A stretch of DNA of 64,000 bases, from the NCBI GenBank assembly GCA_016865015.1, contig CP018226.1, positions 2,077,001 through 2,141,000 on the forward strand. Direction: 5' to 3'. Shown here piece by piece: positions 1 to 64,000 of this stretch; the first letter of the stretch is position 1; every line of letters starts with the position of its first letter. The notes under the pieces were generated by a model, which saw nothing but the letters and a program-made list of their open reading frames with translations, searched no databases and had not been told where the DNA came from. Source of the stretch: Rhizobiales bacterium IMCC20636. Lineage in GTDB: Bacteria; Pseudomonadota; Alphaproteobacteria; Rhizobiales; GCA-2746425. A program made the position numbers and the translations under genes.

Positions 1-1
1 T

Positions 2-373
2 ACAACCGACTCCGCTGTGCGGATTACCCATCTGCCCAGTGGTGTTGTTGTTCAGTGTCAAAATGACCGCTCTCAACACAAGAACAAGGCGACTGCCTGG
101 AGCATGTTGCGTTCTCGGCTCTATGAAGAAGAAATGAAAAAGCGGGAAGAGGCGGCCATGGAGGAAGCCTCTTCCAAATCCACCGTAGGGTGGGGGCATC
201 AGATCCGGTCATACGTCTTGCAGCCCTATCAGCTGGTCAAGGATCTACGAACCGGTCATGAGAGCACCGACCCGCAAAAAGTTCTGGATGGTGGCATTGA
301 TGGGTTTCTGGAAGCATCACTGGCGCACCGTATCAAGGGTGGCGCCAGTGCCGAGATTGAAGATATCGAATAG
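2..373 (+). CDS. prfB: Peptide chain release factor 2, C-terminal part (5' end outside window)
   Basis: This reading frame is open from the left edge and ends at a TAG. It encodes the C-terminal third of a class I release factor, which acts at the ribosomal A site to release the finished peptide at UGA and UAA. The first residues ([14 protein letters not shown]) are the conserved stretch directly after the GGQ loop of RF2; the GGQ itself lies outside the window. The rest ([17 protein letters not shown], then [18 protein letters not shown]) is typical RF2 rather than RF1. A possible programmed frameshift near the start of prfB cannot be assessed here. The gene converges on the M23 peptidase gene with only 5 bases between them. 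Confidence 0.96.
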
Positions 374-378
374 TCGAC

Positions 379-1701
379 CTACAGATTTGGAATCTGCTTG
401 CCTGCATCAATGAATGGCTGTGGATTGCGAGCCTTGCCATTGTTCCTGACTTCGTAATGCAGGTGAGGCCCGGTGCTGCGTCCGGTGCTGCCGACCTTAC
501 CGATCACATCGCCGCGCTTTACGGACTGTCCGGCTTTGACGGTGATTTTGCTGAGATGGCCGTAGCGCGTGGTGAGACCGTGGGCGTGACGCAGTTCAAC
601 CAGATTTCCGTAACCACCAACACGGCCCGCACGCAACACCTGTCCGTCTGCTGTTGCCAGAACAGATGTGCCCGTGGACGCGCGAAAATCAACGCCGGAG
701 TGAAAGGCCGCACGTTTGCGGAAGGGGTCGATACGGCGTCCGAATGTGCTGGACTTAGTCGGGTTTTTCAAAGGAACTGCGATTGGCAACGCCTTGGATA
801 GCTTGCGCAGTCGGGAAATATCCTGCAACTGCCCGTCTATGCGTTTGGAGGCGGCATTGAGCGCGTTTTCGTCAAACTCTGCCGGGATGAATGGACCGCC
901 AATGCCATGTGCTTCGGCCGGCAATTTCAATTTGATCGGCAATTCCTTGAGGGCGCTGAGGTAAGCGTCATGTTCGTCCGTTATTGCGACAGCAACGGCT
1001 TGAACCGAAACAGCATTTATCTGTTCCATTGTATCAAGGTCTGCTTGAAACTGATCTATGCGGCTGAATGGGTCGCGCAGATTTGATTCACGCTCAAAAT
1101 CTTCGAAGGTGTCCGGAAAGGCATCCAGAGTGCCGTTCAACCCGCTATCCATCGGCACTTCCGAACCACCGATGGCGGTCTCGTCACCGCCCAGTGAGAC
1201 GTCACTGTCAGCCAGCAGCGGCGCGCTGCCCGGTTTGATGACCGGAAGAGGAGCTGCTACGGCGGCAACGCGAATGCCCATCTTTCTGGCATTGTCGATA
1301 ACCGCTGCCACTCGTGCATGCCGAGTTGCGTATTGGTTTTGACGATCTTCCAGCTGTGCCATTTCATTGGCCAAACGAATTCGCTCTTCCGCTGAATGAT
1401 CCTGAATTGTTTCCATCGCTGTTTGAAAACGTTGGAACTTGGCTTCGTAAGCCTGACGCAATTCAATTTCCTGAACCGCATTGCGGGACAGCAGATCATC
1501 GCGTTCAAACAGATAGAAGGCTGCTGCGACATTGAACAATGCCAATATCAGCAATGTTGTTACAGCCCCACTTAAAACCCAAGGCTGGATAGCCATGACA
1601 ATTGTTTTTTGGCCAAAACTGAAAATAACACGTTTGGCCTTTCGTTGGTCCGCAGGCCGGGACCCAGGCTTCTTGACTGTATTGGACATTACACCACTCA
1701 T
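379..1701 (-). CDS. M23 family metallopeptidase, membrane-anchored
   Basis: This is a cell-wall endopeptidase or amidase activator of the LytM/M23 type, about 440 residues. Residues about 46-67 form one membrane segment, followed by a coiled-coil-like region (about 75-150) and a C-terminal LytM domain (about 320-430). The zinc-site residues are visible: H336 and D340 in HSGVD, H384 in YGHLS and H417 in HLHYE. The active site is therefore complete, and the protein is probably a peptidoglycan hydrolase acting in the periplasm at division or envelope remodelling. A TTG at 1707, an ATG at 1701 and an ATG at 1689 are all possible starts; I chose 1701, which has a GAG-type ribosome site, but 1689 is equally plausible. 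The physiological target is not evident. Confidence 0.88.
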   Translation of the reverse strand: MSGVMSNTVKKPGSRPADQRKAKRVIFSFGQKTIVMAIQPWVLSGAVTTLLILALFNVAAAFYLFERDDLLSRNAVQEIELRQAYEAKFQRFQTAMETIQDHSAEERIRLANEMAQLEDRQNQYATRHARVAAVIDNARKMGIRVAAVAAPLPVIKPGSAPLLADSDVSLGGDETAIGGSEVPMDSGLNGTLDAFPDTFEDFERESNLRDPFSRIDQFQADLDTMEQINAVSVQAVAVAITDEHDAYLSALKELPIKLKLPAEAHGIGGPFIPAEFDENALNAASKRIDGQLQDISRLRKLSKALPIAVPLKNPTKSSTFGRRIDPFRKRAAFHSGVDFRASTGTSVLATADGQVLRAGRVGGYGNLVELRHAHGLTTRYGHLSKITVKAGQSVKRGDVIGKVGSTGRSTGPHLHYEVRNNGKARNPQPFIDAGKQIPNL

Positions 1702-1790
1702 ACGCAACTCTAACTGAATCTATTACGCACAGTTAAGGTTAACGTCGGCTTTCCAAATAAAGAACAAGTCGTTAATTCGAGGAAATTGCT

Positions 1791-1952
1791 GTGGATATGT
1801 ATCAAGACGAATTGCAAATTGCGTTGCTGGTGCCCGTTGTGTTGCTACCACAGGGTGAACATGTGGTGCTGATCAAGGCATCGCTTTGTCGGCGCAAGGC
1901 GCGCCGACTTGGTGTTGATCCGTCTTTTCCAGAATTACAGGGAAGAGAGTGA
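1791..1952 (+). CDS. Possible small protein, 53 residues, unknown
   Basis: This is a short open frame starting at GTG 1791 (or ATG 1797), preceded by GAGGA at a good distance, and stopping at TGA 1950-1952. The product is hydrophobic in its first half (LQIALLVPVVLLP) and basic in the middle (CRRKARRLGVDP). It fills most of the gap between the M23 gene and bcp and lies on the opposite strand to both. I do not recognise a family. The ribosome site and the sensible amino-acid composition favour a real gene, but the length makes chance possible. Confidence 0.32.
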   Translation: MDMYQDELQIALLVPVVLLPQGEHVVLIKASLCRRKARRLGVDPSFPELQGRE

Positions 1953-1960
1953 ATTGGTAT

Positions 1961-2425
1961 CTACAGTGCTTTGGCCGCTTCCAGGACCGCGTCCACATGG
2001 CCTGGAACTTTCACTTTTCGCCAGATTTTGGCGATGTTGGCATCTTTGTCGATGAGGAAAGTGGATCGCTCGACACCCATATATTTGCGGCCATACATGC
2101 TTTTCTCGACCCACACACCGTATGCTGACAGGACGGTTTTTTCCTCGTCAGAAGCAAGGGTCACATCGAGATCGTGTTTTGCGATGAACTTGTCGTGTTT
2201 TTTGACTGGATCGGGCGACATGCCGAGGATCGATACATTGAGAGCCTCAAAGTCAGCTTTTCTTGTGGAGAATTCCGTGGCTTCCCTGGTGCAACCGGAT
2301 GTGTCGTCCTTTGGATAAAAGAACAGAACCAGCGGTTTGCCATTTTGCTCCGACATAGAGAAGGAACCCTCTGCATTGGTCGGCAAGGTAAATTCCGGAG
2401 CCTTTTCACCTTCTTGTAGGGTCAT
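1961..2425 (-). CDS. bcp: Peroxiredoxin, BCP/PrxQ family, single cysteine
   Basis: This is a thiol peroxidase that reduces hydrogen peroxide and organic hydroperoxides in the cytoplasm. The peroxidatic cysteine sits in DDTSGCTREATEF near residue 45, in the expected place. It is the only cysteine in the protein: the resolving Cys that E. coli BCP has five residues later is absent, so this is a 1-Cys form that needs an external thiol. The family fold follows, with EKTVLSAYGVW and GVERSTFLID. The start at 2425 is preceded by AAAGG at 7 bases. An upstream in-frame start at 2509 would add 28 residues without family similarity. The length of about 154 residues is normal. Confidence 0.93.
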   Translation of the reverse strand: MTLQEGEKAPEFTLPTNAEGSFSMSEQNGKPLVLFFYPKDDTSGCTREATEFSTRKADFEALNVSILGMSPDPVKKHDKFIAKHDLDVTLASDEEKTVLSAYGVWVEKSMYGRKYMGVERSTFLIDKDANIAKIWRKVKVPGHVDAVLEAAKAL

Positions 2426-2684
2426 AAACTGCCTTTCTTTGGTCTTGTTTAGATGCAAATTGAATTTGCTGTATGTTGGGGCTAAGACACAGCAAAGAGT
2501 GGGAGACAAGGGATCATATCAGGCGGTTTGATTCATCGGAATGGCGCCTTGTCCTGATTTTTGGGAATTCCACTCCATTTTGTGCCAAACCTTTGCTTTC
2601 AAACCGCAAATGGTACTTTTTCAGATAAGGTCGAGAATGCGTCTTCGAATCGCCATCCACCGGTTGCAGGTTTAAACCGTATTC

Positions 2685-5600
2685 ATGAATTTGGACCATC
2701 AAAAAGATGAAGATGAGCGTGCCGTAGACACGACAGATGACGCTATCGCTGTGTCAGATGACCCAATGCATCCGGAACCGGCTGATCGTGAATCTGAAGT
2801 CAGTTCAGTGTCCGCTGCCGAGAACAGGTTCTGGCTGCGCAAACGCATTATAATTCCAGCCGTCTTTCTGGTTGTTCTGTCAGTTGCGGTTTTTGCTGCC
2901 TATCTCAGGCTGTCGACAAATCCGGTGTCTCTGCAGTTTCTGTCTGACAGGATCATCCAAAGCACCAAGGCGATTCTGCCCGAAGATGTGTCGTTCGAAT
3001 TTCAGTCAGTTTCGATTGTCATTGATCCTCTTCGCGGCCTTGTGACGCGTTTTTCTCAACCGCAATTGAAAGATCGTGATTCAAGGCTTTCTGTTTCCGG
3101 AAAAAGTCTGTCCTTCGGTCTGCAGGCTCTCGATCTGCTGCGTGGCCAGGTTCGCGTCCGTGACATCGAATTTGATACGCCATCATTTGCACTCCAATTG
3201 ACCAGTGAGACGCAGCGCGCTTTCAGTCGACTGAACTTGTCAGAAAATGCCGAAGGCCAGTCTGAAGTCGTCACTCCTTTGGCCCGTGTGGGGAACAGGC
3301 TTTTCGATCTGCACAAGGCGGTTGAACGGGTCATCAATGTCTCGGAAAATGGCGGCCTTGAGGAAATTACTATTATCGATGGTTCGGTTGCTGTTGCAAT
3401 GCAAGGCAGTGACAAAAGAGACTACTGGAACATAGGTTCTACCGTTCGCATACGCCCCGATGAAAACCAACTTTCCGTGCGCGCTTCCGGGATCGGTCGT
3501 GGAGGTGCCTGGCGGTTTGAAGGCGATGCGATGCCGGTCTCCGATGGTCTTGGGCACGAGGTGACGCTGTCTTTGAAAGACATTAACTTGCCTGAATTGC
3601 TGCCCGCATTGGGACGTGAGAATTTTTCCATCCGCAGCGATGCGCCCGTGACGATTTCGATGCGCTCGAAGTTCGTTGATGAGAACCCAGTTCCGACGGC
3701 TTCCTTCGACGCAGAAATAGGCAGCTCCTATGTGTATATCGGTCAACAGGATGTAGCCCTTCTGGACAAGGGAACCATCTCGTTAATTTGGTCGCCAGAG
3801 TTGAATGCCATCAGCATTGAAGAGGCGAGCCTTCAATTTGGCGGCACCGTGTTGCCATTTGAGGGATTTGCAAGACCGTCTGAGAGCAATCCATCGAATG
3901 AACTGGATATAAGGCTGGTTTCGAGGAACTCGATCCTGGCTCCCAGAGACGTGCCAAATACACGACCGCTTCCGCTGGAACTTATTGGGGTCAAGGCGCG
4001 CTTTGACATTTCTAGCCGTTATCTGACGCTTGATACGTTTGAGCTGCGAACGGAACTGAGTACGATCATCGGTTCGGCCAGTGTCGATTTCCAGTCGCGC
4101 TTTCCCTCGGTTGCAGGTGCCTTTTCCTCGAACGCAATTCCCTCCAGGGATCTGAAACAGATTTGGCCTCCGACATTGGCCGGGGGGGCCCGCCGCTGGT
4201 TCATCCGCAATGTGAAAGGTGGCGTCATTGATGGCGCAGACATTTCGCTTGCCATTCCAAGTGGACTGGTGGGCAATCGTGATCCGAACAAGCAGTTTCC
4301 TGAAGACGCGATTGCTGGAAATATCGAATTTTCCGATGCAAAAATACGTACATTTGGCGGCGTGCCGGATTTGAGTGCGCAAAGCGGGCGGGTCACCTTT
4401 GACAAGCTTGGCATGACAGTATCGGTTGAAAATGGCAGTGCGGTCAGCCCCAATGGGGAAACAGTCGATGTGCCATCTGCAATTTTCAGATTGCCGGTTC
4501 TTGGCCCGCGCAACCCGGCGGCTGAAGCGACGGTTTCGATGATTGGCGCTGCGCGCGATCTGGCGGAAATCTCTGATGTTGATCCATTGGGTTTCATGAC
4601 CAAGCGGGGTGTGCCGCCCTCTGCCATCACTGGACTTGCAGTGGCAGAGGTCACGTCGAATTTTCAGTTGAGCCGAAAAATTGATCCGGCAGAGGTCCAC
4701 ACTGTTGCAACTGTTCGATTGTCCGATTTCTCCAGCAGTGCGTCCATTCAAGGCCGGCTTATTTCGGATGGAGATGTGGTGGTTGTCATTGACGGCGGCG
4801 GGACCGTTGTCCAGGGCTCTGCAAAGCTTGATGGAATTGCAGCAGATGTTGATCTGTTCCTGCCCAATGGGGACGCGCTTGGTTCACGAACTGACATCCG
4901 ATTGGTGGTGAACGACAGTCAGCGCAAGAAGATGGGCATTAATCTGGGTGATATGCTCACCGGACCTACGCCCGTCGCTGTCGGGAAGATTGATGCTCAG
5001 GGACGCCGCACTGTTTCGGTCGATCTGACGGATGCGCAGGTCTCCTTGCCCTCTTTGGGCTGGAGCAAAGGCGTTGGCATCACCGGCAGGCTGGATTTCC
5101 TGATGGAAGACACCGGCAGTGGGCAACGTCTTGAAAATGTCAGACTGACTGGTGACGGGTTCTCTGCAAAAGGCGAGGCGACGATTAGTTCCGCGCGGGG
5201 ACTGGAGCGACTGAAGTTGAGCAATCTGTCCCTGCGCCGTGGAGACAGAGTCGCTGTTGATGTGCGCCGGGCGTCGACCAACGCCTATATCATCAGTGTC
5301 AATGGCCAGCAGATTGATGCACGCGGATTGATCAGAGCGATCAAGAACAGTTCAGCCGCCTCGGACGATGATGGTGGGAGCACGATCCGCTACGCTATTG
5401 ATGGAGATGTGAAAACTCTGGCCGGATTTGGCGGGGAGAAGATCTCAGGTGCAAAATTCTCATTGCAAACCGACGGGGGTGTTCCCTCGGCGCTTAAATT
5501 CTCCGGGACTCAAGGTGGGAACTCCGCAGTCAATGTCACTATCGAGGGGGGAAACGGTACATCTTGGCTCAGTGTAAACGGCGAGGATGGTGGTGCCCTG

Positions 5601-6140
5601 ATTTCGTTCCTGGATATCACCGAAAGTGTTCAGGGTGGCATGCTCAGCGTGTCGGCCTCTCTCGGCAAGGATGATTCAGCAACCGTAGGACAGGTGTTCT
5701 TGAGCAAGTTTCGGGTTGGGGGTAGTGAAAACCTTGATCAGCTTGCACGCAGTGTGCCGGGCGAAAACGGGCGCACAAGTGTTTCTCCCGGGGTTCGTGT
5801 TTTTGAGCAGGCGCGAATGGATTTCACATTGCGCAATGGCCGGCTGGTGATTGATGACGCGCAAGTGCGGGGGCCGGCTATGGGCGTTACGCTGAATGGC
5901 AGCATGAACCTGAAAGAATCCCGGCTGCGCCTGAACGGTGTCTATGTGCCCGCATATGGGCTGAACAATGCGTTTTCACGCATCCCGATTTTTGGAACCA
6001 TTGTCGGCGGACGGCGTAATCAGGGCCTGTTGGGGGTGACTTTCCGGGTCTCTGGAAGTCTCGATAGTCCATTGCTCACCGTCAATCCCATATCCGCTAT
6101 TGCGCCCGGGATTTTCAGACGGATATTCGAGTACCGCTGA
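2685..6140 (+). CDS. AsmA-like (YhdP/TamB-related) envelope protein, 1151 residues
   Basis: This is a very large single-pass membrane protein. Its acidic N-terminus of about 50 residues is followed by a membrane segment at about 52-72 (IIIPAVFLVVLSVAVF), and the remainder is a long beta-rich periplasmic region. The end of the protein (NAFSRIPIFGTIVGGRRNQG, then GVTFRVSGSLDSPLLTVNP) matches the C-terminal signature of the AsmA-like/DUF3971 group, whose members bridge the periplasm and are implicated in phospholipid transport to the outer membrane. That role is known for relatives and is inferred here. It is divergent from bcp and convergent with tyrS, an order I recall from other Hyphomicrobiales. 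Confidence 0.85.
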   Translation: MNLDHQKDEDERAVDTTDDAIAVSDDPMHPEPADRESEVSSVSAAENRFWLRKRIIIPAVFLVVLSVAVFAAYLRLSTNPVSLQFLSDRIIQSTKAILPEDVSFEFQSVSIVIDPLRGLVTRFSQPQLKDRDSRLSVSGKSLSFGLQALDLLRGQVRVRDIEFDTPSFALQLTSETQRAFSRLNLSENAEGQSEVVTPLARVGNRLFDLHKAVERVINVSENGGLEEITIIDGSVAVAMQGSDKRDYWNIGSTVRIRPDENQLSVRASGIGRGGAWRFEGDAMPVSDGLGHEVTLSLKDINLPELLPALGRENFSIRSDAPVTISMRSKFVDENPVPTASFDAEIGSSYVYIGQQDVALLDKGTISLIWSPELNAISIEEASLQFGGTVLPFEGFARPSESNPSNELDIRLVSRNSILAPRDVPNTRPLPLELIGVKARFDISSRYLTLDTFELRTELSTIIGSASVDFQSRFPSVAGAFSSNAIPSRDLKQIWPPTLAGGARRWFIRNVKGGVIDGADISLAIPSGLVGNRDPNKQFPEDAIAGNIEFSDAKIRTFGGVPDLSAQSGRVTFDKLGMTVSVENGSAVSPNGETVDVPSAIFRLPVLGPRNPAAEATVSMIGAARDLAEISDVDPLGFMTKRGVPPSAITGLAVAEVTSNFQLSRKIDPAEVHTVATVRLSDFSSSASIQGRLISDGDVVVVIDGGGTVVQGSAKLDGIAADVDLFLPNGDALGSRTDIRLVVNDSQRKKMGINLGDMLTGPTPVAVGKIDAQGRRTVSVDLTDAQVSLPSLGWSKGVGITGRLDFLMEDTGSGQRLENVRLTGDGFSAKGEATISSARGLERLKLSNLSLRRGDRVAVDVRRASTNAYIISVNGQQIDARGLIRAIKNSSAASDDDGGSTIRYAIDGDVKTLAGFGGEKISGAKFSLQTDGGVPSALKFSGTQGGNSAVNVTIEGGNGTSWLSVNGEDGGALISFLDITESVQGGMLSVSASLGKDDSATVGQVFLSKFRVGGSENLDQLARSVPGENGRTSVSPGVRVFEQARMDFTLRNGRLVIDDAQVRGPAMGVTLNGSMNLKESRLRLNGVYVPAYGLNNAFSRIPIFGTIVGGRRNQGLLGVTFRVSGSLDSPLLTVNPISAIAPGIFRRIFEYR

Positions 6141-6156
6141 TCCTGCGGTGCTCGAA
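6126..6156. terminator. Hairpin over the stop codon of the AsmA-like gene, likely bidirectional terminator
   Basis: Twelve-base arms (6126-6137 and 6145-6156) pair with one T-G wobble around a 7-base loop containing the stop codon. It lies between two convergent genes (AsmA-like and tyrS). There is no clear run of T on either side, so its strength as an intrinsic terminator is uncertain. Confidence 0.5.
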
Positions 6157-6171
6157 TAAACAAGAGACGCT

Positions 6172-7434
6172 CTATCTGACTTTCAACAGGACGTGTTTCT
6201 TCTTGCCGAGCGAGATCTTGACAACCCCCTGGTCTGACAGATTATCCGGTCCGATGGTTCCGCGTTCATCTGCAAATGCAGTATCATTGACCTTGACCGC
6301 GCCGCCTTTGACATGTCGCCGTGCTTCGCTGTTGGAGGTTGCCAGACCGGCAGTGACCAATGCTGCGAGAATGCCCAGATCATTCAGATCAGATGCCGCC
6401 AGTTCGACAGTTGGAAGATCTGCGGAAATGGCACCTTCTTCAAACGTCTTGCGCGCGGTTTCCTGGGCTTTTTCAGCTTCTTCGCGTCCATGCAGCAAGG
6501 CCGTTATTTCTGTTGCCAGAATTTTCTTTGCTTCGTTCTGCTCAGCGCCTTCCAGGGCGGCCAGCTTTGCCACTTCGTCCAAAGGCATGGTGGTGTAAAG
6601 TTTCAGGAAACGCTCGACATCAGCATCTTCCGTATTGCGCCAGTATTGCCAGAAATCATAAGGACTGAGCATCTGCGGATCGAGCCAGACAGCTCCGTTC
6701 GCGGATTTGCCCATTTTTGCACCCGAGGAGGTTGTCAGCAAAGGCGAGGTCAGTGCGTAGAGTTGCGGCGCATCGAGCCTGTGCCCAAGGTCGATGCCGT
6801 TGATGATGTTGCCCCACTGATCGGATCCACCCATCTGCAGGCGACAATCAAACCGTTTGCTGAGTTCTACAAAATCGTAAGCCTGCAGGATCATGTAGTT
6901 GAATTCGAGGAATGATAGCGATTGCTCTCGGTCCAGTCGCTGCTTAACGCTATCAAAGGCAAGCATTCGATTGACGGAAAAATGCACGCCAACATCGCGC
7001 AGAAATTCCAGATAGTTCAGTTCCAGCAACCACTCCGCATTATTGGCCATGATGGCGCCATTGGGGCTGTCATCATAGGAAATATAGGCGGAAAAGCTCC
7101 TCTTGATGGCCTCAACATTGGCGTTGATCTGATCAGGTGTCATGAGCTTGCGCGCTTCGTCCTTGAAGGACGGATCGCCGACCATTCCTGTTCCACCACC
7201 CATCAAGGTGATTGGACGATGGCCGGTCTGCTGCAGCCAGTGCAACATCATGATCTGAATGAGACTGCCTGCATGCAGGCTGCTGGCCGTTGGATCAAAG
7301 CCGATATAGGCCGTCACCATCTGTTTGCTGAACAGGGCATCGAGTCCTTCCAAATCCGAGATCTGGTGGACGAAGCCGCGTTCAATCATGACGCGCAGGA
7401 AGTCAGACTTGACTTGAGATAGGTTGACGGACAT
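6172..7434 (-). CDS. tyrS: Tyrosyl-tRNA synthetase
   Basis: This enzyme charges tRNA-Tyr with tyrosine in the cytoplasm. It is a class I synthetase: the HIGH-type signature is at residues 54-57 (HAGS, preceded by DPTASSL) and the KMSKS loop is KMGKS at 240-244. [12 protein letters not shown] near 202-213 is the usual TyrRS tyrosine-site segment. A C-terminal S4-like RNA-binding domain (about 355-420) completes the 420-residue protein, which is the normal bacterial length. It is divergent from anmK with about 100 bases between. Confidence 0.97.
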
Positions 7435-7536
7435 GGGACAAGCTCGTGATTAAATGTATTACAAAAATGTTCTTTTGGGTGCGGCGCTGTCCTATCAGCG
7501 ATTTTCGGAAAATGCACCCCCAAACAGGTTTTGCGC

Positions 7537-8649
7537 ATGAACAACACATATACCATTGCCGGAACAATGAGCGGTACCTCACTGGATGGCGTGGATGTGG
7601 CCGTCTTGACGACCGACGGGGAGGCGCATCTCAAACCCGGCACTACAGGTTTTACGCCCTACAGTGATCATGAACGTGCCGTCCTGCAATCGGCGTTTGA
7701 TGCCGGCGCACACATGACAGACCGTCTGGACCGCAGCGGTGTCATTGGTGAGGCCGAGAGAATTGTCACAGATGTGCATATCAGGGCTTTGAAGGAACAA
7801 ATACGGATGTCCGAGACCGCGGTTGATCATGTCGGCTTGCATGGCCAGACGATTTTCCATGACCCTGGTCGCAAACTGACGGTTCAAATTGGGGATGCCC
7901 AGAGAATTGCAGATGAGCTTGGTCTGCCGGTTGTACATGATCTGCGCCAGAATGATGTCATGCAGGGCGGTGAGGGTGCGCCTCTGGCTCCAATTTTTCA
8001 CGCCGCTCTTGTCGCTGCACTGAAGGCTGAAAAACCAGCTGTATTCCTGAACATCGGTGGCGTTGCAAATGTGACCTACATCGCAGCTGATGGCGAATTG
8101 CTGGCGTTTGATACCGGTCCGGGAAATGCATTGCTGGATGATTTCATGCAGGCGCAGTTTGGCTTGCGAATGGATATGGACGGAGCCGTGGCAGGGCGCG
8201 GTCGCGTTCTGTCGGACGTTGGTGATCGGTTGATGTCGCATCCGTTCTTTGATCGCAAGCCACCCAAATCTCTGGATCGGCGTGAATTTCACGAATTTGC
8301 CATGACAGCCTTGGGCAACAGCGCGGCGGAGGACAGTATGGCAACACTCACTGTGTTTACCGCAGATGCCATTCATCGCGCATCGCGGTGGTATCCTGAG
8401 CCTGCGCGAACACTTATTGTGTCAGGAGGCGGCGTTAAAAATCCGGTTATGATGCAACTCTTGCGTGATCTGACACCAATCAAGCTTCAGATCGCATCCG
8501 ATTTGGGATGGGATGATGTTTTCATCGAAGCCAATGCATTTGCGTATCTTGCCGCGCGCCATTTGAGGCACCTGCCAATCTCGTTTCCCGGTACGACCTC
8601 TGTACCGGAACCTATGCTGGGCGGCGAAATAGTCTATCCCAGGTGCTGA
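7537..8649 (+). CDS. anmK: Anhydro-N-acetylmuramic acid kinase
   Basis: This enzyme phosphorylates and hydrolyses 1,6-anhydro-MurNAc released during peptidoglycan turnover, giving MurNAc-6-phosphate for recycling. The N-terminus IAGTMSGTSLDGVDVAV is the family signature (phosphate-binding loop). LHGQTIFHDP, NIGGVANVTYI, FDTGPGNALLDDF and LIVSGGGVKNPVMM are further family segments. I chose ATG 7537 because AGG lies 8 bases upstream; the TTG at 7531 would be too close to it. The gene is divergent from tyrS, an arrangement common in alphaproteobacteria. Length 370 is normal. Confidence 0.95.
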   Translation: MNNTYTIAGTMSGTSLDGVDVAVLTTDGEAHLKPGTTGFTPYSDHERAVLQSAFDAGAHMTDRLDRSGVIGEAERIVTDVHIRALKEQIRMSETAVDHVGLHGQTIFHDPGRKLTVQIGDAQRIADELGLPVVHDLRQNDVMQGGEGAPLAPIFHAALVAALKAEKPAVFLNIGGVANVTYIAADGELLAFDTGPGNALLDDFMQAQFGLRMDMDGAVAGRGRVLSDVGDRLMSHPFFDRKPPKSLDRREFHEFAMTALGNSAAEDSMATLTVFTADAIHRASRWYPEPARTLIVSGGGVKNPVMMQLLRDLTPIKLQIASDLGWDDVFIEANAFAYLAARHLRHLPISFPGTTSVPEPMLGGEIVYPRC

Positions 8650-8821
8650 AAAGTAGCTCTATTTAGTCTTGATTGCCTGCTTTCTCTGGACAAAAGTCCG
8701 TTGGACAAGTAGACAACAGCACTTATTTTACTTCCAGCGCGAATAAATGCTGCTGGCATGCGATTCCCAAGATGGACCAACCATCAGGAAACGCAGGAAA
8801 CCTAGTTCCGAAAGTTACATC

Positions 8822-11140
8822 ATGACTGAGTTCGAAGGCATCGTTCCGGCGCTTGCTGCGGCGTTGAACAAGCGCGGCTATAATGAGTTGACCCCCGTAC
8901 AGAAGGCGGTCCTTGAGCCGCAGATGGATGGGGCGGATGCGTTGGTCTCAGCCCAGACAGGGTCTGGCAAGACCGTTGCGTTCGGGATCGCGATCGCACC
9001 GACCCTGTTGGGCAATAAAGAACGATTTGGCCCATCTGATGCGCCACTGGCGCTCGCTGTGGCACCGACGCGCGAACTGGCCTTGCAGGTCAAGCGTGAA
9101 CTGGATTGGCTTTATGCCGATACCGGAGCCATCATTGCGTCTTGTGTTGGTGGTATGGATATGCGCACCGAGCGACGGACCCTGTCACGCGGTGCCCATA
9201 TTGTGGTTGGAACGCCCGGACGTCTGCGTGATCATATTACCCGGAAGTCGCTTGACACATCTCAGATGAAAGCCGTTGTTCTGGATGAGGCCGACGAAAT
9301 GCTGGATCTCGGCTTTCGCGAAGATCTGGAATTCATTCTCGAGACCACACCCGCTGACCGCAGGACGCTGATGTTTTCAGCGACTGTTCCGCGCACGATT
9401 GCAAATCTGGCCAAAAAGTATCAGCGCGATGCGATCCGGGTGACCACATCGGAAGAACAAAAGCAGCATGTTGATATCGAGTATCGCGCGCTGCCGGTTG
9501 CGCATAATGAAAAGGAAAACGCGATCATCAACATTCTGCGCTATTACGAAGCGAAGAATGCTCTGGTGTTTTGCAATACGCGGGCAACGGTCAACCATAT
9601 GACCGCGCGGTTGAACAATCGTGGCTTTTCGGTTGTCGCCCTGTCTGGTGAATTGAGCCAGAATGAGCGCACACATGCCTTGCAGGCCATGCGCAATGGT
9701 CGTGCGCGGGTCTGTGTTGCCACTGATGTGGCTGCGCGCGGCATTGATCTGCCGAATCTGGAACTGGTGATTCATGCCGATCTGCCGACGAACCCGGAAA
9801 TTTTGCTGCACAGAAGCGGACGAACCGGTCGGGCTGGCAGAAAAGGTGTCAGTGCCTTGATCGTGCCGAAGAACGGTCGCAAGCGTGCTGAGCGCTTGCT
9901 GGGCGGTGCCAAGCTGACTGCGAATTGGGCATCTGCGCCCTCTGCTGACGATGTGATACGACGTGATGATGAGCGGCTTATGGCCGATCCATCCTTGAGT
10001 GAACCTGTTCAGGAAGAAGAACAGGCTTTTGCAGATGCGCTGTTGGCACAGCACGGGCCAGAGCAGATCGCTGCCGCCTTTGTCCGCCTTTATCGCGCAG
10101 GTCAGTCTGCTCCTGAAGAGATTCAGGAGATTTCTGCGGCGGAACCGCCCAAAAAGCAGAGAGATGAGTTTGGTGCCAGTGTCTGGCTGTCGCTGGCCGT
10201 TGGGTATCGACAGAACGCGGAACCGCGTTGGCTGATCCCGGTTCTGTGTGAAGCTGGCAACATCACCAACAAGCAGATTGGTGCCATCAAGATCAAGGAT
10301 GATGAAACCTTCGTCCAGATTGATGCGGCCTATGCTGACAAATTCCTGGAAGCCATAGGTCCGGATAATATTCTGGACCGTAAGGACCGCAATGTGAAAG
10401 CCACACGGTTGGATGGCGTTCCCGATCTGACCAGCTCGCCTCGCGGCAAATCAAATGCGGGCAAGTCCTATGGTGACAAATCCTATGGGGACAAGAAGAA
10501 GTCCTTTGGCGATAAAAAGAAGAGCTTTGGAGCTGCAAAGCGCGAGCGTCCCGATCGGCCTGATGGTTTTAAGGAACCGGCAAAGGCCAAATATGAGGGC
10601 AAGCGTGAGGTCTCTGCGGCTGGAGATGGCTATCAGGGCAAAAAAACGCCCTATTCGCCAGCCGAACGAAAAGCGAAATCAGACCGGTATCGGCCAGAGA
10701 CATCCGACCGGCCACAGTCTGACAAGCCAGCTGGCAAAAGTAACTGGAGCAAGGGTGACAAGGCAGACAAGCCGAAACGCAGCTTTGCCAAGAAATCCGC
10801 TTATTCTCCAATGGAAAATGCAGCGGTTCCGAAATCTGAACGGCCATCAACAGGGTCGGAAGGCTATGCGGAACGTGGTGATAAACCGATTTTCAACAAG
10901 CAGGGCAAGCCTGTCGTGCGGGGCGAACGGGCGGCGCCACGTGGTGACAGATCTGAATCCATCGGTGGAAAACCGAAATATGGCAAATCCAAGAAGCCTG
11001 GAAAACCTTCATCGGATAAGGCTGGCAAGAGCGGCGCCGATAAAGACGCGCGCTCAGCTAAGCCACGGTTTGGAAAATCTTCTGATGCGGCCCGGTCAGG
11101 CACTGCGCCTGTGAAGCGCAGCAAGCCAAAAGCCTATTAG
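8822..11140 (+). CDS. DEAD-box RNA helicase with DbpA-type RNA-binding domain and long basic tail
   Basis: This is an ATP-dependent RNA helicase, probably in ribosome assembly or mRNA turnover (DeaD/CsdA-like). All core motifs are present: Q motif (ELTPVQ), Walker A AQTGSGKT at 44-51, PTREL, TPGRL, DEAD at 155-158, SAT, VATDVAARGID and HRSGRTGRAG. After about residue 450 comes a DbpA-like RNA-binding domain (ASVWLSLAVG to LEAIG). From about 545 to the end there is a disordered lysine-, serine- and glycine-rich tail with repeats such as SYGDKSYGDKKKSFGDKKKS. The ATG at 8822 is chosen because the helicase similarity begins right after it; a start at 8747 would add 25 unrelated residues. Confidence 0.92.
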   Translation: MTEFEGIVPALAAALNKRGYNELTPVQKAVLEPQMDGADALVSAQTGSGKTVAFGIAIAPTLLGNKERFGPSDAPLALAVAPTRELALQVKRELDWLYADTGAIIASCVGGMDMRTERRTLSRGAHIVVGTPGRLRDHITRKSLDTSQMKAVVLDEADEMLDLGFREDLEFILETTPADRRTLMFSATVPRTIANLAKKYQRDAIRVTTSEEQKQHVDIEYRALPVAHNEKENAIINILRYYEAKNALVFCNTRATVNHMTARLNNRGFSVVALSGELSQNERTHALQAMRNGRARVCVATDVAARGIDLPNLELVIHADLPTNPEILLHRSGRTGRAGRKGVSALIVPKNGRKRAERLLGGAKLTANWASAPSADDVIRRDDERLMADPSLSEPVQEEEQAFADALLAQHGPEQIAAAFVRLYRAGQSAPEEIQEISAAEPPKKQRDEFGASVWLSLAVGYRQNAEPRWLIPVLCEAGNITNKQIGAIKIKDDETFVQIDAAYADKFLEAIGPDNILDRKDRNVKATRLDGVPDLTSSPRGKSNAGKSYGDKSYGDKKKSFGDKKKSFGAAKRERPDRPDGFKEPAKAKYEGKREVSAAGDGYQGKKTPYSPAERKAKSDRYRPETSDRPQSDKPAGKSNWSKGDKADKPKRSFAKKSAYSPMENAAVPKSERPSTGSEGYAERGDKPIFNKQGKPVVRGERAAPRGDRSESIGGKPKYGKSKKPGKPSSDKAGKSGADKDARSAKPRFGKSSDAARSGTAPVKRSKPKAY

Positions 11141-11146
11141 ACAGGC

Positions 11147-11806
11147 TTACATTTCTACCTTGCCAAGAACTTCCAGGCGCTTATCAACATAGTTGCCGCA
11201 TAATTCCAGCAATGTGTCGGTTTGGCCTGCGAAGAAGTGGTTGGCACCGGGTAGCGTCTCGTGATCAATGGTGATGCCCTTTTGTGCTTTCAGCTTGTCC
11301 ACGAGTGCTTGGACGTCTTTCATCGGCACAACCTTGTCCGCATCGCCATGGACCATCAGGCCGGATGCCGGGCAGGGTGCAAGGAATGAGAAGTCATAAA
11401 GATTTGCCGGAGGCGCAACCGAAATAAAGCCTTCGACTTCGGGGCGGCGCATCAAAAGCTGCATGCCGATCCAGGCACCGAATGAGAATCCGGCAATCCA
11501 GCAACCGCGCGAATCGGGATGGAAGGTCTGCACCCAATCCAGCGCTGCCGCAGCGTCTGACAATTCACCGGTGCCATGATCGAATGTGCCCTGGCTGCGA
11601 CCGACGCCGCGAAAATTGAAACGCAATACGGTAAAGCCGCGTCTGACATACATGTAATACAGCTCATAAATGATCTGATTGTTCATGGTGCCGCCAAAAC
11701 GCGGATGCGGGTGCAGAATCAGCGCAATGGGAGCTGTCTTGGATTTTGAGGGCTGATAACGGCCTTCCAGACGGCCTTCGGGTCCGTTGAAAATGACTTC
11801 TGGCAT
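11147..11806 (-). CDS. Alpha/beta hydrolase of the COG2945 type
   Basis: This is a 219-residue serine hydrolase fold protein. The nucleophile elbow is GFSFGAW, the Asp is in HGDADKVVP and the His is in GANHFFAGQ, so the catalytic triad is complete. HPHPRFGGTMNNQI near the N-terminus and LRFNFRGVGRSQG are typical of this small cytoplasmic hydrolase family, whose natural substrates are mostly unknown. The start at 11806 has AGAGGA at 8 bases; the longer frame from 11992 would add 62 residues with no family match. It runs towards the DEAD-box helicase gene and away from the suf operon. Confidence 0.85.
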   Translation of the reverse strand: MPEVIFNGPEGRLEGRYQPSKSKTAPIALILHPHPRFGGTMNNQIIYELYYMYVRRGFTVLRFNFRGVGRSQGTFDHGTGELSDAAAALDWVQTFHPDSRGCWIAGFSFGAWIGMQLLMRRPEVEGFISVAPPANLYDFSFLAPCPASGLMVHGDADKVVPMKDVQALVDKLKAQKGITIDHETLPGANHFFAGQTDTLLELCGNYVDKRLEVLGKVEM

Positions 11807-11890
11807 AATTTCAGTCCTCTTTGCAGGCACTTCGCAGTGCGTGGGTTTGTTCTGGGGTGTCTTTGCGGCATTGCTCAGACGACGTATTTC

Positions 11891-11940
11891 TTGACAGTGT
11901 TTCGGGTGCGTCCTACTTGGTAGTTTAGAACTATTAAAAA
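11891..11940 (+). promoter_or_regulatory. Candidate suf promoter with an ICE-like box
   Basis: TTGACA at 11891-11896 is a perfect -35 hexamer, and 17 bases later TACTTG is a poor -10. Just downstream, TTTAGAA-CTA-TTAAAAA (11924-11940) partly resembles the iron-control element bound by Irr in Hyphomicrobiales. No Rrf2-type regulator gene (IscR/SufR) is next to this operon, so control by a distant iron regulator would fit. The element matches only in part, so this is a suggestion. Confidence 0.3.
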
Positions 11941-12048
11941 CTAGCGTGAGTGGCGCACAAGCCTGAATGCGCTTGTTAACACCATTTTCCACCCGGCTGG
12001 CAACTATGACGTTCAGCTTGTTTGATAAAGAAGGCTTTTTTTTCGGTC

Positions 12049-13203
12049 ATGCGGATTTTTCTCGACCATAATGCAGGATCTCCTCTGCGTCCGCAGGTGA
12101 AGCATGCGGTGATCGAGGCGCTTGATATGGCTGCGAATGGTTCGTCGGTCTATCAGGAAGGCCGCAAGGCCAAGGGGCTGATCGAGCGCTCCCGGCAAGC
12201 CATCGCCGACATGGTCGGTGCGGCCCCTTCCGGTGTGACGTTCACAGGCGGTGGTTCCGAAGCAAATGCAACCGTCCTGCAGCCAAAGTTTACCGAAAAA
12301 GGCAAACCACGCAGGTTTGATCGTCTGCTTGTCTCTGCCACAGAACATGATTCAGTTCTCAAGGGTGGGTCATTCGCCTCTGAACAGATTGAGATCATTC
12401 CGGTTGATGGTAATGGCATTGTCGAACTGAGTTGGCTGTCGGACCGTTTGGACGACGTGCAAAGCGCTGATGAATGCGCCCTTGTGGCTGTTATGCTTGC
12501 CAATAATGAAACCGGCGTTCGGCAGCCGGTTGAAGATATTGGCAATCTTGTGGCCGATTCCGGTTCGTATTTCTTGTGTGACGCCATCCAGGGGCCAGGA
12601 AAGCTGGCTGTGGATATCAAGAAAATTGGCGCGCATTTTTTGACACTTTCTGCTCATAAGATGGGTGGCCCACAAGGGGTCGGTGCTATTGTAAGACGAA
12701 CCGAAGCATATGCGTTTCATCCCCTGATCCGTGGTGGCGGGCAGGAAAGTTATGGACGTGCGGGCACTGAAAACATAGCAGCGATTCACGGGTTTGGTGT
12801 TGCGGCACAGATTGTTGCGCAAGACACATCGTCAGCAGAGCGCATGGAAAACTTGCGCGATGCCATGGAGCAGGGGCTGAGCGGCGCAACTGTGCTGGGA
12901 GCAACTGCTGCACGGCTGCCGAATACAAGCTGTATTTCCGTGCCGGGTCTGGCCGCTGAGACAATGCTTATCTCTCTGGACTTACAGGGGTTTGCGGTTT
13001 CATCTGGCTCGGCCTGTTCGTCCGGCAAGGTCGGCATCAGCCATGTGCTGATGGCGATGGGCGTCGCGCCTGAAGAAGCGCGTGGCGCAATGCGCATCAG
13101 CCTGGGCTGGAACACAAGCGAGGACGACGTAAAACAGTTTACGGACGCCTTTAACAAGATGACGGCTGCACTATCTCCCAAACAACGGGAAACGGCGGCC
13201 TGA
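12049..13203 (+). CDS. Cysteine desulfurase, group I (IscS/NifS-like), first gene of the suf operon
   Basis: This PLP enzyme takes sulfur from L-cysteine as a persulfide for Fe-S cluster assembly. PLP would bind K204 in SAHKMGGPQG. The active-site Cys is C323 in GSACSSGKVG, on the extended loop typical of group I enzymes, unlike the SufS further downstream in the same operon. HNAGSPLRP and TGGGSEANATVL are family segments. Start at ATG 12049; a TTG at 12022 is possible but would add residues outside the family. It leads the operon, with 57 bases to sufB. Confidence 0.9.
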   Translation: MRIFLDHNAGSPLRPQVKHAVIEALDMAANGSSVYQEGRKAKGLIERSRQAIADMVGAAPSGVTFTGGGSEANATVLQPKFTEKGKPRRFDRLLVSATEHDSVLKGGSFASEQIEIIPVDGNGIVELSWLSDRLDDVQSADECALVAVMLANNETGVRQPVEDIGNLVADSGSYFLCDAIQGPGKLAVDIKKIGAHFLTLSAHKMGGPQGVGAIVRRTEAYAFHPLIRGGGQESYGRAGTENIAAIHGFGVAAQIVAQDTSSAERMENLRDAMEQGLSGATVLGATAARLPNTSCISVPGLAAETMLISLDLQGFAVSSGSACSSGKVGISHVLMAMGVAPEEARGAMRISLGWNTSEDDVKQFTDAFNKMTAALSPKQRETAA

Positions 13204-13260
13204 CACGACGAGAATATCAACAACCTGCAGCCTTTGAAGCTGTGACGGATGGAGTAAGAA

Positions 13261-14730
13261 ATGCCAGCAGTTCAAGAAACGATTGAACAAGTCAAAGAGA
13301 TTGACGTCGATAAATATAAATACGGATTTGTCACCGATATCGAAATGGAACTCGCGCCTAAAGGTCTGAGCGAAGACATCGTTCGTTTCATCTCAGCCAA
13401 AAAGGAAGAGCCGGAGTGGATGCTGGAATGGCGACTGGATGCCTATCGGCGCTGGAGAACCATGGAAGAGCCAACCTGGGCGCGGGTCGATTATCCGAAG
13501 ATTGATTTTGAGGATCTGTATTACTATGCGGCTCCCAAATCGTCTCCCGGACCAAAAAGCCTTGACGAGGTTGATCCGGAATTGTTGGAGACCTACAAGA
13601 AACTCGGCATTCCGCTGAACGAGCAAGCAGTGCTTGCTGGTGTTGAGGGCGCGCGCGTCGCTGTCGATGCGGTGTTTGATTCCGTGTCCGTTGTGACAAC
13701 TTTCAAAGACGAGTTGGCGAAGTCGGGTGTCATTTTCTGCTCGATATCTGAAGCAGTTCGTGAGCATCCCGAGCTTGTCAAAAAATATCTTGGTTCGGTT
13801 GTTCCAAGCACCGATAATTTCTATGCCACGCTGAATGCCGCCGTCTTTTCGGACGGGTCATTCGTCTACATCCCCAAAGGCGTGCGATGCCCGATGGAAC
13901 TGTCGACCTATTTCCGTATCAATGAGGAAAAGACCGGTCAGTTCGAGCGCACACTCATTATCGCTGAAGAAGGCTCTTACGTGTCCTATCTTGAGGGCTG
14001 TACTGCACCGATGCGTGATGAAAATCAGCTCCATGCAGCCGTTGTGGAACTGGTCACGCTGGACGATGCGGAGATCAAATATTCGACCGTGCAAAACTGG
14101 TATCCAGGTGACGCCGAAGGCAAGGGTGGCATTTATAACTTCGTGACCAAGCGGGGCGATTGTCGCGGGAAGAATTCAAAGATCTCTTGGACGCAGGTTG
14201 AAACCGGTTCAGCGATCACCTGGAAATATCCAAGCTGCATTCTGCGCGGCGAGAATTCGCGCGGCGAGTTTTACTCGATTGCCATCTCGAACGGCAAACA
14301 GCAGGTGGACAGTGGAACCAAGATGATTCATCTGGGCAAAAACTCGTCCAGCCGAATTATTTCCAAAGGCATTTCGGCCGGGCGGTCTCAGAACACATAT
14401 CGTGGTCTGGTGTCTGCGCATCGCAAGGCGGCTGGTGCGCGCAACTTTACCCAATGTGACAGTCTTCTGATCGGCGATCAGTGTGGCGCGCATACGGTGC
14501 CCTATATTGAATCGAAGAATTCGACAGCCGTGTTCGAGCATGAGGCGACAACGTCGAAGATCTCCGACGATCAGATGTTCTACTGCCAGCAGCGCGGTAT
14601 GAGTGACGAGGAAGCGATTGCCCTGATTGTCAACGGGTTCGTACGCGATGTCATTCAGCAATTGCCTATGGAATTCATGGCCGAGACACAGAAATTGATC
14701 GGGATCAGCCTGGAAGGCTCCGTCGGTTAG
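13261..14730 (+). CDS. sufB: Fe-S cluster scaffold subunit SufB
   Basis: This is the core of the SufBCD scaffold on which Fe-S clusters are built in the cytoplasm. Its 489 residues are the normal length. [45 protein letters not shown] and [15 protein letters not shown] are conserved SufB segments, including cysteines thought to take persulfide sulfur. The ATG has GGAG about 7 bases upstream. The next gene, sufC, is 80 bases away, and a hairpin lies in that gap. Confidence 0.98.
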
Positions 14731-14760
14731 AGTGCACCGCCATTCGTCAATTAAAACAGT

Positions 14761-14786
14761 AGCCTGACCCAAAGAGTAGTCAGGCT
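14761..14786 (+). repeat. Hairpin between sufB and sufC
   Basis: AGCCTGAC (14761-14768) and GTCAGGCT (14779-14786) form a perfect 8-base stem with a 10-base loop. There is no T-run after it, so it is more likely an mRNA-stability or processing element within the operon than a full terminator. Confidence 0.5.
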
Positions 14787-14810
14787 GATTCAGCTATTCA
14801 GGACAATAAA

Positions 14811-15557
14811 ATGCTAGAAATCAAAAATCTTCACGCCAATGTTGATGGCAATGAAATTCTTCGTGGAATCAACCTGACCATCAAGCCGGGTGAGGTTCAT
14901 GCCATCATGGGGCCAAATGGTTCCGGAAAATCGACCTTGTCCTATGTGTTGGCCGGCAAGGATGATTATGAAATCACCGAAGGTGAAATCCTTTTCAAGG
15001 GCGAGAACCTTCTGGAGATGTCTCCTGATGAGCGCGCTGCAGCTGGCGTGTTTCTGGCGTTTCAGTATCCGATTGAAATTCCCGGTGTTGCGACCATGAC
15101 GTTTTTGCGCACAGCGATGAATGCGCAGCGCAAGGCGCGGGGCGAGGCGGAATTGAACACGCCTGATTTCATGAAGATCGTGAAGCAGAAGGCCTCTGAA
15201 CTCAAAGTATCTCCCGAGATGCTGAAGCGGCCTTTGAATGTGGGCTTTTCGGGTGGTGAAAAGAAACGCAATGAAATCATGCAGATGGCGCTTTTGGAGC
15301 CGTCACTGTGTGTACTGGATGAAACCGATTCCGGGCTCGATATCGATGCGCTGCGCGTTGTATCTGACGGTGTGAATGCGCTGCGCAGTCCTGAACGTAG
15401 CATGCTGGTCATCACGCACTATCAGCGTTTGCTCGATCATATCATTCCAGATGTTGTGCACGTCATGTCTGCTGGAAAAATCGTCAAGTCCGGCGGCAAG
15501 GAACTTGCGCTGGAACTGGAAGAAAATGGCTATGCCGATTACGTGAATGCGGCTTAG
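14811..15557 (+). CDS. sufC: Fe-S cluster assembly ATPase SufC
   Basis: This is an ABC-type ATPase that drives the SufBCD scaffold. It is not a transporter and is cytoplasmic. Walker A is GPNGSGKST at 34-42, the signature is NVGFSGGEKKRNE, and Walker B with the D-loop is CVLDETDSGLD. The H-loop histidine is in VITHYQRLL. The 248-residue length is typical. It lies between sufB and sufD, and AGGACA precedes the start codon. Confidence 0.98.
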   Translation: MLEIKNLHANVDGNEILRGINLTIKPGEVHAIMGPNGSGKSTLSYVLAGKDDYEITEGEILFKGENLLEMSPDERAAAGVFLAFQYPIEIPGVATMTFLRTAMNAQRKARGEAELNTPDFMKIVKQKASELKVSPEMLKRPLNVGFSGGEKKRNEIMQMALLEPSLCVLDETDSGLDIDALRVVSDGVNALRSPERSMLVITHYQRLLDHIIPDVVHVMSAGKIVKSGGKELALELEENGYADYVNAA

Positions 15558-15573
15558 GGCAGGGACAGATATC

Positions 15574-16839
15574 ATGACTGCACAACCGCAGAAAATTCAA
15601 ACTCAGGGTGAAACCGCGCTGTTGCAGCAATTGGCGGTATTGGACCTGGATCCAACGCGTCAGGCTGCCGCTGATCGACTGAAACTGAACGGCCTTCCTC
15701 ATCGCCGGGTGGAGGAATGGAAATACACTGACCTTCGGGCTTTGCTGAAAGATGTTCCGCAACTGTCAAAAGCGAAGAGGACTGCAGCAAGCTCGGTTGC
15801 GAAGCCGCTGATTCCAGCGGATTTTGTGCTGACTGTTGTCGATGGCATCCCTCAGGAAATATCGGCTGCCGGAACGACGGCCTCTGCCGAAGCGAAGAAA
15901 GCTGTTTCCATTGAAATCGGACTGGGTGATGCCAGCGGATTCCATGAAAAAGCCAATACGAATGTCGATCTCAACATGGCATTGGCATCTTCCGGCTTTA
16001 TTGTCCGCTTCAGCAAAAGTGCAACCCCGCCTGTCGTCTTTATCGACCATATCGTGTCCGATGCCGATGCTGTAACGGCGGCTTGCCGCCACAGTGTTGT
16101 GGTGGAAAAGGGTGCGCAGGCTGTGTTGGTGGAACGCTTTTCCGGCCCTGATGACACCGCTTATGTCGCCAGCGCGGGACTGTCTGTCATTGTCGAGGAC
16201 GGAGCGAAACTGACTCATGCAAGGGTTGTCACAGAGGGCATCCAATCGTCTCATCTTGGTACGATCGGGGCCCGTATTGGCAGCGAAGCGGTTTACGAGC
16301 CATTCGTGATGACTCTTGGGTCACATCTGGTCAGGACCGATGTACAGATCACCTTTGACGGGGAGCGGAGCCACTTGGGTATTCGCGGCGCGACACTGGT
16401 GAAAGGCAAAGATCACACTGACATGACGTTGGAAGTCGATCACGCATCTCCCAATTGCACCAGTATCGAGCAGTTCAAATCGGTCATCGCCGATGAGGCA
16501 AAAGCTGTTTTTCAGGGCAAGATCATGGTCAAGCAGATTGCTCAGAAGACCGATGCAAAGATGATGAGCCAGGGATTGTTGTTGTCGGAAAATGGTGAGT
16601 TTCTGAACAAGCCTGAGCTTGAGATTTTTGCCGATGATGTGATTTGTGGTCACGGGGCCACATGTGGCGACATAGACGAGGACATGCTGTTTTATTTGCT
16701 GTCACGCGGGATCCCGCGCCCGATTGCTGAAACCATGATGGTCCAGGCTTTTGTTGCAGAAGCGATTGAGGATACTGAACAGCCAGCGATCATAGAAGCG
16801 TTGGAAGCCATATTGGCAGACTGGCTTGCCAAGCGTTAA
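15574..16839 (+). CDS. sufD: Fe-S cluster scaffold subunit SufD
   Basis: This is the partner of SufB in the SufBC2D complex, needed for iron entry and cluster formation. The N-terminal LPHRRVEEWKYTDLRALL is the standard SufD signature. The C-terminal half contains the beta-helix and HGATCGDIDEDMLFYLLSRGI, with the conserved His and Cys. ATG 15574 is preceded by AGGGA; a start at 15547 would overlap the end of sufC. The 421-residue length is normal, and the gene follows sufC by 16 bases. Confidence 0.97.
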   Translation: MTAQPQKIQTQGETALLQQLAVLDLDPTRQAAADRLKLNGLPHRRVEEWKYTDLRALLKDVPQLSKAKRTAASSVAKPLIPADFVLTVVDGIPQEISAAGTTASAEAKKAVSIEIGLGDASGFHEKANTNVDLNMALASSGFIVRFSKSATPPVVFIDHIVSDADAVTAACRHSVVVEKGAQAVLVERFSGPDDTAYVASAGLSVIVEDGAKLTHARVVTEGIQSSHLGTIGARIGSEAVYEPFVMTLGSHLVRTDVQITFDGERSHLGIRGATLVKGKDHTDMTLEVDHASPNCTSIEQFKSVIADEAKAVFQGKIMVKQIAQKTDAKMMSQGLLLSENGEFLNKPELEIFADDVICGHGATCGDIDEDMLFYLLSRGIPRPIAETMMVQAFVAEAIEDTEQPAIIEALEAILADWLAKR

Positions 16840-16886
16840 ATCCGAGTGACCGGGTGGAACCAGACTGCAGAAAAGGGCATTGATAA

Positions 16887-18134
16887 ATGGATACGCTTCC
16901 ACAGGATGCAAACACAAATTACGATGTGATGGAAATCCGTAAGGATTTTCCAATTCTGGCGAAACAGGTTTATGGCAAGCCGCTGGTGTATCTGGATAAT
17001 GGTGCTTCGGCGCAAAAACCGACGGCTGTGCTCGACGCCGTGCAGAGCGCCTACGCTGATACCTACTCAAATGTGCATCGAGGCCTGCATTTTCTGTCAA
17101 ACGCCTCCACAGACCTGTATGAGGCGGCGAGAGAGACCGTTCGTGGATTTCTAAATGCCCCTTCCGCCGATAATGTCATTTTCACACGGTCAACGACTGA
17201 GGCCATCAATCTGGTGGCGCAGTCCTATGGTGGGGCAAATATTGGCGAGGGCGATGAAATCGTTCTCTCGATATTTGAGCATCATTCAAACATCGTGCCC
17301 TGGCATTTCCTCCGGGAACACAAGGGCGCAGTCCTGAAATGGGTTCCGTATCGCGAAGATGACAGTTTTGATCTGGAAGCCTTTGAGGCAGCACTGACCG
17401 AGCGCACGAAGATTGTTGCAATTACCCAGATGTCGAATGTGACCGGAACCATCGTGCCGATCAAGGAAGTCTGCCGGATTGCCCATGAAAGGGGCATTCC
17501 TGTGTTGGTCGATGGTAGCCAGTCTGCAGTTCACATGGCCGTTGATGTTCAGGCGCTGGACTGCGACTTCTTTGTGATGACCGGCCATAAGCTCTACGGG
17601 CCCACTGGCATTGGTGTGCTGTATGGGAAGTCGGAATTTCTGGAATCCATGCCCCCGTATATGGGCGGCGGTGAGATGATCCTTGATGTCATGGAAGACA
17701 AAATTACCTATGCTCCACCACCGCATCGGTTTGAAGCTGGTACACCGCCTATTGTGCAGGCTATTGGGCTTGGCGCTTCGCTATCCTATATGCAATCAGT
17801 AGGTTTGAATGCGATTGCTGCCCATGAGGCGGATCTGCGGGATTATGCAGCACAACGGCTGGGTGAAATGAACTCGGTGAAGGTTTTTGGAAATGCGCCT
17901 GACAAAGGCGCCATTTTCTCGTTTGAAGTGGAAGGTGCCCATGCGCATGACATTGCGACCGTTCTGGATCGCGAAGGTGTGGCTGTCAGGGCAGGAACAC
18001 ATTGTGCAATGCCACTTCTGGCGCGCTATGGTGTAACCGCAACGTGCCGGGCCTCGTTTGGGCTTTATAATACGCGTGATGAGGTCGACGAGCTTGTAGC
18101 TGCGATCACAAAAGCGCAGAGTTTCTTTAGTTAG
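16887..18134 (+). CDS. sufS: Cysteine desulfurase SufS, group II
   Basis: This is a PLP-dependent desulfurase or selenocysteine lyase feeding sulfur to SufB. PLP would bind K235 (TGHKLYGPTGIG), and the catalytic cysteine is C373 in RAGTHCAMP, as in group II enzymes. YLDNGASAQKP and RSTTEAINLVA are further family motifs. Its usual sulfur acceptor SufE is not encoded in this window. It sits 47 bases after sufD and 9 bases before sufT. The operon also carries a group I desulfurase at its head, so two sulfur donors of different class are cotranscribed. Confidence 0.97.
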   Translation: MDTLPQDANTNYDVMEIRKDFPILAKQVYGKPLVYLDNGASAQKPTAVLDAVQSAYADTYSNVHRGLHFLSNASTDLYEAARETVRGFLNAPSADNVIFTRSTTEAINLVAQSYGGANIGEGDEIVLSIFEHHSNIVPWHFLREHKGAVLKWVPYREDDSFDLEAFEAALTERTKIVAITQMSNVTGTIVPIKEVCRIAHERGIPVLVDGSQSAVHMAVDVQALDCDFFVMTGHKLYGPTGIGVLYGKSEFLESMPPYMGGGEMILDVMEDKITYAPPPHRFEAGTPPIVQAIGLGASLSYMQSVGLNAIAAHEADLRDYAAQRLGEMNSVKVFGNAPDKGAIFSFEVEGAHAHDIATVLDREGVAVRAGTHCAMPLLARYGVTATCRASFGLYNTRDEVDELVAAITKAQSFFS

Positions 18135-18143
18135 GGTGCTGTG

Positions 18144-18602
18144 ATGAATAATGATGACAAGGATAAGGTGTTGCCGGAGGATCATCCGTTTCATGTGCCG
18201 GAAGCAAAGCCGGCATCTGACATGAAGTTGATGGAAGATGGTACGGGTCAACCGCAACCATCTCCTGCGGAAGGCACAAATTTATCGGCAGAGGAACAGG
18301 AACGTCTGACCGAAGATATCATTGCGGCGCTGAAGACGGTCTATGATCCTGAAATTCCGACTGATATTTACGAGCTTGGTCTGGTCTACAAGGTTGATCT
18401 GACCGATGATCGCGATCTGGACGTAGACATGACGCTGACAGCGCCAGGATGTCCGGTCGCTGGCGAAATGCCGATCTGGGTGGAGAACGCACTCTGTTCG
18501 GTTCCGGGTGTCGGTCAGGTGAAGGTCAATATGGTTTTCGATCCGCCATGGACGCCGGAGCGCATGTCTGAAGAAGCCAAAGTGGCGTTGAACTGGTTCT
18601 AG
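18144..18602 (+). CDS. sufT: SufT-family (MIP18/DUF59) Fe-S maturation protein
   Basis: This is a 152-residue protein. Its first 50 residues are variable and acidic-polar, and the rest is a DUF59 domain (ALKTVYDPEIPTDIYELGLVYKV, quoted in part: DPEIPTDIYELGLVY; then LTAPGCPVAGEMP with the conserved Cys). Relatives act in Fe-S cluster delivery or in demand-dependent maturation. ATG 18144 has AGGG 7 bases upstream and is preferred to the overlapping GTG at 18141. It lies between sufS and the A-type carrier gene. Confidence 0.93.
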   Translation: MNNDDKDKVLPEDHPFHVPEAKPASDMKLMEDGTGQPQPSPAEGTNLSAEEQERLTEDIIAALKTVYDPEIPTDIYELGLVYKVDLTDDRDLDVDMTLTAPGCPVAGEMPIWVENALCSVPGVGQVKVNMVFDPPWTPERMSEEAKVALNWF

Positions 18603-18613
18603 AGAGAAATCCA

Positions 18614-18970
18614 ATGGGTGCATTTCAGGTTCTGACTTTGACTGATGCGGCAGCTGACCGCGTGCGGCAGATTACGGCTGGCTCCGATGGCGCTGCCGGC
18701 ATTCGCGTGGGCATCAAGAAGGGTGGCTGTGCGGGTATGGAATACACGATCGACCTTGCTCATGAGCCTGACCCAAAGGATGACAAGGTGGAATTTGAAG
18801 GCGCCGCAGTCTTCGTTGAGCCCAGTGCCGTGCTGTTTCTTCTTGGAACTGAAATGGACTATGAGGTGACGAAGTTGCGGTCCGGCTTTGTGTTCAAGAA
18901 TCCGAACCAGACATCTGCGTGCGGCTGCGGTGAATCTGTCACTCTTCAGGCCGCCACCCCAAATGCGTGA
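18614..18970 (+). CDS. sufA: A-type Fe-S carrier protein (SufA/IscA family)
   Basis: This is a small carrier that accepts clusters from SufBCD and hands them to apoproteins. The three conserved cysteines are C39 (GGCAGMEY) and C103 and C105 (ACGCGES). The 118-residue length is typical. Its stop codon overlaps the GTG start of the following tenA-like gene by four bases (GTGA), so the two are translationally coupled. Confidence 0.96.
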   Translation: MGAFQVLTLTDAAADRVRQITAGSDGAAGIRVGIKKGGCAGMEYTIDLAHEPDPKDDKVEFEGAAVFVEPSAVLFLLGTEMDYEVTKLRSGFVFKNPNQTSACGCGESVTLQAATPNA

Positions 18971-19656
18971 GCGCCTCTAAATTGCTTTTCTTCGATACGC
19001 TGAAAACGGCCTGTGCTGATGATTGGCACGCCTACACACACCATGAGTTCGTAGAACAACTGGGTGCCGGAACGCTGTCAAAAGCCGCTTTCCAGACCTA
19101 TCTGGTGCAGGATTATCTGTTTCTTATCCAGTTCGCCAGAGCACATGCTCTGGCGATCTATAAATCGACCAGTCTGGAAGATATGCGGGCCGCCGCTTCC
19201 GGAGTTTGCGCCATTCTGGATGTCGAAATGGATCTGCATGTGCGGTTGTGTGCCGATTGGGGCCTGTCTCAATCCGATCTGGAGCAGAGCATTGAAGCAT
19301 CACAGACCATCGCATATACGCGCTTTGTGCTGGAAGCCGGACAGGCGGGCGACATTCTGGATCTGATGGTTGCCCTTGCGCCCTGCATGCTTGGCTATGC
19401 AGAGATTGGTCGGGATCTTCAGCAAAGGTTTTCAGGAGTGGACGGAGAGATGGCCTCAGACCATCCATATAGATCCTGGATCAAGGAATATTCCGGTGAA
19501 GAATATCAGGCCGTGGCGCGCGCTGCACAAGCCACTCTGGAAAAACATGCTCATGAGCTTTTGACGGACGCCAGACGTCCCAGACTTGAAAAATTGTTCG
19601 CTCAGGCGACTCGCCTTGAGGGAGACTTCTGGCAGATGGGACTTGCCGCAGGCTGA
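18967..19656 (+). CDS. tenA: TenA-family protein (aminopyrimidine aminohydrolase/thiaminase II type)
   Basis: TenA enzymes hydrolyse aminomethyl-pyrimidine breakdown products of thiamine so that the pyrimidine can be salvaged. The 229-residue helical protein has FVEQLGAGTLSKAAFQTYLVQDY, quoted in part as QLGAGTLSKAAFQ, and the catalytic-type cysteine C140 in LAPCMLGYAEIG, with conserved acidic and aromatic residues around it. The GTG start overlaps the sufA stop, placing it as the last gene of the suf operon. No other thiamine gene or TPP riboswitch is nearby, so the link may be thiamine demand linked to Fe-S status, or a different substrate. Confidence 0.87.
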   Translation: MSASKLLFFDTLKTACADDWHAYTHHEFVEQLGAGTLSKAAFQTYLVQDYLFLIQFARAHALAIYKSTSLEDMRAAASGVCAILDVEMDLHVRLCADWGLSQSDLEQSIEASQTIAYTRFVLEAGQAGDILDLMVALAPCMLGYAEIGRDLQQRFSGVDGEMASDHPYRSWIKEYSGEEYQAVARAAQATLEKHAHELLTDARRPRLEKLFAQATRLEGDFWQMGLAAG

Positions 19657-19660
19657 GCTG

Positions 19661-20719
19661 TCAGGAGACCATTCGGTCGTCGTCGTCGAAGTCGCCCTTT
19701 TCAGACATAACGCAATTGCGGCCCGCGCGTTTTGCAGAATAGAGAGCCGCATCCGCTCGTTCGACCAGCGTGAGCGCGGTGTCTTCCTTTTCAAAGCTTG
19801 CGACGCCAGCAGATATGGTGACATTACCAAGCTTTTCACCCGTAGAGCGCTTTATGAGCTTCCGGTCTTTTATCGCTTCGCGGATGTGGTCGGCCTGCAT
19901 GATGGCCTCATCCAGAGTGGTGTCAGGCAGTATGACACCAAACTCCTCGCCGCCGTAACGGGCTGCAATATCGGGTGCAGAAATGGAATTTTTTATTGTC
20001 ATCCCGACAAGTCTGAGAACCTGATCACCGGTTTGATGACCCCAGGTATCATTGAATTTCTTGAAGTGGTCGATATCCAGCATGATCAGACAGAAGGTGG
20101 TGCCAATTCCGGAGCTGTTCTGGACCTTGCGTGCCATGGTCTGATCAAACAGACGGCGATTGCCAAGTCCGGTTAATTCATCGGTCAGGTTTTCAAATCG
20201 CGCAGCTTCCAGATTATCCTTCAATTCGGCAACCTGGGTCTGGGAATGCTTTAACTGGTCTTCCATTTCCTTGTGTGAGGCGCGAACGACGGCTGTTGCC
20301 TTAACAAGCTGATGGACCACGTTTCGTACGGCACCTGCGTTTTTTGCTGCTCCAAGTTCGTTGGACAGTTCCGATAGGGTAGAAGAATAATCCGAGTTGA
20401 CTTCAATGCTGTTGCCGAGGCTTTCCAGCATCGTTTCGATCTGTTCGCTGAAATTACTGCCGAATTGATCAAGCTTATCACCCAGCCGATAGGGCGACAG
20501 ATAGGTCTCATACAGATAGGTGGTTTCTTCCAGTGAGACCTTGCCGCGTGCACGTAAGACTTCGTTGATCGCTGTATTGAGTTTTTGATCAAAGCCCGCA
20601 GAGTAAGTGTACCAGAGCTCATAATGGCGAGGAAATGCGGGAACTTCGCAGCGTTTAATTTGCTTTAGCGCTGCCTCGCCATGCACCAGAGTTCGACGAA
20701 AATCTTCTTGCTCAGCCAT
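19661..20719 (-). CDS. Diguanylate cyclase (GGDEF), cytoplasmic
   Basis: This protein makes cyclic di-GMP from two GTP. Residues 1-150 are a helical region without a membrane segment and without a known sensor domain that I can name. A coiled coil at about 145-175 (EMEDQLKHSQTQVAELKDNL) leads into the GGDEF domain, with GGEEF at 256-260. The metal and substrate residues in LDIDHFKKFND are intact, so it is probably active. No RxxD inhibitory site is seen before GGEEF. It ends 4 bases from the tenA stop on the opposite strand. Confidence 0.92.
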   Translation of the reverse strand: MAEQEDFRRTLVHGEAALKQIKRCEVPAFPRHYELWYTYSAGFDQKLNTAINEVLRARGKVSLEETTYLYETYLSPYRLGDKLDQFGSNFSEQIETMLESLGNSIEVNSDYSSTLSELSNELGAAKNAGAVRNVVHQLVKATAVVRASHKEMEDQLKHSQTQVAELKDNLEAARFENLTDELTGLGNRRLFDQTMARKVQNSSGIGTTFCLIMLDIDHFKKFNDTWGHQTGDQVLRLVGMTIKNSISAPDIAARYGGEEFGVILPDTTLDEAIMQADHIREAIKDRKLIKRSTGEKLGNVTISAGVASFEKEDTALTLVERADAALYSAKRAGRNCVMSEKGDFDDDDRMVS

Positions 20720-20830
20720 AATCCAACCAACCGGTCGTTCAAAAAACGTTGGTTAAATTTTATGACCATACGCTTAATACGGGGTTAATCTGGAAAGTTT
20801 AATCGATACAGTTAAGGGTTTATACACCCT

Positions 20831-22279
20831 CTAGTTGATAGCCACAGACCGTAGTAGAAAAGCGGGCACATGATCTGCCTCGGCAAATGGAACATTATCA
20901 TTAGCCGTTGATTTGCGCCGGTTGGTGTTCCTGGAACCACGTGGTTTTTGTGTGTCTTCGGATTTTGTGGTTTCAGTCATCTTTCCTGCATCACGTGTCG
21001 TGTCTTCGGTGGATTCAGCTACCGGTTGTTTTTTCTCAGATGTTCTACGAGGCCTGCTCGCCGACCGTCTAGGTTTCCGGCTTTCGGTAATTTCCGGTTC
21101 TTTCTCAGGGGCAGGGTCTGCACTGGCTGGTGCTGTTTCCTGTTTTATACCAATTGATTTGTCGGAAACCGGAATGAGTGATTTTTCGAGGAGTTTTTCA
21201 ACTGCATCGAGATATTTCTGATCGGCTCGAGATACCAGAGTAAATGCAACTCCGGTCCGCCCTGCGCGACCAGTACGGCCGATCCGGTGAACGTAGTCTT
21301 CAGCATGGGTCGGCACGTCGAAATTGAAAACATGGCTGACTTCGGGAATGTCCAGTCCACGGGCGGCCACATCGCTGGCGACCAGCAGCGTCGTGCTCAG
21401 GTCCTTGAACGAAGCCAGCATTTTCATGCGTGCATGCTGATCCATATCACCGTGCAAGGCGCCAGCATTATAACCATGCCGTTCCAGTGATCGGGCAACT
21501 GTGGCGACGTCCCGTTTGCGATTGCAGAATATGATGGCATTCTGGAGGTCTGTTGCGCTGTCGATCAGGTTCCGCAAGGCTGCACGTTTTTCAGCAGGCT
21601 TAGAACCGCAATGAACAACGTTTTGCGTGACTGTCAGGGCTGCGGATGACCGTGCAGCGACTTCCACTCTTGCCGGATTGTGCAGGAATTGATCTGCCAG
21701 GTTCTGGATTTCTTTCGGCATTGTGGCTGAAAAGAAAAGTGTCTGACGTGTGAAGGGAATCAGCTTGCAGATGCGCTCGATATCAGGAATGAATCCCATA
21801 TCAAGCATACGGTCTGCTTCATCAATCACCAGAATATCAACACCGGTCAGCAACAGCTTGCCGCGCTCGAAATGGTCAAGAAGTCGACCGGGCGTGGCGA
21901 TCAGCACATCAGCACCGCGCATCAATTTCTTTTCCTGCTCATCGAACGAAACACCGCCGATCAGCAAGGCAACGTTGAGCTTGTGCCCTGAGCCGTAAAT
22001 CTTGAAATTTTCCTCAACCTGCGCCGCTAATTCGCGGGTAGGTTCAAGAATCAGTGTGCGGGGCATGCGTGCCCGGGCGCGGCCTTTTTCCAGCAATGTC
22101 AGCATGGGCAGGGTAAAACTGGCTGTTTTCCCGGTCCCGGTCTGTGCTGTTCCCAGGACGTCGCGTTTCTGCAGAACGTAAGGGATCGCGCCAGCCTGAA
22201 TGGGTGTTGGTTCTGTGTAACCAACACGTTCCACTGCAGCGAGCACTTTTGGGCTAAGTCCAAGTTCGTCAAATGTCAT
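20831..22279 (-). CDS. rhlE: DEAD-box RNA helicase, RhlE type
   Basis: This is an RNA helicase of about 482 residues. The motifs run in order: Q motif (YTEPTPIQ), AQTGTGKT, PTRELAAQV, TPGRLLDHF, DEADRMLDMGF, SAT, ASDVAARGLDIP and HRIGRTGRAGR. The tail from about residue 375 is low-complexity, rich in Glu, Lys, Arg and Thr, and likely binds RNA. RhlE proteins act in ribosome maturation and in the degradosome at low temperature. It is separate from the DEAD-box protein at 8.8 kb, which carries a DbpA domain that this one lacks. Confidence 0.94.
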   Translation of the reverse strand: MTFDELGLSPKVLAAVERVGYTEPTPIQAGAIPYVLQKRDVLGTAQTGTGKTASFTLPMLTLLEKGRARARMPRTLILEPTRELAAQVEENFKIYGSGHKLNVALLIGGVSFDEQEKKLMRGADVLIATPGRLLDHFERGKLLLTGVDILVIDEADRMLDMGFIPDIERICKLIPFTRQTLFFSATMPKEIQNLADQFLHNPARVEVAARSSAALTVTQNVVHCGSKPAEKRAALRNLIDSATDLQNAIIFCNRKRDVATVARSLERHGYNAGALHGDMDQHARMKMLASFKDLSTTLLVASDVAARGLDIPEVSHVFNFDVPTHAEDYVHRIGRTGRAGRTGVAFTLVSRADQKYLDAVEKLLEKSLIPVSDKSIGIKQETAPASADPAPEKEPEITESRKPRRSASRPRRTSEKKQPVAESTEDTTRDAGKMTETTKSEDTQKPRGSRNTNRRKSTANDNVPFAEADHVPAFLLRSVAIN

Positions 22280-22396
22280 TTGGGGCTTTTCAGAGATGGG
22301 TTTCTAACCAATCTGTTGCGACGCAGCAAATGCGTCAGTCAATTGTTTCCGGCACCATAATGTACCAGAGGGAAATGTCAACGAATCTTAGAATTA

Positions 22397-22864
22397 TCAG
22401 TTACTTGCCCCACCGAAGGAATAGGATTTCCTGTCCTTCAGAAATAGCTCATACCCGTAAGGCGCATCTGGGTCATCCGTGGGTTCTGCTTCAAGGTACA
22501 CACTCAACTCGCCTCTGATGCCGACCTGTGCGGACAGGCCGATGATCTCTTGGTTCAGTTTGCTGATTTCAGCAATTTCCAATGCGTAGGGTGCTGCGTT
22601 CTTGCTGTCTTTATTAATCGGAACCCATTGAATATAAAGGGATTGTGTCTTGTCAGGGTTTGCCAGCAAGACAATACGATGTGTTCCGGTCTGTCCGTTT
22701 GGGCCACGCCATTTGCCGGCGGATTGCACGAAACGAACGGATGGTGCCAGGCTGGCCAGTGCCCGCTGGACACTTTCTGATCCGGCTGCCTGGTGCGTGG
22801 TCGTTAAGGATAAAGGCAAAATGGCAAGGCATGCTGCTGCAAAGATAGTTTTTTTATAATTCAT
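22397..22864 (-). CDS. Small exported protein of unknown function
   Basis: This protein of 155 residues begins with a clear signal peptide (MNYKKTIFAAACLAILPLSL, cut near residue 26). The mature part has WRGPNGQTGTHRIVLLANPD and SLYIQWVPIN, which suggest a small beta-rich domain. I do not recognise a family. It lies between rhlE and parE on the same strand but with independent gaps of 117 and 63 bases. A periplasmic location is inferred from the signal peptide only. Confidence 0.72.
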   Translation of the reverse strand: MNYKKTIFAAACLAILPLSLTTTHQAAGSESVQRALASLAPSVRFVQSAGKWRGPNGQTGTHRIVLLANPDKTQSLYIQWVPINKDSKNAAPYALEIAEISKLNQEIIGLSAQVGIRGELSVYLEAEPTDDPDAPYGYELFLKDRKSYSFGGASN

Positions 22865-22927
22865 TGTATGCGCCGTTAGTTTTTTTCTTTTCGGATTATC
22901 AGCCCACCGATGGTGTGACTGACAGAC

Positions 22928-24973
22928 TTATATATCCAAATCGCTGGCGAATTCAGCATTATCCTGAATAAAGGTAAACCGAGCCTCAGGCTTGTTACCC
23001 ATCAACTGTTCGACAGAGGTCTTTGTCTGCTCGATTTCGCTGTCTTCAATGCGAACCTTCAACAGCATTCGCGTTTTTGGATTCATAGTAGTTTCTTTTA
23101 ACTGAGCGGGCATCATTTCGCCAAGGCCCTTGAAGCGGCCAATGTCAATTTTTCCACGGCCCTTGAATTCCGATTCCAGCAATTCATCCTTGTGGGCATC
23201 ATCCCGTGCATACATCGTTTTTCCGCCCTGGCTGATGCGATAGAGTGGTGGAACAGCCAGATAAAGGTGACCGTCTTCAATCAGATCCGGCATTTCGCGA
23301 TAGAAGAATGTAATCAACAGGGATGCGATGTGAGCTCCATCAACGTCCGCATCAGTCATGATCACGATCTTGTCGTAGCGCAGTTCGCTGGAGCGGTAAT
23401 TGCTGCGCAGACCCGTTCCAAGAGCCTGGCCAAGGTCGGACAATTGCTGATTGGCTGCCAGCTTTTCGCGCCCGGCATTTGCGACGTTGAGAATTTTACC
23501 GCGCAGTGGCAAGACTGCCTGGTTTTTCCGGTTGCGCGCCTGTTTGGCTGAGCCGCCAGCGGAATCACCTTCCACAATAAAGAGTTCCGAGCCGGAAGCG
23601 GCACTCCCCGAACAATCAGCCAGCTTGCCGGGCAGGCGCAATTTGCGTGTCGCGCTTTTGCGGTTGATTTCTTTTTCCTGTCGGCGACGCAAACGCTCTT
23701 CGGCGCGGTCCACAACCCATTCCAGCAATTTGGAGGCTTGGGATGGAGAGCCGGTCAGCCAATGATCGAACGCATCGCGAATTGCGCCTTCGACGATCTT
23801 TGTTGCCTCTGCCGTGGCAAGCTTGTCTTTCGTCTGACCGACAAACTCCGGCTCACGTACGAAGACTGACAGCATTGCGGCAGAGGATGTCATGACGTCG
23901 TCTGCGGTAATGACGGAGGCGCGCTTGTTGCCGGTTAATTCAGCATAGGCCTTCAGTCCGCGCAGCAATGCTGTTCTCAGACCACTTTCATGGGTGCCGC
24001 CGTCGCCGGTTGGAACCGTGTTGCAGTAGGATTGTACAAACCCATCGCCCGCGAACCAGCTCAAGGCCCATTCCACCGAACCGTGACTGCCCCGACGGCC
24101 AGCCTGACCGGAAAACAGTTCATCGGTGACGCGGTTCTTTGTGTCCATCTGGTCTTCCAGATAGTCTTTCAGTCCGCCAGGAAAATGATAAACGCCCTGT
24201 TGCGGTGTCTTGTCTTTCTCATCCAGAAGGCTTGGGTCGCAACGCCAGCGAATTTCAACTCCGCCGAACAAATAGGCTTTTGCCCGCGCCATCTTGAACA
24301 GGATGGCCGGTTTGAAGCCTGCTGCAGGTCCGAAGATTTCTGCATCCGGATGAAACGTGATTTTGGTGCCGCGCCGGTTTTGGACATCCCCCAAATCCTC
24401 CAGAGCGCTGGTCGCATGACCACGAGAGAAAGTCTGTCTGTAAAGCTTTCTGTTACGGGCAACCTCAACTTCCAGCTTGTCGGACAGGGCATTGACGACA
24501 GATATGCCCACGCCATGCAGTCCGCCGGATGTTTCATATACCTTGGAGTCAAATTTGCCGCCCGCATGCAAGGTGGTCATGATGACCTCCAAAGCCGAGC
24601 GGTCTTTGAATTTCGGGTGAGGGTCCACCGGAATGCCACGCCCATTATCGGTTATGCTGAGAGAGCCGTCTGCGTTGCAACTGACATCAATCCAATTGGC
24701 ATGACCCGCAATGGCTTCGTCCATGGAATTGTCGATAACTTCGGAAAACAGATGATGGAGTGCCTTCTCATCTGTCCCGCCAATATACATGCCGGGTCGT
24801 TTGCGGACAGGCTCCAGGCCTTCCAGGACTTCAATATCTGCTGCTGTGTAGGCGTCGGGATCACTGAAGTTGCCAGATGTCCGAGCTTTCGGGGCCGGCT
24901 GAGCGGGTTTCCGGGTCGGTGAGGAGGCAGGTGAGGGCGTGTTGCCGCCAAAAAGATCCTCTGCGTTGCTCAT
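22928..24973 (-). CDS. parE: DNA topoisomerase IV subunit B
   Basis: This is the ATPase subunit of topoisomerase IV, which unlinks daughter chromosomes after replication. The GHKL ATP site is visible in SEVIDNSMDEAIAGHAN, ITDNGRGIPVDPHP and SGGLHGVGISVVNALS. The TOPRIM domain has VEGDSAGGSAKQARNRKNQA and MTDADVDGAHIASLL. The length of about 681 fits ParE rather than the longer GyrB. The N-terminus is uncertain: ATG 24973, ATG 24991 and TTG 25009 are all in frame, none with a strong ribosome site. The first 45 residues are low-complexity (PSPASSPTRKPAQPAPK). Confidence 0.94.
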   Translation of the reverse strand: MSNAEDLFGGNTPSPASSPTRKPAQPAPKARTSGNFSDPDAYTAADIEVLEGLEPVRKRPGMYIGGTDEKALHHLFSEVIDNSMDEAIAGHANWIDVSCNADGSLSITDNGRGIPVDPHPKFKDRSALEVIMTTLHAGGKFDSKVYETSGGLHGVGISVVNALSDKLEVEVARNRKLYRQTFSRGHATSALEDLGDVQNRRGTKITFHPDAEIFGPAAGFKPAILFKMARAKAYLFGGVEIRWRCDPSLLDEKDKTPQQGVYHFPGGLKDYLEDQMDTKNRVTDELFSGQAGRRGSHGSVEWALSWFAGDGFVQSYCNTVPTGDGGTHESGLRTALLRGLKAYAELTGNKRASVITADDVMTSSAAMLSVFVREPEFVGQTKDKLATAEATKIVEGAIRDAFDHWLTGSPSQASKLLEWVVDRAEERLRRRQEKEINRKSATRKLRLPGKLADCSGSAASGSELFIVEGDSAGGSAKQARNRKNQAVLPLRGKILNVANAGREKLAANQQLSDLGQALGTGLRSNYRSSELRYDKIVIMTDADVDGAHIASLLITFFYREMPDLIEDGHLYLAVPPLYRISQGGKTMYARDDAHKDELLESEFKGRGKIDIGRFKGLGEMMPAQLKETTMNPKTRMLLKVRIEDSEIEQTKTSVEQLMGNKPEARFTFIQDNAEFASDLDI

Positions 24974-25009
24974 ATTCGTTGGTGGTCCCATGGTGATTCG
25001 GTCGGTCAA

Positions 25010-25666
25010 CTATAGACAAAGATAGAACAAAAAGTGGCGGGAGCTTTCGAAATGCAACGTTTTTTGTGGCGTTGCGATCTGTTGGCTCTTCGAGGTGAGC
25101 CTCCGCTCACGATGTCCCAATGCATAATCTCGACACAAGCACAAAAAAATTCGCAAAAAATTCAATGAGTGGATTTTGGCAACTAAAATTTTACTTTAAT
25201 AGGCGATGTTGAATTCAGATCTGGTCAGGTATTGTGTCGAGGATCATATGGGCAACAAGTCCACAAAATCCGGTGAAGCAGTCAATTCGTCTGTTTCACC
25301 GGCCGTTGTTAAATATTCAAACGCACATTGTGCAGTTTTAGAGTGTTCTAATTTCAGTATTAGAGTGCCTGATTTTTCTTTTTTTCCATTTTTACTTATG
25401 TTTTCAGTTATATATTTTTTCTAATAAATTTATGACTGAATAAGAGTTTGAAAATCAGATTTTTGTTCTGCAGGATTGATTTTCTCAGTGTTGAGCGTTG
25501 CAGTTGTGGATTTGATATCCATGGGAACGACCCAGAACTTTGGTTAACCTTCACTCTGAAAACTGAATTTGATGCGCAAAGTGGGCATTCTTGTGAATGC
25601 AAATCCGTTGCTTGCAGAAATTGCCTCTTTCAACTCAAACGATTTGAACCGGTTGCAGATGTGAAA
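25010..25666. other. AT-rich gap without a recognisable gene
   Basis: This gap between parE and glnA is visibly richer in A and T than its surroundings, with runs such as TTTTTCTTTTTTTCC near 25375. A small 6-base hairpin is at 25095-25110. Open frames at 25206-25424 and 25448-25795 have no ribosome site or family likeness. The second runs through the glnA terminators. I see no transposase or tRNA. It may be old transferred DNA or regulatory spacer. Confidence 0.4.
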
Positions 25667-25686
25667 GGACCCGCAGCAGCGGGTCC
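25667..25686 (-). terminator. Intrinsic terminator downstream of glnA
   Basis: GGACCCGC and GCGGGTCC form a perfect 8-base GC-rich stem with a 4-base loop. Read on the minus strand it is followed by TTTCAC, as expected for a terminator of the glnB-glnA transcript. Confidence 0.65.
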
Positions 25687-25737
25687 AAATTCATTTCGTA
25701 ATTTTTCGAGCAACATCAAAACAACTTATACCATGGA

Positions 25738-25765
25738 GGAAAGGCACTTGATGAGGTGCCTTTCC
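25738..25765 (-). terminator. Second hairpin directly after glnA
   Basis: GGAAAGGCAC (25738-25747) and GTGCCTTTCC (25756-25765) form a perfect 10-base stem with an 8-base loop, 26 bases past the glnA stop. There is no T-run, so it may protect the mRNA 3' end or act together with the terminator at 25667-25686. Confidence 0.5.
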
Positions 25766-25791
25766 GTATTGTTGTCACTCAGACCAGCGGT

Positions 25792-27201
25792 CTAAACGGA
25801 ATAATACATGTCGAACTCAACCGGATGTGGTGTGTGTTCGTAACGAATGTTTTCTTCCATTTTTAGATCAACATAGGCGTCAATCTGATCATCATCCATA
25901 ACGCCGCCAGCTTTCAGGAAGTCGCGGTCTGCGTCAAGACACTCAAGTGCTTCACGCAGGGAGCCTGCAACGGTCGGGATTTCTGCCAGTTCTGCCGGTG
26001 GCAAATCATATAGATCCTTGTCCATGGCGTCGCCGGGGTGCAGCTTGTTCTTGATGCCATCTAGGCCAGCCATCAGGAGGGCCGTAAATGCCAAATAAGG
26101 GTTGGCGGTTGGATCAGGGAACCTGATTTCAACGCGTTTGCCTTTTGGAGACGCACTGAATGGAATGCGGCACGAAGCAGAACGGTTGCGTGCTGAATAG
26201 GCCAGCAGAACCGGCGCTTCGTACCCTGGAACCAGGCGCTTGTAGGAGTTGGTCGACGGGTTTGTGAAGGCGTTGATCGCTTTTGCGTGTTTCAGGATGC
26301 CGCCAATGTAGAACAGGCATTCTTCGGACAGATCAGCATAAAGGTTGCCGGCAAAAACCGGGTTGCCATCTTTCCAGATAGACTGATGGCAGTGCATGCC
26401 TGTTCCATTATCACCGAAAACCGGTTTCGGCATGAATGTGGCGGTCTTACCCCAGGCATGTGCCACCTGATGCACGACATATTTGTAGATCTGCTGATGA
26501 TCAGCCATTTTTGTCAGTGTCTGGAAAACAACGCCCAGTTCATGCTGTGCTGATGCCACTTCGTGATGGTGCTTTTCAACAACCACACCCATGTCTTTCA
26601 TCTTTTGCAGCATGTCGCCGCGCCAGTCCTGACCGGAATCGACGGGAGGGACAGGGAAGTAGCCGCCTTTGGTGCGCGGGCGATGCCCCATATTGCCGCC
26701 TTCATATTCCGAATAGGAATTGATGGGCAGTTCTGAACTGTCGAGCAGGAAGCCGGTATTGTATGGCTCGGTGGAGAACCGCACATCGTCAAATACGAAG
26801 AACTCGGCCTCTGGACCTACATAAACTGTATCGCCAGTGCCTGACGATTTGACATAGGCCTCTGCCTTTTTGGCAGTCATGCGCGGATCGCGATTATAAC
26901 CTTCGCCACTGATCGGGTCGAGAATATCGCAGAAGATTGCAAGTGTGGAAGCTTGAAAGAACGGGTCCTTGGTAGCCGTGGATGCATCGGGCATCAATGT
27001 CATGTCGGATTCGTTGATGGCTTTCCAACCGGCAATTGACGATCCATCAAACATGACGCCATCAGCGAACATATCTTCGTCGACAACGGATGAGTCCATC
27101 GTAACGTGATGCATTTTTCCGCGCGGATCGGTAAAGCGCAGATCGACATATTGGATGTCATCATCTTTGATCTGCTTCAGGATATCGTTTTCGGTTGCCA
27201 T
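25792..27201 (-). CDS. glnA: Glutamine synthetase type I
   Basis: This enzyme makes glutamine from glutamate, ammonia and ATP, the main step of ammonium assimilation. The 469-residue protein has the GSI signatures: [45 protein letters not shown] and the glutamate-flap region. The adenylylation site is present, Y398 in [12 protein letters not shown], so GlnE control is expected. It follows glnB by 83 bases on the same strand, and both are probably read from the sigma-54 promoter upstream of glnB. Two hairpins follow the gene. Confidence 0.98.
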
Positions 27202-27284
27202 GAATAGCTTCCCCTTTGGTATTTTTTACACTGTTGACGAGATGGGGCTTTATCAGAAAAACCCCGGATAATTTAGTGGTTTTT

Positions 27285-27632
<348 letters not shown>

Positions 27633-27706
27633 CTATGCTCCGCGTGATTACATTTCAGCTATTTCACAGATCGGAAGGGATCACTGTGTGCCGTTGCCGG
27701 AGTGCT

Positions 27707-27723
27707 AGCAAATTTCGTGCCAA
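27707..27723 (-). promoter_or_regulatory. Sigma-54 (RpoN) promoter of glnB-glnA
   Basis: On the minus strand the sequence reads TTGGCACGAAATTTGCT, an almost ideal -24/-12 promoter: TGGCAC, 5 bases, TTGC. Transcription would start near 27697, about 75 bases before the glnB ATG. The 440-base gap up to the tRNA-Leu gene holds this site; I could not identify convincing NtrC sites upstream by eye, but this position would be the place for them. Confidence 0.82.
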
Positions 27724-27984
27724 TTTTTTGTTAGCAGAAAAAGCGTCATTCAGTCACGGAAAATGGGGAACTCACTCAATTGAATGGCGATCTGCAAGTG
27801 CGAAATAATCTCAAACCTATTCGATGCCTTGTTTTTATGCATCATCCTGATTAAAAAATGAGCATAATGCTAAATCTTGAGTAAATATTGCGCACCCTGA
27901 GTTCGGCGTTATCTGTTTTGTCGGCATGATCCTGGATTTCATTGCTCATTAACGGGAATTAAGCGTCGTTTTGGCGGGTTTTGG

Positions 27985-28012
27985 TTGACCCAATCGGACA
28001 GCTTGATATAGA
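27985..28012 (+). promoter_or_regulatory. Sigma-70 type promoter of tRNA-Leu
   Basis: TTGACC (27985-27990) and TATAGA (28007-28012) are separated by 16 bases. The tRNA begins 54 bases after the -10, leaving a short 5' leader for RNase P removal. Confidence 0.55.
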
Positions 28013-28066
28013 GGCGCGATCAAATTGGTATCGCCTTGAGATACTGACTGGTTGAATTTGCCGATT

Positions 28067-28151
28067 GCGGGCGTGGTGGAATTGGTAGACACGCAAGATT
28101 TAGGTTCTTGTGGCGAAAGCTGTGGGGGTTCAAGTCCCTCCGCCCGCACCA
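28067..28151 (+). tRNA. tRNA-Leu, anticodon UAG (CUA codon)
   Basis: The 85-base gene includes an encoded CCA. The acceptor arms GCGGGCG and CGCCCGC pair perfectly. The D-arm contains GGTAGAC, and the anticodon stem CAAGA/TCTTG encloses loop TTTAGGT with anticodon TAG. A long variable arm (GTGGCGAAAGCTGT region) marks a class II tRNA, and GGTTCAAGTCC is the T-arm. Confidence 0.96.
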
Positions 28152-28154
28152 ACT

Positions 28155-28190
28155 CAGTGTGAACATCAAGGTCAGTGTGAACATCAAGGT
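28155..28190 (+). repeat. Tandem 18-base direct repeat after tRNA-Leu
   Basis: CAGTGTGAACATCAAGGT occurs twice back to back (28155-28172, 28173-28190), starting 3 bases after the tRNA CCA and before tig. It is probably a slippage product. No function is evident. Confidence 0.9.
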
Positions 28191-28260
28191 TTGATACAGT
28201 AGAATTACGCCGCTGGACCGGAATTGGCCAGTTGGCCCATTAAACGTCAGGACGACAAAG

Positions 28261-29640
28261 ATGCAGGTTAATGAAACCCTGAACGAAGGCTTGAAGCGCG
28301 AATTGGACATTGTTGTCCCGGCCTCGCACATGAAGGATCGCATGGAAGCGAAACTGGTGGAACTGAAAGATCAGGTCCAGCTTAAAGGCTTCCGCAAAGG
28401 AAAAGTGCCGGTGGCGCATCTGCGCCAGATGTACGGCAAGTCCATCATGAGCGATATCCTGCAGGAAGAGCTGAACCAGTCTTCTCAGAAAGCAATTTCA
28501 GACCGGTCCGAAAAGCCTGCAATGCAGCCAAAGATCGAATTGCCTGAAGATAAGGGTGCAGCCGAGAAGATTCTCAGTGGTGATGCAGACCTTGCTTACA
28601 AGATTTCGTATGAAATCGTGCCGGTCATTGAAGATCTTGATTACAGCAAGCTGGCCATTGAGCGTCCTGTTGTGGATGTTTCAGAAGCCGAAATCGACGA
28701 ACGTCTTCAGGAAATAGGCGAAAGCAATCGGCCATATGAAACCAAAACCGGTGCCGCTGAAGACAAGGATCGCCTGACGATTGCCTATCTTGGCAAGTTG
28801 AATGGCGAACCATTTGAAGGCGGCCAGGACGATAATGCGATGCTTGTGCTTGGATCAGGCCAATTCATCCCGGGTTTTGAAGAACAGTTGATTGGCGCAA
28901 AAGCCGGTGACGAAAAAACCATTCAGGTGAAATTCCCTGACGACTATCAGGCCGAGATGCTGAAAGGCCAGGACGCTGAATTCGATGTCACTGTGCGTGA
29001 TGTTGCAGCACCCGGCGAAGTCGTGCTGGATGATGCCTTTGCAACCCGTCTGGGCCTTGAGTCGCTGGAAAAACTGCGCGAAGCAGTTCGTCAGCAGGTC
29101 GAAGGTCAGTATGGTGGTGTGACCCGTCAGAAAGTCAAACGCCAACTTCTCGACCAGCTTGACGACATGCACACATTTGAATTGCCGCCGACACTGGTCG
29201 AGCAGGAATTTGAAAATATCTGGCGTCAGGTTACTCATGATATCGAGCAACATGGCAAATCCTTCGAAGATGAAGACACGACCGAAGAAGAAGCAAAAGC
29301 TGATTACCAGAAGATTGCCGAACGCCGTGTTCGCCTTGGTCTGGTGCTTGCCGAAATCGGTGACAACAACAAGGTTCAGATTACTGATGAAGAACTGCAA
29401 CGGGCTCTGATCGAGCAAATCCGTCAGTTCCCGGGTCAGGAACAGCAGGCTTTTGATTACTACAGGAACAATCCTGATGCGATGGCCAGCCTGCGCGCGC
29501 CTTTGTTCGAAGAAAAAGTCGTTGATTACCTGCTTGAGTTGGCCACTGTGACGGATAAGACCGTGACGAAAGAAGAGCTGACAGCTGATGACGAGGACGA
29601 AGGTCATAGCCATGACCATGATCACGATCACGACCATTAA
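28261..29640 (+). CDS. tig: Trigger factor
   Basis: This ribosome-bound chaperone and peptidyl-prolyl isomerase meets nascent chains at the exit tunnel. The ribosome-binding signature is FRKGKVP near residue 45 (KGFRKGKVPVAHL). The FKBP-type domain lies at about 155-240 (DRLTIAYLGKLNGEPFEGG), and the helical arms make up the rest. The 459-residue length is usual. The tail is unusual: it ends in a His-Asp repeat (HSHDHDHDHDH), a possible metal-binding extension. It is monocistronic, with a terminator 45 bases downstream. Confidence 0.97.
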   Translation: MQVNETLNEGLKRELDIVVPASHMKDRMEAKLVELKDQVQLKGFRKGKVPVAHLRQMYGKSIMSDILQEELNQSSQKAISDRSEKPAMQPKIELPEDKGAAEKILSGDADLAYKISYEIVPVIEDLDYSKLAIERPVVDVSEAEIDERLQEIGESNRPYETKTGAAEDKDRLTIAYLGKLNGEPFEGGQDDNAMLVLGSGQFIPGFEEQLIGAKAGDEKTIQVKFPDDYQAEMLKGQDAEFDVTVRDVAAPGEVVLDDAFATRLGLESLEKLREAVRQQVEGQYGGVTRQKVKRQLLDQLDDMHTFELPPTLVEQEFENIWRQVTHDIEQHGKSFEDEDTTEEEAKADYQKIAERRVRLGLVLAEIGDNNKVQITDEELQRALIEQIRQFPGQEQQAFDYYRNNPDAMASLRAPLFEEKVVDYLLELATVTDKTVTKEELTADDEDEGHSHDHDHDHDH

Positions 29641-29684
29641 ACGCTGATTGCCTTACGGTAATTTTGATGTTTTGATCTGCATCA

Positions 29685-29713
29685 AGGCCCCGCTTATAAA
29701 GGCGGGGTCTTTT
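29685..29713 (+). terminator. Intrinsic terminator of tig
   Basis: CCCCGC and GCGGGG pair around an 8-base AT-rich loop and are followed by TCTTTT, a standard rho-independent terminator. Confidence 0.75.
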
Positions 29714-29782
29714 GCTATGGGCGTCCAAAAAAAACCGGATGCCCGGAAGCCAACGCATGTTAACCAGAAGGACGGACACATT

Positions 29783-30151
29783 ATGGGATGGATCGAAAGC
29801 ACTGTAGGTGCGACTTGTGTAGCAGCTTTGTTCACCGGTCTTCTGGCGTTGCCCGCAAATGCAGCGTCTCATGCGGAAACCGATGAGTTGAAATCTGTGC
29901 TCAGAGGCCAGGAACTGGCACTGACCAGATGCGCGGAGTGTCACGAAGTCGGGCAGGAAGGGAAGAGCACGCATCCTGAAGCTGTTCCGTTTCGTTATAT
30001 TTCCCGGCTCTATCCGGTCGAGAATCTTGCTGAGGCTTTTGCAGAGGGCATTTATGTGGGCCATCCCGATATGCCGACATTTGAATTGTCTGTAGATGAT
30101 TTGAGTGATCTGCTGAATTATCTGCTGGCTGTCCAGGAAGAAGAAGAATAA
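29783..30151 (+). CDS. Small secreted or periplasmic c-type cytochrome, one haem
   Basis: This protein of 122 residues has a signal peptide at about 1-27 (VAALFTGLLALPANA). The haem site CAECH is at 50-54, and a possible axial Met is in HPDMPTFELS. The rest fits a class I monohaem cytochrome c of about 95 mature residues. It would carry electrons in the periplasm; its partners are not shown by the context. ATG 29783 is preceded by AGAAGGA; an upstream TTG frame from 29648 crosses the tig terminator and is rejected. The C-terminus is strongly acidic (QEEEE). Confidence 0.86.
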   Translation: MGWIESTVGATCVAALFTGLLALPANAASHAETDELKSVLRGQELALTRCAECHEVGQEGKSTHPEAVPFRYISRLYPVENLAEAFAEGIYVGHPDMPTFELSVDDLSDLLNYLLAVQEEEE

Positions 30152-30445
30152 CAGTGACCCTTCTGCTGCATTCAATGGTGCTCTGAAGCGGATAACGAAC
30201 GGTCACATACTTTATCAACACTGGTGGTTTGACAGTGGCTGCTTTCCTCGAAAGCAGTGCTGTGCCACGTCTTCCAGCAGGTCAGTACCCCTACGTCGCG
30301 GTCTCCGTCTTTTCAGGATGGTTCCGCAAAACCTCGTGTGTCTTCATGTGGTTCTGTCAGGATGCCATTTCTATCAAGACTTGTGATGACAGGCGCTGGA
30401 TTTTGAAGTAGTTTAATCATGCTGTCCGGATGAGTCCGGGCCGAC

Positions 30446-30670
30446 AACGGGAGAGGGCATCTGTCTCGACCAGTCAGATATGGCTGATCAGTTGGATGCC
30501 GCCGAAGGTGAAAATGCCCATAATCTCTCAGGCAAAAGGACCGCTGTCGGAAAAGCACTCTGGAAAGTCGGACCATAAGGTCCGCGCCGAAGGTGTAAGT
30601 ATGAACGTCGACAGGCACTGATTGTCTGCAGGCGGTTGTGCAAGTCTCTCAGGCTTTAGACAGAGGGGTC
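30446..30670 (+). ncRNA. Tandem glycine riboswitch upstream of gcvT
   Basis: Two aptamers follow each other. The first begins with ACGGGAGAG, contains GCCGCCGAAGGTGAAAA and closes with CTCTCAGGCAAAAGGACCG near 30548. The second contains GCGCCGAAGGTGTAAG and closes with TCTCTCAGGCTTTAGACAGA near 30667. This is the conserved glycine riboswitch layout, and the genes downstream are the glycine cleavage system, its usual target. Glycine binding would turn on expression. The gap 30152-30445 before it probably holds the promoter, which I could not place with confidence. Confidence 0.92.
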
Positions 30671-30725
30671 GACCATTGCAGTCCTTGCAGCGGGCGATTT
30701 CTGTTATCTGTTGTCGGGAGCCAAT

Positions 30726-31802
30726 GTGAAACATACCCCTTTATATGATCTACACATAGCAGAAGGTGCCAAAATGGGCGCGTTTGCTGGCTATGATATG
30801 CCGCTGTTCTACCCTTTGGGTGTGATGAAGGAACATTTGCATACCCGTGCTTCTGCCGGCCTGTTCGATATTTCACATATGGTACATGTGGAAATTGCCG
30901 GATCTCAAGCTGCGGCCCTGATCGAGCGTCTGTGTCCCTATGCTGCCAGCGACCAGGAACTCAATTCCTCGCGCTATACGTTTTTCCTGAATGATCAAGC
31001 CGGTATTATTGATGATCTGATCATCACGCGGTTAGCAGATCTGCGATACCTCATTGTTGCCAATGCGGGTTGTGCAGAGAAGGATGTGGCTCATATCAAG
31101 GCGAATGCTGCTTCTTTTGATGTATCCGTCACAGTGATTCCGCGCGGTTTTCTGGCGCTGCAGGGCCCGGAAGCTGAAGCTGTTCTGTCAAGCCACGGCT
31201 TTTTTGTTGCCGAGATAGATTTCATGACGGGTGTCGAGCCAAAGCCGGGCTGGTTCCTGTCACGCAGCGGCTATACTGGCGAAGATGGTTTCGAGATCGC
31301 AATGCCCGAGTTGGATTGTGAGTCGTTTGCCCGTGCTCTTTTGAGTGATGAGCGCGTTGTCCTTGTGGGGCTTGGCGCGCGCGACAGCTTGCGGCTGGAA
31401 GCCGGTCTCTCTCTTTATGGTCAGGACCTGTCCGATAGCATCACCCCACATGAAGCTGGCCTTATCTGGGCTGTTCCCAAGGAATTGCGCACTGGCGGAT
31501 CATTTATTGGTGCCGAAGCGCTGTCTGAAAAGATTGCGGCGGGGCGCATGCGCATGCGGGTCGGCCTTGTGCCCGAGGGGCGTATGCCGGTCCGCGCTGG
31601 CGCCCTCTTGCTGGATGAATCCGGCGCCGAAATCGGCGCTGTGACATCGGGTGGATACGGGCCGTCCATTGAAAGCGGTGTGGCATTGGGACTGATTTCA
31701 GTTTTGGCCGCCGAAGGGCTGATATTTGCCGATGTTCGTGGCAAGAAAATTCCCATGCAAAGGGCCAAGCTGCCTTTTGTCCCCCATCAGTACAAACGAT
31801 AA
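30726..31802 (+). CDS. gcvT: Glycine cleavage system T protein (aminomethyltransferase)
   Basis: This enzyme moves the methylene carbon from the H-protein-bound intermediate to tetrahydrofolate, releasing ammonia. [25 protein letters not shown], quoted in part as [14 protein letters not shown], and [13 protein letters not shown] are family segments, as is the residue pattern around the catalytic Asp. The length of about 358 is normal. I prefer GTG 30726, which lies 5 bases after GGGAG, to TTG 30711. It begins about 55 bases after the riboswitch and is followed by gcvH after 26 bases. Confidence 0.96.
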
Positions 31803-31828
31803 ATTCAAGTGACAAAGGACGATCACTC

Positions 31829-32197
31829 ATGAGCACCACTTATTACACTGACGAGCATGAATGGCTGCGGGTCGACGGCGACATCGCGACCGTTGGCATT
31901 ACAAATTATGCGCAGGAACAATTGGGAGACCTTGTGTTTGTCGATCTGCCAACAGTTGGAGCCAATGTGGAACAAGGCGATGACGTGGTTGTGGTGGAAT
32001 CCGTGAAAGCTGCCTCTGATGTCTATGCGCCTGCGTCAGGTGAGGTGCTTGAGGTGAATGAAGCTCTTGCCAATGAGCCTGCTCTGGTCAATTCCGATGC
32101 GGAAGCGGCAGGCTGGCTTTATAAAATGAAGCTCTCCAAGCCAGCAGAACTGGACAAACTTCTGGATCTGGCAAGCTACACCGCCCAGATTTCCTGA
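31829..32197 (+). CDS. gcvH: Glycine cleavage system H protein
   Basis: This is the lipoyl-carrying shuttle of the glycine cleavage complex. The lipoylated lysine is K60 in [29 protein letters not shown] at the N-terminus is the H-protein signature. The 122-residue length is typical. The gene lies between gcvT and gcvP in one operon. Confidence 0.98.
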
Positions 32198-32234
32198 CTC
32201 CTTTCGATCATCAGCGCCTCCCGGAGACTTCCCA

Positions 32235-35033
32235 ATGACAGACAGCCCGTTTCTCGCACGCCATATCGGACCTGGTGTCCAGGATCAAAGATCAATGCTC
32301 AACACTTTGGGTATGACGTCTCTGGATGCGCTGATCACGCAAACTGTGCCCAGCAAAATCCGGATGGATGGTATGCTGGATATTCCAGATGGCATTGGTG
32401 AGGAAGCGGCGCTTGCAGAACTGTTTGGCAAGATGGATCGCAATATTGTTGCGAAAGCCATGATCGGGCAGGGTTATCATGGCACGTATGTGCCTCCGGT
32501 GATCCAGAGAAATCTGCTGGAAAACCCCGGTTGGTACACTTCCTATACGCCCTATCAGCCCGAAATATCTCAGGGCCGCCTTGAAATGCTGTTTCATTTT
32601 CAAACGCTTGTGGCAGAACTGACGGGATTGCCCATTGCCAATGCATCGCTTCTGGATGAAGCGACTGCAGTGGCAGAAGCTGCCGGTATCGCGTTCCGGC
32701 ATCACAGGCAGAAGCGGCACCGCATTGTCATTGGCAGCAAATTGCATCCGCAAACCCTTGATGTGTTGAACACCCGGGCTGCAACCATCGGGTTCAGTAT
32801 TGATGAGGACGCAATTGATTCGGACGTCGCGGCCGTCATTCTGCAACTTCCTGATACCGAAGGTGCGTTGAAAGACCCGGAGGGCATTGTCGCATCTGCC
32901 AAGGCGGCCGGTGCGCTTGTGATCGTATCAGCCGATCCGTTGTCTCTGGTGTTGCTGCAACCGCCGGGGCAGTGGGGTGCTGATATTTGTGTCGGTGCGA
33001 TGCAACGTTTCGGCGTGCCGCTCGGTAATGGTGGGCCACATGCCGCCTATATGGCGGCAACGGCTGCCTTGACCCGCCTTGTGCCTGGGCGTCTGATCGG
33101 TGAGTCGATTGATTCCCATGGGCGTCCCGCCTACCGTCTGGCGTTGCAAACACGGGAGCAGCATATTCGACGTGAAAAGGCGACTTCCAATATCTGTACT
33201 GCACAAGCGCTGCTGGCCAATATGGCTGCTGCCTATGCCATATGGCATGGTCCGGATGGCCTGGCCGCAATTGCCAGGCGGGTTCACGCGCTGGCGAACC
33301 GTCTGGCCGTGTCACTGCGGCAGGCGGGATTCACGACTGTGGCCAGTCACTATTTTGATACGGTGACAGTCAGTTCTACCACCAGGGCACAGGCTTTGTG
33401 TGATGAAGCGGAAGCACGCGGCTATCTGCTGCGGAAAATCAATTCCGATACGGTCTCGATTGCGTTTGATGAAACCTCATCTGAAGCTGATCTGGAGGCC
33501 ATTTGCGGCCTGTTCGATATCAAGCTCGAGATGGCCGAAGACAGCGCTTTGACGGATTTGCGGGACCATTCGAAATTCCTGTCACAAGATATTTTTCATG
33601 CCTGCCGGTCTGAAACCGAGATGATGCGGTTGTTGCGCAAACTGATGGACAAGGATCTGGCGCTTGACCGTGCCATGATACCTCTCGGCTCCTGCACCAT
33701 GAAACTGAATGCAGCCGCGGAAATGATGCCGGTGAGCTGGGCAAAAACAGGAATGATTCATCCATTCTCTCCGCCATCTCACCGCAAGGGCTATGCGACC
33801 ATGATTGATGATCTGGATCGCTGGCTGTCGGAAATCACGGGATTTGCAAAGGTCAGCCTGCAACCCAATGCGGGCAGCCAGGGTGAATATGCGGGGTTGC
33901 TGGCCATTCGTGGCTTTCACGAGGCCAATGGACAGGGGCACCGTAACATCTGTCTGATCCCGTCATCCGCCCATGGAACCAATCCGGCATCTGCCCAGAT
34001 GGCAGGCTACAGTGTGATCGTGGTGCGTTGTAATGATGAAGGTGATGTGGATCTTGCGGATCTGACCGCAAAGGCCGAGCAGCATTCTGACAATCTGGCA
34101 GCCCTGATGATCACTTATCCCTCCACTCATGGCGTTTTTGAAGCCGAGATCAGGGAGATCTGCGCAAAGGTTCATGAGCATGGTGGTCAGGTTTATCTGG
34201 ATGGTGCCAATCTGAATGCTCTGGTGGGGCTGGCGAGACCTGGAGATCTGGGGGCGGATGTTTGCCACATGAACCTGCATAAGACGTTCTGTATTCCCCA
34301 TGGTGGCGGCGGACCAGGCGTGGGACCCATTGGCGTTGCAAGGCACCTTGTTCCGTATTTGCCAGGCCATGTGGCGCTGGGATCAAAAGGTGCAGTCTCC
34401 GCAGCTCCGGAAGGCTCGGCATCAATTTTGCCGATTTCCTGGATGTATATTCGCATGTTGGGCGGGAATGGTCTGAAAACCGCCAGTGAGATTGCCATTT
34501 TGAATGCCAATTACATCGCTGAACGGCTCAAGGATCATTACAAGATCCTGTTTACCGGCAAGAACAACCGGGTTGCGCATGAGTGCATCATTGATGTGCG
34601 TCCGTTGAAAGACAGTGCCGGCGTAACTGTTGATGACATTGCCAAGCGTCTGATTGATTACGGTTTCCACGCACCGACCATGTCATGGCCGGTGGCCGGA
34701 ACGTTGATGGTTGAGCCGACTGAATCAGAACCCTTGTCGGAGATTGACCGTTTTGTGGATGCCATGATTGCCATTCGCGCAGAGGCTTCTGCCATTGAGC
34801 AGGGTGAATGGCCTCAGGATGACAATCCGCTCCACAACGCGCCGCATACCGCGCAGGAAGTGACAGCAGATGATTGGAGCCATCCGTATAGCCGGAAAAT
34901 CGCTGCCTATCCAAAGGGTGTCGATACTGGCTCGAAATACTGGATGCCTGTTTCCCGGGTCGACAATGTTCATGGTGACAGAAATCTTGTCTGTACCTGT
35001 CCGCCAATGGAAGATTATGCGATAGGCGCTTAG
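32235..35033 (+). CDS. gcvP: Glycine dehydrogenase (decarboxylating), P protein
   Basis: This PLP enzyme decarboxylates glycine and passes the aminomethyl group to the GcvH lipoyl arm. It is the single-chain form of 932 residues, fusing the two halves found separately in some bacteria. PLP would bind K683 in [26 protein letters not shown] at the start and [18 protein letters not shown] are family segments. It ends the riboswitch-controlled gcvTHP operon. Confidence 0.98.
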
Positions 35034-35044
35034 ATTCTGCAGCC

Positions 35045-35070
35045 GGAGGCGTAGCCCAAGGTTCGCCTCC
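35045..35070 (+). terminator. Hairpin after gcvP
   Basis: GGAGGCG (35045-35051) and CGCCTCC (35064-35070) form a 7-base GC-rich stem 12 bases after the gcvP stop. No T-run follows, so termination may be partial and the permease gene downstream may be read through. Confidence 0.45.
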
Positions 35071-35121
35071 TGTGTGGTCTATGTCTCTGGTCGCTCATCG
35101 GAAATCTGGCGGGGAAATGGC

Positions 35122-35874
35122 ATGAATGCAGTTGTCGGCAACCTAAGCCTGGTGATGCTTGTCTATTGTTGTGCAGCTGTATTTATTGCCGGTTTGATCC
35201 GTGGATATTGCGGATTTGGGTTCTCGGCGCTTGTCGTTGCCAGCCTGACACTGGTGCTGCCGCCGGTTGAGGTCATTCCATTTGTATTCATGCTGGAGAT
35301 TGCCGCCAGTGTCGGGATGCTGCCGTCAGTGTGGCGCTCGGTGGATCGACGGCTTCTGGGCTGGTTGTTGGCCGGGTATGTGATTGGCGCTCCATTGGGC
35401 CTCTATGCGCTGATTCAGGTGGACCAGGCAGTCGTAAGGATTACCATTTCCGTTATAATTCTGGTCTTGAGTCTGGCGTTGCTGCGCGGCTTTGTGTTTC
35501 GTGCGGCGAATTATGCCACCTCAATTTTCACAACCGGAATTGTGGCTGGTGCCGTGAACGGAGTGAGCGCCGTGGGTGGTTTGCCAGTGGTTTTGCTGAT
35601 GTTGGCAAACAGTGCTTCTGCAGCCGTGACCCGCGCTTCCATTGTTGTATTTTTGATGCTTGGCAATATTTATGCAACAGCATTTACGTTCGGCTCGGGG
35701 ATCATCACGGCTGATGTGATGATCCGGTTTGCAATCTTTCTGGTTCCCATGGCTCTGGGCGTGCTGTTTGGCAGCCGTCACTTTGTGCGCTCCAGCCCTG
35801 AATCGTTCAAGGTTCTGGCGTTGTGGCTGCTTATTGGTCTGGCTTCGCTGGGATTGCTTCGGCTGGCATTTTGA
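35122..35874 (+). CDS. TSUP-family (TauE/SafE) membrane permease
   Basis: This is an integral membrane protein of 250 residues with about eight hydrophobic segments in two similar halves. The motif GLIRGYCGFGFSALVVASL after the first segment and VNGVSAVGGLPVVLLML in the second half are the family repeats. TSUP proteins move sulfonates, sulfite or organic anions; the substrate here is unknown. ATG 35122 has GGGGA 6 bases upstream and is preferred to 35074. It follows gcvP by 88 bases and ends 16 bases from the convergent YaiI-family gene. Confidence 0.85.
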   Translation: MNAVVGNLSLVMLVYCCAAVFIAGLIRGYCGFGFSALVVASLTLVLPPVEVIPFVFMLEIAASVGMLPSVWRSVDRRLLGWLLAGYVIGAPLGLYALIQVDQAVVRITISVIILVLSLALLRGFVFRAANYATSIFTTGIVAGAVNGVSAVGGLPVVLLMLANSASAAVTRASIVVFLMLGNIYATAFTFGSGIITADVMIRFAIFLVPMALGVLFGSRHFVRSSPESFKVLALWLLIGLASLGLLRLAF

Positions 35875-35890
35875 GGGTGGAAAATCCGGC

Positions 35891-36346
35891 CTATTGGTTT
35901 TTTTTCAACCGCACCAGAGCTTGATCCAGTGCAGACAGAAATCTGGACCGATCGGCTTTCGAAAATGGTGGCGGACCACCCGTGATATCTCCTGTGGACC
36001 GTAGCCCCTCCATCAACGCACGCGTGGCCACTGCGCTGCCAATCGAATTTTCGGTGAACGGCTTGCCACTGGGGCTTATGACAATGGCGTTTGCGTTGAG
36101 ACATCGCTCTGCCAGCAAGATGTCCGCGGTTATCACCACGCAATCTCCATTTGCCTGCTCTGCAATGTAATCATCCGCCACATCGGGTCCGGCGCTGACG
36201 ATCTTGCGGGTGACCAGTGGATGATCCGGTATGCGCATGTAACTGTTGCTGACGACCCAAACCGGCACGTCATAACGAAATGCGACCTTGTAAATCTCAT
36301 CCTTGACCGGGCAAGCATCGGCATCAATGTAGACATTTATAGCCAT
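35891..36346 (-). CDS. YaiI/YqxD-family protein (DUF188)
   Basis: This is a 151-residue cytoplasmic protein of the DUF188 family, which has a PIN-like fold and whose biochemical role is not settled. INVYIDADACPVKDEIYKVA, GPDVADDYIAEQ and VITADILLAERCL with the conserved acidic residues are diagnostic. The start at 36346 gives the family length. A start at 36400, which has an AGGTCAG site, would add 18 residues and cannot be excluded. Confidence 0.9.
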   Translation of the reverse strand: MAINVYIDADACPVKDEIYKVAFRYDVPVWVVSNSYMRIPDHPLVTRKIVSAGPDVADDYIAEQANGDCVVITADILLAERCLNANAIVISPSGKPFTENSIGSAVATRALMEGLRSTGDITGGPPPFSKADRSRFLSALDQALVRLKKNQ

Positions 36347-36524
36347 GAGATTTCGCAGCTTTCCTTTTCTGTGGATATCTTCAAACCAGATCGGGTTCAT
36401 TTCTGACCTGATTTGAGGAATCGACTGAAACCCTAAGCATATCGGAGAGGTTTTTCAATTTTTACATATAAATTCAATGTTTTGTTGACGATATTGATTG
36501 GTCTGAATTTAAGAAGTTGTTGTC

Positions 36525-38792
36525 ATGGTCCACCAACGTTTTAGGTGGATGATGAAGCTCAGAAGAATCAAAACTTTCGCGGCGATCGCACTGTCGATCA
36601 TCTGCTTCCTGTTCATGGCCAGGTTGCTCATCAACTATTCTCTTGATTCTCTGCTGACAAAGCAGGCGAGCGCTATTGGGCGTGACTGGTCACATTATCT
36701 GGATCACAGGCTGGGTGACAGGCTGCCCTCCTTGTCGGGAGAAGAGCATGCTGCGACTGTCTCGAATGAGAACCTTGGCGTTGTCGTGGATGCTGTCTCT
36801 GACCTGTTTGGTGTCGGACAAATCCTGCAGATTGACTTCATTGATTCTGACTGCGGTTGCGTTGCCTCCTTTGCCAATCCATCATATTTTCACCATCAGG
36901 CATCTCACAATATGGATGCCAGTTTGCGCGCAAATGAAGACCTTGTAGATGCCGTACCATATGAGAACCATCACAAGGTCGAGATTGATCACAGTGGTCA
37001 TATACATGCCGAAGGTGCTGACAGCCGTCTTATGGGTGAATTTCACACCAATCCGACAGATGTGAATTATGTGCTGACGCATGTCAGCTATGGGGGCCTC
37101 AACGACACGAAATCGCCCGGCGTAGCTGCTGGTTTTTTGCCTATTGATAGCCAGCGAGCGGATACGGCCGGGAAACCGGATGTGCGCTCGATCACGTTCC
37201 CACCAGACGCTTCCAAAACTTCGACTTATTTGGTCGCGGAAGTCTATCATCGCCTGGTGCGCGGTGACGACACAGAGATCGTTTCGAGGATGGTCGTGGA
37301 TATGTCGGAAATCTCCACGCGCAACCGAACCATCGGGTATTTTGGCGGCGGGACTATTCTGGTTTTGCTGCTACTTGCCTTTGGTTACCCGACCGCACGG
37401 CATTTTGAGAATTTACGTGCCAGGCGCGAGTCCGATACAAAGGCCCATTTTCTGGCACATCATGATGGGCTGACGGGTCTGTCGAACCGCAATGCATTTC
37501 AGGAAAATGTTCCCAAGCGGATGGAGCAAGCCATTGCTGATGGTCATGTCGGCGTTCTGTGTCTGCTTGATGTCGATAATTTCAAGAGGATCAATGACTT
37601 TTATGGACATCATGTTGGTGACCAGGTCCTGCAGAAAGTAGCAGACATGCTGACAGACCAGGTTCCTGAAGGCAGCATGGTTGCACGTTTGGGTGGTGAT
37701 GAGCTTGCGATTGTATTGTTTCATGACGCATCAGCGGAGAGCATGGATTTCAATGAAGTTGCCTTTTCCTCTTCCTTTCCAGTGGATATGGAAGGCAGCG
37801 AAGAATCGTTTGATGTTTCTTTTAGTATCGGAGTTTCACGCTTCCCACGGGACGGCACCGAGTTATCCGATCTGATGCGCAATGCGGATCTTGCTCTTTA
37901 TGAGGCAAAGAAAAACGGCAAGGCGATGGCGCGTGAATATCTGCCTGAGATGAAAATCGGCATTGAGAAGAGACAAATGCTCTTCAACGAATTTAGGGCC
38001 GGTCTGAAATCTTCACAGATCGTGCCATTTTATCAGCCAGTCATCTGCACGCGTACCGGTCGTGTCGCCGGGGTTGAAGCCCTTGTTCGATGGCAGCATC
38101 CGCAAAAGGGGCTCATTTCTGCTGCTGATTTTTCAGAGGTCTTCGAGGATCGCGAGATCAGCGAATTGATCGGCTGCCAGATGATCGAAAAGGTCACCCA
38201 GAACATGGCTCGCTGGAAAGAAACTAATGTGCCGTTTGAACGGGTTGGTTTCAATGTGAATGCGGCCAATCTCCTGCGTGAGGGCTTTGTGCTCGAAATC
38301 ATAAGCGCACTGACAAAAAATCAATTGTCACCCAGGGAACTGGCGATCGAAGTAACAGAAAAGAGTATTTTTGGCACAAACTCTGAAGCGCTGTTCGACA
38401 AGCTTCATGAACTTCGCAGAATGGGATGCGAAGTGGTTCTTGATGATTTTGGCACGGGTTATTCGTCCATCACACATTTGAAGGAATTGCCTTACACATT
38501 TCTGAAAATTGCGCGAACATTCATCAGCAACATCGCTGACGACCCGGAAGATCAGGCGATCGTCAGCTCACTGATTGAACTTGGGAAGTCGCTCGATTAT
38601 CAAATGGTGGCTGAGGGTGTGGAAACCTATGAGCAATATGAAAAGGTTCGGGAACTCGGATTTCATCTGTCTCAGGGATATTATTATTCCGAGCCGGTAT
38701 CAGCTGAGCATCTTCCCTCGGTGATTGACGCAATAAGGGCTCGGTCTTTCAGGATATTTGGACCACAGGAATATCAAGAGGACGTTGCTTAA
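36525..38792 (+). CDS. Membrane GGDEF-EAL protein with His-rich periplasmic sensor region
   Basis: This is a 755-residue cyclic di-GMP enzyme. A membrane segment at about 17-38 and another at about 268-290 enclose a periplasmic domain of about 230 residues. That domain has clustered His and Cys (DCGC near 108; YFHHQASHN near 121; ENHHKVEIDHSGHIHAEG near 147-164). The GGDEF domain has GGDEL at 390-394; the EAL domain has EAL at 518-520. DDFGTGYSS, EGVET and QGYYYSEP are intact, while KID is KIA, keeping the catalytic Lys. Both activities are possible, with the phosphodiesterase the safer call. ATG 36525 is used; 36552 is an alternative. Confidence 0.92.
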   Translation: MVHQRFRWMMKLRRIKTFAAIALSIICFLFMARLLINYSLDSLLTKQASAIGRDWSHYLDHRLGDRLPSLSGEEHAATVSNENLGVVVDAVSDLFGVGQILQIDFIDSDCGCVASFANPSYFHHQASHNMDASLRANEDLVDAVPYENHHKVEIDHSGHIHAEGADSRLMGEFHTNPTDVNYVLTHVSYGGLNDTKSPGVAAGFLPIDSQRADTAGKPDVRSITFPPDASKTSTYLVAEVYHRLVRGDDTEIVSRMVVDMSEISTRNRTIGYFGGGTILVLLLLAFGYPTARHFENLRARRESDTKAHFLAHHDGLTGLSNRNAFQENVPKRMEQAIADGHVGVLCLLDVDNFKRINDFYGHHVGDQVLQKVADMLTDQVPEGSMVARLGGDELAIVLFHDASAESMDFNEVAFSSSFPVDMEGSEESFDVSFSIGVSRFPRDGTELSDLMRNADLALYEAKKNGKAMAREYLPEMKIGIEKRQMLFNEFRAGLKSSQIVPFYQPVICTRTGRVAGVEALVRWQHPQKGLISAADFSEVFEDREISELIGCQMIEKVTQNMARWKETNVPFERVGFNVNAANLLREGFVLEIISALTKNQLSPRELAIEVTEKSIFGTNSEALFDKLHELRRMGCEVVLDDFGTGYSSITHLKELPYTFLKIARTFISNIADDPEDQAIVSSLIELGKSLDYQMVAEGVETYEQYEKVRELGFHLSQGYYYSEPVSAEHLPSVIDAIRARSFRIFGPQEYQEDVA

Positions 38793-38957
38793 AATCCAAT
38801 TTCTTTCCATTTCTGATGTTTTTTCTTATTTTTTCACTGTTCCTGAATATTATCCATTTTTTTGTTCGAGATACGTTTTTTACAACGATGTTACGTAAAG
38901 TAATTTTTAGCTTGTAACGTTTCAAAATATTGCCCGCCTGTTTAAAGATGGCATCGT

Positions 38958-38978
38958 ATTGTGTTTTTAAAACACAAT
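38958..38978. promoter_or_regulatory. Perfect palindrome upstream of the TAXI-TRAP operon, candidate operator
   Basis: ATTGTGTTTT and AAAACACAAT flank a single T, giving 10-base perfect arms. It sits about 155 bases before the receptor gene, in an AT-rich 340-base gap (38793-39132) that holds no gene. No regulator gene adjoins it. It could bind a dimeric repressor or activator of the TRAP operon. Confidence 0.4.
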
Positions 38979-39132
38979 TTATCTAATTTTTAATTGGAAA
39001 GCTTTTTCGTAATTCGTTAAAGTGCTTGAAATTTGCTTGGCTGAAAAACTTGCACAACTGTGTGTTGCAAAGTTTCAAACTGCGATTTATGATTTTGTTT
39101 GGTGCATAATAATCCAACATATGGGAATAGAT

Positions 39133-40107
39133 ATGAGAAAGAACTTTTTTGGAATTGCTTGTGCATTGGTATCCACAAGCATCATGGCTGGCAGCGCGAT
39201 TGCGCAGGAGCAAAAATTTGTCTCCATCGGCACCGGGGGCGTCACCGGCGTCTATTATCCGACTGGCGGCGCAATCTGTCGTTTGGTGAATCGTGGCCGC
39301 AAAGAGCATGGTATTCGCTGTGGTGTGGAGAGCACTGGTGGGTCTGTGTTCAACATCAATGCAGTTCGCGGCGGTGAACTTGAATTTGGAGTGGCCCAGT
39401 CTGACTGGCAGTATCATGCCTATCATGGGACATCGCGCTTCGAGGAGCAGGGACCATTTGAAGGTCTTCGGGCCATTTTTGCGGTACACCCGGAGCCATT
39501 CACAGTGGTGGCAAGGGCTGATGCCGGTATCTCCACTTTTGAAGATCTGAAAGGCAAACGTGTCAATGTCGGGAACCCTGGTTCCGGCCAGCGTGGCACC
39601 ATGGAAGTCCTGATGGATGCTATGGGTTGGACCATGGGTGATTTTGCATTGTCTTCGGAGTTGCAGGCTGCCGAACAATCACAGGCTCTGTGCGACAATA
39701 ATATTGACGCAATGGTCTACACAGTTGGCCATCCATCCGGCTCCATTCAGGAAGCAACCACGTCGTGCGATTCCGTGCTTGTGACGGTTCAAAATGATGC
39801 AACCGCGAAGTTGATCGCGGACAATCCCTACTATCGTGCTGCAACGATCCCAGGTGGTATGTATCGTGGGAATGATGAGGACGTTGCCACATTTGGTGTG
39901 GGTGCAACCTTTGTCAGTTCCACGGATGTTCCCGATGATATCGTGTACGAAGTCGTGAAAGCGGTGTTTGAAAATATCGACCAGTTCCGTGGGCTGCATC
40001 CTGCCTTCGCCAATCTCGATCCGAAAGAAATGGCGACCGAAGGTCTTTCCGCGCCACTTCACGCAGGCGCTGAGCGTTACTTCCGCGAAGCTGGCCTGAT
40101 CGACTGA
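39133..40107 (+). CDS. TRAP transporter solute receptor, TAXI family
   Basis: This periplasmic binding protein delivers its ligand to a TRAP permease driven by the sodium or proton gradient. A signal peptide at 1-24 (ends AGSAIAQ) is followed by FVSIGTGGVTGVYYPTGGAI, the TAXI signature. GESTGGS-like VESTGGSVFNINAV and NPGSGQRGTMEVL follow. The 324-residue length is typical. ATG 39133 is preceded by GGGAAT and gives a clean signal peptide; the frame could start as far as 39022. The ligand is unknown; TAXI receptors studied so far bind acidic amino acids or other organic anions. Its permease is 94 bases downstream. Confidence 0.95.
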   Translation: MRKNFFGIACALVSTSIMAGSAIAQEQKFVSIGTGGVTGVYYPTGGAICRLVNRGRKEHGIRCGVESTGGSVFNINAVRGGELEFGVAQSDWQYHAYHGTSRFEEQGPFEGLRAIFAVHPEPFTVVARADAGISTFEDLKGKRVNVGNPGSGQRGTMEVLMDAMGWTMGDFALSSELQAAEQSQALCDNNIDAMVYTVGHPSGSIQEATTSCDSVLVTVQNDATAKLIADNPYYRAATIPGGMYRGNDEDVATFGVGATFVSSTDVPDDIVYEVVKAVFENIDQFRGLHPAFANLDPKEMATEGLSAPLHAGAERYFREAGLID

Positions 40108-40112
40108 TAATC

Positions 40113-40140
40113 TGGAGCAGCGCAGACATGCGCTGCTCCA
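40113..40140 (+). terminator. Strong hairpin between TRAP receptor and permease genes
   Basis: TGGAGCAGCGC (40113-40123) and GCGCTGCTCCA (40130-40140) pair perfectly over 11 bases with a 6-base loop, starting 5 bases after the receptor stop. There is no T-run. Such hairpins commonly stabilise the receptor mRNA or partly stop transcription, so that the receptor is made in excess over the permease. Confidence 0.6.
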
Positions 40141-40201
40141 TTCGACCGTTTACCTGCGTGGTTGACGGTGTCCGATTTTCATAAAACCATCGGGGGGCGT
40201 C

Positions 40202-42889
40202 GTGAGCGATCAGGACAATAATAGTCAAACACCAGACAATTTAGCCGTTGAAAACCAGGCGGTGTCTGATGCAGCGGGCAGGCAATTCACAGATGAAGAA
40301 TTGCAGGATCTCGTTGCAAGCTCTGATGCCGGTGGGCGCGCGCCTACTAATCAGTCGGTAGCGTGGCTGCTTGCAGCCATTGCCCTTCTTTGGTCCGTGT
40401 TCCAACTCTGGATTGCGCAACCGCAATTGTGGTTCGGACAATATCTTCCCGTCTTGAATGCCTCCCAGACCCGCCCGATCCATCTGACCTTTGCCATTGT
40501 GCTGGCCTTTCTGGCCTATCCAGCTTTCAAGAAATCGCCGCGCGACCACGTTCCGATCTATGATTGGGTGCTCGCCATTATTGGTGGTGGCTGCGCGTTT
40601 TATGTGTTCGCCTTTTCGGGCACACTGGCGCTGACAGCACGGTCCGGCCTGCCGACGACAGCCCAGATAGTTGTTGGAACCATTGGCATCATCGTATTGC
40701 TGGAAGCTGCCCGACGGGCGCTTGGTCCGGCTCTGACGATCGTCGGATCGTTGTTTTTGCTTTACGCCTATATGGGGCAGGGCTGGCTGATCCCGGATCT
40801 GATTTCCCATGAGGGCCTGTCCTTCACCGCCATCATCAATGCGCAATGGCTGGATACAGCCGGTGTGTTCGGTATTCCGCTGGGTGTGTCCACTGCCTTT
40901 GTGTTTCTGTTCGTGTTGTTCGGGTCGATGCTCGATAAAGCCGGTGCCGGAAATTATTTCATCAAACTGGCCTTTGCCGGTCTTGGTCATCTGCGTGGTG
41001 GCCCTGCCAAGGCTGCGGTCGTTGGCTCGGCCATGACCGGGCTGATTTCAGGCTCGTCCATCGCCAATGTGGTGACCACCGGCACATTCACCATTCCGCT
41101 GATGAAGCGTGTCGGATTCACGTCGGAACAAGCCGGAGCGGTTGAAGTTGCCTCTTCGGTAAACGGCCAGATCATGCCGCCTGTCATGGGCGCTGCAGCC
41201 TTCCTTATGGTTGAGTTTATTGGCATTCCTTATGTGGAAGTCATCAAACACGCCTTTATTCCGGCTGTGATTTCCTACATTGCGCTGGTCTATATCGTGC
41301 ATCTTGAAGCGCTTAAGAAAGACATGCCTGCTCTTGGTGAAAGCAAAAGCTTTTTCGGCATGATCCTCAAGTTTCTGATCGGCTTTGCGGTCTTTGGTGC
41401 CGCATTCACTGCACTGATTTATGTGGTTCGGTTTCTGCAGGCCAATATGGCTGGAACCGCTTCAACCATCATGATGCTGGCTTTGCTGGCTGTTTATATC
41501 GGACTTGTGTTTGTCTCCTCCAAGCGACCTGATCTGGAAGTTGATGATCCCAATGCCAAGGAGATTGTCATTCCGACTGTGGCAGACGTGTATCCAACCG
41601 GGCTGCACTATATTCTTCCGATTGTCGTGCTGGTCTGGTTCCTGATGGTTGAGCAGCAATCGCCTGCGAAATCCGCGTTTTACGCGACCTCGCTGATGCT
41701 GTTCATCATTATCACGCAGAAGCCGCTAAAGGCCTTGTTCAGAGGCGGTTCCGACTTTGGCGGACAAGTGGCTGAAGGCTTTTCTGATCTGAAAGACGGC
41801 CTTATCGCCGGTGCCAGAAACATGATCGGTATTGGTGTGGCCACTGCCGCTGCCGGTATCATTGTGGCCACTGTGACCAAGACGCCTATCGGGACAGAGC
41901 TTGCCGGTCTTGTCGAGCAATTGTCGGGCGGTGTTCTGATTATCATGCTGATACTGGTGGGTATTTTCTCACTGATCCTCGGCATGGGCCTGCCAACCAC
42001 AGCGAACTACATTGTTGTGTCGTCACTGATGGCCAGTGTTGTGGTCAGCCTGGGCGCGCAGGAAGGCCTGATTGTGCCACTGATTGCCGCGCATTTGTTT
42101 GTGTTCTATTTCGGCATCATGGCGGATGTGACCCCGCCGGTGGGGCTGGCAAGTTTTGCGGCAGCCGCGGTGTCGGGCGGTGATCCGATCAAGACCGGCT
42201 TTACGGCGTTCTTCTATTCGATGCGCACTGTGGCTCTGCCATTCCTGTTTATCTACAATCCGGCGCTTATTCTCTACGGTGTGGATCTTGGGACAACGGC
42301 AGGCATATTGCAGGCCATCTGGATATTTGTTCTGGCCACCTTTGCGATGCTGCTATTTGCTGCCGCAACGCAAGGCTACTTCCTGGCAAAGTCCAGGCTC
42401 TATGAATCGGCAGCCTTGCTGGTTGTGGCTTTGACAATCTTCCTGCCCAATGTCTGGCTTGATACGTTCCAGAGCCCGTTTGATGAGTTGCCGCCCACCG
42501 AGTTCGTTGAAGCGGTGGGGGCTGCAAAACCGGGTGACCGTCTGCGGCTGCGCATAGCCGGGCCGGATATTGACACCGGAACAACAGCGGAAACCACATT
42601 GCTGATGAACATCGAGATCGAAGGAGATGCACAGTCACGCATTGACGCTTTGGGCCTGCTGCTCATTGAAGAGGGTGATGCTGTGAACCTCGACGAGCCC
42701 GCTTTTGGCTCTTCGGCAGGTGATTCACTGGCCGATTTTGACTTCTATGGCGACACGCCCGTGCAGATCGTCAGTGTTCAGCGGCCGGCAGATCGCTGGC
42801 CGAAGGAGATATTCTATATTCCGGCACTGTTGCTGTTCGCTGTTGTTGTGATGCTGCAACGTCGCCGTCAAACCAAGCCTGCCTTCTGA
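40202..42889 (+). CDS. TRAP transporter permease, fused 4TM/12TM type
   Basis: This is an 895-residue membrane protein in which the small (DctQ-like) and large (DctM-like) subunits are fused, as is usual for TAXI systems. A hydrophilic N-terminus of about 50 residues precedes many membrane segments. The DctM signatures AVVGSAMTGLISGSSIANVV, EVASSVNGQIMPPVMGAAAF and GMGLPTTANYIVV are present. The last 170 residues (after about 720) probably form the DUF3394 domain of this family. GTG 40202 follows GGGGGGCGTC. It is in operon with the receptor, and UspA follows after 13 bases. Confidence 0.95.
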   Translation: MSDQDNNSQTPDNLAVENQAVSDAAGRQFTDEELQDLVASSDAGGRAPTNQSVAWLLAAIALLWSVFQLWIAQPQLWFGQYLPVLNASQTRPIHLTFAIVLAFLAYPAFKKSPRDHVPIYDWVLAIIGGGCAFYVFAFSGTLALTARSGLPTTAQIVVGTIGIIVLLEAARRALGPALTIVGSLFLLYAYMGQGWLIPDLISHEGLSFTAIINAQWLDTAGVFGIPLGVSTAFVFLFVLFGSMLDKAGAGNYFIKLAFAGLGHLRGGPAKAAVVGSAMTGLISGSSIANVVTTGTFTIPLMKRVGFTSEQAGAVEVASSVNGQIMPPVMGAAAFLMVEFIGIPYVEVIKHAFIPAVISYIALVYIVHLEALKKDMPALGESKSFFGMILKFLIGFAVFGAAFTALIYVVRFLQANMAGTASTIMMLALLAVYIGLVFVSSKRPDLEVDDPNAKEIVIPTVADVYPTGLHYILPIVVLVWFLMVEQQSPAKSAFYATSLMLFIIITQKPLKALFRGGSDFGGQVAEGFSDLKDGLIAGARNMIGIGVATAAAGIIVATVTKTPIGTELAGLVEQLSGGVLIIMLILVGIFSLILGMGLPTTANYIVVSSLMASVVVSLGAQEGLIVPLIAAHLFVFYFGIMADVTPPVGLASFAAAAVSGGDPIKTGFTAFFYSMRTVALPFLFIYNPALILYGVDLGTTAGILQAIWIFVLATFAMLLFAAATQGYFLAKSRLYESAALLVVALTIFLPNVWLDTFQSPFDELPPTEFVEAVGAAKPGDRLRLRIAGPDIDTGTTAETTLLMNIEIEGDAQSRIDALGLLLIEEGDAVNLDEPAFGSSAGDSLADFDFYGDTPVQIVSVQRPADRWPKEIFYIPALLLFAVVVMLQRRRQTKPAF

Positions 42890-42902
42890 GAAAGGATGTA
42901 TC

Positions 42903-43331
42903 ATGTTCAAATCGATACTTCTGCCGATCGATCTGTCTTCGAAAGCCAGTTGGGAAAAGGCGCTTCCTGCCGCGCTTGATATGGCCGAGGACAAGGGGGC
43001 GGAGCTGCATATCGTTTCAGTTTTACCCGACTTTGGCATGACGATTGTGGAATCCTACTTCAAGGAAGGCTACGAGAAACAAGCCCTCTCTGATTTCGGA
43101 CACAAGCTGGCTGCCTGGGTGCAAGAGCATGTGCCGGACGGGGTGAACGTCCACCCGCATGTTCTTCACGGCACAATCTATGCGGAGATATTGCGGGCCG
43201 CGAATAAATTGTCCTGTGATTTGATCGTGCTTGCATCGCACCGGCCGGAACTCAGTGATTATCTGCTTGGCCCAAATGCCGCCAGAGTTGTACGTCACGC
43301 AAATCAAAGTGTGATGATCATCCGTAATTGA
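42903..43331 (+). CDS. Universal stress protein UspA, linked to TRAP transporter
   Basis: This is a 142-residue single-domain Usp. ILLPIDLSSKASWEKAL at the start, LIVLASHRPELSDYLLGPNAARVV and NQSVMII at the end are the family pattern. The nucleotide-binding loop is atypical (GPNAARVVRH rather than GSVAERVVRH). TRAP-linked Usp proteins such as TeaD are known to bind nucleotide and affect transport. The 13-base spacing from the permease gene implies cotranscription and a similar regulatory role. Confidence 0.9.
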   Translation: MFKSILLPIDLSSKASWEKALPAALDMAEDKGAELHIVSVLPDFGMTIVESYFKEGYEKQALSDFGHKLAAWVQEHVPDGVNVHPHVLHGTIYAEILRAANKLSCDLIVLASHRPELSDYLLGPNAARVVRHANQSVMIIRN

Positions 43332-43365
43332 GTGCGGAGTTTCGTTTTCAAGAGAGCTATACCGG

Positions 43366-44706
43366 ATGCGATCCCGTCATGTGTTTCCGCGCAATTGTGC
43401 GGCTGATTTGCCTGTTGCTGTTGGTGGTGACGGTGTTTACCTGATTGCGCAGGATGGAACGCGTGTCCTGGATGCCTGTGGCGGCGCAGCTGTGTCCTGC
43501 CTTGGTCATTCCAATGCAAGAGTGATCGCCGCTATCCAAAAGCAGGTGGCGAGCCTGGCTTACGCCCACACCAGCTTCTTCACGTCCGAGCCTGCCGAAG
43601 AGCTTGCAGAATTTTTGGCAGCGCGCGCACCTGGTGATTTGAACCGGGTCTATTTCGTATCAGGTGGCTCTGAGGCCATGGAAGCGGCCTTGAAACTGGC
43701 CCGGCAGTATCATGTCGAGGCAGGCAAACCGGAAAAGTCGCAGATTATCGGTCGCTGGCAGAGCTATCACGGCAATACGCTGGGTGCTTTGGCAACTGGC
43801 GGCAATCGCTGGCGACGTGCCCAGTTTGCGCCGCTTTTGAGCGACTCCATGCATCACATCGATCCCTGCTATGCCTATCGCGGCCAGTTGGAGGATGAAA
43901 CCGGGTTTGACTATGGTCAGCGGGTTGCCAATCAGCTGGAAGAAAAGATTTTGCAACTCGGTGCAGACACAGTTGCCGCCTTCGTGGCCGAGCCGGTTGT
44001 TGGTGCCACCATGGGCGCGGTTCCATCTGTGGATGGATATTTCAAACGCATTCGAAACATTTGCGACACATATGATGTGCTTCTGATTCTGGACGAAGTG
44101 ATGTGCGGCATGGGGCGCACCGGCCATCTGTTTGCCTGCAATCATGACAGCATCGAGCCAGACATGATTGCCATCGCCAAAGGCCTTGGTGCGGGCTACC
44201 AGCCAATCGGGGCGCTTATGGTGTCCGACCGCATTTTCGACACGCTGGCGGCCGGCACCGGCTTCTTCCAGCATGGTCATACCTATTTGGGCCACGCCAC
44301 TGCCTGTGCGGGCGCATTGGCTGTGATGCATGAGATCGAAGAGCAGAATTTGCTTCAGGCTGTGTGTCAGCGTGGCGAAGCGCTGAGGGCATCTTTAGCC
44401 GACCGGTTCGGGAACCATCCACATGTTGGTGATATCAGGGGCAGGGGCTTGTTTTTGGGGCTGGAACTGGTTGAGGACCGTGAGACAAAAGCGGCATTCG
44501 CCCCTTCGAAACGCATCAATTCTCGCCTCAAATCGGCCGCCATGAAAGCCGGGCTGATGTGTTATCCGATGGGAGGAACCATTGATGGACAGGCCGGAGA
44601 CCACATTCTGCTGGCACCGCCTTTCATCATTGACGACAGCCATGTAGCCGAGATCACCGACAAATTGTCGATTGCTCTTGATGAAACGCTCGCTGCGATA
44701 CGATAG
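43366..44706 (+). CDS. Class III (omega) aminotransferase, first copy
   Basis: This PLP enzyme of fold type I transfers an amino group from an amine or omega-amino acid to a keto acid. PLP would bind K272 in AIAKGLGAGYQPIG. VYFVSGGSEAMEAALKLARQ, SYHGNTLGALATGG and LDEVMCGMGRTG are the other motifs. At 446 residues it has the same length and domain plan as the second copy at 59.8-61.1 kb, including CGGAAVSCLGHSN. It is 34 bases after uspA and probably in the TRAP operon, which suggests that the imported compound is an amino compound. The substrate cannot be named. Confidence 0.92.
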   Translation: MRSRHVFPRNCAADLPVAVGGDGVYLIAQDGTRVLDACGGAAVSCLGHSNARVIAAIQKQVASLAYAHTSFFTSEPAEELAEFLAARAPGDLNRVYFVSGGSEAMEAALKLARQYHVEAGKPEKSQIIGRWQSYHGNTLGALATGGNRWRRAQFAPLLSDSMHHIDPCYAYRGQLEDETGFDYGQRVANQLEEKILQLGADTVAAFVAEPVVGATMGAVPSVDGYFKRIRNICDTYDVLLILDEVMCGMGRTGHLFACNHDSIEPDMIAIAKGLGAGYQPIGALMVSDRIFDTLAAGTGFFQHGHTYLGHATACAGALAVMHEIEEQNLLQAVCQRGEALRASLADRFGNHPHVGDIRGRGLFLGLELVEDRETKAAFAPSKRINSRLKSAAMKAGLMCYPMGGTIDGQAGDHILLAPPFIIDDSHVAEITDKLSIALDETLAAIR

Positions 44707-44776
44707 GCCTTGAAAAGCCAAGCCAGCGGTGCTAATTGCCCTGCAGCTTTGAAGCAAAGCTCAGACATATGTCTAC

Positions 44777-44850
44777 TGGGGAATAGGTTAACGGTAGACC
44801 TACGGACTCTGACTCCGTCAGTCCTGGTTCGAATCCAGGTTCCCCAGCCA
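44777..44850 (+). tRNA. tRNA-Gln, anticodon CUG (CAG codon)
   Basis: The 74-base gene has an encoded CCA. TGGGGAA and TTCCCCA form the acceptor stem. The anticodon stem ACGGA/TCCGT encloses loop CTCTGAC, anticodon CTG. GGTTCGAATCC is the T-arm. Its last 47 bases recur at 52831-52877, marking it as an integration target. Confidence 0.95.
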
Positions 44851-45086
44851 TTTTTTTCAAGCAGTTAGGTAACGGCTTTTAGCCATCGTCTTCGAATGGT
44901 TTGGAGTTTTGTATTGCGTTGGCGTCGGCACGCAAGGTGGTATCATCCGCTTTTGCAAGCATTCCGGGGGCTTTGTGGCATCATGCGGCCTGAAGAAAAA
45001 TGGCAACCGATTTGGTGTACAGTGGAAGCGACCAAGCTGTTGAGGTTGATGCATATTTGCATGCTCCGAGAGAAACTCGGCCTATG

Positions 45087-46226
45087 TCATGTGCGAGAAA
45101 TGGCCAGATCATCAATGGTGTGAGCGCCGAGAAATCCCATAGCGGTCCGCATTTCGTTCTGTATCATTTCCAGCAATTCTACAGCGCCATCCTCGCCGCC
45201 AGCCGCCAGCCCCCACAGTGGCAAGCGCCCGAGCATTGTTGCCTGGGCACCAAGCGCCAGATATTTCAAAATATCGGTTCCCCGACGCACGCCACTATCT
45301 GCGATCACGGTGATGTTGCTGCCAACGGCTTCTGAAATATTGACCAACCGATCGGCAGGTGCCGGAGCAATATCAAGATTTCTCCCGCCGTGCGAAGACA
45401 CAACAATCGCGTCGGCGCCAAATTCGCAACAGCGCAATGCATCTGCGACAGAAAGAACACCTTTCACTATGAGCTTGCCGCGCCATAAATCGCGCAGACG
45501 CGCGAGATCATCCCAATTCAGACTGGGATCCTGTTCAACCCGGGGGTCACTTGCGCCGCTGGTGATGGAGGTTCGGCAGTCTGGCGGATAGTGGGCAAAT
45601 TCCGGAAGCCTTCCAGAAGTCAGATAGCGCCCCAGAACTCCCAACATCCAACGCGGATGGCTCAAAACGTCAACCGAATTGCGAAGACCTGGAACGGTCG
45701 GCACTCCGAAGCGATTGCGCTGATTATATTCGCGATTCGGTGCCACCTGGTTGTCGACGGTAAAGACCAATGTCTCGCAGCCAGCATTCCAGGCACGAGA
45801 CAACAGTTCCTCCATCAATTTGCGGTCTTTCCAGAGATAAAGCTGAAACCAAAGTTCGGCATCTGGCGCGCCCTTCCGGATTCGTTCAATCGACGTGATC
45901 GAGAGCGTCGCCACACAGAATGGAACCTTCAATCGCGCAGCAGCACGTGCGAGCGCAACTTCTCCTTGGTATGAAACAAGACCTGCCAAAGCGGTCGGTG
46001 CAATGATGAGTGGTGACGCTGCGGATTTGTCGAACAACTGAGTGGCGAGCAAACAGTCTGCAGATCCATTCAGAATGGCAGGCTCAAGGCTGATCCGATC
46101 AAGGGACTTGCGGAGCTGCTGGAGGGCCACTTCATCTTCGGTGCCACGATCAATATATTCGAAGAGACCTCGCGGTAAAAACCGGCGCGCCTTCTCCCGA
46201 TAGTCATGCGAATTCAACAAGTCCAT
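45087..46226 (-). CDS. FMN-dependent 2-hydroxyacid dehydrogenase (L-lactate/mandelate dehydrogenase family)
   Basis: This flavoenzyme oxidises an L-2-hydroxyacid to the 2-keto acid, usually passing electrons to the quinone pool. The FMN-barrel features are YIDRGTEDE at 24-32, FQLYLWKDR, TVDNQVAPNREYNQRN, KGVLSVADAL, SSHGGRNLD with the catalytic His and Arg, and DSGVRRGTDILKYLALGA. Its 379 residues are the family length. It is the last gene of the minus-strand set, 110 bases after the GntR gene. Lactate is possible, but the variable region (about 175-225) gives no firm substrate. Confidence 0.92.
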   Translation of the reverse strand: MDLLNSHDYREKARRFLPRGLFEYIDRGTEDEVALQQLRKSLDRISLEPAILNGSADCLLATQLFDKSAASPLIIAPTALAGLVSYQGEVALARAAARLKVPFCVATLSITSIERIRKGAPDAELWFQLYLWKDRKLMEELLSRAWNAGCETLVFTVDNQVAPNREYNQRNRFGVPTVPGLRNSVDVLSHPRWMLGVLGRYLTSGRLPEFAHYPPDCRTSITSGASDPRVEQDPSLNWDDLARLRDLWRGKLIVKGVLSVADALRCCEFGADAIVVSSHGGRNLDIAPAPADRLVNISEAVGSNITVIADSGVRRGTDILKYLALGAQATMLGRLPLWGLAAGGEDGAVELLEMIQNEMRTAMGFLGAHTIDDLAISRT

Positions 46227-46336
46227 GCCATTTTCCCAATGGGGCCGGAATACCGAACTGTCAGCAAGTGATGAGCGATGCCAGCACTTACATTTCGATC
46301 ATAGAAGCTGGTTTGCGATTGAATGCCAAGCATCCA

Positions 46337-47002
46337 TTATACCCTCAAGGCCCGTCTCCTGGCGCTTTCCAGATGGGAAATTGAAGCCGCCAAAACGGCA
46401 TCGACATCTCGTTTTTCAAGAGCCTGAATAATTGCGAGATGCTCAGTCATCGCCGATACCATCAGTTCGGGGCGCAATCGGGTGTCTTCGTTTCGAATCA
46501 AACGGATCTTGATCGAATTCGTCCGATAGATCGCTGAGATCAGGTCGTTTCCCAGCGCATCTATGAATCGGTCGTGCATTTCCCAATCAATTTCCTGCGC
46601 CTTGGCCAACAGCTTCGGTGTGACACCACTTTGTGCGGTTGCGAGGATCTTTTCGTGAGACTTACGCAGCCGTGTGATTTCGGCATCAGTGGCGACGATG
46701 GTAAAGTGGCGTAGAGCTTCCTGATCCAGAACCATTCGGAGCTGAAACGCGTTTCTCACCAGGTTCAAATCAACACTCAGGACCCGCAAGCCGCGGTTGG
46801 GAACAGCTTCAATCAACCCATCCGCCTCCAACCTGGGAACCATTTCCCGGATTGCACCGAGGGGCATCCCGGTCAATTGCACCAGTTCTCGTTGCGACAC
46901 GATTTGCCCAGGGGAAATCGTCTGGGTGAGCAGATGTTCCGTAAAGGACTCATAGGCTTGATTGCGAAGCGGCGCTTCATTCGTGGGCTTATTTGGTGCC
47001 AT
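46337..47002 (-). CDS. GntR-family regulator with FCD ligand domain
   Basis: This is a 221-residue repressor-type protein. The N-terminal winged helix-turn-helix (about 15-75) contains GQIVSQRELVQLTGMPLGAIREMVPRLEADGLIEAVPNRG, quoted in part as GAIREMVPRLEADGLIE. The C-terminal all-helical FCD domain carries the usual metal-site Asp and His residues (WEMHDRFIDALGN, MTEHLAIIQAL). Start 47002 overlaps the stop of the upstream DapA-family gene by one base. It probably controls this cluster by binding the repeated TGACATGT sites at 47936-47960. Confidence 0.9.
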   Translation of the reverse strand: MAPNKPTNEAPLRNQAYESFTEHLLTQTISPGQIVSQRELVQLTGMPLGAIREMVPRLEADGLIEAVPNRGLRVLSVDLNLVRNAFQLRMVLDQEALRHFTIVATDAEITRLRKSHEKILATAQSGVTPKLLAKAQEIDWEMHDRFIDALGNDLISAIYRTNSIKIRLIRNEDTRLRPELMVSAMTEHLAIIQALEKRDVDAVLAASISHLESARRRALRV

Positions 47003-47910
47003 CAGTTTTGCAATGACATGACGAGGGGCGTAAGTTCTGAAACGATTACGGAATCTGCCGGAGACAAAGGTGGCCGTGTGCGGGCCCATTCCGGATCGTT
47101 GCGGCAAGACCCGACAAGCGCCTTTACAAGCGGTGTCACCGGAAATGAAACCAGGGCGTCGATAATGGAAACGAGTTCCTGAGAAGGTGTTCCGTTGTGG
47201 ATCATTTCCGCAATCACATCAGGAACGAGATTGGCCATGCCACAGATTGAGCCAGCACAACCCAGCGGAGCCGCTTTTGCAAGAAGTCGCTCATCCCCAA
47301 TCATGATGGCCAGATCGTCCATCGGCAGTATCTGACAAGCATGGTTCCAGTCGCCGGAGCTGTCTTTGATTCCGAAAATCGCGGTGCCACACGATGCCAC
47401 GATGTTGCGGATGGCTGCTACGTCGAAGCGTACGCCGGTCACTTGCGGTATGTGGTAGAGAATGAATTGAACGTCCAGGTCAGATACTTTTTCGACGAGG
47501 CTGGCGACCCAACGCTCTAGCGCTGCGTCATCGATACCCTTGAAGTAAAAGGGTGGCGCGAGGAGAAACCGGGATACGCCACGGCGGGCGGCCGTTCGCA
47601 CCATCGACTCGCAAGTTTCAATGTCACATGAAATGACAGAGACCGTCATGCGAGATGGCGACATGCCAGTGTCCAACACTGCATCGATTGCGGTTTCGCG
47701 TTCCTTCTGGCCGAGAGAAGCACCCTCACCAGTCGTTCCGAACAATGTCACTCCGTCAACCGCGCCTGAAATACTGTCCACGTGAGACTGCAAACGTTCC
47801 AGATCAATGGATCCGTTGGCTGTGAATGGTGTCACCAGGGCGGCGGATTGTCCAAAAAGATGGCCACGCGGTGAGGCAGTTTGGGGCAGTTCGGTTTGTG
47901 TAATTTGCAC
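47002..47910 (-). CDS. Dihydrodipicolinate synthase-family aldolase/lyase
   Basis: This is a 302-residue class I (Schiff-base) TIM-barrel enzyme. The lysine is in FGIKDSSGD, the tyrosine in ILYHIPQVTG, and the GTTGEG motif is intact. The core catalytic set is therefore complete, but the company it keeps (hydroxyacid dehydrogenases, TRAP transporter) argues for a catabolic aldolase or dehydratase on a 2-keto acid rather than lysine synthesis. It is the first gene of the minus-strand set and divergent from the FAD dehydrogenase gene. Confidence 0.9.
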   Translation of the reverse strand: MQITQTELPQTASPRGHLFGQSAALVTPFTANGSIDLERLQSHVDSISGAVDGVTLFGTTGEGASLGQKERETAIDAVLDTGMSPSRMTVSVISCDIETCESMVRTAARRGVSRFLLAPPFYFKGIDDAALERWVASLVEKVSDLDVQFILYHIPQVTGVRFDVAAIRNIVASCGTAIFGIKDSSGDWNHACQILPMDDLAIMIGDERLLAKAAPLGCAGSICGMANLVPDVIAEMIHNGTPSQELVSIIDALVSFPVTPLVKALVGSCRNDPEWARTRPPLSPADSVIVSELTPLVMSLQN

Positions 47911-47935
47911 GAGTTTTTTTCCAATCGATTCATAA

Positions 47936-47960
47936 CTGACATGTCAGAGTGTTGACATGT
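47936..47960. promoter_or_regulatory. Operator-like repeat pair in the divergent island promoter
   Basis: A perfect 12-base palindrome CTGACATGTCAG is at 47936-47947, and TTGACATGT repeats at 47952-47960, so the TGACATGT cores are 16 bases apart, on about the same face of the helix. The site lies between two divergent transcription units, one encoding a GntR regulator, which is the natural candidate to bind it. Confidence 0.6.
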
Positions 47961-48035
47961 GTATATCAATTGCTGCTTAGTGGTGCAAGTAGCCGGGTGG
48001 TTACTTAGCAAGCTTGACCTTGGGGAGGGATCGCA

Positions 48036-49430
48036 TTGGATAAAAAGATACAGGTCTTTTTCACAAATTTGCCGTCATCGGTGCTCGCTTGCCGTGTGGA
48101 TCCAGTGCCCGAACGCAACCTTATCGACTGGTCGTCCCTGGAGGGCGTCCGCCCGGCGGCGTTATTTTGTCCACGCAGCATTGCAGACGTATCGGCAATC
48201 ATGACTGCAGCCAACTTAGCGGGCGTGGCCGTGGTTCCACAGGGCGGACTGACCGGGCTATGCGGTGGAGCGCGTCCTCAGGCGAGTGGAATTGCACTTT
48301 CGCTGGAGAAGATGGTTGGAATTGAAGAAATCGATACAGATTCTGCCACCATGACTGTGTTGGCTGGGACGCCGCTCGAGACAATTCAGCACGCTGCCGC
48401 AGACGCTGACATGTTTTTTGCGCTTGATCTTGGCGCTCGCGGATCCTGTGTCATCGGCGGAAATGTAGGGACCAATGCTGGCGGAAACAGAGTCATCCGC
48501 TATGGCATGACTCGCGATTTGGTGCTGGGAATCGAGGCTGTCCTTCCTGATGGGACAATTATCAACGCGCTGTCGAAACTGATAAAGAACAATACCGGGT
48601 ATGATGTGCGTCAGCTTTTCATTGGTTCGGAAGGCACGCTTGGTATTGTTACCCGTGTGGTACTCCGCCTGCATCCAGCACCTACTTGCACACATGCTGC
48701 AGTTTTTGGACTGTCCGACTATGAATCTGTTCTGAAATTTCTCGCCGGCGCCAGGCGACAACTCGGGCCAATGCTCTCTGCGTTCGAGGCAATGTGGTCA
48801 GATTATCTGGAGATTGCACTGGCCGTACCGGGGGTAAGAAACCCGTTACAATCGCGGCATGCCTTCACAGTTCTTGTCGAGTCACAGGGCACCGATGAGA
48901 AAATCGACGGTGAACGGTTTATGGGATTCTGCGAAACAATGTTCGAGACAGGGGTGATTGAGGATGCGGCAGTGTCCCAGAGTCTGGCCGATGTGCAATC
49001 CTTCTGGGGGCTCCGCGATGCCTGCTCGGAATTCAAGACCACGGTTGGTCCCCATTTCGCTTTTGACATAGGCCTTCCGACCGGCAAAATTGATGAATTT
49101 GCCAGACTCTGCCGCACCCGCATTGCTGATGCGCTGCCCGGTGGGAAATCAGTCTATTACGGCCACATCGCCGATGGAAATCTGCATTTGCTGGGGTGGC
49201 AACCTGGCGGCACGACAGATGAAATCACCGGCCATCTCCTTGATGAGGCTGTCTACGAAACTGTACGCGATTTTGGTGGGTCTGTTTCGGCCGAGCATGG
49301 GATCGGCCTGACCAAAAAGCGCTACCTCGCTCATTCGCGCTCGCCAGAAGAACTTGAGCTGATGAAAACGATCAAGCGAGCGATCGATCCCAATAATATT
49401 CTCAATCCTGGCAAGGTGATTGACCTATGA
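48036..49430 (+). CDS. FAD-binding 2-hydroxyacid dehydrogenase (GlcD/D-lactate dehydrogenase type)
   Basis: This flavoprotein of the PCMH/VAO family most likely oxidises a D-2-hydroxyacid. The FAD domain has VVPQGGLTGLCGGARP, GGNVGTNAGGNRVIRYG and GSEGTLGIVTRVVLRLHP. The C-terminal domain has YYGHIADGNLHL, the metal-linked His motif, and SVSAEHGIGLTKKRYL, ending at NNILNPGKV. TTG 48036 is the start, with GGGAGGGA upstream. Its stop overlaps the dctQ start by 4 bases. With the FMN enzyme on the other arm, the island could oxidise both enantiomers of one hydroxyacid. Confidence 0.92.
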   Translation: MDKKIQVFFTNLPSSVLACRVDPVPERNLIDWSSLEGVRPAALFCPRSIADVSAIMTAANLAGVAVVPQGGLTGLCGGARPQASGIALSLEKMVGIEEIDTDSATMTVLAGTPLETIQHAAADADMFFALDLGARGSCVIGGNVGTNAGGNRVIRYGMTRDLVLGIEAVLPDGTIINALSKLIKNNTGYDVRQLFIGSEGTLGIVTRVVLRLHPAPTCTHAAVFGLSDYESVLKFLAGARRQLGPMLSAFEAMWSDYLEIALAVPGVRNPLQSRHAFTVLVESQGTDEKIDGERFMGFCETMFETGVIEDAAVSQSLADVQSFWGLRDACSEFKTTVGPHFAFDIGLPTGKIDEFARLCRTRIADALPGGKSVYYGHIADGNLHLLGWQPGGTTDEITGHLLDEAVYETVRDFGGSVSAEHGIGLTKKRYLAHSRSPEELELMKTIKRAIDPNNILNPGKVIDL

Positions 49431-49966
49431 TCATCTTGAGGTTCATCGAAGCCAATTTTGAACGCGTTCTACTGGCGGTGATCCTGTTCGCCCTTGTTGC
49501 TATTCTCGCAGCTCAGGTGGTGTTTCGTTACGTCATTGGCTCGCCACTTGTCTGGTCCGAGGAACTGGCACGCTATCTGCTGGTCTGGTGCACCTTCATC
49601 GGTGTCAGCCTGGCTGTTCGAGAAGGCCGACATATCTCGGTGGATATCCTGCCTGTTCTTGTGGGGCCACGCGGGGTGTGGTTTTTCGGCGTACTCGCCT
49701 TGCTGGGATCAGCTGTCTTCTTTGCGCTGACCGTCTGGTACGCAGTTCCCCTGACGATGCGGATCGCCAAGATTGGCCAAGCATCGCCAGGTCTTGGAAT
49801 TCCAATGTGGACTGTCTATGCCGCCGTTCCAGTGGGGCTGAGCCTTGCCTTGCTGCGTTGCGGTCAAGTCTTGTGGAAGATCAGCCGAGGGGCTCCGTTG
49901 CCTGGTGCTGATGAGATCCTGGACAAAGCCGCCACGCTGACCAGCAAAGAGGCAGCTGCAAAATGA
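49427..49966 (+). CDS. TRAP transporter small permease subunit (DctQ family)
   Basis: This is a 179-residue membrane protein with four hydrophobic segments. Segment 2 is followed by the family pattern VWSEELARYLLVWCTFIGVSLAVREGRHI. That pattern, quoted here in two parts, is EELARYLLVWCTFIG and SLAVREGRHI. It overlaps the dehydrogenase gene upstream and the dctM gene downstream by 4 bases each, so all three are coupled. It stabilises the large subunit. Confidence 0.94.
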   Translation: MIILRFIEANFERVLLAVILFALVAILAAQVVFRYVIGSPLVWSEELARYLLVWCTFIGVSLAVREGRHISVDILPVLVGPRGVWFFGVLALLGSAVFFALTVWYAVPLTMRIAKIGQASPGLGIPMWTVYAAVPVGLSLALLRCGQVLWKISRGAPLPGADEILDKAATLTSKEAAAK

Positions 49967-51243
49967 TGGTTCCCTTCTACGCCCTCCTGTTCTTCCTCAT
50001 GCTTTTGTTTCTAAGCATACCAGTCGCATTCTCACTGGGGTTTGCAGCATTCCTTCCCGGTTGGGTCGGTGCGCCGACAAATGCAGGGCAGGTCATCCGG
50101 TCGATTGTCACCGCGCTCGACAGTTTTCCTCTTCTTGCGGTTCCGCTCTTTATTCTCGCGGGCGAAATCATGACGCAAGGCGGGCTCGCCAAGCGGTTGT
50201 TTTTGCTGGCAGATGCAGTGTTCGGCAGATTCCATGGTGGCCTTGCCATGTCATCAGTGGCGGCATGCATGCTGTTTGGTGCCATTTCGGGGAGCTCCCC
50301 AGCAACTGTTGCCGCAATCGGCACTATGGCTGTGCCACTTCTTACGGCGCGGGGGTATGATCTCAGATTTTCAACCGCATTAATTGCGGCAGCCGGGACT
50401 CTCGGTGTCATTGTTCCTCCCTCCATTCCAATGATCATTTATGGCATGGCTGCACAGGTCAGCGTCTCAGCGCTCTTCATCGGCGGTATTCTTCCTGCAA
50501 TGGTCATCGGGACCCTGTTGATGCTTTATGCAAACGCATATGGTCGACGGAACACTCACCGCATTAGTTCCGATGCTGGTAATGTTGATGTGGCGGCCGT
50601 TTTCCGACAGGCAATCTGGGCACTCCTCGCGCCGGTTTTCGTTCTCGGAGGAATTTATTCGGGCGCATTCACCCCCACCGAGGCTGCAGCCGTTGCCTGC
50701 GTCTACGGAGCTTTCGTGGCGATCGTGATCTTCCGAGAATTGTCCATTATGGACATGGGAAAAGTATTCACCAATACTGCGCTCACCATTGCGCCGATCC
50801 TCATCATTGCCGGGACAGGTGCCGCATTGGGGCGTGTTTTGACCATATTGCAGGTTCCTGCCGCTATCGGCGAATTTGTCGGAGGCACCATCGACGAGAG
50901 ACTGACCCTGCTCCTGCTGATAAATGTGGTTCTTCTGGGCGTTGGGATGGTGATGGAGACCTTGTCGGCGATTATCGTCCTGACGCCAATTTTCCTGCCC
51001 CTTATTGCCCCATACGGAGTTGATCCGGTGCATTTTGGCATGATCATGGTGGTCAACCTGGCCATCGGCTTCGTGACGCCGCCTGTTGGGGTGAATATTT
51101 ACGTCGCAAGCGGCATCACCAAACTCCCCGTACTTCAGATTTGCCGAGGACTCATTGTGCCCCTCATGCTTCTGATCCTCGGACTTCTCGTGATCACTTA
51201 TTGGCCCGGCCTTACGCTTTGGCTGCCTGGGCTTGCTCGGTAG
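49963..51243 (+). CDS. TRAP transporter large permease subunit (DctM family)
   Basis: This is the transport channel, 426 residues and about 12 membrane segments. FILAGEIMTQGGLAKRLF, FGAISGSSPATVAAIGTM, GTLGVIVPPSIPMIIYG, GAFTPTEAAAVACVYG and AIGFVTPPVGVNIYVASGI are the standard DctM motifs. It couples ligand import to an ion gradient. The start overlaps dctQ by 4 bases; dctP follows after 37 bases. Confidence 0.96.
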   Translation: MMVPFYALLFFLMLLFLSIPVAFSLGFAAFLPGWVGAPTNAGQVIRSIVTALDSFPLLAVPLFILAGEIMTQGGLAKRLFLLADAVFGRFHGGLAMSSVAACMLFGAISGSSPATVAAIGTMAVPLLTARGYDLRFSTALIAAAGTLGVIVPPSIPMIIYGMAAQVSVSALFIGGILPAMVIGTLLMLYANAYGRRNTHRISSDAGNVDVAAVFRQAIWALLAPVFVLGGIYSGAFTPTEAAAVACVYGAFVAIVIFRELSIMDMGKVFTNTALTIAPILIIAGTGAALGRVLTILQVPAAIGEFVGGTIDERLTLLLLINVVLLGVGMVMETLSAIIVLTPIFLPLIAPYGVDPVHFGMIMVVNLAIGFVTPPVGVNIYVASGITKLPVLQICRGLIVPLMLLILGLLVITYWPGLTLWLPGLAR

Positions 51244-51280
51244 AACGACCATACCAACCAACCTAAAAGGAAGAGAGAAA

Positions 51281-52297
51281 ATGAAAATGAAATTCAAGAC
51301 AATCGCCTTGAGTGCCCTGATGGCAAGCAGCATGGCGTTTCAGGCAAATGCTGCGGATTATACGATGATTCTCGCGCATACATTGAACGATAAAGCTCAT
51401 CCGCTCTATCAGGCATTCTCAATGATCGAGACAGAAATCGAAGCCAACAGCAATGGACGCATCGACGTTCAGCACCAACCTGGCGCCGCCCTTGGGGGGG
51501 ACCGTGAATTGATGGAATCCCTGATGCTGGGCGACATCCAATTCGTTCCGGTCTCCACTTCGGGTGCCGTGCAATTCGTACCGGAATTCGCAGTTTTCGA
51601 AATTCCTTACGTGTTTCCTTCAGATACAAAACAGTTGCGGGCCGTTCTGAACGATTCTGAATACACCAAGGCACTTGAAGACACTTTGGCAAGCAAAGGT
51701 CTCACATTCGGAAAGTTCTACAATGGCGGGTTCCGTCAGTTGACAACATCGAGCGTTCCAGTGCGCACGCCGGATGATATCTCTTCAAACAATCTGCGCA
51801 TCCGCGTCATTGAAAATCCTTATCCCGTTGCCATCTGGAAAGCCATCGGCGCAGCGCCAACACCAATTGCATTCCCGGAACTCTACGGAGCCCTGCAGCA
51901 GGGTGTTGTCGACGGGCAGGAAAACCCGTTTGGACATATTCTCTCGCAACGTTTCTACGAAGTTCAGTCCTACCTTTCCACGACAAGCCACATCCTGCTG
52001 GCCAACGTCAATCTGATCAACAAGGAATGGTATGACAGCTTGCCTGATGATCTGCAGACGGTTGTGGATGATGCACTGGCATCTGCTGAAGAATTTCAGT
52101 GGAACTTGCAAGACAGCATGGCTGCCGAGCAGCGCGCTCAGATCGAAGAGCACATGGAAATCATCGATCTGACTGCCGAAGAAATCGCTCTTTTCCAGGA
52201 AAAAACCGTTCCGATTCAGGCCATGGTGCGCGAAAATATCGGTGACGAAATGGTGGATTCACTGTTGAGCGCAATCAAATCGAAGACCGGTTCCTGA
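51281..52297 (+). CDS. TRAP transporter substrate-binding protein (DctP family)
   Basis: This is the periplasmic receptor of the island TRAP system, 338 residues. A signal peptide at 1-21 ends FQANAADY. GRIDVQHQPGAALGGDRELMES and RIRVIENPYPVAIWKAIGA carry the carboxylate-clamping arginine expected in DctP receptors; GALQQGVVDGQENPFGHI is the signature segment. The ligand should be a carboxylate, fitting the two hydroxyacid dehydrogenases encoded alongside. The ATG has AAAGGAAGAG upstream and is chosen over an earlier in-frame start inside dctM. A hairpin follows 33 bases after the stop. Confidence 0.95.
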   Translation: MKMKFKTIALSALMASSMAFQANAADYTMILAHTLNDKAHPLYQAFSMIETEIEANSNGRIDVQHQPGAALGGDRELMESLMLGDIQFVPVSTSGAVQFVPEFAVFEIPYVFPSDTKQLRAVLNDSEYTKALEDTLASKGLTFGKFYNGGFRQLTTSSVPVRTPDDISSNNLRIRVIENPYPVAIWKAIGAAPTPIAFPELYGALQQGVVDGQENPFGHILSQRFYEVQSYLSTTSHILLANVNLINKEWYDSLPDDLQTVVDDALASAEEFQWNLQDSMAAEQRAQIEEHMEIIDLTAEEIALFQEKTVPIQAMVRENIGDEMVDSLLSAIKSKTGS

Positions 52298-52329
52298 TCC
52301 TCATTTAATCTTGATCTATTGAACAATTG

Positions 52330-52361
52330 TCGCCACCGTCCTTGAATCAGGCCGGTGGCGA
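52330..52361 (+). terminator. Terminator-like hairpin after dctP
   Basis: TCGCCACCG and CGGTGGCGA pair over 9 bases with a 14-base loop and are followed by TTGCATTTG. It ends the island's plus-strand operon. Confidence 0.6.
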
Positions 52362-52830
52362 TTGCATTTGTTCAGCCTGTATTTTGGCCAGCAAATCAAG
52401 CTCTTATCAAACGTGAGACGGTCTCGAATTCAGGACAGGAATATATGCTCCTCCGCACAAGATTCCACCGAATACCTTTGACACCTGTTTGTGATCTTCC
52501 AATAGGTTGTCCCTTCGGTCTGGATCGATGAGATTAGAGGCACCAGATTTCAATGCTTCTTGGATGGATCGGATGGGTAACCATATGAATGCAGTTATGT
52601 TTCCCTTGCCACGAGCCGATATGGCGCAGTTCATGCTTGCGACCGGGAGTTCAAATTATCATTGGGCGCTATCGTTTTGACCATTTCCAAATATGGGGCA
52701 AATCTAGTCCAATCAGGCGTCGGAAACACAGGCCGCATCGGTTTGGAAACTACCAGTAAGGGATTCAACTTTAGTGATCTGTCTTGTGATCAGTTTGGAA
52801 CCAAGTAATTGAAATTGTTGAACTTCTGAA
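52362..52830. other. Gene-poor end of the island
   Basis: There is no recognisable coding sequence between the dctP terminator and the tRNA-Gln copy. A minus-strand frame at 52407-52634 (75 codons) has no ribosome site or family likeness. This is one of the two places where a lost integrase could have been. Confidence 0.45.
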
Positions 52831-52877
52831 GGACTCTGACTCCGTCAGTCCTGGTTTGAATCCAAGTTCCCCAACCA
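52831..52877 (+). repeat. Degenerate copy of the tRNA-Gln 3' end (putative attachment site)
   Basis: Forty-seven bases match 44804-44850 with three differences, all C-to-T or G-to-A changes. The copy starts inside the anticodon arm and runs through the CCA, the usual span of an integrase-made duplication at a tRNA. It is not a functional tRNA: the 5' half is missing. The flanks after it are unrelated apart from a short TTTTTCAA. Confidence 0.85.
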
Positions 52878-53131
52878 TAAATTTTTCAATGACTTATATA
52901 GCATGACCAGCGCGGTACAGAGCGACTATGGGTTCGCTGGGTTGAATATCCATGTCAGCGGTCCTCTTTTCGGGTCGGACGTCATGCTTTTTGTTGTGCA
53001 AACTATGATGGCGGAACCATTCGGCTAAGAGACCGGATGGATTCAATAGCGGTCAAAATTTGCATGATTATTCCACTTGGTGGGCCAGGGAACGGAACGC
53101 ACCGCCGGCCGCAACCGCGGACCTCAAAAGG

Positions 53132-53332
53132 CTAGAATGCCGGGCCTGGTTTGGCGCCAAGCCATTTGAAAGCGATCGCTGCCGGGCAAAATCCGGTGAA
53201 GGCAGACTGGATCTGGTTGACGCCGACGAAAACTGTAAGCCAGACGAAATGGGGCGAGACCCAATAGGTCAGCACCAGTGACAAAAGCACCATGAAGCCT
53301 GCGAAGGCCATTACAATACGACCAAGTGACAT
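53132..53332 (-). CDS. Small membrane protein, DUF2892 (YgaP-like)
   Basis: This protein of 66 residues has two hydrophobic segments (about 5-25 and 29-50). The ending FVGVNQIQSAFTGFCPAAIAFKWLG is diagnostic, quoted in part as NQIQSAFTGFCP. DUF2892 proteins often accompany sulfide-oxidising and rhodanese genes. ATG 53332 has AAAGGA upstream; the longer form from 53347 does not. It lies 77 bases after sqr on the same strand, so probably in one operon. The 253 bases before it (52878-53131) hold no recognisable gene. Confidence 0.82.
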   Translation of the reverse strand: MSLGRIVMAFAGFMVLLSLVLTYWVSPHFVWLTVFVGVNQIQSAFTGFCPAAIAFKWLGAKPGPAF

Positions 53333-53409
53333 GTGTTTTCCTTTCATGCGATCACGTGTGGGTAACGGGCATTGTGGTTCGTCTCGTCGTCCGGAAGAGT
53401 GCTGCGCAC

Positions 53410-54702
53410 TCAGTCCTTCGTATCGAGTTTGACCTGTTTCAGCTTCTCAATTCCCAGAGCCTGCATCGCGAGCCGTTCATAGAAGGGTTCGGATTTTCCG
53501 CTGCGGATCTTGTGCAGGAAGTATTTCTCAAAAGCGATCTTGGCCAGATGCACCCATTTTCCAGAGGATGACCAGTTCACATTGCGCGGCGGAATTTGCG
53601 GCTGGGCCACAAAGGCGATGCCGCTGTCGCCGAAATCCGCAAGGCAAACGGCGTTCCAGGTGGCGATCGCATCCGGGGCCAGTCCCTTGGTCAGCCGATC
53701 TATGTTGTGCACGGTTGCCGTGACCATGGACTCGATCATGAATCCGGTTTTTGGAACGCCCACCGGCACTGGCGTTTTGCCCACTGGCGGGATCGCGACG
53801 CAGACGCCGACGGAAAACACTTCCCGATAGGCAGGATTGCGCTGGTATTTGTCGGCCAGAACAAAGCCGCGGGGATTGGTCAGTCCTTCTAGGCCCTGCA
53901 GCGCTTCGATGCCGCGAAAGGCGGGTAACATCATGGTGAAGACCTGTGGCACTTCATGTTCTTTCAGAACCGAGCCATCCTCGGCCATTTCCGAAACCAT
54001 AATTTTGTCTTTTTCCACCTTGTCCAGCCGGGCGTTGCAAATCCACTTGATGTGGTGCTGCCGCATTTCGCCTTCCAAGAGCCCTTTGGTGTCGCCGACA
54101 CCGTCCAGTCCCAGATGTCCGACATAGGGTTCTGATGTGATAAAGGTCATCGGGACCTGATCGCGCACTTTCGCATCCCGCAACGCCTTGTCGAGAATGA
54201 AGGCGAATTCGTAAGCCGGTCCAAAGCAGGAGGCACCCTGTACCGCTCCAATCACCACAGGGCCGGGATTTGCGATCAACGCGTCCACTGCCAGTTTCGC
54301 CTGCAGCGCGTGATCGACATGACAGATTGACTGGGTATGAGCGCCGGGGCCAAAGCCTTCAATCTCGTCAAAGGCAAGCTCGGGGCCGGTGGCGATCACC
54401 AGATAATCATAGCTGACCGATTCGCCGTCATTCAATTCGATGCGGCGTTCAGCCGGGTGCACCCGCTTGGCACCCTGCGGGTGCAATGCAATGTCGTTTT
54501 TGGCAAAGACGGTTTCCAGATCAACCTCAATGGATTCTCTGTCGCGCCATCCCACGCCAACCCACGGATTTGACGGCACGAAATGGAAACGGTTGCCCAA
54601 TGTGACGACCGAGACCGAATGATCCGCTCCAAGCGTCTCACGCAATTCATAGGCGGCGATTGTGCCGCCAAGTCCTGCGCCGAGGACCACAATATGTGCC
54701 AT
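53410..54702 (-). CDS. sqr: Sulfide:quinone oxidoreductase
   Basis: This membrane-associated FAD enzyme oxidises sulfide to sulfane sulfur and feeds electrons to quinone. The FAD-binding GAGLGG is at 8-13. The three redox cysteines are at C127 (SICHVD), C159 (GASCFGPAYE) and C353 (WNAVCLADFGD), matching the spacing of characterised SQRs. PSNPWVGVGW and PKTGFMIESMVTATVHNI are other family segments, and the amphipathic C-terminus (WVHLAKIAFEKYF) fits membrane binding. The 430-residue length is normal. ATG 54702 has AAGGAG 7 bases upstream. It is upstream of the DUF2892 gene. Confidence 0.94.
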   Translation of the reverse strand: MAHIVVLGAGLGGTIAAYELRETLGADHSVSVVTLGNRFHFVPSNPWVGVGWRDRESIEVDLETVFAKNDIALHPQGAKRVHPAERRIELNDGESVSYDYLVIATGPELAFDEIEGFGPGAHTQSICHVDHALQAKLAVDALIANPGPVVIGAVQGASCFGPAYEFAFILDKALRDAKVRDQVPMTFITSEPYVGHLGLDGVGDTKGLLEGEMRQHHIKWICNARLDKVEKDKIMVSEMAEDGSVLKEHEVPQVFTMMLPAFRGIEALQGLEGLTNPRGFVLADKYQRNPAYREVFSVGVCVAIPPVGKTPVPVGVPKTGFMIESMVTATVHNIDRLTKGLAPDAIATWNAVCLADFGDSGIAFVAQPQIPPRNVNWSSSGKWVHLAKIAFEKYFLHKIRSGKSEPFYERLAMQALGIEKLKQVKLDTKD

Positions 54703-54905
54703 CTCTATCTCCTTCAAAATGCCGGACCGGGATCATCCGAACCCGACTCGTAACGCCGCACCAATGCAGCAGGTTGAGAAGAAATTACCAAATTCAGCAA
54801 GAGAGTCGTTGATGTGGATCAATATCGTTTATGAGCATTTGAACGTTGTATAGTCCCTATAGCTGCAAACGGGCGCGCACTTGTGGGCTAAACCAGTTTG
54901 CGCCG

Positions 54906-55583
54906 TCAATGCTCGAGTTCCATCAGGATCGGGCGGTGATCTGAGGGCCCCCGCTTCAGGGATTTTCCGCTTACCTTCCGCAAGTCACGAGCCAGGCATC
55001 TGTCGAGGCGAAAAGGGACGATTCTTTGGGCATGATGTGTTGATCCGCGCGGTCCAATATCGCGGAAACCGGGCAGAACAATCGGGCCGACAGCATTGAA
55101 ATCACCGATTATGGCGGTCGGGCCATCCGTTGAGTGTGCAATCGTTCGAAGTTGGCGACGATTCAGAAACTGCCCGTGCGACAAGTGAACATTCGCAATT
55201 GTCACGCCATCAACCTCAAGAATTTGGGAGAAGCGGGTAGGCACGCGCCCTGGCATTTTTGATGCGGGTAACTTCAACGCGCGCGATTCCCAAAGCGTTG
55301 TCGAGCCCCATACTGCAAGACCATGACGCTTTCCTGGCCATGATTGGGCATGGTATTTTCCCCCGACCAGAGAGGGTAGCATACTGATTTCCTCGGTCAC
55401 TTCCTGCATCAGAAAAAGATCGGGTCGCTCATCCTCGATGATCCCTGCAATGTCCTGAACAAGCGCTCCTGATCGATGCAAGAGGTTCCAGCTGATCACC
55501 TTGAGAAGCTGTCGAGGGGGCGTGTCGCTATCAGTCTTATCGGTCTGGTGCATTGCAACAGTATCTTTGGGTGAACTCTGCAT
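54906..55583 (-). CDS. Endonuclease/exonuclease/phosphatase-family protein
   Basis: This metal-dependent phosphodiesterase-fold protein has about 225 residues. VISWNLLHRSG, DLFLMQEVTEE with the metal Glu, VHLSHGQFLNRRQL, GDFNAVGP and PSDHRPI are the EEP motifs in order. The natural substrate may be a nucleic acid or a phospholipid headgroup. The second ATG (55583) lies 6 bases after AGGA and is preferred to 55589. It begins 11 bases after the stop of the cardiolipin synthase-like gene, a pairing seen in many bacteria, which points to membrane lipid work. Confidence 0.88.
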   Translation of the reverse strand: MQSSPKDTVAMHQTDKTDSDTPPRQLLKVISWNLLHRSGALVQDIAGIIEDERPDLFLMQEVTEEISMLPSLVGGKYHAQSWPGKRHGLAVWGSTTLWESRALKLPASKMPGRVPTRFSQILEVDGVTIANVHLSHGQFLNRRQLRTIAHSTDGPTAIIGDFNAVGPIVLPGFRDIGPRGSTHHAQRIVPFRLDRCLARDLRKVSGKSLKRGPSDHRPILMELEH

Positions 55584-55594
55584 CGGCATTCCTG

Positions 55595-57004
55595 TTAAAT
55601 ATATGGAAGAAGCAATCGTGCTCCGGCGTCTCGCAACCTTTGTGTCACCGGGCGCTGAATAATGTCATTTGGCGTCAGGCGCGTGGACCGGGCGATTTTC
55701 TCGTCAATAAGAGCATCAATTCTGGACACGACATTTTCACCGTATAACTCCAGCATGAACTCGAAGTTCAGTCTGAGGCTTCGCACATCCCAATTGGGAC
55801 TGCCAATTGCGCTCCATTTTCCGTCAACCGTCATGAGCTTTGAGTGGTCAAATGGCGCCGAAGTTGTAAAACACTTCACTCTTTCCAAATGAAAATGCGC
55901 AAGATGCGCCCGCATGGCCCAATCCATTGCGATGTGGTCGGATGCCTTGGGGATCAGCAATTCAAGCTCTACTCCGCGCAGACCTGCCAGATTGACAGCC
56001 GCACTCAGCTTCTCGTCGGGCAGAAAATATGGGGTTACGATCCGCACCTTGTGCCTCGCTTGCAGGATCGCTGCAACAAGCACAGTCTCTATTTTTCCGA
56101 TATCCTCATCCGGCCCGGAACTGACTCCCCGGGCGACAACCGACCCTGAAGGCTGTATGTCCGGCCACCAGATATCGTTGCTGAGCATTTCGCCAGTGGT
56201 GAAATGCCAGTCTGCAACGAAACTTTCCATCATCTGCGCGACAACGGGGCCTTCAACATAAAAATGTGTGTCATCGACACATTTTTTTTGGTTCCCGGAC
56301 GCCGTATTTTCAGCTCCAATATTCAGGCCGCCGGTAAAGCTTTTCGCTCCATCAATGATCAGGAGTTTCTTGTGATTTCTAAGATTTACAAATGGCATCC
56401 GCCACGGACGCGTGTCATGAATGAATCGCGCAGCCTCTATGCCTGCATTTTTCAGAGACCGCATGATCGGTGATGAAAAATATCCACCGCCGATGCCATC
56501 AACAAGAACTCTTATTTGTACGCCCCGGTTTTGTGCCTCTACCAAAGCTTCAACAAATTTCGTCCCGACGCTGTCCAATCGGAAGATGTAGGTGGCAAGC
56601 GCGATGCTGGAATTTGCCGACGCTATTGCCGATAACATTTCCGGATAGGCTTCAGTTCCACTGCACATCACTTCAATCCGATTGCCGTGGGTGAGTGGAA
56701 GGCCGGTAATCTTGTTCCCGACGCCTGCCAGCGTATTCATGCTGTCGCCCAACTGCAATATACGGGTTTGTGCTGCAATCGGAGCGTTTCTAGTCCGGAT
56801 CTGGTCTCGTTTAATGTGAGACGCCCGGCGCGCAACACGATTGATCCCGAATGCAGCGTAGAATGCGGCCCCAAGAAACGGTGAAAACCAGATCAGGCCG
56901 ATCCAGCCAATTGCGGATCTCACGTCACTTTTTCGCAGCAGAATATGACTGGTCGCAGTTCCCGCGACCAGAATATGAGCGATTGATGCTAACCAATAAA
57001 GCAT
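55595..57004 (-). CDS. Cardiolipin synthase-like phospholipase D protein
   Basis: This is a 469-residue membrane enzyme that would join two phosphatidylglycerols into cardiolipin. Two N-terminal membrane segments (about 1-20 and 30-55) precede two PLD domains with intact HKD motifs, HKKLLIIDG and HSKLMTVDG. GSPNWDVRSLRLNFEFML and the closing TRLTPNDIIQRP are typical of Cls. The start codon ATG at 57004 has AAGG about 10 bases upstream. It is cotranscribed with the EEP-family gene. Confidence 0.93.
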   Translation of the reverse strand: MLYWLASIAHILVAGTATSHILLRKSDVRSAIGWIGLIWFSPFLGAAFYAAFGINRVARRASHIKRDQIRTRNAPIAAQTRILQLGDSMNTLAGVGNKITGLPLTHGNRIEVMCSGTEAYPEMLSAIASANSSIALATYIFRLDSVGTKFVEALVEAQNRGVQIRVLVDGIGGGYFSSPIMRSLKNAGIEAARFIHDTRPWRMPFVNLRNHKKLLIIDGAKSFTGGLNIGAENTASGNQKKCVDDTHFYVEGPVVAQMMESFVADWHFTTGEMLSNDIWWPDIQPSGSVVARGVSSGPDEDIGKIETVLVAAILQARHKVRIVTPYFLPDEKLSAAVNLAGLRGVELELLIPKASDHIAMDWAMRAHLAHFHLERVKCFTTSAPFDHSKLMTVDGKWSAIGSPNWDVRSLRLNFEFMLELYGENVVSRIDALIDEKIARSTRLTPNDIIQRPVTQRLRDAGARLLLPYI

Positions 57005-57069
57005 GCCAGTGAACCTTCTTTGACCCGGTAATTCACCGAGAGTATATCCGCATCAAAGAGGCCACTCCA

Positions 57070-57465
57070 TCATTCCGTCGTGCGACCGTCAAAATGCTCG
57101 TGGGCTGAACCCGCATCCGAACTTGTCGCGTGGATCGTACCGTCAACATGTTCTGGTGGGCCATAGATGGTATATAGTTTCAGGGGACCAGATCCAGTGT
57201 TGATAACATTATGCTTCGCGCCTGCGGGCACTATGATGCCATCATCGGCCTTCACTTTGTTTGCAACGCCATCAATCCATACGTCGCCAGTACCAACTTC
57301 AATGCGAAAGAATTGATCACGGTCCTCATGGACTTCTTCGCCGATTTCGTCGCCAGGTACCAACGCCATCAAAACCAGTTGAAGATTCTTGCCGGTATAG
57401 AGGACCTGACGGAAATTATCGTTATCCTCTGTCAGCTTCTCGATATTATCTACAAAACCCTTCAT
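57070..57465 (-). CDS. Cupin-domain protein
   Basis: This is a 131-residue single cupin. The first motif (GDEIGEEVHEDRDQFFRIEVG) is quoted in part as EEVHEDRDQFFRIEVG; the second is PAGAKHNVINTG. The metal-binding positions are partly altered (HED in place of HxH), but Glu and the second-motif His are present. Relatives are metal-binding isomerases, oxygenases or sugar-binding proteins; no function can be assigned. The ribosome site AAGGA lies 9 bases before the ATG. Confidence 0.82.
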   Translation of the reverse strand: MKGFVDNIEKLTEDNDNFRQVLYTGKNLQLVLMALVPGDEIGEEVHEDRDQFFRIEVGTGDVWIDGVANKVKADDGIIVPAGAKHNVINTGSGPLKLYTIYGPPEHVDGTIHATSSDAGSAHEHFDGRTTE

Positions 57466-58093
57466 CGTATTTGTCCTTGTCTGTGTTGGTGTCCCGGGCT
57501 TCGCACCTGGATCACATTGTTTTGTCTTTTTTCAATCGTCTTGTTCTGAAACTGCATTTTCGACTGAACGGACGAAGTCTGGTCAATTTAACCAGAGCGG
57601 ACCGGCGCAGCTTCACGCCACTTATATCAAAGCTGCGCACAGAGCAGGTTGATCGAAGTCAACTAGCGGGAGGGCGGCACCCTATTTGATGGGTGTGCCG
57701 TCAGCAGGGTCTTGTTGTCGTAATGTGGATCGACAATGCCGAAATGCATAGCAGAGTAAGTTTCGCGGCGTCTTTTCCAGTGTGTGTCATCTATTATCTG
57801 AGATGAGACGCGCGAATGCATCGCGTTCAGAAAAATGGAGTGGCTGTTCATCCTGACAAAAGCGTGAGCAAGGAAGCAGGCGCGCATGGGCGTTCATAGT
57901 TGGAGGATCTCTGGAGAAATTCGCTCAGTTGTTACCTCTTAAACGAGTCGTGAAACTGGTTCGCAAGTGCCTATGTTGAAAGGTAAAACGTCGGTTCCGG
58001 GCAGTGGCTGCATGAGACAAATTCCATTGTCATTCATTTGTTTTGCAGGTAAAACACTAGAAGCTGCTGACAAGATGGGTATTCGAACCACAG
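57466..58093. other. Gap without a clear gene, containing an inverted repeat
   Basis: Short frames on both strands (57663-57887, 57967-58161) show no family likeness or ribosome site. GCGCAGCTT (57605-57613) and AAGCTGCGC (57630-57638) form a 9-base inverted repeat with a 16-base loop, possibly an operator. The region should contain the promoters of the cupin and IclR genes. Confidence 0.4.
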
Positions 58094-58885
58094 ATGACCG
58101 AGTCTTCCAATCACAAAGTGTATTTCGTGCCGGGCCTTCATCGCGGGTTGCGCGTGCTTGAGATCCTTGGGGCTGCGGACAAGCCCATGTCGATCAGCGA
58201 TATCGGGCGCGCCATGAGCCTCAGTCGTTCATCGACGTTTCGTCTCATCTATACGCTGAACCAGATGGGTTTTCTGAAAGACGGTATTCAGAACAACACC
58301 TACACGCTCGGCGCGCGCGTGCTCAATCTCGGCTTTGCCTATCTCAATCAACAACCGATCACGAGCATCGCCCGGTCTTACCTGTCCGAGTTGCGCGATA
58401 AGACTGGCGTCAGCGCGCATCTGAGTGTTCTGGAGGGCTACGATGTGCTTTATCTGGGCAGCCACCAGGCACGTACGGGATATGTCTCCAACATGGTCAC
58501 CGGTACGCGCACGCAGGCCTATGCATCGGCCGTCGGCTGGTGCCTTCTGGTGTCCTCCAGCGATGATGAATTGCAGGCGCTGTGCGACACCACCGATATG
58601 GTCCGCTTCACCGAACACACACCGACTGATTACGAGACTTTGCGCCAGCGTGTTCAATCCGCGCGCGATCAGGGGTACATTTTTTCAAAGGGGTTTCAGG
58701 AGCCCGGAGGCTCAAGCGTTGCCGTTCCGGTTCGTGACAGTTCTGGGGAGGTCGTGGCCTGCGTCAATATTTCAGGGCCTGACAGCGGCTTTGACTTTGA
58801 CAAGATTGACAGCTTCTACGTTCCGGAAACAAGAGCTGCCGCGCTTCAGATCTCGCGCGAATTGGGATATGGCGGACCAGCTTGA
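58094..58885 (+). CDS. IclR-family transcriptional regulator
   Basis: This is a 263-residue regulator. The N-terminal winged helix-turn-helix lies at about 15-75 (RGLRVLEIL, SISDIGRAMSLSRSSTFRLI), followed by the IclR ligand-binding domain (LGARVLNLGFAYLNQ, and later YIFSKGFQEPGGSSVAVPVRD). IclR proteins generally control adjacent catabolic genes in response to a small carboxylate. It converges on the BKACE gene with 5 bases between stops, and is the only regulator gene in the 58-64 kb cluster. The start lacks a strong ribosome site. Confidence 0.93.
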   Translation: MTESSNHKVYFVPGLHRGLRVLEILGAADKPMSISDIGRAMSLSRSSTFRLIYTLNQMGFLKDGIQNNTYTLGARVLNLGFAYLNQQPITSIARSYLSELRDKTGVSAHLSVLEGYDVLYLGSHQARTGYVSNMVTGTRTQAYASAVGWCLLVSSSDDELQALCDTTDMVRFTEHTPTDYETLRQRVQSARDQGYIFSKGFQEPGGSSVAVPVRDSSGEVVACVNISGPDSGFDFDKIDSFYVPETRAAALQISRELGYGGPA

Positions 58886-58890
58886 AACGA

Positions 58891-59772
58891 TCAGCGGGCA
58901 GGGATGCCAAGGATGGAGCGGGCTTCAATCGGCGTGGCGATTGAGCCGCCGAGACTGTCTATGATCGAAACACTTTTTTCGACTAATTGTGCATTTGACG
59001 TGCAGTGCTCGCCTTTGCGGATATAGGCCGTATCTTCCATGCCGATCCGAACATGTCCACCCAGCAGAAAAGCCTGGGCGAGCATGGGAAACGCCATTCT
59101 GCCAATGCCAAATGCTGCCCATTCCGTATCCGTTGGCAACTGGCTGACGAGATATGCCATGGTCTCCGGGTTGGCGACGGCCCCAAATCGCACGCCCAGC
59201 ACAATCTGAACCATCAAGGGCGTCTTGATGATGCCGCGCGCAATGAAATCCTTGGCCATATGCAGATCGCCGCTGTCAAAGATTTCTATCTCGGGTTTGA
59301 CGTTCGCAGCGTAAATCCGCTCGGCCATTTTCTCCAGATTCCAAGGCGCGTTGATGACGCTCGCCTGACCGGACCACATGGTGTTGAAATCAAGTGTGCA
59401 AATCTCTGGTCGCAGTTCCACGACATGCGCCACGCGCTTTTCCGGGGCGCAGAGCGTCGATCCGGGAGCTGCCAGTTTCGGGTCATCCCGTGACGGAATA
59501 AAACGGCCACCTTCTCCAGTTGTCAGATTGAGTATGACATCTTCATTCTTGTCCCGAATGCGACCCACCAGGTCCCGATAGAGATCCATATCCATGGATC
59601 CTTTAGCAGTTTCTGGATCACGGACATGCAAATGCACAATCGATGCGCCAGCTTTTGCGGCATCAAGTGCCTGTTCGGAGATCTGTGCTGGCGTGACAGG
59701 CAGATGCGGGCTGATTTCCGGCGTCATCAGATTGCCGGTGACGGCGCAGGTCAGAATGGTTCTTCTGGTCAT
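58891..59772 (-). CDS. Beta-keto acid cleavage enzyme (BKACE, DUF849)
   Basis: This zinc TIM-barrel enzyme condenses a beta-keto acid with acetyl-CoA and splits the product to acetoacetate and a new acyl-CoA. The zinc ligands H47 and H49 (SIVHLHVRD) are intact, with H240 and E246 in GGHVRIGMED. NLTTGEGG and RPEICTLDFNTM are family segments. The 293-residue length is typical. BKACE families differ in substrate (3-keto-5-aminohexanoate, dehydrocarnitine and others) and the sequence by eye does not settle which. Its ATG overlaps the stop of the aminotransferase gene (ATGA). Confidence 0.94.
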   Translation of the reverse strand: MTRRTILTCAVTGNLMTPEISPHLPVTPAQISEQALDAAKAGASIVHLHVRDPETAKGSMDMDLYRDLVGRIRDKNEDVILNLTTGEGGRFIPSRDDPKLAAPGSTLCAPEKRVAHVVELRPEICTLDFNTMWSGQASVINAPWNLEKMAERIYAANVKPEIEIFDSGDLHMAKDFIARGIIKTPLMVQIVLGVRFGAVANPETMAYLVSQLPTDTEWAAFGIGRMAFPMLAQAFLLGGHVRIGMEDTAYIRKGEHCTSNAQLVEKSVSIIDSLGGSIATPIEARSILGIPAR

Positions 59773-61109
59773 GAAACAACCTGTTCCAATCCTGTTTCAA
59801 TTGCCTGTGCAATTGTTGTCACGATCTGCTCGATCTCTGCTTGGGAGGAGGTGTAGGAAGGAGCCAGCAGAACATGATCGCCATTGATGCCATCAGCGCA
59901 TCCCTGGGACGGATAGCACATCAATCCAAGGTCGAGCGCGGCGTGTTTTATCTTCTGTGCGAGTTGCTGTTTGGCCGGGAAGGGAGCTTTGGTGGCTTTG
60001 TCGCTAACCAGTTCAACTGACCAGAACAGGCCACGGCCCCGGATGTTTCCGACATTGGGAAACTGTCCGAATTTGTGGTTCAGGGCGTCTTCGAGTTGTG
60101 CGCCGCGCAGACGTATATTGGCCAGCAGGTTTTCGTTTTCGATCACCTTCTGCACTGCAAGTGCCCCTGCGGTGGCAATGGCATGGGACATGTAAGTGTG
60201 GCCGTTCCACAATTGCCCGCTGCCGGATTGGATTGCCGCAACAACAGTTTCGCTGGCCATCACGGCGGCTATTGGCTGATATCCAGCACCCAGACCCTTG
60301 GCCATGGTCGTAATATCGGCGTAGCTGCCTTCCTGTTCCATTGCGAACAGGGATCCGGTTCTGCCCATGCCGCACATCACTTCATCAGCAATGTAAAGCA
60401 CACTATGTGCATCACAAATCTCTCGAATGCGTCTGAAGTAGCCTTCGGGCGCAGGCTGGGTTCCAAGTGAAGCACCGACAACCGGCTCTGCAACAAAGGC
60501 CATCACATTTTGAGGGCCAAGCACCTGGATTCGGTCTTCAAGCTGGTTCGCCATCCTGAGGCCAAAAGCTTCTTCGCTCTCGTCATCCCTGCGCATGCGG
60601 TAGTCATAAGTTGCTTCTATATGGTCGACATCGATAATGATGGGCTGGAACGGTGCGCGTCGGCCTGCGTGGCCACCGGTTGCCAGAGCACCCAGCGTGT
60701 TGCCATGATAGCTGGGCTTGCGTGCGATGATTTTGGTGCGTGATGGTTCGCCTCGCTCCAGATGATACTGGCGCGCCAGTTTCAGAGCGGCTTCCATTGC
60801 TTCCGATCCGCTGCCCATGAACATCACACGGCCGTTGCCGGTGCCTTGCGGGGCGCGTTTGATCAGAAATTCGGCGAGTTCTTCCGCCGGTTCGTTGGTG
60901 AAGAAGCTGGTATGTGCAAAAGCAATCTTATCCAGTTGCTGTTTTATGGCTTCGCGGACCGCTGTGTTGCTGTGGCCAAGGCAGGATACAGCGGCGCCAC
61001 CACAGGCATCGAGATATCTGCGCCCATCGGAGTCGATCAAATAGTTTCCATCTCCGCCAACAACCGTTGGAAGATCGGAATTCAGCGTGCGATGAAGGAC
61101 ATAAGTCAT
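59769..61109 (-). CDS. Class III (omega) aminotransferase, second copy
   Basis: This is a PLP enzyme, 446 residues, the same length as the copy at 43.4-44.7 kb and clearly paralogous (VVGGDGNYLIDSDGRRYLD; CGGAAVSCLGHSN; SYHGNTLGALATGGHAGRRA). PLP would bind K271 in MAKGLGAGYQPIA. Coupled to BKACE by a 4-base overlap, it could supply a beta-keto acid by removing the amino group from a beta-amino acid. ATG 61109 with GGAAA upstream is preferred to 61127 and 61157. It is divergent from the CoA-transferase gene. Confidence 0.93.
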   Translation of the reverse strand: MTYVLHRTLNSDLPTVVGGDGNYLIDSDGRRYLDACGGAAVSCLGHSNTAVREAIKQQLDKIAFAHTSFFTNEPAEELAEFLIKRAPQGTGNGRVMFMGSGSEAMEAALKLARQYHLERGEPSRTKIIARKPSYHGNTLGALATGGHAGRRAPFQPIIIDVDHIEATYDYRMRRDDESEEAFGLRMANQLEDRIQVLGPQNVMAFVAEPVVGASLGTQPAPEGYFRRIREICDAHSVLYIADEVMCGMGRTGSLFAMEQEGSYADITTMAKGLGAGYQPIAAVMASETVVAAIQSGSGQLWNGHTYMSHAIATAGALAVQKVIENENLLANIRLRGAQLEDALNHKFGQFPNVGNIRGRGLFWSVELVSDKATKAPFPAKQQLAQKIKHAALDLGLMCYPSQGCADGINGDHVLLAPSYTSSQAEIEQIVTTIAQAIETGLEQVVS

Positions 61110-61119
61110 GCGATTTCCG

Positions 61120-61172
61120 TATTGCATCTGGAACACTGTTTTGTATATTAGACACAATCATGGAATGCAATA
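61120..61172. promoter_or_regulatory. Spaced inverted repeat in the divergent promoter
   Basis: TATTGCAT (61120-61127) and ATGCAATA (61165-61172) are perfect inverted copies 37 bases apart in the 100-base region between the aminotransferase and CoA-transferase genes. They could be paired sites for the IclR protein or another regulator. TGTATATTA between them may serve as a -10. Confidence 0.35.
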
Positions 61173-61209
61173 GTCATTTCAGGTCAAGATTCACGTAAAG
61201 GATAAATCA

Positions 61210-62373
61210 TTGGGCGCCCTTGGAAATATAAAAGTCATTGACGTGACTCATGTTCTGGCAGGGCCCTTTTGCACCTACCAACTGGCACTGCTTGGTGCGG
61301 ATGTCTTGAAAATCGAGTCGCCAGCCGAGCCGGATTGTGCGCGGGGACGGGGACCAGATGATGCGGCCAATGCGGCTGGTCTGGGGCTGAACTATCAGGT
61401 TCAGGGTGGCAACAAGCGCGCGCTTGCACTTGATCTGGCTGCTCCGGAGGGGCGCGACCTCTTTCTGACCCTGGTGCGGGATGCGGATGTGCTGGTGGAG
61501 AATTATACGACCGGAGCGATGACGAAACTGAACCTTGGCTATGAAGTTCTGTCCGCAATCAACCCTGAACTGGTTCATTGCTCCCTGACCGGGTATGGCG
61601 ACACAGGACCTGATGCCCAGACAGGCGCTTATGACAATGTCATTCAGGCCGCCAGCGGCACTATAGCGCAATGTGGAGGCAGAAAACCGGGTGTTTCATT
61701 CATAGACTACAGTACCGGATATTCCGCCGCCTTTGCGGTCACCTCTGCATTGTTGCAACGGGTGCAAACGGGTCTTGGCTGCCATATCAGCGTGTCCATG
61801 CTGGAAGTCGCCATGCAGATGATGTCGCCGGAGGTGGCGGCAGCACAGCATCCCAGTGACACGACGCGCAACAAGGAAGCGGGCATCATGACCTATCAAA
61901 CACTGGATGGGCGTTTGACGCTGGGCGTGTTCCGACCATTGCAATACCGAAAATTCGCGGCTGTTTTGGCTGGTCTTGGAACCGCTGTTCCGCTGTTGGA
62001 CAAAATTCGAACGTGGCCGGATGTCTGGTCAATTTCAAGTGAGACCAAAGAGCAGCTGGTGGAGCTTTTTAAAGCCCGGCCAAACGCCTTCTGGGTTCAG
62101 CATTTGCGCGCTGCAGATTTACCGGTGGAACCTGTCAATACCCTGTCAGAAGCTGTCAAGTCACCTCAACTCGCTGCCCGCAGGTATTTTCAGTCAAACC
62201 CCGATGATACCAAAGCGACCCTGCCATTGACGGCCTTTCGCATGAGTGAAGGTGGTCCGGCCCTGTCATCTGCGCCGCCAAGGCACGGACAACACAGTGC
62301 CGAGGTTCTGCGCGAGATCGGTTTGAGCGAAGATCAGATCGAAGCCCTGTTTGAAAAAGGCATTGTATTGTGA
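61210..62373 (+). CDS. Family III CoA-transferase (CaiB/BaiF)
   Basis: This 387-residue enzyme moves CoA between carboxylic acids. VIDVTHVLAGPFCTYQLAL at the start, KIESPAEPD, NKRALALDL and GAYDNVIQAASG with the catalytic Asp142 are the family motifs. The TTG start has AAAGGA 9 bases upstream and none of the later ATGs fits the family start. It is the first gene of the plus-strand arm; its stop overlaps the next GTG start by 4 bases. It could activate an acid produced by, or destined for, the BKACE reaction. Confidence 0.92.
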   Translation: MGALGNIKVIDVTHVLAGPFCTYQLALLGADVLKIESPAEPDCARGRGPDDAANAAGLGLNYQVQGGNKRALALDLAAPEGRDLFLTLVRDADVLVENYTTGAMTKLNLGYEVLSAINPELVHCSLTGYGDTGPDAQTGAYDNVIQAASGTIAQCGGRKPGVSFIDYSTGYSAAFAVTSALLQRVQTGLGCHISVSMLEVAMQMMSPEVAAAQHPSDTTRNKEAGIMTYQTLDGRLTLGVFRPLQYRKFAAVLAGLGTAVPLLDKIRTWPDVWSISSETKEQLVELFKARPNAFWVQHLRAADLPVEPVNTLSEAVKSPQLAARRYFQSNPDDTKATLPLTAFRMSEGGPALSSAPPRHGQHSAEVLREIGLSEDQIEALFEKGIVL

Positions 62374-63260
62374 GGCGTAACGCACCGCTCTTGACTGCGC
62401 AATTGTTCACGAGACTGCCTGAGGATTTGCGCCACAAGGGCGAGCCCTCAGCGTGGGCCAGGATGACTCGTCCGGGACAAGACATGCATTCCTTTCTGGA
62501 AGGGACATTCTTTGATGCGGAGCGCAATCTCTGGCTGTCAGATGTGCCCTATGGACGGGTGTTTCGCGTGTCGACCGGTGGCGATTGGGAAATCATGCAC
62601 CATTTCGCCGGGGAACCGCATTCAATGCGCATTGCCCCGGATGGACGGCACATTGCGGTGGATTATGGGCACGGCCTGATAGAGCTGACAGGCCGTGACA
62701 GTTTCTCCTGTCTCAGCACCGGCATCGCCGATCAACCATTCATGGGCCTGTCCGACATGTGTTACGGCCCTGACGGCACACTTTGGTTTACCGACAGTGG
62801 GCGCACATCCTTGAGTGACCCTGCCGGACGGGTTTACAGCCTGTCTCCGGCTGGTGCATTGCGACTGGTGCTGGATTGCGTGCCATATTCCAACGGCATC
62901 TGCCTCTCGCCGGATGGCGCATGGGTCTATGTTGCCGCGACGCGCTCCAATCAGGTCTGGCGCTTTTCAACCAGGCTTCCAGATAGCGGGCCACCCATGG
63001 TGGGAACGTTTCTGCAACTCAGCGGAGGGCTGGGCCCGGACGGGTTGGGAACAAACAGCGCAGGCTGGCTTGCTGTCGCACAGGCACAGGCTGGACGCGC
63101 TTATGTGTTTGACGCGCTTGGTGATCTCCTGGCAGAAATCCGACTGCCGGACGGTCTCTGGACGACATCTGTAACCTTCCATCCTGACAATCCCACACAA
63201 CTATACATCACCGAGGCACAATTTGGCGCGGTGTTCACTTGCATTATTCCCACACCATGA
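62370..63260 (+). CDS. SMP-30/gluconolactonase-family protein
   Basis: This is a 296-residue six-bladed propeller hydrolase. LEGTFFDAERNLWLSDVPYG carries the metal Glu near the N-terminus; PDGTLWFTDSG, SNGICLSPDGAWVYVA with the metal Asn, and GPDGLGTNSAGWLAVA follow. Relatives open sugar lactones with a divalent metal. The GTG start overlaps the CoA-transferase stop (GTGA), so it is coupled. A lactonase beside a CoA-transferase is unusual and hints at a lactone or hydroxyacid step in the pathway. Confidence 0.9.
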   Translation: MRRNAPLLTAQLFTRLPEDLRHKGEPSAWARMTRPGQDMHSFLEGTFFDAERNLWLSDVPYGRVFRVSTGGDWEIMHHFAGEPHSMRIAPDGRHIAVDYGHGLIELTGRDSFSCLSTGIADQPFMGLSDMCYGPDGTLWFTDSGRTSLSDPAGRVYSLSPAGALRLVLDCVPYSNGICLSPDGAWVYVAATRSNQVWRFSTRLPDSGPPMVGTFLQLSGGLGPDGLGTNSAGWLAVAQAQAGRAYVFDALGDLLAEIRLPDGLWTTSVTFHPDNPTQLYITEAQFGAVFTCIIPTP

Positions 63261-63268
63261 GGACCATC

Positions 63269-64000
63269 ATGAATAAAGACGACTTGCACGGTTACGTCCC
63301 TGCCATTGCCACACCTTTCAACGAGGCTGGCGAGATCATGGAGGATGCGTTTGTGGACCTCTTTGAATTTTTGATCAGCAGGGGCGCGAGCTGTGTCTGC
63401 ATCGCGGGTGACAATGGTGAAAGCTGGGCATTGTCAGCCGAAGAACGCGGACGTCTTGTCCGGGTGGCGAAAGATGCATCAAAGGGACGGGTGCCAATCA
63501 TGATGGGCATCTCTGCGCCGACAATCGAGGCGTCTCTTGCCTATGTCCGAGCCGCTGAAGACAATGGTGCAGACGTGTTGCTGTCCATGCCTCAAACCTA
63601 TGTGTTGAAGGCGACCGATGCTGAACTGATGGCCCGGTTCGAAGAAGTCTCGGCGGCAACAGACAAGCCGCTGGTTCTTTATAATTCGCCTCGCCGAATG
63701 GGCTTTTCGCTGACCATCGACCAGACCGAAACCCTGATGAACAATCACAATGTCATTGGCATCAAGGAAAGCCAGCGAGATTTTTTCTATCATACGCATT
63801 TGCTGGAACGCCTCGGCGACAAGATGTCGGTGATGACAGGGCCATGCCACTACATCCTGCCAGCCTTCGCTCTCGGCGCGAAGGGGTTCATCGCCACAGG
63901 GCCTGAGTTCACCGAGTTGCTTCCATCGGACATGGCGGGTGTGGGGACCGCAGCGCCTGATGCAACCTATCGCAAAACCCACTACCAATTGACCGTGCTA
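63269..64000 (+). CDS. Dihydrodipicolinate synthase-family protein, 3' end outside window
   Basis: The frame is open to the right edge (244 codons). The Schiff-base lysine is in VIGIKESQRDF and the tyrosine in LYNSPRRMG. The motif that is normally GTTGE reads GDNGES here, so the two threonines of the proton relay are replaced by Asp and Asn. That argues against true DapA activity and for another aldolase, lyase or dehydratase of this superfamily. It begins 8 bases after the SMP-30 gene, with GAGGA before the ATG, so it belongs to the same operon. It differs clearly from the family member at 47.0-47.9 kb. Confidence 0.9.
   Translation, partial: MNKDDLHGYVPAIATPFNEAGEIMEDAFVDLFEFLISRGASCVCIAGDNGESWALSAEERGRLVRVAKDASKGRVPIMMGISAPTIEASLAYVRAAEDNGADVLLSMPQTYVLKATDAELMARFEEVSAATDKPLVLYNSPRRMGFSLTIDQTETLMNNHNVIGIKESQRDFFYHTHLLERLGDKMSVMTGPCHYILPAFALGAKGFIATGPEFTELLPSDMAGVGTAAPDATYRKTHYQLTVL

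Follow-up and report, generated by a model that had tools for sequence, protein, structure and literature searches.

How did the 3' half of a tRNA gene come to stand a second time 8.0 kb downstream of that gene, with a set of metabolic genes and no integrase between the two? The question is raised by the tRNA-Gln(CTG) locus in the stretch of 64,000 nt analysed here (the window). Nucleotides 28-74 of the tRNA (44804-44850) are repeated on the same strand at 52831-52877 with 44 of 47 positions matching, and the coordinates and match count given in the first-pass annotation were thereby reproduced. It had further described the copy as reaching from the anticodon arm to the CCA end; the CCA end holds, but nt 28 is the third pair of the anticodon stem (counted by hand) and not the start of the arm. 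On either strand of the window, no other 47-mer reached more than 27 matches, and a separate repeat search recovered the same pair, one base longer. The displaced copy is the sole strong partial copy of tRNA-Gln in the 4.79-Mb genome (E 1.4e-15; next 0.004), and all three of its differences from the tRNA are transitions. We consider it probable that the repeat is the att footprint of a tyrosine-integrase element which later lost its integrase and left seven genes behind, as a CIME-like islet in a tRNA-Gln hotspot of the genus. The features of the locus are:

44777..44850, plus strand: intact tRNA-Gln(CTG), the putative integration target (ARAGORN)
44804..44850, plus strand: att core, tRNA-proximal end (attL-like), tRNA nt 28-74; start at nt 26-28 in 9/11 tRNA-Gln/copy pairs (alignments)
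44851..44912, plus strand: putative element-type P' arm with TCAAGCAGTTAGG from 44857 and GGTTTGGAGTTTTG at 44898-44911 (aligns with the tRNA-Lys flank of congener G004)
45087..46226, minus strand: FMN-dependent alpha-hydroxy-acid dehydrogenase, LldD-like (PF01070; under the cut-offs of the NCBIfam models matched)
46337..47002, minus strand: GntR/FCD transcriptional regulator, start uncertain (PF07729, PF00392)
47002..47910, minus strand: DHDPS-family aldolase/dehydratase (PF00701)
47911..48035, no strand: putative divergent promoter/operator region with the palindrome TGACATGTCA at 47937-47946 (read by eye)
48036..49430, plus strand: FAD-linked oxidase, GlcD-like (PF01565, PF02913)
49427..49966, plus strand: TRAP transporter DctQ (PF04290)
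49963..51243, plus strand: TRAP transporter DctM (PF06808)
51281..52297, plus strand: TRAP transporter DctP; translation may begin earlier, from a TTG at 51233 (PF03480; TIGR00787 above cut-off)
52831..52877, plus strand: displaced, decayed tRNA-Gln 3' half (attR-like) with three transitions (47-mer comparison, repeat search)
52878..52896, plus strand: second element-type arm TAAATTTTTCAATGACTTA after the displaced copy (sole exact motif of the window; like the G004 tRNA-Gln flank)
52878..58022, no strand: second variable layer with FAD oxidoreductase, EEP, cardiolipin synthase-like and, by eye, cupin-like genes (families; congener comparison)

The seven genes recognised between the tRNA and its copy form two divergent groups, with the DHDPS-family, GntR and FMN-dependent hydroxy-acid dehydrogenase genes reading leftward and the FAD-linked oxidase and TRAP transporter genes reading rightward. 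Family searches (FMN_dh, GntR/FCD, DHDPS, FAD-linked oxidase, DctQ, DctM, DctP) agree with the initial description of seven metabolic and transport genes without an integrase. Judged by these families, the cluster likely serves to take up and oxidise a hydroxy or sugar acid, with aldol cleavage as the next step. It starts 0.24 kb after the tRNA and stops 0.53 kb before the copy, and no further gene was recognised between them. A composite operator in the islet was considered and dropped, as the inverted-repeat search returned no repeat of at least 12 nt, its minimum length. GC content and tetranucleotide usage of the islet are ordinary and lend no support to a foreign origin. In the tail of the islet, a 78-nt stretch (52490-52567) is also present elsewhere in the same genome.

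Family HMMs revealed no tyrosine integrase between the two copies, and the four PF00589 matches in the genome all lie more than 1.3 Mb from the locus. No integrase relic was found by HMM at E 0.1 in 44777-81000; in tblastn on 44000-59000, the only matches below E 0.03 were two that read the tRNA and its copy in antisense, and the relic was rejected there as well. The seven proteins include no phage structural or replication genes of the kind that would mark a prophage remnant (Pfam, NCBIfam), and no conjugation or relaxase family was detected among them (Pfam). They are enzymes, transport proteins and a regulator, and the islet accordingly contains no integration or transfer genes, as is typical of a CIME. 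The flanking att sites that also belong to a CIME are recognised from sequence only, by a core boundary common with integrase-bearing units plus an arm. An ICE/IME parent element of the islet was not found.

The same core boundary recurs at tRNA-Gln across the order. A tRNA-Gln match was obtained in 265/297 genomes of the order, and among those with at least two such matches 60 were picked by hand; ten of the 60, the window's genome included, had a copy of the 3' half on the same contig within 60 kb, a fraction that given this selection is not a prevalence. These ten (G000, the window's genome; G004, G048, G096, G105, G149, G202, G207, G212 and G219) hold 11 copies, two of them in G207, at distances of 1.3 to 54.6 kb. 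Each of the 11 shares the strand of its tRNA-Gln and lies on the 3' side of it. They start at nt 26-28 in nine cases, the exceptions being G202 (nt 31) and G004 (nt 36). Eight of the ten copies outside the window match their own tRNA perfectly up to the CCA end, with identity setting in at nt 31 or earlier (in six of them at nt 27/28); the imperfect ones are that of G212, which lacks one base, and that of G004, which has several changes. The count leaves out copies off the tRNA contig (G065, G247) and matches starting after nt 36, as well as matches from about nt 27 at 77-85% identity that are far off or on another contig (G014, G048:C5, G055, G067, G084, G087, G147, G207:C28, G224, G256, G157, G265), which were taken for another tRNA gene.

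In 7/11 units, a copy has a tyrosine integrase ORF no more than 80 bp away, and PF00589 scored over its cut-off in all seven. G207 carries two tandem units, each with a copy and an integrase, and in G212 a truncated integrase ORF of 169 aa is found about 70 nt from the tRNA. The G096 unit has two recombinase-like ORFs in its interior, away from the ends, and HMM searches detected no integrase in the G004 unit or in the window unit. For G048, G202 and the second unit of G207, the interior was read in part. As a yardstick, 6 kb downstream of tRNA-Gln was read at 40 loci, a set that includes G212 and G096, and a recombinase ORF was present at E 0.01 in four of them (L167, L176, L190, L198).

A further line of evidence comes from the DNA that follows the CCA end, where a similar stretch, in its clearest form TTTTCAATGACTTA, is present at both window copies and at both G004 copies. 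In comparisons with shuffled flanks, none of 300 shuffles equalled the four window-G004 pairs or the pair within G004; the two window flanks match each other no better than chance (46/300 shuffles as good), pairs with G001 or G002 fail to beat shuffles, and G003 versus G004 is intermediate (11/300). The motif TCAANNACTTA, which was picked after such flanks had been seen, is present, with one mismatch or none, in the first 40 nt after the tRNA at 7/40 tRNA-Gln loci versus 5/3941 background segments. In the window it has one mismatch after the intact tRNA-Gln and none after the displaced copy; the motif alone is not rare there, with 13 one-mismatch matches against 7.2 expected and one exact match, at 52886.

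In G004 the same arm, with GGTTTGGAGACGGTTTGGAGTTTTG, also follows a tRNA-Lys beside a tyrosine integrase. A combined arm pattern, TCAANNACTTAG..GGTTTGGAG, was built from the two G004 tRNA flanks, one of which is the flank beside the integrase, and its exact form occurs at these two sites and nowhere else in 397 genomes, the window's genome among them. When one mismatch is tolerated, a search of both window strands gives a single match, which lies 7 nt after the tRNA (44857-44906); in 343 kb of fetched loci, the G004 tRNA-Gln site is the only one. When aligned with the G004 tRNA-Lys arm, the flank of the intact tRNA was equalled by 3/5000 shuffles and that of the displaced copy, which has 13 nt in common with it, by 23/5000; the latter flank was equalled by 0/300 shuffles when compared with the G004 tRNA-Gln flank. 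No match to the tRNA-Lys arm was seen for the flanks of G001-G003 (326-647/5000 shuffles as good). The arm pattern also turned up 16 times in viral contigs, in no case at a tRNA or close to an integrase detected by HMM, and these matches were taken as chance. We read the arm after the intact tRNA as the putative integrase-binding P' arm of the lost element, its binding role being suggested by its position. By the accretion model, the second arm, after the displaced copy, suggests from a few bases that an older element may lie underneath.

These results bear on whether an integrase was involved at all. A segmental duplication or another event without integrase could also leave a partial tRNA copy, and the arm motifs would then be part of the ordinary 3' context of the tRNA. 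Although neither an integrase nor a remnant of one was found nearby, and some tRNA-Gln loci (L168, for example) carry the arm motif with no integrase close by, we hold this explanation to be very improbable: boundary, strand and side agree with the other copies, most of which have an integrase, and the motif is enriched after tRNA-Gln over background and stands beside an integrase at another tRNA. Recombination by a tyrosine integrase, as first proposed, is strengthened by the recurrence of core boundary, orientation and side in the order, by the Phage_integrase gene beside 7/11 units and by the tRNA-Lys-like arm.

To place the locus in the genus, it was compared with the four other genomes of the same genus (G001-G004). 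Synteny extends up to the tRNA in all four, with 82% identity over 4.4 kb left of the tRNA in G001 and G002, 78% over 3.0 kb in G003, and 67-77% in pieces in G004. Homology to the window ends at the end of the tRNA, or about 60 nt further in G004. The islet has short matches only, of up to 171 nt, and none of the four genomes has orthologs of its seven genes. An empty site, in which tRNA-Gln is joined to sequence like that from 52878 onward, had been predicted for relatives; barring the short arm in G004, it was seen in none of the four. There is likewise no DNA match to 52878-58022 in the congeners, and from 58023 onward the window matches a different place in G003.

Variable DNA runs past the second copy, and the backbone common with G001 and G002 is back only 35.4 kb after the tRNA (own chromosome, 2157292-2166636, same orientation, outside the window). 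The corresponding distance is 0.9 kb in G002 and 7.9 kb in G001. Backbone homology starts at one point in all three genomes, the 3' end of a short-chain dehydrogenase gene (family by eye); this backbone had no match in G003 and short ones only in G004. On the left the variable region is bounded by the tRNA-Gln, and on the right by an edge common to three genomes. Because the backbone resumes so late, the 8 kb probably represents one of several stacked layers. The 35-kb region showed no att copy at its far end. A third tRNA fragment was sought at 58023 and at 80292 and none was convincing; an orthologous right flank with G004 via the cardiolipin synthase-like gene was rejected at 26% identity.

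The congeners differ in what follows the tRNA. In G004, a 1.65-kb gap is followed by another tRNA-Gln 3' fragment. In G003, a serine recombinase ORF adjoins and reads through the tRNA-Gln, which raises the thought that a large serine recombinase made the footprint, as a serine recombinase is associated with tandem tmRNA islands in Dehalococcoides (PMC3146451, in the portions available). This is hardly credible here, as G003 has no 3'-half copy within 30 kb after its tRNA-Gln and a tyrosine integrase adjoins a copy in seven of the 11 units, although models for tyrosine integrases were the only ones used on most of these loci. At the tRNA-Gln of G001 stands a metabolic cassette of 7.9 kb, with sulfatases and a tripartite tricarboxylate-type transporter (by eye). 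Because this cassette has no tRNA copy and no arm, genes may enter the locus without such a footprint.

The cargo was also traced in other bacteria. The GntR, DHDPS, FAD oxidase, DctQ, DctM and DctP genes are found in the same order, with 51-84% protein identity, in three Rhodobacterales loci (Roseivivax sediminis, an uncultured Rhodobacteraceae and Roseinatronobacter). These are the three with all six genes among the 80 loci fetched; the last four genes occur in three more, among them Salipiger and a Thalassospira contig that ends there. Order-wide, 3/396 other genomes match the six-gene stretch at E 1e-60, each to DctM-DctP only. The LldD-like dehydrogenase was not found with the conserved cluster in L070-L074 at E 1e-10, and in terms of gene content it appears to stand outside the cluster conserved in Rhodobacterales. 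A tRNA at these Rhodobacterales-type loci was also looked for, and none was found in L070-L074.

The att copies could be real and the seven genes nonetheless never have been cargo, if the regulon entered a gutted element later by homologous or illegitimate recombination. The G001 cassette, the recurrence of the 78-nt stretch of the islet tail elsewhere in the genome and the missing lldD beside the conserved six genes speak for such a late entry. Against it, the genes fill the interval from shortly after the tRNA to shortly before the copy with no other gene recognised, and an extra event is needed; we regard it as rather unlikely. The seven genes are likely the cargo of the integrated element.

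For that element, we infer the order of events, the loss of the integrase and the function of the arm as follows. A tyrosine-integrase element would have recombined site-specifically into the anticodon-stem/loop part of tRNA-Gln(CTG). Its attP would have brought a tRNA 3' half, so that the tRNA gene remained whole; the 3' half of the present intact tRNA-Gln would be element-derived. The original 3' half would have been pushed to 52831-52877 and, no longer needed, would have drifted by three transitions. The integrase gene, which adjoins a copy in related units, would subsequently have been lost, leaving the P' arm after the tRNA, the divergent seven-gene catabolic regulon and the displaced half. 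Because the displaced half itself precedes an element-type arm, an earlier element was probably already in place (accretion), and 52878-58022 is proposed as its remnant. The fixed or trimmed, integrase-less element suggested at first reading fits this history. Somewhat more speculatively, the tRNA-Gln of the genus might be a metabolic slot at which catabolic regulons are repeatedly delivered, stacked and stripped of their integrase; with core and P' arm kept, they might be mobilizable in cis or in trans by related integrases, such as the arm-matching one at the congener tRNA-Lys, although we doubt that it goes so far.

The islet is a known kind of genome relic that is well preserved here. CIMEs, derived from ICEs or IMEs in Streptococcus, are described in the accessible parts of two papers as integrase-less units with att sites, 1.2-13 kb in size with cargo and often stacked (PMC5704250, PMC7563491). 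The islet resembles them in having att sites at both ends and no integrase or transfer gene, and in being small and stacked at the 3' end of a target gene; it differs in that it has no known ICE/IME parent, its att sites are predicted, and its target is a tRNA-Gln in another phylum. Islander, as far as the available text of PMC4383910 describes it, looks for an intact tDNA with a same-orientation displaced 3' fragment downstream, 2-200 kb apart, and recognises an anticodon-centred class. The present locus has this arrangement (here 8.0 kb), but the method demands an integrase ORF inside the interval, where HMM and PF00589 searches detected none in the islet, and the islet would fail its filter. 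According to the portions of PMC3146451 available, 15/31 of the Dehalococcoides ssrA islands have no integration module and were suggested to be CIMEs. These likewise stand in tandem at a single RNA gene and carry metabolic cargo, whereas their recombinase is a serine recombinase, their target a tmRNA and their cargo respiratory. The tyrosine-integrase units at tRNA-Gln within the order (G048, G105, G149, G202, G207, G219) have the target, a near-identical core boundary and the orientation in common with the islet, but have kept their integrase.

Tools that require an integrase miss integrase-less islands, which can bring adaptive metabolism; the worn tRNA half and the residual integrase-type arm point to such a relic here. 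The truncated integrase of G212 and the tandem units of G207 make it possible to propose, on genome data alone, a route by which an active island could become a fixed metabolic islet. A literature search, mostly without reach into subscription journals, returned no description of this tRNA-Gln hotspot, which says little. For Rhodobacteraceae, prophages located at tRNA-Gln have been recorded (PMC8224337, accessible excerpts). In a viral collection, 16 stretches carry the tRNA-Gln core: in five (L059, L060, L064, L067, L069) an intact tRNA-Gln has a close relative of the G048 integrase no more than 62 nt away, and L065 and L068 contain a partial copy that starts at nt 26-28, the distance to an integrase ORF being 0.5 kb and 57 nt, respectively. 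A phage collection, which was left out of the argument, has 248 records that match the 47-mer; among the 30 matches listed, nine are annotated as tRNA-Gln and 21 carry no feature.

At tRNA-Gln in another genome of the order (G207, locus L202), a single tRNA gene carries two tyrosine-integrase units in tandem. Copies of its 3' half lie 11.8 and 45.6 kb downstream, and each unit has its own integrase; this tandem is an accretion array. A 1.3-kb unit bounded by tRNA-Gln and its 3'-half copy was observed in G212 (locus L167), in which the integrase ORF is truncated, making it an apparent intermediate of decay. In G146 (C1:944220-979672), two full-length tRNA-Gln matches were found on the same strand, 35 kb apart, with a short 3' fragment of the tRNA between them.

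The tRNA-Gln of the congener G003 is adjoined and wholly crossed by a recombinase ORF of another kind:

L043:14966-16597, antisense to tRNA-Gln, large serine recombinase ORF
L043:16479-16552, tRNA-Gln

Past these, genes for ArdC, a C5 methyltransferase, a PRTase, an ORC-CDC6-like ATPase and a CARF protein were observed. In the 2014 Islander paper, tyrosine integrases are given as the sole kind known at tDNAs (PMC4383910), although another report describes a serine recombinase using tmRNA (PMC3146451).

Further features lie in and around the islet of the window:

43366-44706 and 59769-61157, paralogous aminotransferase gene pair (named by eye)
52490-52567, 78-nt stretch with copies elsewhere in the genome (G000)
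G000:C1:2140001-2160000 (L259), continuation of the variable region outside the window

The aminotransferase genes flank the islet and share ~65% DNA identity. The 78-nt stretch is a dispersed repeat, with an 82% copy at G000:C1:160643-160720, directly past a transporter ORF, and a second, shorter copy at 2913806. The variable region runs past the window up to 2157292, and the L259 genes up to that point were, by eye, catabolic and transport-related in appearance.
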